Assembly: GCF_001557215.1 (NCBI RefSeq)
Contig: NZ_LSJM01000006.1
Location: forward strand, 1 to 33,973
Length of the DNA stretch: 33,973 nt
Direction of reading: 5' to 3'
DNA from: Sphingomonas sp. CCH9-E2
Lineage (GTDB): Bacteria > Pseudomonadota > Alphaproteobacteria > Sphingomonadales > Sphingomonadaceae
The translations under genes were made by a program, and so were the position numbers. The notes beneath the pieces are model-generated. The model was not told the DNA's origin. It made no database searches and saw nothing but the letters and a program-made list of their open reading frames with translations. Each line of letters opens with the position of its first letter. The stretch's first letter is position 1. This document shows, piece by piece, positions 1 to 33,973 of this stretch.

Positions 1-6
1 GGGCGG

Positions 7-52
7 CCCCTCCGTCAGCTTCGCTGCCACCTCCCCTGCGGGGCAGGGGAGG
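7..52. repeat. REP-like palindromic intergenic repeat, copy 1
   Basis: This GC-rich element lies just downstream of the esterase stop codon. It contains a perfect 9-bp stem (30-38 pairing with 44-52, loop CGGGG) next to a small AGC-TTC-GCT hairpin at 18-26. The same arrangement, in the opposite orientation and with a few differences, is at 33921-33967. It could also help end transcription of the minus-strand xyl operon, but there is no T-tract. Its identity as a dispersed repeat is inferred from the two copies here. Confidence 0.6.
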
Positions 53-59
53 AATGCTG

Positions 60-1943
60 CTACTCCACCACCAGTTCGAACGAGGTCGGCGTCATGTTCG
101 CCGCGTCGTAGAGGTTCACCACCGGCGTATCGGCCCAGGCATAGCGGATCCGCGTCACCGGCTGGCCATCGCCCAGCACCCGGACCTTGCCGCCCTCGAC
201 CCGTGCCGCCGCAAAGCGACAGTTCTGCGCGCATAGTTCGAACCCGATCGGCGCGCCGCTCCAGCTGGTCAGCGCGCCCTCGACGCCACTGAACGACACC
301 ACCACATCGCCACCATCGCGCCGCGCCGACACCGCCTGCGGCCCCGGCTTGCCCAGCGCTGCGCGCGCGAGGCGCTTGCCCAGTTCGTTCTTGTCGCCGG
401 GATGAATGTCGGTGCGCGACCCCAGGTCGATCGCGGAGACCAGCGCCGTCCCCGGCGTTGCCGCGACCGCGCGGCGCTGTTCGTCGCGCAGCTTGCCCCA
501 GCCACTCTCGACCGGCGCGCTCGCCGGCGCGCCATAGCCCGCCAGCCCGACCACCAGCACCGGCAGCGCCGGATCGCTCGACTGGCGGCGATACCCGTCG
601 ATCAGACCGCGCAGCCGCACGTCATAGCCGGTCTGCCCGGCATCGCTTTCACCCTGATACCAGGCGACGCCGCGCAGCCCGATCCCGCCCAGCGGCGCGA
701 CCATCGCATTGCCGATCAGGCCAAGGCCCGCGATAGTGTCCCATGGCGGACGCGGCGGCGTGCCCTTGGCGGCCGAGATCCAGTAGCGCCACTGGTCGCC
801 CAACGGGATGCTCGATCCATCGGACAGGGTGAGCTTCAGCCGCTCGGCCGGACCCATGAAGCCGCCGGTGCCATAGCTGTTCCACACCGCGACGACGACC
901 TCGTTCGCCCCGGCCTTCCAGTAGCCTCCCGGCACCTTGTAATCGCGCGGGTTGGACCAGCCGAAGCTGTTGCCGACCGGCTTGCCATTGACGAACGCCT
1001 GATCGCCATCGTCGATGATGCCCAGCGACACGGTCGCGCCGCCGCGCGCCTGCTCCGCCGTCAGCGTGACCGTGCGGCGAAACCACACCCAGCCGGTAAA
1101 GCCGCGCAGCGCCGGTTCGTCCAGGCTGTCCCACGGTCCCACGCCCGCAATCGGCGACCATGTGACCGCATCGGGCGTGCGCCACGGTTCGACCTTGTCC
1201 TGCGTCCGCCACCACTCGATCCAGCGTGGCGCGAATGCGGTGTTCGCGGCGAGCGGGTCTCGGTCATAGGTTTCGAGCAAGGCGGCATCCTGCGCGCCAT
1301 AGATGCTGCGCGTCGCGACCGGATCGAGCCAGGCGCGGATCGCGGTGCCGCCCCAGGTCGCGTCGATCAGCCCGATCGCAACCCCCGGCTCGGCCTTGCG
1401 CAACTCGCGCGCCATGTACCAGCAGGCGGCGGAGAATTCGGGTGCGGTGTCGCGCGTTGATGCCTGCCAGCTGGCCGCCTCGGCAAACTTCCGCAAGGGC
1501 CGCGCGGACGTCGCCTTGGGCACGGTCAGCAGGCGCAGCATCGGATCGGCGGCGCCGTTCATCTGATTGTCGAAATCGAGCGCGCGGCGGACGGGCATCT
1601 CCATGTTCGACTGGCCCGAGCACAGCCAGACATCGCCGACCATTACGTCCTTGGCCTCGACCGCAGCATCGAGCGTCGCGGCGCGCAGCAGATAGGGACC
1701 GCCCGCCTTCATCGCCGGGAAGGTTGCGCGCCACTGGCCATCCTTGCCCGCCTCGGCCTGGGCGATCATGTCGCCGAGCGTGACGGTCAGCGACAGCCCG
1801 GGCGCGGCCTCGCCCTCGACGATGATCGGCTTGTCACGCTGCAGCACGCCCTGGTCGCCGATGGCCGGACCGAAACTGAGCTGCGCCGTCGCGGGCAGGG
1901 GGAAGAGCGCGGTCGCGCCGAGCAGGACCGCCGCGATCCTCAT
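60..1943 (-). CDS. secreted sialate O-acetylesterase-like SGNH esterase
   Basis: This 627-residue enzyme is predicted to remove acetyl groups from carbohydrates in the periplasm or outside the cell. Residues 1-20 form a signal peptide ending in ATA-Q. The SGNH serine is Ser112 in a GQSNM block, a WYQGESD block follows near the middle, and the Asp-x-His pair is D512-I-H514. A beta-sandwich resembling glycosidase sugar-binding domains (about residues 270-390) interrupts the catalytic domain, as is usual in this family. The start overlaps the xylC stop in ATGA, so it is translationally coupled as the last gene of the xyl operon. The family name is sialate esterase, but in a xylose operon an acetyl-xylan or other hemicellulose esterase role is more plausible; that is inference. 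It occupies the position of xylD in Caulobacter. Confidence 0.85.
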   Translation of the reverse strand: MRIAAVLLGATALFPLPATAQLSFGPAIGDQGVLQRDKPIIVEGEAAPGLSLTVTLGDMIAQAEAGKDGQWRATFPAMKAGGPYLLRAATLDAAVEAKDVMVGDVWLCSGQSNMEMPVRRALDFDNQMNGAADPMLRLLTVPKATSARPLRKFAEAASWQASTRDTAPEFSAACWYMARELRKAEPGVAIGLIDATWGGTAIRAWLDPVATRSIYGAQDAALLETYDRDPLAANTAFAPRWIEWWRTQDKVEPWRTPDAVTWSPIAGVGPWDSLDEPALRGFTGWVWFRRTVTLTAEQARGGATVSLGIIDDGDQAFVNGKPVGNSFGWSNPRDYKVPGGYWKAGANEVVVAVWNSYGTGGFMGPAERLKLTLSDGSSIPLGDQWRYWISAAKGTPPRPPWDTIAGLGLIGNAMVAPLGGIGLRGVAWYQGESDAGQTGYDVRLRGLIDGYRRQSSDPALPVLVVGLAGYGAPASAPVESGWGKLRDEQRRAVAATPGTALVSAIDLGSRTDIHPGDKNELGKRLARAALGKPGPQAVSARRDGGDVVVSFSGVEGALTSWSGAPIGFELCAQNCRFAAARVEGGKVRVLGDGQPVTRIRYAWADTPVVNLYDAANMTPTSFELVVE

Positions 1944-2818
1944 GCGATATGCGCTCGGGCCAGGGGGTGGCCGGGGACGCGCGCCTCGAACGCGAACAGG
2001 TCGCCGGCATGCGGCTGGGCGGTGCGCTCCTCGGCGCTCAATCCCTTGGCGGCGGTGGTGACGTAGAGCGTCGTCAGCCCATCGCCTCCAAACGCCAGCT
2101 TGGTGACATTGGCGACCGGCAGTCGGACGAACTCGATCTCGCGCCCGGTCGGATCGAAGCGGCGCGCGCCGTGCCCGGCGAAGAAGCCGACCCAGATATT
2201 GCCCTCGGCATCGGTGATCGACCCGTCGGGATAGCCTTCATCGACGGTGAAGGTCAGGAAGGGTTGAACCGCGCTGAGCGACCCATCGTCATGCAGCGCA
2301 GCCTGCCAGATTCGCCGCCCGATCGTGTCGGTGAAATAGATGCGGTCGCCAGCGGGTGACACTGCGGGGCCGTTGGTGATGCTCACCGGGCCGGGGCCGA
2401 CCCGGTCGAGCTGTCCGGCATCGAGGCGGTAGAAATGTCCGGTCGCGGCACTCTCGGCATTGTCCATCGACCCGAACCACACGCGGCCCTGCGCGTCGGT
2501 GCAGGCGTCGTTGAGGCGGTTGCCCGGCAGATCCGGCTCGACCGTGCGCCAGAAGGTGAAGGCGCGCGTATCGGGGTCGATCCAGTGTAGCCCGCTCTGC
2601 AACCCGCACAGCAACCGGCCATTATCGGCGGGCAGCGCCCAGCCGATCTCGCCCGGCGCATCCGCGCTGGTCAGCGCACCCGAAGCGGGGTCGAAGCGGT
2701 GGAGCTTCTTCCCCTTGATATCGACGAACCACAGGCAGCCGCGCTGCGCATCCCACACCGGACCTTCGCCCAGCGTCGCGCCGAGGCGCGCGGCGACCCG
2801 CACTTCGCTTATCGCCAT
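1940..2818 (-). CDS. xylC: D-xylono-1,4-lactonase (SMP-30/gluconolactonase family)
   Basis: This 292-residue cytoplasmic beta-propeller is predicted to hydrolyse D-xylonolactone to D-xylonate, the second Weimberg step. The N-terminal LGEGPVWD segment, the RLNDACTDAQGRVWFGSMD stretch and the YPDGSITDAEGNIWVGFF stretch are the usual metal-binding blocks of SMP-30 lactonases. I chose ATG at 2818 (MAISEVRV), which overlaps the xylB stop by 10 bases; an in-frame TTG lies at 2833. The gene sits directly after xylB and overlaps the esterase start by four bases. Order and neighbours match Caulobacter xylC. A lactonase for another aldonolactone, such as L-arabinonolactone, cannot be excluded from sequence alone. 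Confidence 0.85.
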   Translation of the reverse strand: MAISEVRVAARLGATLGEGPVWDAQRGCLWFVDIKGKKLHRFDPASGALTSADAPGEIGWALPADNGRLLCGLQSGLHWIDPDTRAFTFWRTVEPDLPGNRLNDACTDAQGRVWFGSMDNAESAATGHFYRLDAGQLDRVGPGPVSITNGPAVSPAGDRIYFTDTIGRRIWQAALHDDGSLSAVQPFLTFTVDEGYPDGSITDAEGNIWVGFFAGHGARRFDPTGREIEFVRLPVANVTKLAFGGDGLTTLYVTTAAKGLSAEERTAQPHAGDLFAFEARVPGHPLARAHIA

Positions 2819-3567
2819 CCAGCATCCACCCAATAGTTATGCGCAGTGCACATGCGCGCGTCGTCGCTGGCGAGGAAGGTCGCCATCGCCGCGATGTCCG
2901 CCGGCTGGATCCGGCCCTTCAGCGCCTGCGCGGCGACGATCTCCGCCTCGCCCTCCGGCGTGTACCATTTCTCCTGCCGCGGCGTCTGGACGTTGCCGGG
3001 GACGATGGTGCAGGCGCGGATGCCATGCGGGCCGAGCTCGCGCGCAAGGCTGCGGGTCAGCCCCTCGATCGCGGCCTTGGCGGTCTGGTACAGCGTGAGG
3101 TCGGGCAGGCCGAGATGCCAGCTGATCGATCCGAAATTGATGATGACGCCGTGCCCGGCTTCCTTCATCCCCGGGATCACCGCCTGCGCCGCGAAGAACA
3201 GATGGCGCAGATTGACCGCCATCCGCTCGTCCCAATAGGCCGGCGTCACCTCCTCGATCCCGTGGCGGTCGTCGCTCGCGGCATTGTTGAGCAAGATGTC
3301 GACCGCGCCGCGCTCCGCGATGATCCCGCCGAGGCACGACTGCAGCGCTGCGACATCGGTCAGGTCGCAACGCGCGAAGTGCGGCGCGTGGATCGCGTCC
3401 GGGGTCAGCCGCGCGCTCAGCGCTTCGCCGGCCGCGGTCTGCACGTCGACAAAGGTGACCCGCGCGCCCTGCGCCACAAACGCCTCGACCAGGCCTTCGC
3501 CGATGCCGGACGCACCGCCGGTGATCAGGACATGTTTGTCACGCAGGCTGGGATAGATGGCGCGCAT
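2809..3567 (-). CDS. xylB: D-xylose 1-dehydrogenase (NAD+), SDR family
   Basis: This 252-residue short-chain dehydrogenase is predicted to oxidise D-xylose to D-xylonolactone with NAD+, the first Weimberg step. The Rossmann motif TGGASGIG is at residues 16-23, the NNAAS motif near 94-98, serines at 147 and 149, and the catalytic pair Tyr160-x3-Lys164. Several stretches, including AIYPSL near the N-terminus, GSISWHLGL, EKWYTPEGEA and the C-terminal DAGWR, look almost identical to my memory of Caulobacter XylB. I chose ATG at 3567 because the AIYPSL start is conserved; the frame stays open to 3597. It follows xylA by 33 bases. xylB here is the Caulobacter name and is not xylulokinase. Confidence 0.9.
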   Translation of the reverse strand: MRAIYPSLRDKHVLITGGASGIGEGLVEAFVAQGARVTFVDVQTAAGEALSARLTPDAIHAPHFARCDLTDVAALQSCLGGIIAERGAVDILLNNAASDDRHGIEEVTPAYWDERMAVNLRHLFFAAQAVIPGMKEAGHGVIINFGSISWHLGLPDLTLYQTAKAAIEGLTRSLARELGPHGIRACTIVPGNVQTPRQEKWYTPEGEAEIVAAQALKGRIQPADIAAMATFLASDDARMCTAHNYWVDAGWR

Positions 3568-3600
3568 CGTGGCCGCTCCGCTGGATTTCTGCAGCAACCC

Positions 3601-5034
3601 TCAATCCCCCGAATAGACCGTTTTGACGGTCGTATAGAATTCGACCGCAGCGAAACCCTGTTCGCGCGCGCCATAGCTCGACTTGCGGGTGCCGCCGAAC
3701 GGCACGTGATAATCGACGCCGGCGGTCGGCAGATTGACCATCACCATGCCGGCGCGGATCCGCTTGCGGAAATCGCGGGCATATTTGTGGCTGGTGGTGA
3801 CGACGCCCGACGACAGGCCGAACTCGCCCTGGTTGGCAATCTCCAGCGCATGCTCGTAATCCTTGGCGCGGACGGTAGAGACGACCGGGCCGAACACCTC
3901 CTCGCGGTTGATCGTCATGTCGGGATCGGTGTCGGCGATGAGCGTCGGCGCCATGAAATAGCCGGGCGTGTCGAGCTTGAGCGGGTCGGGTCCGCCGCTG
4001 GCAACGCGGCCGCCCTCTTCGATCGCCTTTCGGACATAGCGGAGATTCTGTTCGAACTGGCTTTCGCTCGATGCCGGGCCGACCTGGGTGTCGGCGGCGA
4101 GGGCGGGGCCGACCTTGAGCGCCTTGGCGCGCTCGGCGAGCGCGGCGACGAAGCGGTCGTGGATTGCGTCCTCGACGATTACCCGGCTCGATGCGGTGCA
4201 GCGCTGACCGGTCTGGAAGAAGCCGCCGTCCAGCGCGATTGCCACCGCCTTGTCGAGATCGGCGTCCGCCAGCACGACCAGCGGGTTCTTGCCGCCCATT
4301 TCGAGCTGCACCCGCGCCTGCCGCATCATCGCGGCCATGCCGACCTTCGCGCCGACGCCCTGCGATCCGGTAAAGCTGATCGCATCGACCTGCGGATGAT
4401 CGACGATCGCCTGGCCGACGCCGCCCTGGCCGAGCACCAGATTGAACACGCCGGCCGGCGCGCCGCATTCCTGAATGATGTCGGCCAATGCGCTCGCCAT
4501 CGCCGGGGTCACATTGGCAGGCTTCATCACCACGGTGTTGCCGAAGGCGAGTGCCGGGGCGGCCTTCCACGCCGGAATCGCGATCGGGAAGTTCCACGGC
4601 GTGATCAGCCCGACCACGCCCACCGCCTCGCGATAGGTCGCGACATCAAGGCCGGGGCGCGTCGATTCGAGCGTCAGGCCGTGGCGGCGCAGCGCCTCAC
4701 CGCCGAAATAGCGGAAAATCCGCGCGGCGCGCATCACTTCGCCCATGCCCTCGGCGCGGGTCTTGCCCTCTTCCCGCGCGAGCAGTTCGCCAAGCTCGGC
4801 GGCGCGCGCCATGATCGTCGCGCCGACCTTGTCGAGCAGATCGGCGCGCACTTCCGGCGACGCTGCGGCCCAGCCCGGCTGCGCGGCGCGGGCGGCCTGC
4901 ACCGCCTGATCTACCACCGCCGCATCGCCCGCAGCAAAGGTCGCGACCACCTCATCGGTGTTCGACGGGTTGCGGCTCTCCAGCGGGGTGTCGACCGCGA
5001 CGCGCTCGCCGTTGATCAGATGGGTCAGCTTCAT
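3601..5034 (-). CDS. xylA: 2,5-dioxovalerate (alpha-ketoglutarate semialdehyde) dehydrogenase
   Basis: This 477-residue aldehyde dehydrogenase is predicted to oxidise alpha-ketoglutarate semialdehyde to alpha-ketoglutarate, the last Weimberg step feeding the TCA cycle. Visible motifs are TPWNFP with Asn148, the substrate-activating Glu245 in LEMGGKN, and the nucleophile Cys279 in GQRCTASS. Length equals the Caulobacter XylA length of about 478. It lies 26 bases after xylX and 33 bases before xylB in the same operon, which supports the specific substrate assignment; ALDH sequence alone would not. The symbol follows Caulobacter xylXABCD and must not be confused with xylose isomerase, which is also called xylA. 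Confidence 0.85.
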
Positions 5035-5060
5035 GATGCAAAGGTCCTGCTAGTCAGAGT

Positions 5061-6200
5061 TCAGATCCGGTCGGCAAGTCCGCGACGCACCAGGTCACGA
5101 ACAAGAACACCGATTCCAATTTCCCATATGGGGGCATTTTTCGACGTCGTCACGGTATTTGCGAGCGTACCAAGTCGCGACGAAGCGATCGTCACGCGAT
5201 CGCCCACCTTATGGGTGAAACCGCCACCCGGCACGTCGCGATCCTGGGTCGGCGCAAACAGGGTGCCGAGGAACAGCACGAAGCCGTCGGGATAGTGATG
5301 TTCGCTCATCGCCTGGCGCGCGATTTCCAGCGGGTCGCGGCTGATCTCGCTCATCCGGCTTGCACCCTCCAGCCTGAAGCCGTCGGTGCCCTCGATCGTC
5401 AGCGCGACATCGGCGCTGCGCACATCGTCGATGGTGAAGCCGTCGTCGAACATGCGGATGAACGGGCCGAGCGCACAGGACGCGGTATTGTCTTTGGCCT
5501 TGCCCAGCAGCAGCGCCGAGCGCCCCTCGAAATCGCGCAGATTGACGTCGTTGCCCAGCATCGCGCCGACCGCCTCGCCCCGGCGCGACATGGCCAGCAC
5601 GATTTCGGGTTCGGGATTGTTCCATCTCGAATCCGACCGCACCCCGATCGGGGCTTCATGGCCAACCGCCGACAGCACCGGCGACTTGGTGAAGATTTCC
5701 GCATCCGGGCCGATCGCGACCTCCAGATATTGCGACCACATGCCATCCTCAATCAGCGCGGCCTTGAGCGCCGCCGCCTCGTCCGACCCGGGTACGACCG
5801 ACCGGATGCCTCCGCCGATCCGCTCCTCCAGCCGTCCGCGGATCGCTGCCGCCTGGCTGGCGTCGCCGCGCGCCCGTTCCTCGATCACGCGCTCGATGGC
5901 CGATACGGCAAAGGTCACGCCCGCAGCCTTGATGCACTGCAAGTCGATCGGCGCGAGCAATGCCGTGCCCTCGGGCAATTGCGGGTCGGTCGCGTCCAGG
6001 TCGGCGATCCGCCGTCCGAATTCCGGCGTGGTCAGGCCACGGTCGATCGCTCCGGCGACGGTCGCGGCATGCGGAGTCAGGTCGAACAACGCACCATCGG
6101 CGATCAGCACCGGCACGGGGCCATCGCCCAGATCGACCCGTCCGAGGAAGCGGCCGGTCCGCCAATCCTCCGGCAATATTCCAGCCAGTGCGACCGTCAT
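5061..6200 (-). CDS. xylX: 2-keto-3-deoxy-D-xylonate dehydratase (fumarylacetoacetate hydrolase family)
   Basis: This 379-residue protein is predicted to dehydrate 2-keto-3-deoxy-D-xylonate to alpha-ketoglutarate semialdehyde in the cytoplasm. The C-terminal two thirds have FAH-fold features such as NNPEPEIVLAMS, GNDVNLRDFEGRS and a GFTHKVGDRVTI segment near the end. It is the first gene of the minus-strand xyl operon, with a purine-rich ribosome-binding stretch just before the ATG at 6200 and a LacI-type operator 30 bases upstream. It corresponds in position and size to Caulobacter xylX. The upstream dehydratase acting on xylonate (XylD) is not in this window, so the pathway is incomplete here. 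Confidence 0.85.
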   Translation of the reverse strand: MTVALAGILPEDWRTGRFLGRVDLGDGPVPVLIADGALFDLTPHAATVAGAIDRGLTTPEFGRRIADLDATDPQLPEGTALLAPIDLQCIKAAGVTFAVSAIERVIEERARGDASQAAAIRGRLEERIGGGIRSVVPGSDEAAALKAALIEDGMWSQYLEVAIGPDAEIFTKSPVLSAVGHEAPIGVRSDSRWNNPEPEIVLAMSRRGEAVGAMLGNDVNLRDFEGRSALLLGKAKDNTASCALGPFIRMFDDGFTIDDVRSADVALTIEGTDGFRLEGASRMSEISRDPLEIARQAMSEHHYPDGFVLFLGTLFAPTQDRDVPGGGFTHKVGDRVTIASSRLGTLANTVTTSKNAPIWEIGIGVLVRDLVRRGLADRI

Positions 6201-6229
6201 CCCTTTTACCTCTCCGACATCATTGCTCT

Positions 6230-6243
6230 TGATAGCGCTAACA
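6230..6243. promoter_or_regulatory. LacI-type operator (xylose box) in divergent xylX/GH43 promoter region
   Basis: The 14-mer TGATAGCGCTAACA is an inverted repeat centred on TAGCGCTA (6233-6240) with matching outer TG and CA. It lies between the divergent starts of xylX (6200) and the GH43 gene (6335). A partner site at 17500-17513 shares 12 consecutive bases on the opposite strand. From memory, the Caulobacter xylX promoter carries TGTTAGCGCTACCA, bound by the LacI-family repressor XylR. One site could control both directions. Confidence 0.8.
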
Positions 6244-6334
6244 TCATGCTCCTATGGAGGTGTCAAGCATCGCACGGAAAAAACGTCGATGCACGCGCGG
6301 GAAAGCCGTGCGAAGACGTGAGGAGAGGAGCGAA

Positions 6335-7969
6335 ATGAAGGGTTTTGCGCCATTGCTGGCCATGTTGCTTGCTGCACCCGCTGTTGCGCAGCAGAGCACG
6401 GCGCGATTCGATTTCGTCAGCTACACGGCGGAGTCAGCGCTACCTGCGCTCCCCGCCGGGCAGTTTGCAAATCCGGTGCTCCCGGGCTTTCGGCCCGACC
6501 CGTCGATCGTGAAGGTGGGGCAGGATTTCTATCTCGTCACCTCGACCTTTGCCTGGTTCCCCGGCATCCCGGTTTACCACAGCCGCGATCTGGTGAACTG
6601 GCGCCAGATCGGCAATGCGATCGACCGGCCGGAGATGCTCGACTTCAGCGGGCTGGCGCTCGACCGGGGCGTGTTCGCGCCGACGATCGAATATCATGAC
6701 GGCACCTATTACATCCTCAACACCTGCGTCGGATGTCGCGACAATTTCATGCTGACCGCCAAGAACCCGGCGGGGCCGTGGAGCGGGCCGCACTGGCTCA
6801 GCTTTGGCGGGATCGATCCGTCGATCTATTTCGAGGACGGCCGCGCCTGGATCGTCAACAATGACGCGCCGCCGGGACCGCCCGAATATGACGGCCACCG
6901 CGCGCTGTGGATGCAGGAAATCGACCTTTCCACCTTCAAGATGAAGGGGCCGCGCCACCTGCTCGTCGACAAGGGTGTCGATCCGTCGACCAAGCCGATC
7001 TGGGCCGAGGGGCCGCATATCTACAAGGTCGATCGCTGGTATTATCTCCTGGCGGCCGAAGGCGGCACGGCAGACCAGCATTCGCAGACCATCTATCGCT
7101 CCCGCACCCTGACCGGCCCGTACACACCCGGCCCGGTTAACCCGATCCTGACGCAACGCGACCTGCCCGAGGACCGCCCGAACCCGGTCCAGGCGACCGG
7201 CCACGCCGATTTCGTGAAGCTCGACGATGGCAGCTGGTGGGCGGTGTTCCTCGCCACCCGCCCGTTCCGGGGACAGGAGACATTGCTCGGGCGCGAAACC
7301 TTCCTGCTGCCGGTGACGTGGAAGGATGGCTGGCCGCTGATCCTGCCCGCGCGCACCCCTCTGCCCGCCAGCGTCGCGCGTCCGAACCTGCCCGCCTCGC
7401 CCGGCGAAGCGCGCGACTGGCGCGAGGAGTTCGATACGCCCAAACTCGCGCAGGACTGGCTGATGCTGCGCACGCCCAAGGACGCGCCGTGGTGGCGGAT
7501 CGCCGACGGCGCGCTGACGCTCGACGCACGGCCGGTCGCGGCGGGCGCGCTCGCCCAGCCGAGCTACATCGGCAAGCGGATGCAGCACCGCAAGGCGAGC
7601 TGGACCACGCGCGTGACCTTCGACCCCAAGGACGAGGCGCAGCGGGCGGGGCTGCTCGCGGTCGCCAATGAACATCATCTGTTGTTCGCTGGGCTTGAAG
7701 GCGACAAGCTCGTCGTGCGGCGACGGATTAGCAAGGACGAGCCCGATAATGGCGTCGTGATCGCATCGGTTCCGCGCGAAAGCGCAACCCAGGTCGAGCT
7801 GAAACTGAGCTTCGATGCGGGCACCGCTCAGGCCGAATGGCGCCCGGTTGGGACAACTGCATGGCGCAGCATCGCCAAGGACGTGGACGTGTCGCGCCTC
7901 GCCACGATCCATGCCGGGCTGTTCATGGGCCTGGTCGTCGGCCCGCACGCAGCGTCGGGAACGCCATGA
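6335..7969 (+). CDS. secreted GH43-family beta-xylosidase/arabinofuranosidase
   Basis: This 544-residue glycosidase is predicted to release xylose or arabinose from xylan-derived oligosaccharides. A signal peptide covers residues 1-19 (cut near AVAQ). The five-bladed catalytic domain shows the base Asp55 in RPDPSI, the pKa-modulating Asp161 in GGIDPSIYF and the acid Glu225 in WAEGPHIYK. From about residue 360 a concanavalin-like beta-sandwich follows, as in two-domain GH43 enzymes. ATG at 6335 is preceded by a strong AGGAGAGGAG ribosome-binding site at 6321-6330 and gives a proper signal peptide; the frame stays open to 6254. The stop overlaps the next start in ATGA. Exact substrate is inferred from the xylose genes next door. 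Confidence 0.88.
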   Translation: MKGFAPLLAMLLAAPAVAQQSTARFDFVSYTAESALPALPAGQFANPVLPGFRPDPSIVKVGQDFYLVTSTFAWFPGIPVYHSRDLVNWRQIGNAIDRPEMLDFSGLALDRGVFAPTIEYHDGTYYILNTCVGCRDNFMLTAKNPAGPWSGPHWLSFGGIDPSIYFEDGRAWIVNNDAPPGPPEYDGHRALWMQEIDLSTFKMKGPRHLLVDKGVDPSTKPIWAEGPHIYKVDRWYYLLAAEGGTADQHSQTIYRSRTLTGPYTPGPVNPILTQRDLPEDRPNPVQATGHADFVKLDDGSWWAVFLATRPFRGQETLLGRETFLLPVTWKDGWPLILPARTPLPASVARPNLPASPGEARDWREEFDTPKLAQDWLMLRTPKDAPWWRIADGALTLDARPVAAGALAQPSYIGKRMQHRKASWTTRVTFDPKDEAQRAGLLAVANEHHLLFAGLEGDKLVVRRRISKDEPDNGVVIASVPRESATQVELKLSFDAGTAQAEWRPVGTTAWRSIAKDVDVSRLATIHAGLFMGLVVGPHAASGTP

Positions 7970-9471
7970 TCGACCCGGTGCGCGTCGTCATCGTCGGGGG
8001 CGGAACCGCGGGGTGGATGACCGCATCCGCACTCGCGCGCTTCCTGCCTGGTGTGGCCGACGTGCGCCTGATCGAATCCGAGGAAATCGGCATTGTCGGG
8101 GTGGGAGAGGCGACCCTCCCGCATCTGCGCGCCTTTCTCGAGCGGCTGGGCATTCCTGAAGCCGAGATGATGCGCGCGACAAGCGCGACCTACAAACTCG
8201 GCATCGATTTCCGCGATTTCGGCAGGATCGGGGATCGCTATATCCACCCCTTTGGGGCGTATGGCGTCGATATCGCCGGAGTCGGCTTCCACCATTACTG
8301 GCTGCGCGCCCGCGCCGAGGGGAGTGCCCGCGGAATCGAGGACTATTCGCTCCCCATCGTCGCCGCGCGTGCCAATCGCTTTGCGCTGCCCCCGGCCGAT
8401 GGCGACTTCCTGTCGACCAGCTATGGCTGGGCCTATCAGTTCGATGCCACCCGGCTCGCCCCGATGCTGCGCGGTTATTCGGAGGCGCGCGGCGTCACGC
8501 GGACCGAGGGGCGGGTCACCGGGGTCGAGCGCGACGGCGAGAGCGGTGATGTCACGCAGCTCGTGCTCGACAGTGGCGAGCGGGTGGCGGGCGATCTGTT
8601 CATCGACTGCTCGGGCTTTCGCGCGCTGCTGATCGGCGGCGCGATGGATGCGCCTTGGGAGGATTGGTCGCACTGGCTGCCCTGCGACCGCGCGGCGGCG
8701 CTGCCCGCGACATCGCCCGCCGGACCGATCGAACCCTATACCCGCGCCACCGCGATGACCGCCGGCTGGCGCTGGCGCATCCCGCTGCAGCATCGCGTCG
8801 GCAACGGCTATGTCTTCTCCAGCAGCTTCCTGTCGGAAGACGCGGCGTGCGATGCGATTCTCCGCGCGGTCGAGGGGACGCCGCTCGCCGAACCGCGCAT
8901 CCTGCGCTTCCGCGCCGGGCGGCGGCGCGAAAGCTGGGTCGGCAATGTGGTGAGCATCGGGCTGGCCAGCGGCTTCCTCGAACCGCTCGAATCGACCAGC
9001 ATCCATCTGGCGCAAATGGCGGTGATGCGGCTGATCGAACTGTTCCCCGAGCGTCAGATCGACCCCGCCGACCGCGCCGCGTTCAACGCGACGGTCGATT
9101 ATGAATATGACCGCGTCCGCGATTTCCTGATCCTCCATTATCACGCCACGACGCGCGATGATTCGGACTTCTGGAACCATGTCCGCACGATGGACCTGCC
9201 CGACACCCTCGCCGGCAAGCTCGAGCTGTGGCGTGAGGCAGGGCGAATCGAGAAATATGGCGAGGGCCTGTTCCTCGAACCCAGTTGGGTCGCCGTCTAT
9301 CTGGGACAGGGGATGGTGCCGCAGCGCCATGACCCGCGCGCCGACAACCCCGCACCCGCCGCGCTCGAGCGCGCGCTCGACGATATCGCCGACACGATCC
9401 GCAGCCGGGTTGCTGCGATGCCCGACCACGAAGCGGCACTGCGCGCACAAGGCGCATGGGGGGCGGCATGA
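7966..9471 (+). CDS. flavin-dependent tryptophan-halogenase-family protein
   Basis: This 501-residue protein belongs to the FAD/FADH2-dependent halogenase family. The dinucleotide motif GGGTAGW is at residues 11-17, the catalytic-lysine position is Lys77 in TYKLGIDF, and the halogenase signature appears as GWRWRIP. An EPLESTSIH block near the C-terminal third is also intact. The start overlaps the GH43 stop in ATGA. Family members near sugar-utilisation genes are known from comparative genomics of Proteobacteria, but I know of no defined sugar-related role. A true halogenase, a different flavin oxygenase or a modifier of a surface protein are all possible. The protein has no signal peptide and should be cytoplasmic. 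Confidence 0.85.
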   Translation: MIDPVRVVIVGGGTAGWMTASALARFLPGVADVRLIESEEIGIVGVGEATLPHLRAFLERLGIPEAEMMRATSATYKLGIDFRDFGRIGDRYIHPFGAYGVDIAGVGFHHYWLRARAEGSARGIEDYSLPIVAARANRFALPPADGDFLSTSYGWAYQFDATRLAPMLRGYSEARGVTRTEGRVTGVERDGESGDVTQLVLDSGERVAGDLFIDCSGFRALLIGGAMDAPWEDWSHWLPCDRAAALPATSPAGPIEPYTRATAMTAGWRWRIPLQHRVGNGYVFSSSFLSEDAACDAILRAVEGTPLAEPRILRFRAGRRRESWVGNVVSIGLASGFLEPLESTSIHLAQMAVMRLIELFPERQIDPADRAAFNATVDYEYDRVRDFLILHYHATTRDDSDFWNHVRTMDLPDTLAGKLELWREAGRIEKYGEGLFLEPSWVAVYLGQGMVPQRHDPRADNPAPAALERALDDIADTIRSRVAAMPDHEAALRAQGAWGAA

Positions 9472-10568
9472 GCGGCCCGGCCAGCATCGCGGTGCTGGGC
9501 AGCGGCGTGGTCGCGCTGTCCGCCGCCATCGCCTTTCGCCGCGCGCTGCCTGCTGCGCGGATCACTTTGGTGGAACGCCCGGCCGATCCCCGGTCGCTGC
9601 TCGACCGCATCGGCGCAGCGACGCTGGCGATCGATGCGTTTCACCGCGCGATCGGGCTGGACCAGCAACTGTTCATTCGCCGCACCGGTGCGGTTGCGAT
9701 CCATCGTGTCACGCTGAACGGCGAGCCGCTGGGCGGGCCGGGCGCGATCCCGCATATCGAGGGCGTTGCGCTGCATCAGCTATGGCTGCGGAGCCTGACG
9801 GAGCGGCCTGAGGCGACGCCCAGTTGGGCCGCGCTCACCGTGCCCGGGGCCGAGCCGTTCGGCGTGCGCTTCGACATGCCCGCTTACGCAGCGCTGCTTG
9901 CCGAAATGGCCGCGGCGCTGGGCGTCGCGGGGGGCACGGCGGACGATGCCGACCTGCTGCTCGACTGCACGGTGCCGGGAGACGACTGGCTCTGCGCCCC
10001 GCTGCCAAGCGTTGTCGCCGAGCCGGTCGCGCCCGGCGCCGCTGAAGGCGAAACGCTGGACATCGCCGACAGCGTGGTCGAGTGGCAGGCCCCGCCCTGG
10101 GGCTGGCGGCTCGCGGGAGGGGCCGGACTGATACCCGGTCGCCATTCCACGCCACGCTCCGGCCGGACCATTGCCCTTGGCGAAGCGGCGCTCGTCGCGG
10201 AGAGCTTCGACGGCCACGCGCTCTCCGCGGCGCATGCCGATATCCTGCGCGCGATCGAGTTCATGCCGCATGCCGAGCCGAGCGATCGGGAGGCCGCCGA
10301 GTATAATCGCCGCACCGCCATCGCGCACCAACGGGTGCTCGATTGGGCGACCGAGCGCTGGGGCGTCCCGGCGACCGCTGATCTCGCTGCCCTACGCGCC
10401 GGATTTGCCGCGCGCGGGCGCATTCCCTATCGCGACGGCGATCCCGTGACCCCAGGCGAATGGGTCGGCTGGTGGTTCGCGAACGGGGTTCGCCCCGCGC
10501 GCATCGACCCCACCGCCCGCGCCGTCCCGCAAGACCAACTGATCCGCATGATGGAGAGGAATAGATGA
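9468..10568 (+). CDS. degenerate halogenase paralogue, probable non-catalytic
   Basis: This 366-residue protein aligns by eye along its length with the preceding halogenase but is about 135 residues shorter. Its N-terminal GSGVVAL (residues 11-17) replaces GGGTAGW, the lysine position holds Ile78 in RRTGAVAIHR, and the WxWxIP signature has become WGWRLAG. Other blocks are still recognisable, such as FDMPAYAALLAEM, DLLLDC and the C-terminal EWVGWWFANGVRP matching the SWVAVYLGQGMVP block. It is bounded by ATGA overlaps on both sides, so it is kept in step with its neighbours. The frame is clean, which argues for a retained pseudoenzyme rather than a decaying gene. ATG at 9468 was chosen over 9456 for the overlap. 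Confidence 0.75.
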   Translation: MSGPASIAVLGSGVVALSAAIAFRRALPAARITLVERPADPRSLLDRIGAATLAIDAFHRAIGLDQQLFIRRTGAVAIHRVTLNGEPLGGPGAIPHIEGVALHQLWLRSLTERPEATPSWAALTVPGAEPFGVRFDMPAYAALLAEMAAALGVAGGTADDADLLLDCTVPGDDWLCAPLPSVVAEPVAPGAAEGETLDIADSVVEWQAPPWGWRLAGGAGLIPGRHSTPRSGRTIALGEAALVAESFDGHALSAAHADILRAIEFMPHAEPSDREAAEYNRRTAIAHQRVLDWATERWGVPATADLAALRAGFAARGRIPYRDGDPVTPGEWVGWWFANGVRPARIDPTARAVPQDQLIRMMERNR

Positions 10569-13024
10569 AGCGTTTGATGCTCCTGGCGCTCGGCGCTGCC
10601 GTGGCCGCACCGCTGGCGGCGCAGGAAAGCACGGTCCATCCCGAGATCTGGCCGAGCCCGGCCTGGCCGCAGCAAACGGACAACGCTGTCGAAGCGAAGA
10701 TCAAGGCGCTGATCGCGCAGATGAGCGTCGAGGAGAAGGTCGGCCAGATCGTTCAGGCCGACATCGCCAGCGTGACCCCGGCGGACGTGCGCACCTATCA
10801 TCTCGGCTCGGTCCTCAATGGTGGCAGCAGTGGTCCCTATGGCGACGATTTCGCAGCAGCGCCGAAGTGGCTGCAGCTGGCCGACGCGTTTTACGAGGCT
10901 TCGGTCGACAAGAGTGGCGGGCGCGTCGGCATTCCGATCATCTGGGGCACCGACGCGGTGCATGGTCACAGCAACATCATCGGCGCGACGCTGTTCCCGC
11001 ACAATATCGGCCTCGGCGCGATGCGCGATCCCGACCTGATCGAGAAGATCGCCCAGGCCACTGCGCTCGAAATCCGTGCGACCGGGCAGGAATGGACCTT
11101 CGCCCCCACCGTCACCGTCCCGCGCGATTTTCGCTGGGGCCGCGCCTATGAAGGCTATTCGTCCGACCCCAAGCTGGTGGCCTCCTATGTCGAGCGGATG
11201 GTGCGCGGGCTGCAGGGGCCGGGCAGCGGCACCAACCTCCTCGCCGGGCCCTATGTTCTCGCCTCGACCAAGCATTTCCTCGCCGATGGCGGGACGCATG
11301 AGGGGCGCGATCAGGGCGATGCGCGGATCAGCGAGACCGAACTGCGCGACATTCACGGTGCCCCCTATGTCCCCGCGATCGAGCAGGGCGTGGCGACGGT
11401 GATGGTCAGCTTCTCAAGCTGGAACGGCACCAAGATGACCGGGCACAAGGGAATGCTGACCGATGTGCTCAAGAACCGGATGAACTTCGGCGGCTTCCTC
11501 GTCTCCGACTGGAACGCGCACGGCCAGGTCGAAGGCTGCACCAACGCCTCCTGCCCGAAGGCGGTCAATGCCGGGCTCGACATGTACATGGCGCCCGACA
11601 GCTGGAAGCCGCTGTGGCATTCGCTGGTCGCGCAGGTGAAGTCGGGCGAGGTGCCGATGGCGCGGCTCGACGATGCGGTCGCGCGCATCCTGCGGGTCAA
11701 GATGCGGCTTGGGCTGTTCGAGGCGGGCAAGCCCTCGACGCGCAAATATTCGGGCGACTGGTCGCTGCTTGGCCATGCCGATCACCGCGCGGTGGCGCGC
11801 GACGCGGTGCGCAAGTCGCTGGTGCTGCTCAAGAACAATGGTTCGCTGCTGCCGGTGAAGGCGGGCGCGCATGTGCTGGTGGCGGGCGACGCGGCGGACG
11901 ATATCGGGCGTCAGTCGGGCGGCTGGACGCTGACCTGGCAGGGCACGGGGGTCAAGAACGATCAGTTCCCCGGCGCGACCTCAATCTGGAAGGGGCTGCA
12001 CGACGCAGTGACATCGACTGGCGGCAGCGCCGAGCTGGTTGCGGACGGCACGTTCGCGAAGAAGCCCGACGTCGCGATCGTCGTATTCGGCGAAACGCCC
12101 TATGCCGAATTCCAGGGTGACCTGAAAACGCTGCAGCTCCGCCCCGAATTGCGCAAGCCCTATGAGACGATGAAGAAGCTCAAGGCGCAGGGAATTCCGG
12201 TCGTCGCGGTGATGGTCACCGGCCGACCGCTGTTCATGAACCCGGAGCTCAACGTCGCCGACGCGTTCGTTGTCGCGTGGCTGCCGGGGTCCGAAGGGGC
12301 GGGAATCGCCGACCTGCTGGTTCAGCGCAAGGACCGCCGTGCCCCCTATGACTTCACCGGCAAGCTGCCCGTTGCCTGGCCCGCCACCGCGCGCGCAGAC
12401 GGCCCGACGCTCTTCCCGTTTGGCTATGGCCTGACGCTGGCGGGCGGGGCCGCGCCGTGGAAGCCGCTGTCGGAGGATAGCGAGGTTCCGGCGGAAGACG
12501 CGGGCAATGTCTATTTCGCTGGCGGCGTGCCGGCGGCGTCCTGGTCGCTGCAGGTCTATGGCGATCCGGCGGACTCGACGCGCATCACGACGGTCCCGGC
12601 AGCGGCGGCGAGCGGGCGCGTGCGGGTGACTGCGGTCGATCATGTCGTGCAGGAAGGCGCACGGCGTTTCGCGATCGACTCCGGCAGCGCCGCGGTCGGC
12701 CTGACCACCTATGCGCCGCTCGACCTGACGCGCGAGACCAATGGCGATGTCATGCTGGTCGCCACGCTGCGCGTCGATGCCAAGCCGGCGGGTGCGGTCA
12801 GTTTCCGCATGGGCAATGCCGCCGTCCGCGCAACTGCAGTCGAGGGTGCGAAGCCCGGCGACTGGGTCAGCTATGGCGTGCCGCTCAAGTGCTTTGCGAA
12901 GGGCGGCGCGAATCTCGGCCGTGTCGAGGCACCGTTCATGCTGCGCAGCGAAGGCGCGTTCACGTTCAGCCTGTCGCGGGTTGCACTGGGAACGGCGGCG
13001 GACCGCGTAGTCGCGTGTCCGTGA
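10565..13024 (+). CDS. secreted GH3 beta-glucosidase / 1,4-beta-glucan exohydrolase
   Basis: This 819-residue enzyme is predicted to hydrolyse beta-linked gluco- or xylo-oligosaccharides in the periplasm. A signal peptide covers residues 1-19. The GH3 barrel carries Lys236-His237 in the KHF motif and the nucleophile Asp315 in VSDWNAHG. The second GH3 domain ends around LFPFGYG, and a C-terminal domain of about 180 residues resembles the galactose-binding-like module of ExoP-type GH3 enzymes. The start overlaps the previous stop in ATGA. The stop is one base from the stop of the convergent halogenase gene, with no terminator visible. The ExoP-like architecture fits beta-1,3/1,4-glucan or cello-oligosaccharide substrates better than xylose oligomers. 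Confidence 0.92.
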   Translation: MKRLMLLALGAAVAAPLAAQESTVHPEIWPSPAWPQQTDNAVEAKIKALIAQMSVEEKVGQIVQADIASVTPADVRTYHLGSVLNGGSSGPYGDDFAAAPKWLQLADAFYEASVDKSGGRVGIPIIWGTDAVHGHSNIIGATLFPHNIGLGAMRDPDLIEKIAQATALEIRATGQEWTFAPTVTVPRDFRWGRAYEGYSSDPKLVASYVERMVRGLQGPGSGTNLLAGPYVLASTKHFLADGGTHEGRDQGDARISETELRDIHGAPYVPAIEQGVATVMVSFSSWNGTKMTGHKGMLTDVLKNRMNFGGFLVSDWNAHGQVEGCTNASCPKAVNAGLDMYMAPDSWKPLWHSLVAQVKSGEVPMARLDDAVARILRVKMRLGLFEAGKPSTRKYSGDWSLLGHADHRAVARDAVRKSLVLLKNNGSLLPVKAGAHVLVAGDAADDIGRQSGGWTLTWQGTGVKNDQFPGATSIWKGLHDAVTSTGGSAELVADGTFAKKPDVAIVVFGETPYAEFQGDLKTLQLRPELRKPYETMKKLKAQGIPVVAVMVTGRPLFMNPELNVADAFVVAWLPGSEGAGIADLLVQRKDRRAPYDFTGKLPVAWPATARADGPTLFPFGYGLTLAGGAAPWKPLSEDSEVPAEDAGNVYFAGGVPAASWSLQVYGDPADSTRITTVPAAAASGRVRVTAVDHVVQEGARRFAIDSGSAAVGLTTYAPLDLTRETNGDVMLVATLRVDAKPAGAVSFRMGNAAVRATAVEGAKPGDWVSYGVPLKCFAKGGANLGRVEAPFMLRSEGAFTFSLSRVALGTAADRVVACP

Positions 13025-13025
13025 C

Positions 13026-14513
13026 CTAGCCGACCATCGCCGCGATCTGGTCGGCATGGCCGGGGAGCTTCCCCGCCACATCGGCATAGGTCGCGGCGAT
13101 CTGGCGCATCGCGGCGGTTACGCGTGCATCGTCCATCGAATCCACTAGCGGGTCATAGCCGTCGGGGATGATATGCTGGCCCAGCAGCACCGCGACCCAG
13201 CTCGGCACGCCGAACAGGTCATGGTCGTACCGCCGGATTCGCCCGCGCTCGCGCCACAGTTCCAGCTTGGCGGCGAGGCTGTCCGGCACCGTCATCGCGC
13301 CGACGTGACGCCACAGTTCGCTGTCGCGCCGCTGCGTCGCCTTGTAATGCAGTACGATGAAATCGCGCACATATTCATAGGCCTCGTGCATCAGCCGGTT
13401 ATATTCGTTGCGCCCCGCCGCGCTCATGCTGCGGTCGGGGAACAGCCACATCAGCTTTGAGATGCCGGTCTGGATCAGGTGAATGCTGGTCGATTCGAGC
13501 GGCTCGACAAAGCCGGCTGACAGGCCCAGCGCGACGACATTGCCGACCCATTGCTGCTCCCGCACCCCGGCGGTGAAGGACAAAGCGCGCGGCTCGGCGG
13601 TTGCGGGCGCGTCGAGGTTCGCCAGCAGCGTCTCGCGCGCGCGCTCCTCGCTGCCGAACGCACTCGCATAGACGATGCCGTTGCCGGTGCGATGCTGCAG
13701 CGGGATGCGCCACTGCCAACCGAATTCATGCGCGGTGGAGCGCGTCAGCGGGGTCAGCGGATCGACGCGCGCGCACGGAACCGCAATCGCGCGATCACAT
13801 GGCAGCCAGTGCGACCAGTCGTGATAACCGACCCCCAGCGCGTCGCCGAGCAACAGGCTGCGAAACCCCGAACAGTCGATGAAGAAATCACCCGCGATGC
13901 GGCGCCCGTCGTCGAGCAGCACGGCGGCGACATGGCCGGTCGCGGGATCGCGTTCGACCGATGCGATCTTGCCCTCGACCCGCGCTACGCCCCCGGCTTC
14001 GGCGCGACGGCGCAGAAATGCTGCATAAAGGCCCGCATCGAAATGATAGGCATAGGCCATTCCGCCCAGCGGTGAGCGCGGGTCTGCGGCAGGATGGGCA
14101 AAGCGGTCGCGCCGCGCCGCCTGCGCAGCGATCCAATACTCCTCCAGCGCGCCGATGCGGTGCTTCAGCCAATATTGGTGGAACGCGACGCCCTGGAAAT
14201 CATGCCCCAGTTCGCCGAACGGATGCAGATAGCGGTCGCCGACCTGCCCCCAGTTGACGAATTCGATGCCCAGCTTGATCGTCGCGCCCGTCTCGCGGAC
14301 GAAGTCGGGCTCGTCGATGCCCAGCCGGTGGTTGAATTCGCGGATCGGCGGGATCGTCGCCTCACCGACTCCGACCGTGCCGATCGCGTCGGATTCGACC
14401 AATGTGATCGTCCGCTGACCATCGCTCAGGAAGCGCGCGGCGGCGGCTGCCGCCATCCACCCGGCGGTGCCGCCGCCGATGATGACGATGCTGGAGACGG
14501 GCGGTGCGGTCAT
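13026..14513 (-). CDS. flavin-dependent tryptophan-halogenase-family protein, second full-length copy
   Basis: This 495-residue protein has a complete halogenase motif set: GGGTAGW at residues 13-19, the lysine at Lys80 in GATIKLGIEF, and GWQWRIP. It shares the VGVGEAT, DCSGFR, HDWSHWLPCDRA-type and FVEPLESTSIHL blocks with the copy at 7966-9471, so the two are paralogues of the same subfamily. It is the last gene of the operon beginning with the GH5 enzyme; its ATG overlaps the epimerase stop in ATGA. Function in a polysaccharide locus is unknown. No signal peptide is visible. Confidence 0.87.
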   Translation of the reverse strand: MTAPPVSSIVIIGGGTAGWMAAAAAARFLSDGQRTITLVESDAIGTVGVGEATIPPIREFNHRLGIDEPDFVRETGATIKLGIEFVNWGQVGDRYLHPFGELGHDFQGVAFHQYWLKHRIGALEEYWIAAQAARRDRFAHPAADPRSPLGGMAYAYHFDAGLYAAFLRRRAEAGGVARVEGKIASVERDPATGHVAAVLLDDGRRIAGDFFIDCSGFRSLLLGDALGVGYHDWSHWLPCDRAIAVPCARVDPLTPLTRSTAHEFGWQWRIPLQHRTGNGIVYASAFGSEERARETLLANLDAPATAEPRALSFTAGVREQQWVGNVVALGLSAGFVEPLESTSIHLIQTGISKLMWLFPDRSMSAAGRNEYNRLMHEAYEYVRDFIVLHYKATQRRDSELWRHVGAMTVPDSLAAKLELWRERGRIRRYDHDLFGVPSWVAVLLGQHIIPDGYDPLVDSMDDARVTAAMRQIAATYADVAGKLPGHADQIAAMVG

Positions 14514-15253
14514 GCCCCCACGCTAACAGCTTGCGCGATCAGCCGCAGCGTCGCGCGATGGGTCGCGCCCGGCGCAACGACGACACTGAGCGCATTGGGC
14601 AGATGCGCCACCGGCTCGAAACAGAAATGCGGCGCGCCGGCCGGGGTATAGACCACCGCATGATCGACTTCGGATTCGATCCGCAGCGCGGCGTCCGGCC
14701 AGCTGATCGACGCGACCCCATCCCATCCGGAAAAGGCGCAATCAAGCGCGCGTTCGGCGACCGCGAAATCGACCTTGCGATCGGCAATCTCGACCGGTTC
14801 GCTTGGCAGCATCCGTGCATCGGGCGGCCAGCGCCGCTCTGCCGCAAAGTGCAATCGTGCGCCCGCTGCGGGAAAATAGGGGTGATGCCCACAGGCGAGC
14901 GGCGCGTCGAATGCCTCCAGATTGCGTGCGGTCAGCGTCACCGTCAGCGTATCGGCGGTCAGCTCGACCTGCTGCTCGGCCGCAAAGGCAAAGGGCCAGC
15001 GCGCATCGCCGTGATGGTCGAGCACCAGCACGGCGCGATCATCGCGCGCCTCCTGCACCGTCCAATCCGACGTCCAGCCAATGCCATGGATCGCGTGCGG
15101 TTCGGGCGCGAAATTCGGCGCAATCGCATGGGTCTCCCCCGCCCAGTCGAACCGCGCATCGGCGATGCGGTTGGAAAAGGGTACCAGCGGGAAGCTCGCC
15201 ATCCCCAGCGGATCGCCCGCGGCAATCGCCTCCGCCGATGCTGTGCGCAGCAT
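14510..15253 (-). CDS. aldose 1-epimerase family protein (start uncertain, probably longer)
   Basis: The gene is predicted to interconvert alpha and beta anomers of an aldose so that freed sugars can enter catabolism. The first canonical start, ATG at 15253, gives 247 residues and cuts off a conserved part of the fold. In the same frame upstream the reading LTAGAARAAVAPALGGALTSW looks like a normal epimerase N-terminus. No ATG, GTG or TTG exists in that frame as far up as the stop near 15530. A CTG at 15340 would overlap the preceding stop by four bases and give about 276 residues. Visible family features are FPLVPFSNRIADARF, the His in HAIHGIGW, and ACGHHPYFPAAG. Confidence 0.8.
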   Translation of the reverse strand: MLRTASAEAIAAGDPLGMASFPLVPFSNRIADARFDWAGETHAIAPNFAPEPHAIHGIGWTSDWTVQEARDDRAVLVLDHHGDARWPFAFAAEQQVELTADTLTVTLTARNLEAFDAPLACGHHPYFPAAGARLHFAAERRWPPDARMLPSEPVEIADRKVDFAVAERALDCAFSGWDGVASISWPDAALRIESEVDHAVVYTPAGAPHFCFEPVAHLPNALSVVVAPGATHRATLRLIAQAVSVGA

Positions 15254-15336
15254 CGGTCGGCCGTCGATGGTCCAGCTGGTCAGCGCGCCGCCCAGTGCCG
15301 GAGCGACCGCGGCACGCGCCGCCCCCGCGGTCAGGA

Positions 15337-16464
15337 TCAGTTGCTCGACGATGTCAGCACCGCTTCTTCGCGAATGACATAGACCGGGCCGATCTCAAGC
15401 TCCTGCCGGGCTGCCCCGGTGTGCAGCGCCAGCTGGCCCGCGCCCTTGGCGATGTCCATCGGGGCCTGGGTGCGGAACTGGTAGAGCCGCCAGTTCGGCC
15501 CGACCTGAACCGCTTTGTCGAGGAAGCCGTCATAGGGCGCGGCGTTTTTCTGGACGCGCACCGACAGCATCCCCTGGCCATCCGGCGTCGCCGCCGAGAG
15601 CGCGCGCGCGAGCACCGCGACCAGCAGCACGTCGCCCTCCTTGATCTCCTCGTCCAGCGCCACGCTCGCGCCCGAGGCATAGGGCGCGGCTCCGGCATTG
15701 GCGACGCTGAACAGCGTACCGACGCGGCCATAGACATTGGTCACCGTCGCCTTGGTCGTCTGCCCCGCACCGTGGAACCCCCAGTCGCGGTTCGCCGGAT
15801 CGTTGAGCATCCGGCCCTTGTCCTTGAGCTGCGGCGGCAGCTCGGGATCGGGCGCGGCGGCGCTCTCGACGCGCTTCGTCGTGCGGATGCTCGTCGCACC
15901 CTCGACCACGATCACCTGGCCGATCTCGATCACCTGCTTGGCCCCGGCGAGCTGTAGGCCGACAACGGCCTGCCCGGTCGGCAGCGCCTTGTCCGATCGC
16001 GCGGTGACTTCGTACAGCGCCCATTCGCTGCCGATATCCAGCACCGTGTCGCCAAAACCCGCATAGGGCGCGGCATTCTGCTGAAAGCGCACGCCGATCT
16101 TGCCCTTGCCGCCCGGGGCCTCGGACTTCACCGTCCGGGCATAAAAGGCGACGGTGACGTCGCGTCCGACCGCGATCCCGCGGCGGATCGGGACGTTTGC
16201 GCCGCTGTCATAGATGTTGGCACCGGCGCGCGGCACTTCGACCCGCACCGCGGCACCGCCGCCCGGGATCGAGGGGTCCTGCACATTCTTGGTCTTCTGC
16301 TCGGCGCCGTAGAAGCTCCAGTCGAGCCGCGACGGATCGTTGATCAGCGTGCCGGGCAGCGCATCGTCGAGCGCTTGTAGCTCGGCAGTCGGCTGGTCCT
16401 GTGCCACCACGGCGGCGGGAACGAGCACGGCAAGTGCAGCCGCTACGATCAGACCCCGCTTCAT
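15337..16464 (-). CDS. secreted protein of two tandem carbohydrate-binding-like domains
   Basis: I do not recognise this 375-residue protein as a named family. A signal peptide covers residues 1-21 (cut at VVA-Q). The rest is an internal duplication: repeat 1 spans about 39-188 and repeat 2 about 218-366. Shared blocks include LINDPSRLDWSFYGA against MLNDPANRDWGFHGA, VRFQQNAAPYAGF against VRVQKNAAPYDGF, and IEIGQVIVVEG against LEIGPVYVIRE. The beta-rich pattern with conserved aromatics resembles jelly-roll carbohydrate-binding modules. The ATG at 16464 overlaps the GH5 stop in ATGA, so a role in binding the GH5 substrate or product is inferred. ATG at 16464 was chosen for the signal peptide; the frame opens earlier at 16557. 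Confidence 0.75.
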   Translation of the reverse strand: MKRGLIVAAALAVLVPAAVVAQDQPTAELQALDDALPGTLINDPSRLDWSFYGAEQKTKNVQDPSIPGGGAAVRVEVPRAGANIYDSGANVPIRRGIAVGRDVTVAFYARTVKSEAPGGKGKIGVRFQQNAAPYAGFGDTVLDIGSEWALYEVTARSDKALPTGQAVVGLQLAGAKQVIEIGQVIVVEGATSIRTTKRVESAAAPDPELPPQLKDKGRMLNDPANRDWGFHGAGQTTKATVTNVYGRVGTLFSVANAGAAPYASGASVALDEEIKEGDVLLVAVLARALSAATPDGQGMLSVRVQKNAAPYDGFLDKAVQVGPNWRLYQFRTQAPMDIAKGAGQLALHTGAARQELEIGPVYVIREEAVLTSSSN

Positions 16465-17450
16465 TCCGGCAGCCCCATCGCGCCGCGCAGACCGGGAAGC
16501 CATTGCTTCTTCTCCTTGTCGTAAAATGGGAAGGTGTTGCTGTACGCCCAGCTGCACATGCCGATGTCCAGCGGGCCGAACGCGGCGGTGACCGCGCGGT
16601 GATAGGCGACGCGCTGCTCCAGGCTGGTCGTCGTGTGCGCGCCCGACTCCCCCATGAACGGCGTCTTGCCGGTGCGCGCGATATAGGCGCGGATCTTTTC
16701 GACATCGCGCTTCAGGCGCAGCACATCCTCGGCCGTTCCATAGGTGCGACCCAGCGGCGGGGCCGGGTTGACCCAGGTCGCGCCCTGATGGGTGAAGTCG
16801 AACGGCTCGTAATAGTGAAAGGTCGGAACGACATGGGGATCGTCGGGCAGCGGCAGCGTCGCCAGGCTATCGATCCCGCTCCAGAATTCGCCGCCGATGA
16901 TCACCGGCCGGTCCGGGTTGGTCGCGCGGATCGCCTTCAGCGCCGGGGTGATGACCGCGATCAGATTCTTGTTGTCGAACTTGTCGTGCGGCTCATTCTC
17001 GATTTCGAACCACACATGGTCGCGCGGCATGTCGGCAAAGCGCGCCGCGATCTGCCGCCACATCGCCGCCAGCTGCGGTGCGCTGCCCAGCGGATCCTTG
17101 TGAATCGCCTCGAAATGGTGGCTGTTGAGGATGACGTTGAGCCCGGCCGCGCGCGCCTGTTCGACGGCGGTGCGGATGCGCTTCATATAGGCGTCGTCGA
17201 TCTTGAAGTCCGGTCCCGGCCCGGCATGGGTGTCCCAGCGGACGGGCAGGCGCACGGTCTTGAACCCGGCCTTGGCGATGATCGCCATATCGTCATCGGC
17301 GAGCGGTTTGCCGCCCCAGGCGGACTCGGCCGGCGGCTCGAAGGTGTTGCCGATGTTGATGCAGATGCCGACTGGCAATTTGTCGGTGCGCGCGGGCGCG
17401 GCCTGCGGCGCGGCGGACAACAGGGCGGCAATCGCCAGCGGACCGATCAT
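16461..17450 (-). CDS. secreted GH5 endoglucanase-type glycosidase
   Basis: This 329-residue enzyme is a retaining (beta/alpha)8-barrel glycosidase, predicted to cleave beta-1,4-glucan, xyloglucan or a related hemicellulose backbone. The first 17-20 residues look like a signal peptide. The acid/base is Glu153 in EIENEP, the nucleophile Glu268 in FMGESGAH, and the conserved His pair HH111-112 follows VILNS. It heads the minus-strand operon of binding protein, epimerase and halogenase. A LacI-type operator lies 50 bases upstream of its ATG. The subfamily and real substrate cannot be settled by eye. Confidence 0.88.
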   Translation of the reverse strand: MIGPLAIAALLSAAPQAAPARTDKLPVGICINIGNTFEPPAESAWGGKPLADDDMAIIAKAGFKTVRLPVRWDTHAGPGPDFKIDDAYMKRIRTAVEQARAAGLNVILNSHHFEAIHKDPLGSAPQLAAMWRQIAARFADMPRDHVWFEIENEPHDKFDNKNLIAVITPALKAIRATNPDRPVIIGGEFWSGIDSLATLPLPDDPHVVPTFHYYEPFDFTHQGATWVNPAPPLGRTYGTAEDVLRLKRDVEKIRAYIARTGKTPFMGESGAHTTTSLEQRVAYHRAVTAAFGPLDIGMCSWAYSNTFPFYDKEKKQWLPGLRGAMGLPE

Positions 17451-17499
17451 GCATCTCTCCTCAAAGCTCCGGCCACTGACGGGCCGTGTTCGAGGTGAT

Positions 17500-17513
17500 T
17501 GGTAGCGCTATCA
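17500..17513. promoter_or_regulatory. LacI-type operator upstream of GH5 operon
   Basis: Read on the minus strand this is TGATAGCGCTACCA, an inverted repeat around TAGCGCTA (17503-17510). It is 50 bases before the GH5 start. TTGATAGCGCTA is shared exactly with 6229-6240. It differs at one position from the Caulobacter xylX operator as I recall it (TGTTAGCGCTACCA). The position near the promoter suits a repressor. Confidence 0.8.
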
Positions 17514-17556
17514 AACAACGCCGGTCAATCGGGGTTTTGTGCGCGTCTGACTGCGC

Positions 17557-18720
17557 TCAGGCGAGCCGTTTCGCGCCAGCTTCGCGCAACGCCGCGATGC
17601 TGGGAAATCCGTCGACCGCCATCAGCAGATCGGCCTCGGCGAGGATCGATCGCAGCACATGCGCCGCCCCCTCGGCACCGCCGAGCGCGAGGCCGTAGCA
17701 ATAGGGGCGGCCCACGCCGACCGCAGTCGCGCCCAGCGCCAGCGCCTTGGCGACGTCGCTGCCCGACCGGATGCCCGAATCGAACAGCACCGGCACATCG
17801 CCCGCCGCAGCGACGACATCGGGCAACAGGTCGATCGCCGCGATTCCGCCATTGGCCTGACGTCCGCCATGGTTGGAGCAATAGATGCCGTCCGCCCCCG
17901 CATCGATCGCGCGGCGCGCATCGTCGGGGTGACAGATACCCTTGAGCACGATCGGCAATTTCGTCAGCGACCGCAGCCACGGCATGTCGGCCCAGGTCAG
18001 CACGCGCCCGAAGGTCGCGGCCCAGGTCATCACCGCCGCGCGCGGATCCTCCGCCACGGGTTTGGCCAGCATCGCCTGAAAGCGCGGATCGGACCAATAG
18101 TTGGACAGGACATGCCCGCGCAGCTGCGGGAAATTCGCGGTGTTGAGGTCGCGCGGCCGCCAGCCGGTGACCCAGGTGTCGAGCGTGACGACGATCGCCT
18201 TGTACCCCGCCGCCTCGGCCCGGCTGACCAGGCTCGCTGCGAGTTCGGGGTCCTTGGGCGTGTAAAGCTGGAACATCCCCGGCGTGTCGCCCGTCGCGGC
18301 GGCGACGTCCTCCAGCGGATCGTTGGTCAGCGTCGAGACGGTGAGCGGCACGCCGGTCATCGCGGCGGCGCGCGCGGCGGCGATGTCGCCATGCCCGTCC
18401 TGCGCGCACATGCCCGCCACCCCGACCGGGGCCATGAACAAAGGGGAGGGGAGCCTCATCCCGAACAGCTCGACCGACAGGTCGCGGACCGAGCAATCGA
18501 CCATCATCCGCGGCACGATGCCCCAATGGCGGAAGGCGTCGGCATTGGCGCGCTGTGTCTGCTCGTCGCCGCACCCGCCCTGAACATAGGACAGCAGCGA
18601 CGGCGCCATCGCCGCCGCAGCGCGCTGCTCGAGGCTGGTGAAATCGACCGGGATCGTCGGCACCACGCCCTGCAGCCCCGCGCCATAGATCGCATGCTGA
18701 TAGTCGCCATAATGCGGCAT
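17557..18720 (-). CDS. FMN-dependent alpha-hydroxy-acid oxidase (lactate 2-monooxygenase-like)
   Basis: This 387-residue protein is predicted to oxidise an L-2-hydroxy acid such as L-lactate with FMN in the cytoplasm. FMN and active-site features are APVGVAGM near 97-104, QLYTPKD near 151-157, the flavin-contacting Lys260 in VLKGI, the base His284 in SNHGGRQ with Arg287, and the phosphate-binding DSGIRSGSDV. Length and the long loop in the middle fit lactate 2-monooxygenases. I chose ATG at 18720, preceded by GGGAGGG; the frame is open to 18945. It stands alone on its strand, with a divergent YCII gene upstream. The true substrate is uncertain. Confidence 0.82.
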   Translation of the reverse strand: MPHYGDYQHAIYGAGLQGVVPTIPVDFTSLEQRAAAAMAPSLLSYVQGGCGDEQTQRANADAFRHWGIVPRMMVDCSVRDLSVELFGMRLPSPLFMAPVGVAGMCAQDGHGDIAAARAAAMTGVPLTVSTLTNDPLEDVAAATGDTPGMFQLYTPKDPELAASLVSRAEAAGYKAIVVTLDTWVTGWRPRDLNTANFPQLRGHVLSNYWSDPRFQAMLAKPVAEDPRAAVMTWAATFGRVLTWADMPWLRSLTKLPIVLKGICHPDDARRAIDAGADGIYCSNHGGRQANGGIAAIDLLPDVVAAAGDVPVLFDSGIRSGSDVAKALALGATAVGVGRPYCYGLALGGAEGAAHVLRSILAEADLLMAVDGFPSIAALREAGAKRLA

Positions 18721-18939
18721 CGCGTTCCCTCCCGGTCTGTTCTCTTGTGCGATATGGTCGGCATCCGAACCCCAATAGGCAACCGAATTTGTCGGCCCAT
18801 GATCGACAAAAAAATCGGCCATGGATGCCGAACTGTCGAAATGCGTCTCGCTCGATGCACATGGGGTTGAGCGGCAAGCGCCGCTTGTCCATCGACACCG
18901 GGTCGCTGGGCGTACATCCTTGGACGGAAGGTGACCGAC

Positions 18940-19299
18940 ATGCACTATATGCTGCTATTCTACGAAACGGCGGACGAGCAGGCCAAGCGCACCGATCCCG
19001 CGCACGCAGAAACCTATTGGGGCGGCTGGACCGCCTATATGGGCGCAATTGCCCAGAGCGGAGCGATGGTTAGCGGCAATGGCCTGCAACCCCCCGAACT
19101 CGGCACCACCCTGCGGGTCGAAGGCGGCACGCGGCACGTCGCCGACGGTCCGTTCGCAGACACGAAGGAGATGCTAGGCGGCTATGTGATCCTGGATGTT
19201 TCGGATCTCGATGCGGCGCTTGACTGGGCGGCCCGTGCGCCCTGCGTTACCGCCGGATCGGTCGAGATTCGGCCCGTTCTCTCACCCCCGTCCGGCTAA
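18940..19299 (+). CDS. YCII-family (DGPF motif) protein
   Basis: This 119-residue ferredoxin-like-fold protein begins HYMLLFYET and carries the family motif DGPFADTKE at about residues 69-77. No catalytic role is established for most members. It overlaps the following ECF sigma factor gene by one base (TAATG). ECF42-type sigma factors are known to be encoded with DGPF proteins and are thought to act with them. ATG at 18940 has a better-spaced purine-rich site (GGACGGAAGG, 18922-18931) than the in-frame GTG at 18931, which would sit on top of it. Confidence 0.85.
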   Translation: MHYMLLFYETADEQAKRTDPAHAETYWGGWTAYMGAIAQSGAMVSGNGLQPPELGTTLRVEGGTRHVADGPFADTKEMLGGYVILDVSDLDAALDWAARAPCVTAGSVEIRPVLSPPSG

Positions 19300-20537
19300 T
19301 GGACGCTGCGCGCCGCGACGTTGCTGCTCAGGCAACTGTGGCGGCGCGCGATTCCTATGGAAAATTGCTCGCGATCCTGGCAGCGCGGACGCGGGACATC
19401 ACCGCCGCCGAAGACGCACTTGCCGATGCATTCGCGGCAGCGCTCGTCCAATGGCCGCGCGACGGTGTCCCTGCCAATCCGACCGGTTGGCTGCTCACGG
19501 TCGCACGGCGCAGCGCGGGACGCGCGATGGGGCGGTCGCAAACGGTCGAGCGCGGAGCGGAAACCGCACGCCTGCTGCACGACGAACGGGTCGATTCCGC
19601 TGTGACCGATTATGGGGACGACCGGCTCAAGCTCATGTTCGTGTGCACCCATCCCGCGATCGCGCAGGATATCCAGGCGCCGCTGATGCTCCAGACGGTG
19701 TTGGGCCTAGACGCTGCGCGCGTCGCGGCGTCCTTTCTGGTCTCCGCGCCATCGATGGGGCAGCGGCTGGTCCGCGCGAAGCGACGCATCCGCGATGCCG
19801 GAATCGCCTTTGTCATCCCCGATCCGGAAGACATTCCCGAGCGCTTGTCCGCAGTCCTTGCCGCGATCTACGCTGCTTACGGAACTGCGTGGGAGGATGT
19901 TGCGGGTGCCGACCCAAGGCTTATCGGTCTTGCCGAAGAGGCGATCTGGCTAGCGCGATTGACGGTCCAGCTGGCACCCGATCAGCCCGAAGCGCTCGGG
20001 TTGCTCTCGATGATGCTGCATTGCGAAGCGCGCCGCGCCGCGCGGCGCGATGCCGAGGGGCGCTTCGTCGCGTTTGGTCGGCAGGACACATCCTTATGGT
20101 CGCGCGACGTGATCATGGAAGCTGAAGGGCTGCTCCGCGCGGCCGCACGGCTGGGCGTGCCCGGGCGGTTCCAGACCGAGGCAGCCATCCAATCGCTGCA
20201 CGCCCAGCAGTGCATCACCGGCGAGCGCCTGACCGGCCCGCTGGTGCGGCTCTATGATGTCCTCGCCAACTTCGCGCCGACCACAGGCGTGCTGGTGGCG
20301 CGCGCCGTTGCCGTTGCGGAAGCAGGCGATCCCGCCGCAGCCCTGCACCTGCTGGACGATATCGATGGCGCGAGATCGTATCAGCCCTGGTGGGCGGCGC
20401 GCGCACGGATCTTGTGGCTTTCGGATCAGCCCGACGCGGCCCACGCAGCTGCGGTCAGGGCGTCAGGTCTCAGCAGCGACCCCAGCATTCGGCGATTTCT
20501 ACTGGAAGGCGGATATGGCGACCCATCGAGCCGCTGA
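19299..20537 (+). CDS. ECF42-type RNA polymerase sigma factor with C-terminal extension
   Basis: This 412-residue protein has a sigma-70 region 2-like N-terminus (about residues 15-75, with AEDALADAFAAALVQW and NPTGWLLTVARR) and a region 4 helix-turn-helix (about 125-170). A long alpha-helical C-terminal part (about 180-412) with TPR-like stretches such as VARAVAVAEAGDPAAALHLL follows. This architecture is that of ECF42 (DUF6596-bearing) sigma factors, which have no clear anti-sigma factor and are coded with DGPF proteins. The coupled DGPF gene just upstream fits. The trigger and target promoters cannot be read from the window. Confidence 0.88.
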   Translation: MDAARRDVAAQATVAARDSYGKLLAILAARTRDITAAEDALADAFAAALVQWPRDGVPANPTGWLLTVARRSAGRAMGRSQTVERGAETARLLHDERVDSAVTDYGDDRLKLMFVCTHPAIAQDIQAPLMLQTVLGLDAARVAASFLVSAPSMGQRLVRAKRRIRDAGIAFVIPDPEDIPERLSAVLAAIYAAYGTAWEDVAGADPRLIGLAEEAIWLARLTVQLAPDQPEALGLLSMMLHCEARRAARRDAEGRFVAFGRQDTSLWSRDVIMEAEGLLRAAARLGVPGRFQTEAAIQSLHAQQCITGERLTGPLVRLYDVLANFAPTTGVLVARAVAVAEAGDPAAALHLLDDIDGARSYQPWWAARARILWLSDQPDAAHAAAVRASGLSSDPSIRRFLLEGGYGDPSSR

Positions 20538-20565
20538 GGCCGCAAATAGAACGACATAGGGTATC

Positions 20566-20642
20566 TGGCGCGCCCGGCAGGATTCGAACCTGCGGCCCCA
20601 AGCTTAGAAGGCTCGTGCTCTATCCATCTGAGCTACGGGCGC
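20566..20642 (-). tRNA. tRNA-Arg (anticodon TCT), CCA encoded
   Basis: The reverse strand folds into a full cloverleaf. The acceptor stem GCGCCCG pairs with CGGGCGC, the D-arm is GCTC...GAGC, and the anticodon stem CGAGC/GCTTG holds loop CTTCTAA with anticodon TCT. The T-arm is GCAGG-TTCGAAT-CCTGC. The discriminator is G and the terminal CCA (plus-strand TGG at 20566-20568) is encoded in the DNA. It reads AGA codons, which are rare in such GC-rich genomes. Confidence 0.97.
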
Positions 20643-20664
20643 GCATGCTGGACCCGTTAGCGCA

Positions 20665-20684
20665 TGTTTCAGCAAGCTGAAACA
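20665..20684. other. perfect 8-bp hairpin between tRNA-Arg and yhhQ
   Basis: TGTTTCAG (20665-20672) and CTGAAACA (20677-20684) form a perfect stem with a CAAG loop. It lies 22 bases before the mature tRNA 5-prime end and about 90 bases before yhhQ. No T-tract follows on either strand. It may be part of the yhhQ leader or an operator; no riboswitch pattern is recognised. Confidence 0.5.
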
Positions 20685-20771
20685 GCTTCGGGCGGTGCCG
20701 CCTCAAACCGGCGCGGATTGCGCGGGCCGCAAACCGCGATCATAGTCCTCTCCAGCAATCGGGGGAATGCG

Positions 20772-21518
20772 ATGAGCGACGGGGCAGGACCGGCACGGAT
20801 CAACGCGGCGCAGGTCGCGGGCGGGCATTTCCGCTATTATGACTACGTAATGGCGGCGTTCGTCGCGATCCTGCTGCTGTCCAACGTCCTCGGCGCGGGC
20901 AAGGTGGCGCAGATCTGGATCCCGGTCTGGGAGGTGTGGTGGCCGTTCGGGGCGGGCATCCTGTTCTTCCCGATCTCCTACATCATCGGCGACGTGCTGA
21001 CCGAGGTGTATGGCTATGCCCGTGCGCGCCGCGTGATCTGGGCCGGGTTCGTCGCGACCCTGTTCATGGCGTTCATGTCGTGGGTCGTCGTCGCGCTGCC
21101 CCCCGCGCCCGACTGGACCAACCAGCCCGCCTATGAAGCGATCTTTGGCCAGGTGCCGCGCATCGTGCTCGCTTCGGTCGTCGCCTTCTGGGCCGGGGAG
21201 TTCGTCAATTCCTTCGTACTGGCCAAGATGAAGATCTGGACCAAGGGCAAGCATCTGTGGGCGCGCACGATTGGGTCGACCGTTGTCGGGCAGGGGGTGG
21301 ACAGCCTGATCTTCTACCCGCTCGCCTTCTGGGGCGCGGCCGGCTGGACCAACGATCTGGTGCTCAAGGTGCTGGTGACACAATGGGTGCTCAAGGTGAG
21401 CTGGGAGGTGATCCTGACCCCCGTCACCTATGCCGTGGTCGGATTCCTCAAGCGGCGCGAAGGCGTGGACGTATTCGACGAGGGCACCGACTTCACCCCG
21501 TTCCGCACGCGCGTCTGA
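20772..21518 (+). CDS. yhhQ: queuosine precursor transporter, YhhQ family
   Basis: This 248-residue inner-membrane protein is predicted to import a queuosine precursor (preQ0 or preQ1). Several hydrophobic helices are visible, including VMAAFVAILLLSNVLGAG, VIWAGFVATLFMAFMSWVVVA and a C-terminal TQWVLKVSWEVILTPVTYAVVGF. The motifs SYIIGDVLTEVYGYARAR and GEFVNSFVLAKMKIW are typical of the family. ATG at 20772 has a GGGGGAA ribosome-binding site; the frame opens earlier at 20664 but that part lies over a hairpin and looks non-coding. It is followed 4 bases later by a small membrane-protein gene. Confidence 0.9.
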   Translation: MSDGAGPARINAAQVAGGHFRYYDYVMAAFVAILLLSNVLGAGKVAQIWIPVWEVWWPFGAGILFFPISYIIGDVLTEVYGYARARRVIWAGFVATLFMAFMSWVVVALPPAPDWTNQPAYEAIFGQVPRIVLASVVAFWAGEFVNSFVLAKMKIWTKGKHLWARTIGSTVVGQGVDSLIFYPLAFWGAAGWTNDLVLKVLVTQWVLKVSWEVILTPVTYAVVGFLKRREGVDVFDEGTDFTPFRTRV

Positions 21519-21522
21519 CCCC

Positions 21523-21873
21523 ATGCTCGACCTGTTCAGACAGGCAAAGGGATGGCTGGTCGACTGGTCCGGGCTCGCGCGCGACGGTTTGCACGTCCAT
21601 GTCGGGCTGCTGGTCTTCTTCGGTGCCGCGCTGATCTTCCGCTGGCCCCTGCGCAGCTGGAAGCCATGGGCCGTGGCACTGGCGGTCACGCTGGCGGGTG
21701 AGGCCTGGGATATCCGCGACACGCTCGCGGCCGGGGGGCGGGTGCGGTTCGACTATAACTGGCAGGATATCTGGAACACGATGCTGTGGCCCAGCGCGAT
21801 CCTGATCCTCGCGCGCACGACGCGGCTGTTTGGACCCCGTAGCGCCGACGCGACGCCATCCGATCACGCCTAG
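21523..21873 (+). CDS. small membrane protein of unknown function
   Basis: This 116-residue protein has two to three hydrophobic stretches (HVGLLVFFGAALIF, WAVALAVTLAGEAW and MLWPSAILILA). Conserved-looking charged spots are AGEAWDIRD near residues 60-68 and DYNWQDIWNTMLWP near 77-90, reminiscent of VanZ-like small membrane proteins, but the match is weak. It begins 4 bases after the yhhQ stop and is probably co-transcribed. Function not recognised. Confidence 0.7.
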   Translation: MLDLFRQAKGWLVDWSGLARDGLHVHVGLLVFFGAALIFRWPLRSWKPWAVALAVTLAGEAWDIRDTLAAGGRVRFDYNWQDIWNTMLWPSAILILARTTRLFGPRSADATPSDHA

Positions 21874-21874
21874 T

Positions 21875-21888
21875 TTGACAAACCGCAA
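21875..21888. promoter_or_regulatory. possible FNR-type box upstream of small membrane gene
   Basis: TTGACAAACCGCAA has the FNR spacing (TTGA-C, four bases, xGCAA) with a good left half and an imperfect right half. It lies 53 bases before the ATG at 21941. The FNR-type regulator gene itself is next door (22403-23104). The imperfect right half keeps confidence low. Confidence 0.35.
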
Positions 21889-21940
21889 AGCGGGCCTGCG
21901 CTAACCGCTGCATCGTCGCTCCCGACAAAGGAGACCGACG

Positions 21941-22345
21941 ATGAACATGCCGCTGCACCAGACCGCATTTGTTCAGGCGACGCCGATGCCGCGTACCCGC
22001 GGCGCACACGTGTTCGACCTGCACCCGGCGCTGCATGTCGGGGTGTTCGCTGGCTTCTTCGCCTATCTCGGCATCATGTGGGCGGCGTTCGGGGAGAAGG
22101 GGCTGGCGATCCCCTTCGTGATCTTCGGCGTCTTCCTCGCCGCTGCTTTCGTGGTCCCCGCCTGGTGGGCGCGGGTGGCACCGGGCGAGGGGCGCGCGCC
22201 CAGCTTCGCCGATTTCGCCGAACATGGGCTGCCGACCGGATCGGGTCATCTCGGTGCCGGCGGCGCGACCGTCCAGGTGATGATCATGCCGGTCATGCTG
22301 ATGATCTGGGGCCTGATCGTTGCCGTGATCCGCTTCTCGGTCTGA
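21941..22345 (+). CDS. small membrane protein of unknown function
   Basis: This 134-residue protein has a polar first 35 residues, two adjacent hydrophobic helices (LHVGVFAGFFAYLGIMWAAF and LAIPFVIFGVFLAAAFVVPAWW), a polar linker with FADFAEHGLPTGSGH, and a last helix MIMPVMLMIWGLIVAVIRF. An AAAGGAG ribosome-binding site lies at 21925-21931. A possible FNR-type box is upstream and a strong hairpin terminator follows. No known family is recognised; position near an oxygen regulator suggests a respiratory or redox-related role, which is inference only. Confidence 0.78.
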   Translation: MNMPLHQTAFVQATPMPRTRGAHVFDLHPALHVGVFAGFFAYLGIMWAAFGEKGLAIPFVIFGVFLAAAFVVPAWWARVAPGEGRAPSFADFAEHGLPTGSGHLGAGGATVQVMIMPVMLMIWGLIVAVIRFSV

Positions 22346-22365
22346 ATACGAACCCTCACCTCACA

Positions 22366-22398
22366 GCGGGCGAGCCCCCGGGTTCGCCCGCACTTTTT
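22366..22398 (+). terminator. rho-independent terminator after 134-residue membrane protein gene
   Basis: An 11-bp GC-rich stem (22366-22376 with 22381-22391, one G-T pair) with a 4-base loop is followed by five T residues at 22394-22398. It ends the plus-strand unit and lies just before the convergent FNR-type gene stop at 22403. On the minus strand no T-tract follows. Confidence 0.88.
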
Positions 22399-22402
22399 GC
22401 GT

Positions 22403-23104
22403 TCAGGCCGAGGCGAGGTCGTCCAGCGCGTCGCGGTCACAAATCGCGATGCCGTGGCTGCCTTGCCGCGCGATGATGCCGGCGTCCTCCAGCGCGGTGA
22501 GCGTGCGGCTGACCGTCTCGATCGTGATACCGAGCAACTGCGCCATCTCGCCGCGCGTCAACGGCAGGTCGAAGCTGTCGGCATCGTGGCACGGTGCCGG
22601 ACTCGCCGCTCGCGCAAAGGCCAGGATTAGCGCCGCGACACGCCCTTTCGCCTGGCGCTTCGAAATCAGGTCGATCAGTGCGCGGCTCTCGTCCAGCTCG
22701 CGGCTGACTTCAGCCAGCAGGCGCCGGGCGAGCGCCGGGCGCGCATCGCTGAGCGCAGCGACATGCGATGCCGGGAACAGGCACGCCTCGCTGTCAGTCA
22801 GCGCGGTAACGTGCAGCGTCGCGGTCGGCGCGAACAGCTGGCCGAGCATGCCCGCCGGGTGGACCAAGGCGACGATCCGCTCGGTCCCGTCGCGGTCGAT
22901 CGTCGACATCTTCGCCGCGCCGCGCGTCAGGGTCGCGCAGACTGTCGCGCTATCGCCCGCCGCGACGATCGTCTCGCCGCGCGCATAGCGGCGGTGGTGC
23001 CCGATCCGCGCGAGTTCGCCGCGATCCTCGGGCGACAGGGCCGAGCAGACCGCGCGATCGGCCACTGGACAGGTGTCGCAAACGATCGGGGCCGGGCCGC
23101 TCAC
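22403..23104 (-). CDS. fnrL: FNR/FnrL-type oxygen-responsive transcriptional regulator (Crp-Fnr family)
   Basis: This 233-residue regulator is predicted to sense oxygen with a 4Fe-4S cluster and to control genes for low-oxygen growth. The cysteines are Cys9, Cys12, Cys20 (C-x2-C-x7-C) and Cys108, the arrangement of alphaproteobacterial FnrL. A cyclic-nucleotide-like beta-roll fills the first half, and the helix-turn-helix MAQLLGITIETVSRTL has the E-x2-SR recognition residues of FNR. I chose GTG at 23104, five bases after the purQ stop; an ATG at 23164 would overlap purQ by 56 bases. It may be co-transcribed with purS-purQ. Confidence 0.88.
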   Translation of the reverse strand: MSGPAPIVCDTCPVADRAVCSALSPEDRGELARIGHHRRYARGETIVAAGDSATVCATLTRGAAKMSTIDRDGTERIVALVHPAGMLGQLFAPTATLHVTALTDSEACLFPASHVAALSDARPALARRLLAEVSRELDESRALIDLISKRQAKGRVAALILAFARAASPAPCHDADSFDLPLTRGEMAQLLGITIETVSRTLTALEDAGIIARQGSHGIAICDRDALDDLASA

Positions 23105-23108
23105 CGCC

Positions 23109-23774
23109 TCACGCCACCGCTTCGAGCAGCCCTTCGAACAGGCGGCGGCCGTCGCTGCCACCATGCGCGGCTTCGATCTTGCGTTCGGGGTGCGGCATCA
23201 TGCCCAGCACATTGCCGCCGGCATTGACGATGCCGGCGATCTGGCGCGCGCTGCCATTGACGTCGCTGGCATAGCGGAACGCGACGCGCCCCTCGCCCTC
23301 GAGCTGGTCGAGCGTGGCGGCATCGGCGAAGTAATTGCCGTCATGATGCGCGACCGGGATCGAGATCGTCTCCCCCGCATCATAGCGGCTGGTGAAGATC
23401 GACTGGCTGTTCTCGACGGTCAGCGCGACATCGCGGCACACGAAGTTGAGGCCCGAATTGCGCATCAGCGCGCCGGGCAGCAGGCCGGTTTCGGTCAGCA
23501 CCTGGAACCCGTTGCAGATGCCGATCACCGGCACCCCGCGATTTGCCGCATCGACCACCGCTCGAACCACTGGCGAGCGCGCAGCAATCGCGCCGCAGCG
23601 CAGATAATCGCCGTACGAAAACCCGCCCGGCAGCGCGATCAGGCCAAGGCCGTCCGGCAATTCGCTCTCGCCATGCCAGACCATCGCCGGCTTGGTCCCG
23701 GTCACGCTCTCGATCGCTACCGCCAGGTCGCGGTCGCAGTTCGATCCGGGAAAGACGATGACGGCGGTTTTCAC
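23109..23774 (-). CDS. purQ: phosphoribosylformylglycinamidine synthase, glutaminase subunit
   Basis: This 221-residue class I glutamine amidotransferase supplies ammonia to the PurL synthase in step four of purine synthesis. The nucleophile is Cys87 in GICNGFQ, and the His-Glu pair lies in the C-terminal PHPER. The start [11 protein letters not shown] region and the [10 protein letters not shown] segment are characteristic. The GTG start at 23774 overlaps the purS stop in GTGA, so the two are translationally coupled. purL, the partner subunit, is not in this window. Confidence 0.96.
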
Positions 23775-24001
23775 TGCTTTTCCACCCGATAGTTTTCGAT
23801 CACCGTGTTCGCGAGCAGCTTCTGGCACATCGCGTCGATGTCCGCGTCGCTGGTGTCGTCGGCGACATCCAGTTCGATCAGCTTGCCGACGCGTGCCTCG
23901 CCGACACCGGCAAAGCCGAGCGAGCCCAGCGCGTGTTCGATCGCCTTGCCCTGCGGGTCCAGCACGCCGTTCTTGAGGGTGACGACGATGCGCAGCTTCA
24001 T
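23771..24001 (-). CDS. purS: phosphoribosylformylglycinamidine synthase subunit PurS
   Basis: This 76-residue small subunit bridges PurQ and PurL in the three-part FGAM synthase. The pattern [19 protein letters not shown] near the N-terminus and a C-terminal [13 protein letters not shown] are diagnostic, and the length is typical. It is followed by purQ with a 4-base overlap. Upstream is a 145-base spacer shared with a divergent small membrane-protein gene. Confidence 0.96.
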
Positions 24002-24146
24002 GGGGATTCCTCCGGGGATTTGCCGCGCCCTATGGGCCGATGCGCGTTCGGGTTCAAGATTTCATCGCCCATTTACCGCTGCGCGCAACACTCGGCCCTG
24101 CCGAGTCGCCATCGTCAAGGCGCGCCCGGCATGGAGTAAAGGCGTC

Positions 24147-24296
24147 ATGGCATTTCTGGCGATCGCCCTGTTCGTCGCGCTGACCGCGTTCGGCAGGGAC
24201 TATTTCGGGTGGAGCGACCCGAGCGGGCAGGTCCAGATCGCGCTGATCTGTTCCTTCATCTTCGGGATCATCGCCGGGTTGAAGGCGAAGGGGTAA
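24147..24296 (+). CDS. 49-residue small membrane protein
   Basis: The frame encodes two short hydrophobic segments (AFLAIALFVALTAF and VQIALICSFIFGIIAGLKA) separated by a polar linker RDYFGWSDPSGQ, ending in KAKG. A GGAG at 24133-24136 lies 10 bases before the ATG. The amphipathic layout and base use look coding, and the gene is divergent from purS. It ends just before the repeat-rich spacer. I know no function; its size makes it easy to miss. Confidence 0.6.
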   Translation: MAFLAIALFVALTAFGRDYFGWSDPSGQVQIALICSFIFGIIAGLKAKG

Positions 24297-24318
24297 GCTA
24301 TCGTCCCGGCCCCTCACT

Positions 24319-24468
24319 CCCCTCCCTGAAAGGGAGGGGTCGGGGGTGGGTGCGCGCGTCTCGCGCGCACAAAAGACCCAATCCGACCGCCCGATAACAT
24401 AGCAGCAATCGAGGCATCGAGCCTCGCTTGCCACTAAACCCATTCCGAACCCCTCCCGTTCAGGGAGG
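24319..24468. repeat. inverted pair of REP-like palindromes (REPIN-like)
   Basis: Left unit: a perfect 9-bp stem (24319-24327 with 24331-24339, loop GAA), then GTCGGGGGTGGGT. Right unit: on the opposite strand, CCTCCCTGAACGGGAGGGG at 24451-24468 followed by TTCGGAATGGGT, clearly the same sequence inverted. Between them is another perfect 9-bp stem (24350-24358 with 24362-24370) and a short GAGGC/GCCTC hairpin. The spacer lies between the 49-residue gene and purC and may also stabilise or end transcripts. Confidence 0.7.
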
Positions 24469-24485
24469 CAAACTGGAAGGGATCC

Positions 24486-25268
24486 CTACTTCCCGCGCTT
24501 CTTGCGGTGCGTCTCGAGGTCCAACACCGCCGAGTCGGCACCCTCGGGCAACAGCCCCAGGCGGCGTGCGACTTCCTGATAGGCTTCGACCTCGCCGCCC
24601 AGGTCACGGCGGAACCGGTCCTTGTCGAGCTTCTCGCCGCTCGCGATATCCCACAAGCGGCAGCCATCGGGGCTGATCTCGTCGGCCAGGATGATGCGGG
24701 CATAGCCGTTCTCGTCGAAAATCCGCCCGAATTCGAGCTTGAAGTCGACCAGCCGAATGCCGATCCCGGCGAACAGGCCCGACATGAAGTCGTTCACGCG
24801 AATGGCCATGTCGGCCATGTCATGCAGCTCTTCCTGGCTCGCCCAGCCGAAGCACAGGATATGCTCGTCGGTGACCAGCGGGTCGCCCAGGGCATCGTCC
24901 TTGAAATAATATTCGATGATCGTGCGCGGCAGCGGCGTGCCTTCCTCGATCCCCAGCTTCTTGGCCAGCGATCCGGCGACGACGTTGCGCACCACCACCT
25001 CGATCGGGACGATCTCGACCTGGCGGATCAGCTGCTCGCGCATGTTGAGGCGGCGGATGAAGTGCGTCGGAATGCCGATATTGCCGAGCAGCGTGAAGAT
25101 ATGCTCGGAGATTCGGTTGTTGAGCACGCCCTTGCCGCTGATCGTGCCCTTTTTCTGGGCGTTGAACGCGGTCGCATCGTCCTTGAAATACTGGATCAGC
25201 GTGCCGGGTTCGGGGCCTTCGTAGAGGATCTTGGCCTTGCCCTCATAGATCTGGCGGCGGCGTGCCAT
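24486..25268 (-). CDS. purC: phosphoribosylaminoimidazole-succinocarboxamide (SAICAR) synthase
   Basis: This 260-residue enzyme joins aspartate to CAIR with ATP in purine synthesis. [11 protein letters not shown] at the N-terminus, [24 protein letters not shown] and the signature [14 protein letters not shown] are typical. ATG at 25268 gives the normal length; the frame opens earlier at 25364. A strong hairpin at 25292-25323 lies in its leader. It is followed by the REP-like spacer and then, on the same strand, purS and purQ, so the three may or may not share a transcript. Confidence 0.96.
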
Positions 25269-25291
25269 AGGGGGTCCTTCAGAAACGCGGT

Positions 25292-25323
25292 GCCCCGGCG
25301 GCACGGTCGCGCGACGCCGGGGC
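25292..25323 (-). other. GC-rich hairpin in purC leader
   Basis: GCCCCGGCG (25292-25300) pairs perfectly with CGCCGGGGC (25315-25323) around a 14-base loop. It lies 24 bases before the purC start and 42 bases after the stop of the upstream DUF4349 gene. There is no T-tract, so it is not a classic terminator; a leader structure or a transcript-stabilising element is possible. Confidence 0.5.
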
Positions 25324-25364
25324 TGTAGGGGCGGGCCTATATCGAAAGCCGACCCGGGGTGCAA

Positions 25365-26234
25365 TCAATCGCTGGGGGGAACGGCAGCGGGTTGCGCACG
25401 GCGAAGCCGCGGCCGCAGCCAGCGCCAGATGAGCAGGCCCAGGCCGAGCACCAGTCCCGGCGGCGCAAGGATTGCCAGCGCGCCCAACACGAACGCCAGC
25501 GTCGCCTGCGCCGACCCCGCAAGCAGGTCGAGCGCGCTGCTCAGCGGCGCGGTGGCGTCGAACCCGCGCACCGCCGGGCCCGATCGATAGTCGAAGGTCA
25601 TCGGCGTGTTGGCGAGCGATTCGCGCTGCGCGCCCGATACGCTCTGCACCTGCTCGATCTGCGCGACCAGATCGGCGCGCTGGCGCTGCAATTCGGCGCG
25701 TTCGCTGGCGGACAGGTTGGTGCGCGCCAGCTCGCGGTCGATCCGTGCGAGTTCGTCGCGCGCCCGCGCGCGTTCACCGGCCAGCCGCGCGATCTCGGCC
25801 CCGGCGTCGGTTCCGGTGATCTCGGCATCGACCAGCCGCCCTTCGGCTTGCTGGATCGCAGCAATACCGTCCTTGCCGAACGCGCGGGCCAGCGTCGGGT
25901 CGAGCTTGAACGCCAGCATCGCCTCGACCGCATTCTCGCCAGTCAGGCGATAGCGCATGCCGGTGATGCGGCACCGCGCGATGCCCAGCTTCTCGCACGC
26001 GGCGGCATGCGTTTCCTGCGCGGCGGCGATCTTCGGGGCCGGGAGGCTGAAGGCGTAGCGATAGTTGAACGCGACCCCCGGTGCGGCGGTTACCGCGACA
26101 CCGGCGGGCGGTTCGGTGGCGTCGGATGTTTCCATCCCCGCGCGCTCGGACGATGGGTCGCTTGGCGCCGGCGTGGAGCAGGCGGCGAGGGTGAAGGTGA
26201 AGGCTAGGAGCGCGCAACCCGATTTCCAGTGCAT
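25365..26234 (-). CDS. DUF4349 lipoprotein, paralogue A
   Basis: This 289-residue predicted lipoprotein has the lipobox LAAC-S (Cys at about 19). A DUF4349 domain follows, with the cysteine pair in CEKLGIARCRI and the RYRL segment, then a long charged coiled coil (about 155-205, rich in AR, EL and QR). A C-terminal double hydrophobic stretch (LAFVLGALAILAPPGLVLGLGLLIW) and a basic tail end the protein. ATG at 26234 is preceded by AGGAGG; the frame opens earlier at 26261. It probably sits anchored in the envelope. Function of the family is unknown. A diverged tandem copy lies upstream at 26471-27343. Confidence 0.82.
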   Translation of the reverse strand: MHWKSGCALLAFTFTLAACSTPAPSDPSSERAGMETSDATEPPAGVAVTAAPGVAFNYRYAFSLPAPKIAAAQETHAAACEKLGIARCRITGMRYRLTGENAVEAMLAFKLDPTLARAFGKDGIAAIQQAEGRLVDAEITGTDAGAEIARLAGERARARDELARIDRELARTNLSASERAELQRQRADLVAQIEQVQSVSGAQRESLANTPMTFDYRSGPAVRGFDATAPLSSALDLLAGSAQATLAFVLGALAILAPPGLVLGLGLLIWRWLRPRLRRAQPAAVPPSD

Positions 26235-26418
26235 TAGGCAACCTCCTGTTCGCGGCTCCATTCATCGCCGCCAAAGCACGTTTGGCCGTGCCGTGATAAC
26301 ACATCACATTACAGGGATTTGAGCAATGCCACTTTTTCGCCTTATTTAATGGGCCGTTTAATCCATGTAAATCAGCCCCTTACCTATGCTTTAGTATGAT
26401 CTGCCCTAAAATTGACGC

Positions 26419-26451
26419 AAAAACGGCGCGACCACGCGGGCCGCGCCGTTT
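26419..26451 (-). terminator. terminator after DUF4349 paralogue B
   Basis: AAACGGCGCG (26421-26430) pairs perfectly over 10 bp with CGCGCCGTTT (26442-26451), loop of 11. On the minus strand the stem is followed by a run of T residues (26419-26423). It lies 20 bases after the stop of the gene ending at 26471. Confidence 0.82.
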
Positions 26452-26470
26452 GATGCCAATCGTTGCGACT

Positions 26471-27343
26471 TCAGGCGGGATTTTCGTCCCGATTGAACCA
26501 GCGCTGGATCGCATTCCGGCGTTCGGGTTCGCCGGACTCGCGATAGGCCTCATCCTCGTCCTGACCGGCAGCCGGAGCGGGCGCGCCGCCGGTGCCGTGG
26601 ATCAGCAGGCGCAGCACCAGCACCGCGACAACCATCAGCAGCAGCCATGGTCCTACCGACGCCAGCACCTGCGCAATCCCCGCAGCCGAGGTGACCAGCT
26701 TGTTCCCCGCGTCGCGGAAGCTCGCATCCGCCGACCCGTTCAGCCCCGGCGCGGGCGTGCCCGAGGCATAGGTGATCAGCACCGGCGCGGTCGCCATCGT
26801 CTCGCCGCTATCGGCCTCCGACTCCGCGATCACGTCGAGCGCGGTCTGCAGGCGGCGCGCGCGATCCTGCTGCACCGGATCGTTGCTTGCCTTGGCATTG
26901 GCAAGCTGTTCGCGCAGCCGCCCGACCAGCGCGTTGGAGCGCGCACTCGCGGTAGCATCGGCACCGGCAATCTCGGTCTCGACCAGTGCGCCGCCGCCGC
27001 CGACCACGACCTTGGTCGCGGCCTCGCCGAAATTGCGCGCGACCGACGGGTCGATGCGGAAGGTCAGCGTCGCGGCGATCCGATTCGCCTCGTCGACGCG
27101 ATAGCGCAGCGACAGGATGCGGCATCGCGCGGGGCCTAGCTTGTCGCAGCCGGCGGCATGCGATTCGACCACCGCCTTCACATGGTTACCCGGCACCTTG
27201 TAGGCGTAGCGATAGTCGAACGCTCCGCCGGTCGCGGTCAGCGCGGCGACGGCTTCGTTGCTGATCTTGTCCTGATCCTTTTTCGGCGCGCCTTCGCACC
27301 CCGCCAGCGCCACGATTGCCAGCAATGCCGCCACGATTCGCAT
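26471..27343 (-). CDS. DUF4349 lipoprotein, paralogue B
   Basis: This 290-residue predicted lipoprotein has the lipobox LAGC-E near residue 16. The DUF4349 region includes GGAFDYRYAYKVP, the cysteine pair in CDKLGPARCRI and RYRV, closely matching paralogue A (FNYRYAFSLP, CEKLGIARCRI, RYRL). The helical middle is shorter than in A. A single membrane helix (VGPWLLLMVVAVLVLRLLI) and an acidic/polar tail ending in WFNRDENPA follow. ATG at 27343 has a GGGGGA site upstream. It is divergent from parC. The matching open frame continues upstream through antisense parC only by base bias. Confidence 0.82.
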   Translation of the reverse strand: MRIVAALLAIVALAGCEGAPKKDQDKISNEAVAALTATGGAFDYRYAYKVPGNHVKAVVESHAAGCDKLGPARCRILSLRYRVDEANRIAATLTFRIDPSVARNFGEAATKVVVGGGGALVETEIAGADATASARSNALVGRLREQLANAKASNDPVQQDRARRLQTALDVIAESEADSGETMATAPVLITYASGTPAPGLNGSADASFRDAGNKLVTSAAGIAQVLASVGPWLLLMVVAVLVLRLLIHGTGGAPAPAAGQDEDEAYRESGEPERRNAIQRWFNRDENPA

Positions 27344-27493
27344 TCGAGTCCCCCTGCGGTCCGTGGCCGGAACGATAGGGCAGATGGTTAACCGCCGGAA
27401 GGGCGAGTCTGCGCCGCTGTACCGAATTGGGAAGCGGGCGCTGCGCGCGTTTCTGATTTGTCCCCGGCGGGCGGCGTTGCTATCGCCTGCGCG

Positions 27494-29740
27494 ATGGCCA
27501 CCGACCTTAGCGACCCGTTCGACCAGATCGTCGACGCCCCATTCGATTCCGCCCTCAGCGAACGCTACCTCGTCTATGCGATGTCCACCATCACCGCGCG
27601 CTCGCTGCCGGATGTGCGCGACGGGCTGAAGCCGGTGCATCGTCGCCTGCTGTGGGCGATGCGTGGCCTCAGGCTCAACCCGAACGAAGCCTACAAGAAA
27701 TGCGCCCGCGTCGTCGGCGACGTGATCGGCAAATACCACCCGCATGGCGACCAGTCGGTCTATGACGCGATGGTCCGCTTGGCGCAGACCTTCGCGCTGC
27801 GCTACCCGCTGGTCGACGGACAGGGCAATTTCGGCAATATCGACGGCGATAACGCCGCCGCTTACCGTTACACCGAAGCCCGGCTGACTCAGGTCGCGAT
27901 CGACCTGATGGACGGGCTGGACGAGGATGCGGTCGAATTCCGCCCGACCTACAATGGCGAGGATCATGAGCCGGAGCTGTTCCCCGGCCTGTTCCCCAAT
28001 CTGCTCGCCAATGGCGCCAGCGGCATCGCGGTCGGCATGGCGACCAGCATCCCGCCGCACAATGCCGCCGAACTCATCGACGCCGCGATCCTGCTGATCG
28101 ACCAGCCCAATGCCAGCGACGCACAGGTGCTGGAACATGTCCGCGGCCCCGATTTCCCGACCGGCGGCATCGTCGTCGACAGCCCGGCAGCGATTGCCGA
28201 CTCCTACGCCACCGGTCGCGGGTCTTTCCGCGTCCGCGCCAAATGGTCGCTGGAGGACCAGGGGCGCGGCACGTGGCAGATCGTCGTCACCGAAATCCCG
28301 TACGGCGTGCAGAAGGGCAAGCTGATCGAGCAGATCGCGGCACTGATCAACGACAAGAAGCTGCCGATCCTCGCCGATGTCCGCGACGAATCCGACGCCG
28401 AAATCCGCATCGTCCTCGAACCGCGCGCGCGCACCGTCGATCCCGACACACTGATCGAAAGCCTGTTCCGCCTGTCGGACCTCGAGGTGCGCGTCTCGCT
28501 CAACCTCAACGTGCTCGACCACACCCGCACCCCGCGCGTGATGAGCCTGCGCCAGGCGATCGCAGCCTGGGTCGATCACCAGTTCATCGTCCTGCGCCGC
28601 CGCAGCGAGCACCGGCTGCAGAAGATCGCCGACCGGATGGAACTGCTCGACGGCTACATCATCGCCTTCCTCAACCTCGACCGGGTGATCGCGATCATCC
28701 GCAGCGAGGATGAGCCCAAGCCGGTGATGATGGCCGAGTTCGAGCTGACCGACCGCCAGGCCGAGGCGATCCTCAACATGCGGCTGCGCGCGCTGCGCAA
28801 GCTCGAGGAAATGGAGCTGCGCAAGGAGCGTGAGGCACTGGCCAAGGAACAGGCCGAGCTCCAGGCTTTGTTGTCGAGCGAGGCGCGCCAGCGCACCCGG
28901 ATGAAGCGCGACCTGACCAAGGTGCGCGACCGCTACGGCCCCGAAACCGCGCTCGGCGCCCGCCGCACGGTGGTGGCCGAAGCGGCACCCGCCCGTGAAA
29001 TCCCGCTGGAGGCGATGATCGAGCGCGAGCCGATTACCGTCATCCTGTCGCAGCGCGGCTGGATCCGCGCGATGAAGGGCCATGCCGAATTGGCCAGCGC
29101 GGAGACGGCGAAGTTCAAGGAAGGCGACGGCCCGCTCATTGCTTTCCACGCGCAGACGACCGACAAATTGCTGCTCGCCGCCGAAAATGGCCGCTTCTAC
29201 ACGCTGGCTGCCGACAAGCTGCCCGGCGGGCGCGGCTTTGGCGAGCCGGTGCGGCTGATGATCGACCTCGATGGCGGTACCGGCATTGTCGGGCTGTTCC
29301 CGGCGAGCGCCGCACCGAAACTGCTTGTCGCCGCCACCGACGGCCGCGGCTTCCTGGTCAAGGCCGAGGACGTCATCGCCGAAACGCGCAAGGGGAAGCA
29401 GGTCGTCACCCCGCGCGCTGGCGCCACGCTGAAGCTGGTGCGCCCGGTCGGGGCCGAAGATGATTATGTCGCGGTGATCGGCGACAACCGCAAATTGCTC
29501 GTCTTCCCGATGACCGAACTGGCCGAACTGGCGCGCGGGCAGGGGGTTCAGCTGCAGCGCTATCGCGATGGCGGCCTGTCCGACGCGGTCACCTTCCGCT
29601 TCGCCGACGGCCTTAGCTGGCGGATGGGCGGGGAACAGGGGCGGACGCGGACCGAGGCTGACCTCGCCCCGTGGCGCGCCGCGCGCGGGGCGGCGGGACG
29701 GATGCCGCCGAACGGTTTTCCGCGCGATAACCGCTTCTAA
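27494..29740 (+). CDS. parC: DNA topoisomerase IV subunit A
   Basis: This 748-residue type IIA topoisomerase subunit decatenates daughter chromosomes with ParE. The breakage-reunion domain includes [19 protein letters not shown], Arg125-Tyr126 (the DNA-linking tyrosine in YRYTEARL), and the [12 protein letters not shown] block. The QRDR-equivalent reads [10 protein letters not shown], with Gln87 where E. coli ParC has Ser80. Below it is a coiled-coil region ([19 protein letters not shown]). The C-terminus has [13 protein letters not shown] and lacks the GyrA box, so it is ParC rather than GyrA. ATG at 27494 was chosen for the conserved N-terminus. Confidence 0.96.
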
Positions 29741-29826
29741 TTGCGGCAAGTCGCCTCAACTGCGCGGGCGTCACAGGGCCGCATCTTCAGCACCGCTTAA
29801 CCAAATGCCCGTAACCCGCTTTGGTG

Positions 29827-31542
29827 ATGCTGTTGTCGCGCCGCCGGAAGGACAAGCCAGTCCCCGTGCCCGTCCCCGTGACGGGGCCGGATTCGCGCGT
29901 CCTCGGCCCGTCCAGCACCGCGCAAACCCTGAATTTGCTCCCGATTCCTGCGGCAGTCGTGGAACGCGGGGCGCACGGGCTGGTCTTCGAATCGGTCAAC
30001 CGCCCCTTCCGCCTCGCCGGCCTCGGCACCACCGCCGATCTCTCGCCGGTGATTCGCCAGCTCGGCGCGCGGATCGGCAGCTTCCTCGATTCGGACACCA
30101 ATGATTGCGAATTCGACTGGGAGCTGGGCGACGCGGTCGACGCGCGTTTCTTCCGCGTCCGCTTTGCACGGCGCAGCACCGAACGCGACAATGGCCGCTG
30201 CCTCGTCACGCTGATCGACCATACTTCCGAACTGCGCACGCAGCGCAGCCTGCGCCGCGAGATGCTCACCGACAGCCTCACCGGCCTGCCCAACCGCGCG
30301 GGCTTTGGCGAGGATCTGGAGGATGAGATCGAGCGGTCGGGGATTGACCGGTTCGCGGTGCTGGTGATCAATCTCGACCGGTTCAGCCGCATCAACGCCT
30401 GCATGGGCGGCCTTGCCGGCGACGAGCTGCTGATTTCGGTGGCGCGCCGGGTGAAGGGCGCGCTGCGCGGCCATGACATGTTGGCGCGCACCGGTGGCGA
30501 CGAATTCGCGATTCGCCTCGAACTCGATGAAGGTCTGCAGGATGCGCTCCACGTCGCCAAGCGCATCCAGAATGCGCTGACCACGCCGTTCCGCCTGTCC
30601 GACTTCGAAATTCGCGTCGATTGCGCGATCGGCATCGCGATCGGCGAGGGCGAGCGCGGCGACGCCGAAGAGCTGATCCGCCACGCCCAGTTCGCGATGA
30701 AGCGCGCCAAGAAGTCGGGCCGCACCGAAGTCTATCAGACGCGCGCATTCGACGTCGTCCGTCAAGAATTCAGCATCGAGACCGAACTGCGCCGCGCGAT
30801 CGACAATGGCGGTCTGGCGCTCAACTTTCAGCCGATCTGCGACCTTGCCTCGGGCAAGATCGTGTCGTTCGAAGCGCTGGCGCGCTGGACCACCGAAAGC
30901 GGCATCGCGCTGTCGCCAGTCGAATTCATCCCGGTCGCTGAGGAATCGGGCCTGATCGTTCCGCTCGGTCGCTGGGCGATGCACGAAGCGGCGCGGGCGA
31001 TGGCGGTGTGGGACGCGCGCGCGGGCGGCGATTGCGGGGTCAAGGTCGCGGTGAACCTGTCCGCGATCCAGCTGCAGCGCGACCAGATCGCGCCGATGGT
31101 TCAGGCCGCGCTCGACGCGCATGGCGTGGACGGTCGCAAGATCACGCTGGAACTCACCGAAAGCGCGCTGGTCACCGACCCCGACCGCATCGCCCAGACG
31201 ATGCAGGCGCTCAAGGGCCTCGGCACCACGTTGGCGATGGACGATTTCGGCACCGGCTATTCCAACCTCGCCTATCTTCAGAAGCTGCCGATCGACGTGC
31301 TCAAGATCGACCGCAGCTTCGTCTCCGGCATGCTCGCCGATCGCGACAAGGTGGCGATCGTGCGCGCGATCCTCAGCCTCGCCCAGGCGCTCGGCATGCA
31401 GACCACGGCGGAGGGGATCGAGACCAACGAACTCGCCCAGACGCTCGCCGCGCTCGGCTGCAATTACGGGCAGGGCTTCCTCTATTCGCGCCCGCTCTGC
31501 ATCGATCAGGCCTTTTCGCTGCTGCTCGAACGCAACGCCTGA
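29827..31542 (+). CDS. GGDEF-EAL cyclic-di-GMP turnover protein with N-terminal sensor-like domain
   Basis: This 571-residue protein has a basic N-terminus with a VPVPVPV stretch, a PAS-like region (about 35-135), a GGDEF domain (about 150-300) and an EAL domain (about 315-565). The GGDEF motif and an RGHD allosteric inhibitory site five residues before it are intact. In the EAL domain EAL, NLSA, ELTES, DDFGTGYSN, LKIDRSF, AEGIET and GQGFLYSRPL are all present, so both activities could be real. No transmembrane helix is seen, so it should be cytoplasmic. ATG at 29827 was chosen over the TTG and GTG just before it. Its tail overlaps the convergent CCA-enzyme gene by 37 bases. Confidence 0.93.
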   Translation: MLLSRRRKDKPVPVPVPVTGPDSRVLGPSSTAQTLNLLPIPAAVVERGAHGLVFESVNRPFRLAGLGTTADLSPVIRQLGARIGSFLDSDTNDCEFDWELGDAVDARFFRVRFARRSTERDNGRCLVTLIDHTSELRTQRSLRREMLTDSLTGLPNRAGFGEDLEDEIERSGIDRFAVLVINLDRFSRINACMGGLAGDELLISVARRVKGALRGHDMLARTGGDEFAIRLELDEGLQDALHVAKRIQNALTTPFRLSDFEIRVDCAIGIAIGEGERGDAEELIRHAQFAMKRAKKSGRTEVYQTRAFDVVRQEFSIETELRRAIDNGGLALNFQPICDLASGKIVSFEALARWTTESGIALSPVEFIPVAEESGLIVPLGRWAMHEAARAMAVWDARAGGDCGVKVAVNLSAIQLQRDQIAPMVQAALDAHGVDGRKITLELTESALVTDPDRIAQTMQALKGLGTTLAMDDFGTGYSNLAYLQKLPIDVLKIDRSFVSGMLADRDKVAIVRAILSLAQALGMQTTAEGIETNELAQTLAALGCNYGQGFLYSRPLCIDQAFSLLLERNA

Positions 31543-32708
31543 TCCGCCACGGCATCGGCAATCTCCGCGACCCGGTCGGCATCCGGGAAGTCCTCCGCGA
31601 CCCACTGAGCCTCCACCGCCCGCAACGCACGCGCGACATCGGGACCTTTTAACAGGCCGCGCTGGATCAATGCACCGCCGCTGATCGGCAGCCGCGGAAT
31701 CTCCCACCCGGACAGGTCGCGCGCATCCGCCACGGCGGTCGGGCAGTCGAACAGGAACAACCGGTCGATCGCCTCGTCGCGCCCGAGCCGATAGGCAGCA
31801 GCGCGCGGCGCGCCGAACAACTCGGCCTCGGTCGCGCCGATCAGCCGCTTGCGCTGAACGTTGGACAGTTTGAGCCGCGCCCCGACCGATTCGGCGATCG
31901 CCGTGTCGGCGGGCAACAGCGCGGCGAGGCGGCGGACCGGGTCTGGCGCGAGCCCGGCTTCCGCCTCCAGCGCCGCGACCCGCGCAAACCGTTCGACCGA
32001 CGTGATTTCCGGGATGACCGGGCGGAAAATCCCGCGCTCCAGCATCAGCGCGATCACCCGCACCGCGTCTTTCGCCACCAGCAGCTTGAGCAGCTCGTCC
32101 GCGATCCGCTCGCGCGACAGGGCCATCAGGTCGTTGGCGCGCGCGGTACAGGCGTCGAGCGAGGCTGCATCCGGGCTGTCGCCGAACCGCGCGAGGAAGC
32201 GGAAGAAACGCAGGATGCGCAGATGATCTTCGGCAATGCGGCGCAGCGGATCGCCGATAAAGCGCACGTGCCGCGCCTCCAGATCGGCCAGCCCTTCGAA
32301 ATAGTCGAACACTTCGCCCGTTGCCGGATCGGCGTAGAGCGCGTTGATCGTGAAATCGCGCCGCGCGGCGTCTTCGCGCCAGTCGTCGGTGAACGCGACC
32401 GTCGCGTGGCGGCCATCGGTTTCGAGGTCGCGGCGCAGCGTCGTCACCTCGACCACCGTCCCGCTGCTCACCGCAGTGACCGTGCCATGGGCGAGGCCGG
32501 TCGGGATGACCTTGATCCCCGCGCGCTCCAGCCGATGGATCACCTCCTGCGGGTCGAGCGGCGTCGCGATGTCGACATCCGATACGGGAATGCCGAGCAG
32601 CGTGTCGCGCACCGCGCCGCCGACCACGCGGGCATTGCCGGGCCCCAGTGCGGCGGTCAGCCGGTCCAGCCCCGGCCAGTGCCGCCACGGCGCATCGGGG
32701 AGCGTCAC
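31506..32708 (-). CDS. cca: CCA tRNA nucleotidyltransferase / poly(A) polymerase family
   Basis: This 400-residue class II nucleotidyltransferase is predicted to add or repair the CCA end of tRNAs. The head shows GGAVRDTLLG followed by DVDIAT, the metal-binding motif, then RRDFTINALY and LRILRFFRFLARFG, all usual in this family. A helical tail follows. The GTG start at 32708 overlaps the NUDIX stop in GTGA, so it is coupled to that gene; the frame opens earlier at 32783. The 3-prime end overlaps the convergent EAL gene. Confidence 0.93.
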   Translation of the reverse strand: MTLPDAPWRHWPGLDRLTAALGPGNARVVGGAVRDTLLGIPVSDVDIATPLDPQEVIHRLERAGIKVIPTGLAHGTVTAVSSGTVVEVTTLRRDLETDGRHATVAFTDDWREDAARRDFTINALYADPATGEVFDYFEGLADLEARHVRFIGDPLRRIAEDHLRILRFFRFLARFGDSPDAASLDACTARANDLMALSRERIADELLKLLVAKDAVRVIALMLERGIFRPVIPEITSVERFARVAALEAEAGLAPDPVRRLAALLPADTAIAESVGARLKLSNVQRKRLIGATEAELFGAPRAAAYRLGRDEAIDRLFLFDCPTAVADARDLSGWEIPRLPISGGALIQRGLLKGPDVARALRAVEAQWVAEDFPDADRVAEIADAVADQALRSSSSEKA

Positions 32709-33307
32709 GCCGACCACTTCAACCGCCGCGACAGATTGACCAGCATCGCTGCAGTCGCGCCCCAGATCCGGAAATCCTGCCACAAGATCTCGTAATAATG
32801 CCGGTCACGGCCCTGCCACTCGACGCTGGATTGCAGCTGGTTGGCGGGGTCGAGCACGAAGTCGAGCGGCGCCTCGAAGATCGCCGCGACCTCGCCCGGC
32901 TGCGGCGTCAGTACCAGGTCGGGCGGGATCACCGCGACCACCGGCTGCACCTCGAACCCGGTGACGGTGCGATAACGGTCGGCAAGGCCAACCAGCTCGA
33001 CCGCGTGCGGCTCTAGCCCGATCTCCTCGCGTGCCTCGCGCAATGCCGCTGCGGTCGCGTCGGCATCGCCCGCGTCGATCCGCCCGCCGGGAAAGGCGAC
33101 CTGCCCGGCATGGCGGCGCAGCGTATCGGTGCGCTGGGTCAGGATCAGGCCGGGGCGGGGGCGGTCGGTCACGGCGACCAGCACCGCGGCCGGCATCGGC
33201 ACGCCATCCGCCGCGATTGTCGAGTCCAGCACATCACCGACGATCAGCTCGGGCGCCTCGTCATGCTCGGCGTCGAGCGCGGCGCGCAGCCGTTCGGCCA
33301 GCGTCAT
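32705..33307 (-). CDS. CoA pyrophosphatase-type NUDIX hydrolase
   Basis: This 200-residue hydrolase is predicted to split CoA or its derivatives to 4-phosphopantetheine and 3-phospho-ADP. The UPF0035/CoA motif reads LILTQRTDTLRRHAGQVAF then PGG, and the NUDIX box follows with REAREEIGL. ATG at 33307 overlaps the DUF1285 stop in ATGA; the frame opens earlier at 33343. It lies between DUF1285 and the CCA-enzyme gene in one operon. Confidence 0.93.
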   Translation of the reverse strand: MTLAERLRAALDAEHDEAPELIVGDVLDSTIAADGVPMPAAVLVAVTDRPRPGLILTQRTDTLRRHAGQVAFPGGRIDAGDADATAAALREAREEIGLEPHAVELVGLADRYRTVTGFEVQPVVAVIPPDLVLTPQPGEVAAIFEAPLDFVLDPANQLQSSVEWQGRDRHYYEILWQDFRIWGATAAMLVNLSRRLKWSA

Positions 33308-33867
33308 GCCGGGGCCATCGCAAAGAAGACGCCGTTGCTCCACACGCCGGGCGGGTTCGACCCGTTCTCCAGCGCCAGCGCCGCCAGCTCATAGTAAACC
33401 GACCGCGCGACCAACGCTTCCAGCCCGCGCCGCACGTGCAGATAGGGGTGGGGGCCGTCTTCATGCTCTTCGAATCGCAGCGCGTGCTCCGGTCCTGCGG
33501 GAATCAGGTCGCCGGTATTCAGCCGGAACGCGATTCGCGCCGCGTCGCCCGTGCCCTCGACCTTCATCTCCACCGCAACGAATGGCGCGTCCTCGACATC
33601 GATGTCGAGCTTTTCGACCGGGGTGACCAGGACGTGGCGGCCATCGGGTTCGCGGCGCAGGATCGACGCGAACAGCCGCACCATCGCCGGGCGGCCGATC
33701 GGCGACCCTTGGTGAAACCAGGTCCCGTCGCGGGCGATGCGCATGTCGCTATTCCCGCAATGCGCCGGGTTCCAGCTGTCGACAGGGGGCAGCTTCTGTT
33801 CGTCCGCCAGTCGCGCGATCTCGGCGAGCGACAGGCTGGCGAGGTCGGGGGGAGGCGGCATCGGCAT
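33304..33867 (-). CDS. DUF1285 family protein
   Basis: This 187-residue protein has the DUF1285 hallmarks: LPPVDSWNPAHCGNSDMRI near residues 26-44, DGTWFHQGSPIGRPAMVRLFASILRRE-type central segment, and a C-terminal SVYYELAALAL with GVWSNGVFFAM. The function is not known. It is the first gene of the operon with the NUDIX hydrolase and CCA enzyme, overlapping the NUDIX gene by four bases. The two starts of the alternating frames argue for ATG at 33867. Confidence 0.92.
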   Translation of the reverse strand: MPMPPPPDLASLSLAEIARLADEQKLPPVDSWNPAHCGNSDMRIARDGTWFHQGSPIGRPAMVRLFASILRREPDGRHVLVTPVEKLDIDVEDAPFVAVEMKVEGTGDAARIAFRLNTGDLIPAGPEHALRFEEHEDGPHPYLHVRRGLEALVARSVYYELAALALENGSNPPGVWSNGVFFAMAPA

Positions 33868-33920
33868 AGCATTGCCGTTAGGCGCTTTTGCCCGCCCCGG
33901 TAAAGTGTCAGACCAACTAT

Positions 33921-33967
33921 CCTCCCCCGCCAGGGGGAGGTGGCGCCGAAGGCGACGGAGGGGGAGG
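33921..33967. repeat. REP-like palindromic repeat, copy 2 (inverted to copy 1)
   Basis: A perfect 8-bp stem (33921-33928 with 33933-33940, loop GCCA) is followed by a CGCC-GAA-GGCG hairpin and GACGGAGG. The reverse complement runs in the same order as bases 7-52: CCTCCGTC, small hairpin, CCACCTCCCC, large hairpin. It lies in the upstream gap of the DUF1285 operon. Confidence 0.6.
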
Positions 33968-33973
33968 ACGGCT

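Follow-up and report, generated by a model that had tools for sequence, protein, structure and literature searches.

Two intact flavin-dependent halogenases and a motif-less relative form a recurring module linked to one TonB-receptor branch in sugar loci of Sphingomonadaceae

The window, the whole stretch of 33,973 nt studied here, comes from Sphingomonas sp. CCH9-E2 and carries a sugar locus split over two strands. Its features are given in Table 1. The genes of the first operon together presumably make up an oxidative xylose pathway. The GH43, GH3, GH5 and aldose epimerase genes had been named from the sequence alone, and Pfam shows these names to be correct. The name of binding protein given to the product encoded between the epimerase and GH5 genes is unproven, because neither Pfam nor NCBIfam gave a match; this protein was scanned from a longer start and a 375-aa relative in locus L001 was scanned too. 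A close relative (G003) has at the same locus a LacI regulator, a xylonate-dehydratase-like protein (ILVD_EDD), GH67 and a GH10-family protein. No TonB receptor was found in the window: none of the called genes matches the receptor model, and the Pfam-scanned subset of ORFs contains none. Three close relatives (L063/L064, L069 and L071) have a receptor at about 19 kb from FDH1, adjoining another flavin-dependent halogenase (FDH).

Table 1. Genes and putative regulatory sites of the split sugar locus in the window
Feature	Position	Strand	Basis and remarks
Sugar operon: SASA esterase, SGL lactonase, SDR dehydrogenase, aldehyde dehydrogenase, FAH-family protein	60..6200	-	Pfam matches
LacI-type operator-like palindrome TGATAGCGCTAACA	6230..6243	.	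Between the - sugar operon and the + GH43-FDH1-HalC-GH3 operon
GH43, beta-xylosidase-like	6335..7969	+	Heads the + operon; PF04616, PF17851; longer ORF from 6254
FDH1 / HalU	7966..9471	+	Intact BrvH-like flavin-dependent halogenase, 501 aa; K77, E342, GWRWRIP
HalC	9456..10568	+	Pseudo-halogenase, 370 aa; PF04820 46.3 bits; overlaps FDH1
GH3 glycosidase with ExoP-type C-terminal domain	10565..13024	+	Ends the + operon; PF00933, PF01915, PF18559
FDH2 / HalD	13026..14513	-	Intact BrvH-like flavin-dependent halogenase, 495 aa; K80, E340, GWQWRIP
Aldose 1-epimerase	14510..15253	-	ATGA-coupled to FDH2; PF01263; true start possibly upstream
Protein of unknown family	15337..16464	-	Signal-like N-terminus (by eye); no Pfam or NCBIfam match
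GH5 glycosidase	16461..17450	-	Heads the - operon; PF00150
LacI-type operator-like palindrome TGGTAGCGCTATCA	17500..17513	.	Upstream of the - GH5...FDH2 operon

Each of the two promoters in this divided locus has a putative LacI-type palindrome. They are two exact matches to the pattern, and two or more sites with at most one mismatch were found in 0 of 100 shuffles, in a test which is post hoc because the pattern was written after one site had been seen. A stricter LacI consensus has 3 matches, a number also reached in 9 of 100 shuffles. The sequence-only reading placed two intact paralogues in one sugar locus; this is borne out, the paralogues being of different type and the locus one for xylan/xylose, with a palindrome upstream of both operons.

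The PF04820 profile scores 616.6 bits on FDH1 and 621.6 bits on FDH2 (the Pfam cut-off is 21), and the two matches cover positions 1–455 and 2–458 of its 458; the FDH1 scan started at an earlier in-frame ATG, 7837. Both have the GxGxxG FAD motif, the catalytic Lys, Glu-Ser and WxWxIP. These scores and complete motifs confirm the claim of two intact halogenase paralogues. Lys77 with GWRWRIP and Lys80 with GWQWRIP had been read correctly and are accompanied by Glu342 and Glu340, and the ATGA overlaps reported earlier are indeed found, with the GH43 stop for FDH1 and with the epimerase stop for FDH2. The two proteins differ from each other at eight conserved columns. Their orthologues have dN/dS values of 0.060–0.154. 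Inspection by eye finds no signal peptide, so that these FDHs look cytoplasmic. We infer that FDH1 and FDH2 use FADH2, O2 and halide to make hypohalite; the halide is probably bromide, by the precedent of BrvH and Xcc4156.

Comparison with known halogenases shows both proteins to be most similar to BrvH, Xcc4156 and 9luq, with 466–492 bits, versus about 236–299 bits with PrnA and RebH and 308 bits with SttH, the best of the other tryptophan halogenases. Identity is 45–48% with the BrvH-like enzymes versus 35–36% with PrnA, RebH, PyrH and SttH. A comparison with the PrnA/RebH type had been suggested as a check: by these scores neither protein has its closest solved relatives there, and sequence and predicted fold both assign them to the BrvH/Xcc4156 type.

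Two genes had been taken as the unit, but the recurring unit has three. The third gene codes for HalC, a member of PF04820 by match and by fold, which keeps the predicted FDH fold while it has no catalytic Lys, Glu-Ser or WxWxIP. An alternative start at ATG 9468 would give a protein of 366 aa and an ATGA overlap with FDH1. Given its sequence, HalC should be unable to halogenate. We have found 30 proteins of this class, which we call C: the catalytic Lys is present in 0 of 30, Glu in 17% and Ser in 3%, while at least 93% of the 135 class A/B proteins have the Lys. Among 66 database matches, one has the Lys and another has a gap at its position. Some HalC proteins are labelled in public sources as 'tryptophan halogenase' or 'tryptophan 7-halogenase' and have no catalytic Lys. 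The dN/dS of C proteins is 0.155–0.301, well under 1, which indicates purifying selection on HalC despite its lost catalytic residues. The type of HalC found in the window is rare: of 295 genomes of the genus, 6 contain a strong match to it, with an E of 1e-47 or better.

The classes A, B, C and D were set by motifs with our own rules; the upstream (U) and downstream (D) roles were assigned by position and then checked in the tree. One set of loci was chosen for P0003 matches or for FDH hits in G001–G003, and 80 were hand-picked from the listed, highest-scoring part of the genus search. Of 12 further loci, mostly chosen for clustered matches, 11 came from the family search and L203 from the class search. 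L070 was dropped as a duplicate of L001. Genes were called by our own script, which called no FDH in L196 although the C-profile search matched there. Proteins no longer than 340 aa do not enter the tree. Both the tree and the C count also omit L062_18, an FDH1 truncated at the region edge, L073_9, whose frames are interrupted, and L130_10, apparently an FDH that lacks its N-terminus. L073 and L148 are not among the 30 C proteins because of these exclusions.

The 30 C proteins come from a survey of 102 loci, and every one of them has an intact FDH ahead of it on its own strand. In 29 cases C stands directly behind it; in the other one (L062) the partner is split across the region edge into L063. 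The spacing between U and C is -4 in 17 of 29 pairs, and 7 more have a longer overlap. A further FDH lies within the fetched region in 25 of the 30 C loci, and is absent from L067, L078–L080 and L145. The tree has a U clade of 30 sequences (support 0.997), formed by all 29 upstream FDHs and one from L148, and a D clade of 28 sequences (0.972–0.974), which holds FDH2, its seven orthologues and 14 of the 18 downstream FDHs; the other four are those of L068, L105, L110 and L130. From this clade membership it follows that FDH1, HalC and FDH2 correspond to the parts of tight operons. The window differs from such operons by having FDH2 on the other strand. The C proteins themselves gave 25 sequences in one clade (0.991) and five weakly placed in a first tree, and a single clade, used as root, in a second one.

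The full set is found in 8 of the 12 further loci, most of them picked for clustered matches, and C is found in 15 of the 80 hand-picked loci. By our own count, with only part of the loci fetched, at least 14 of the 26 genus genomes drawn have C. All motif-checked C proteins come from genomes of the genus or family of G003. We searched 199 family genomes and 299 phylum genomes with the C profile, which also scores intact FDHs; a first look scored 5–8 candidates per genome among the matches listed. Lower-scoring pairs from four phylum genomes (L233–L236) have the Lys in both members. At the level of the class, 50 of 142 genomes have a PF04820 match, 40 of them above the cut-off. A mirror-tree comparison was tried as a sign of a complex and rejected. 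It used 24 loci with U, C and D, 19 after removal of near-identical C proteins and 16 with a receptor. The correlations among U, C and D (0.66–0.86) overlap those with the merely linked receptor (0.70–0.82), and therefore do not show contact.

The surroundings of the module can be compared with those of other FDH loci. Comparing the 30 module loci with the 72 others, we find GH43 in 9 versus 12, GH9 in 7 versus 0, GH10 in 4 versus 3, GH13 in 0 versus 15, SapC in 0 versus 15, DUF6445 in 1 versus 19 and Cupin_8 in 12 versus 16. Each neighbour cluster was named from one representative, and Fisher values on these counts treat related loci as independent. A LacI gene is present in 2 module loci versus 34 others, so that LacI control is no general trait of the module. 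FDHs beside SapC, Cupin_8, DUF6445 and TonB receptors in sugar loci occur in the same genomes as module loci. Cupin_8 proteins include hydroxylases. One module locus has a GH20 protein and another one an alpha-galactosidase with a CE2-type esterase. Plant-wall phenolics had been proposed as a substrate; as a general one they are unsupported, because FDHs are also found in GH13, GH20 and alpha-galactosidase loci. The scanned neighbours are glycosidases, receptors, regulators, transporters, sugar enzymes, signalling proteins, Cupin_8, SapC and DUF6445, with no biosynthetic-halogenase setting among them; this comes from a neighbour scan, not from a search for biosynthetic clusters.

The receptors also differ. 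A plug insertion, RF...DPDHFSVEGSG, with a conserved Phe and His and no Trp, is found in 18 of 19 module-linked receptors versus 10 of 39 other FDH-linked ones, and a C-terminal barrel Trp in 100% versus 44%. The insertion may reflect shared ancestry, since 27 of the receptors that have it fall in one clade; the association thus rests mostly on one clade and represents few independent events. TIGR01782 is matched by receptors of both kinds of FDH loci and by four receptors without FDH nearby. Arrangement, partner clades and receptor association show FDH1, HalC and FDH2, as far as sequences can tell, to be parts of one recurring module of Sphingomonadaceae sugar loci, co-inherited with one TIGR01782-type branch of TonB receptors.

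It had also been suggested that an aromatic residue of the surface machinery is modified. As a conserved receptor Trp this is unsupported: no Trp column reaches 80% in the alignment of 58 FDH-linked receptors (the 59 with an FDH immediately adjacent, minus one below 500 bits). Receptor Trp was accordingly rejected as a target in the comparison with 5 unlinked receptors, where Tyr and Phe columns are common to both groups; this control, 5 of 8 same-family receptors after three low scorers were dropped, is too small to be strong. Most unlinked receptors fetched belong to other families.

Our preferred interpretation, with a probability of about 0.4, is a three-protein unit of two halogenases and a pseudo-halogenase, tied to one TonB-receptor branch. 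FDH1 and FDH2 would make hypohalite, which Lys77 and Lys80 would deliver to an electron-rich aromatic group. The substrate would not fit into a closed Trp pocket; the likeliest candidate is a peptide or protein produced together with the uptake system. HalC would be a non-catalytic subunit, docking the substrate or pairing with FDH1 and FDH2. With their eight differing columns, the two FDHs may each serve a different site or a different step. Expression at the window locus would follow the sugar through a LacI-type regulator. The fully specified version, a heteromeric protein- or peptide-modifying halogenase with two active FDHs and an obligatory pseudo-halogenase, serving one branch of TonB-dependent glycan receptors, is a tentative proposal which we consider rather doubtful.

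FDH1 and FDH2 might instead be small-molecule halogenases with a part in signalling, detoxification or competition. They would act on free indole-like or phenolic compounds, such as aromatics set free along with plant polysaccharide, and HalC would have an accessory or regulatory role. BrvH does brominate free indole, but at a very low rate, and in the account given in that report its authors doubt that indole is the natural substrate (PMC5945002). The GH43, GH9 and GH10 hydrolases of several module loci and the lack of a peptide target in the receptor Trp-column search speak for this explanation, while the GH13 loci of related FDHs, the module loci with GH20 and alpha-galactosidase, and the lack of a recurring biosynthetic or export partner in the ten families of neighbours that we named and counted speak against it; we find it somewhat unlikely. 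Less probable still are non-halogenating flavin oxygenases, which would hydroxylate or oxidise, or use HOX or H2O2 as oxidant, with HalC binding flavin as their partner, either to hand over FADH2 or to oxidise by itself. Of the C proteins, 97% retain glycine 13, 93% retain glycine 15 and 16 of 30 have GDAA at column 330, and in other loci FDHs are found together with Cupin_8, SapC and DUF6445 proteins; however, HalC of the window has GEAA instead, and FDH1 and FDH2 retain the checked halogenase motifs, Lys included.

We would also give little credit to a module whose target is the TonB receptor, for instance its plug insertion. The insertion and the barrel Trp favour this idea, but common descent may explain the former, which has no Trp to offer, and the FDHs, which look cytoplasmic, would have to act on the receptor before export. 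Finally, HalC could be a decaying paralogue from a tandem duplication, with FDH1 and FDH2 as ordinary FDHs which share a locus by chance. Its rate of evolution by dN/dS is about double that of its neighbours, C proteins vary from 366 to 502 aa with 337 aa in the most divergent one, the FDH1 and HalC frames of L073, one of the six genus genomes with a strong match, seem to be interrupted, and L148 contains no more than a C-like fragment. Nevertheless the low dN/dS, the length of the closer database matches (mostly 365–396 aa), the constant position behind intact FDHs of a single clade and the presence of C in so many of the genus genomes drawn make decay very improbable.

BrvH-like halogenases have solved structures, and their natural substrate is left open in the reports as far as they go, with assays on single enzymes (PMC5945002, PMC7336383). 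Our search of the open-access literature found no account of a pseudo-halogenase, nor of FDHs that share a sugar locus with a TonB receptor. If the functional unit in this lineage consists of an FDH, a pseudo-FDH and a second FDH tied to one receptor branch, tests of single enzymes may miss the substrate; three direct experimental handles on these orphan enzymes would then be the pseudoenzyme, the branch of receptors and the sugar locus.

Among known systems, BrvH (PDB 6frl, Brevundimonas) ranks among the two or three best matches of FDH1 and FDH2 that have a solved structure, and it has all the motifs. Xcc4156 (PDB 6y1w, Xanthomonas campestris) belongs to the same family branch, and 9luq is a tryptophan halogenase of Pseudoalteromonas L11, released in 2026. 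The substrate site is described as open in both BrvH and Xcc4156, and by the same descriptions neither enzyme accepts free Trp (PMC5945002, PMC7336383). RebH has a lid over its Trp site and BrvH is described as having none (PMC5945002); in our own reading of the sequences FDH1 and FDH2 appear to follow BrvH in this feature. The BrvH locus, as outlined in its report, has another FDH gene upstream and no pseudo-halogenase is mentioned in that outline (PMC5945002). None of these three enzymes falls in the U or D clade of our tree. BrvH is in a different clade (8 sequences with BrvH, 0.998), its nearest relatives being FDHs from pairs without C. Xcc4156 groups with stand-alone FDHs in a clade of 17 sequences (0.999), apart from the module clades, and 9luq belongs to this same clade.

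The sequence-only reading had claimed two intact genes of flavin-dependent halogenases (FDH) in a xylan/glucan locus. Both are there, with their PF04820 matches and motifs, and with the ATGA overlaps: FDH1 with the stop of a GH43 gene, FDH2 with that of an aldose-epimerase gene. GH43, GH3 and GH5 genes surround them; a minus-strand set nearby codes for a SASA esterase, an SGL lactonase, an SDR dehydrogenase, an aldehyde dehydrogenase and a FAH-family protein. In the close relative G003 the locus continues with an ILVD_EDD-family dehydratase, a LacI regulator and GH67 (L063), and also holds further GH3-cluster proteins and a GH10 representative. We read it as a locus for glucuronoxylan that includes an oxidative pathway for xylose. 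The observation of two genes is right for both FDHs, but incomplete: the recurring unit has three proteins, including a motif-less pseudo-halogenase (C; HalC in the window).

Features of the window and their coordinates
Feature	Position	Strand	Remarks
Palindrome TGATAGCGCTAACA	6230		precedes the operon with FDH1-HalC
FDH1	7966-9471	+	PF04820, 616.6 bits; Lys77, Glu342, GWRWRIP
HalC	9456-10568	+	pseudo-halogenase
FDH2	13026-14513	-	PF04820, 621.6 bits; Lys80, Glu340, GWQWRIP
Palindrome TGGTAGCGCTATCA	17500		precedes the operon with FDH2
FMN-dependent hydroxy-acid dehydrogenase (PF01070)	17557-18720	-	upstream of the GH5 operon
Small separate unit next to the locus	18931-20537		small protein (presumably YCII-like), then sigma factor with DUF6596

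The 102 loci compared (the window, L001, L002 and L062-L161 without L070) contain 181 FDH-like proteins longer than 340 aa. By motif, 135 of these count as intact A/B types, 13 as D types (GVGEG), likewise intact, and 33 as C; three C were left out. Each of the other 30 C lies behind an intact FDH that is read in the same direction. In 29 cases the two genes are adjacent; in L062 the region edge cuts through the partner, the rest of which is in L063. The spacing is -4 in 17 of the 29 cases, with longer overlaps in seven and values of +1 to +41 in five. Besides the upstream FDH and C, another FDH-like gene lies in the same fetched region in 25 of 30 loci, directly behind C in 18 of them (truncated in L130); there is none in L067, L078, L079, L080 and L145. 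In L073 (G221) and L148 (G292), also module loci, the C frames are interrupted or fragmentary, by assembly error or real decay.

Of twelve further loci, mostly chosen for clustered hits, 11 came from genomes of the family that the genus search did not cover and one from a class genome; eight show the three-part set, all with a C without Lys, and in three (L200-L202) its genes are distributed over both strands, as they are in the window. A further six C-like proteins that lack Lys, some very divergent, in loci returned by searches (L179, L181, L183, L191, L224, L225), are also behind an intact FDH. PF04820 is highly multi-copy in the genus search, with up to 21 matches per genome, where one gene can yield several; 24 of the 26 genomes drawn have at least one. 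In four phylum genomes (L233-L236) the FDH pairs combine an A/B and a GVGEG type, and both keep Lys.

When the 30 C are compared by columns with the 135 A/B proteins, Lys80 is found in 0/30, Glu340 in 17%, Ser341 in 3% and G48-E51 in 0-3%. Gly13, Gly15, Asp213, Gly330, Pro359, Asn372, Trp439 and others are retained in at least 70%. At column 330, 16 of 30 have GDAA, which resembles the GD motif known from flavin hydroxylases; C may thus bind flavin. Eight columns consistently distinguish upstream from downstream FDHs, including 54, 56 and 113, which lie within conserved motifs or next to them.

In a tree of 178 sequences all 29 FDHs directly upstream of C fall in a single clade (30 members, support 0.997); its other member, from L148, is followed by a C-like fragment. 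A second clade (28 members, support 0.972-0.974) takes in 14 of the 18 downstream FDHs in the tree (those of L068, L105, L110 and L130 lie outside), together with FDH2 and its seven orthologues, although these stand apart; in the window FDH2 is on the other strand. Because of this clade membership, FDH1, HalC and FDH2 correspond to the three parts of the tight operons.

A TonB receptor of one family lies at most three genes away in 73 of 114 FDH groups, with a receptor model derived from that set itself. Ten further large proteins near other FDHs or modules were scanned, and seven proved to be receptors as well. TIGR01782 is no mark of FDH linkage, since it is matched by four unlinked receptors as well as by four linked ones. 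Of the 19 receptors that have an upstream partner as their closest FDH, 18 carry an insertion of roughly ten residues in the plug (RF...DPDHFSVEGSG), versus 10 of 39 other FDH-linked ones. Among the insertion-bearing receptors, 27 fall into a single clade (0.996). Three close relatives have a receptor some 19 kb away from FDH1 (L064, L069, L071), and it belongs to this clade. Shared ancestry, rather than modification, may explain this pattern. In L085, L088 and L092, proteins of 672-686 aa, which gave no Pfam match when scanned, are flanked by an FDH and a gene the size of a TonB receptor, or adjoin both; L116, L139 and L152 have proteins of similar size.

Neighbour families differ between 30 module loci and 72 other FDH loci, which are non-independent: SapC (0 vs 15), DUF6445 (1 vs 19), GH13 (0 vs 15), GH9 (7 vs 0) and LacI genes (2 vs 34); GH43 (9 vs 12) and Cupin_8 (12 vs 16) show no clear difference. 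Because the sugars vary between loci (xylan, starch-type, hexosaminide, galactoside), the common denominator looks like the uptake system rather than one phenolic. As for the two palindromes, two matches to their pattern (at most one mismatch), drawn up after one site was known, occurred in none of 100 shuffles; a stricter consensus, with as many as three mismatches allowed, matches three times, a number reached in 9 of 100. LacI genes being few in other module loci, this possible regulation pertains to the window's locus only.

The set of three proteins is tied to one receptor branch. From there we infer a heteromeric halogenase which would modify a peptide; the whole statement has a probability of about 0.4. 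The known enzyme BrvH clusters elsewhere, with FDHs from tandem pairs that have a LacI gene on one side and a TonB receptor on the other and lack a C (L089, L115).
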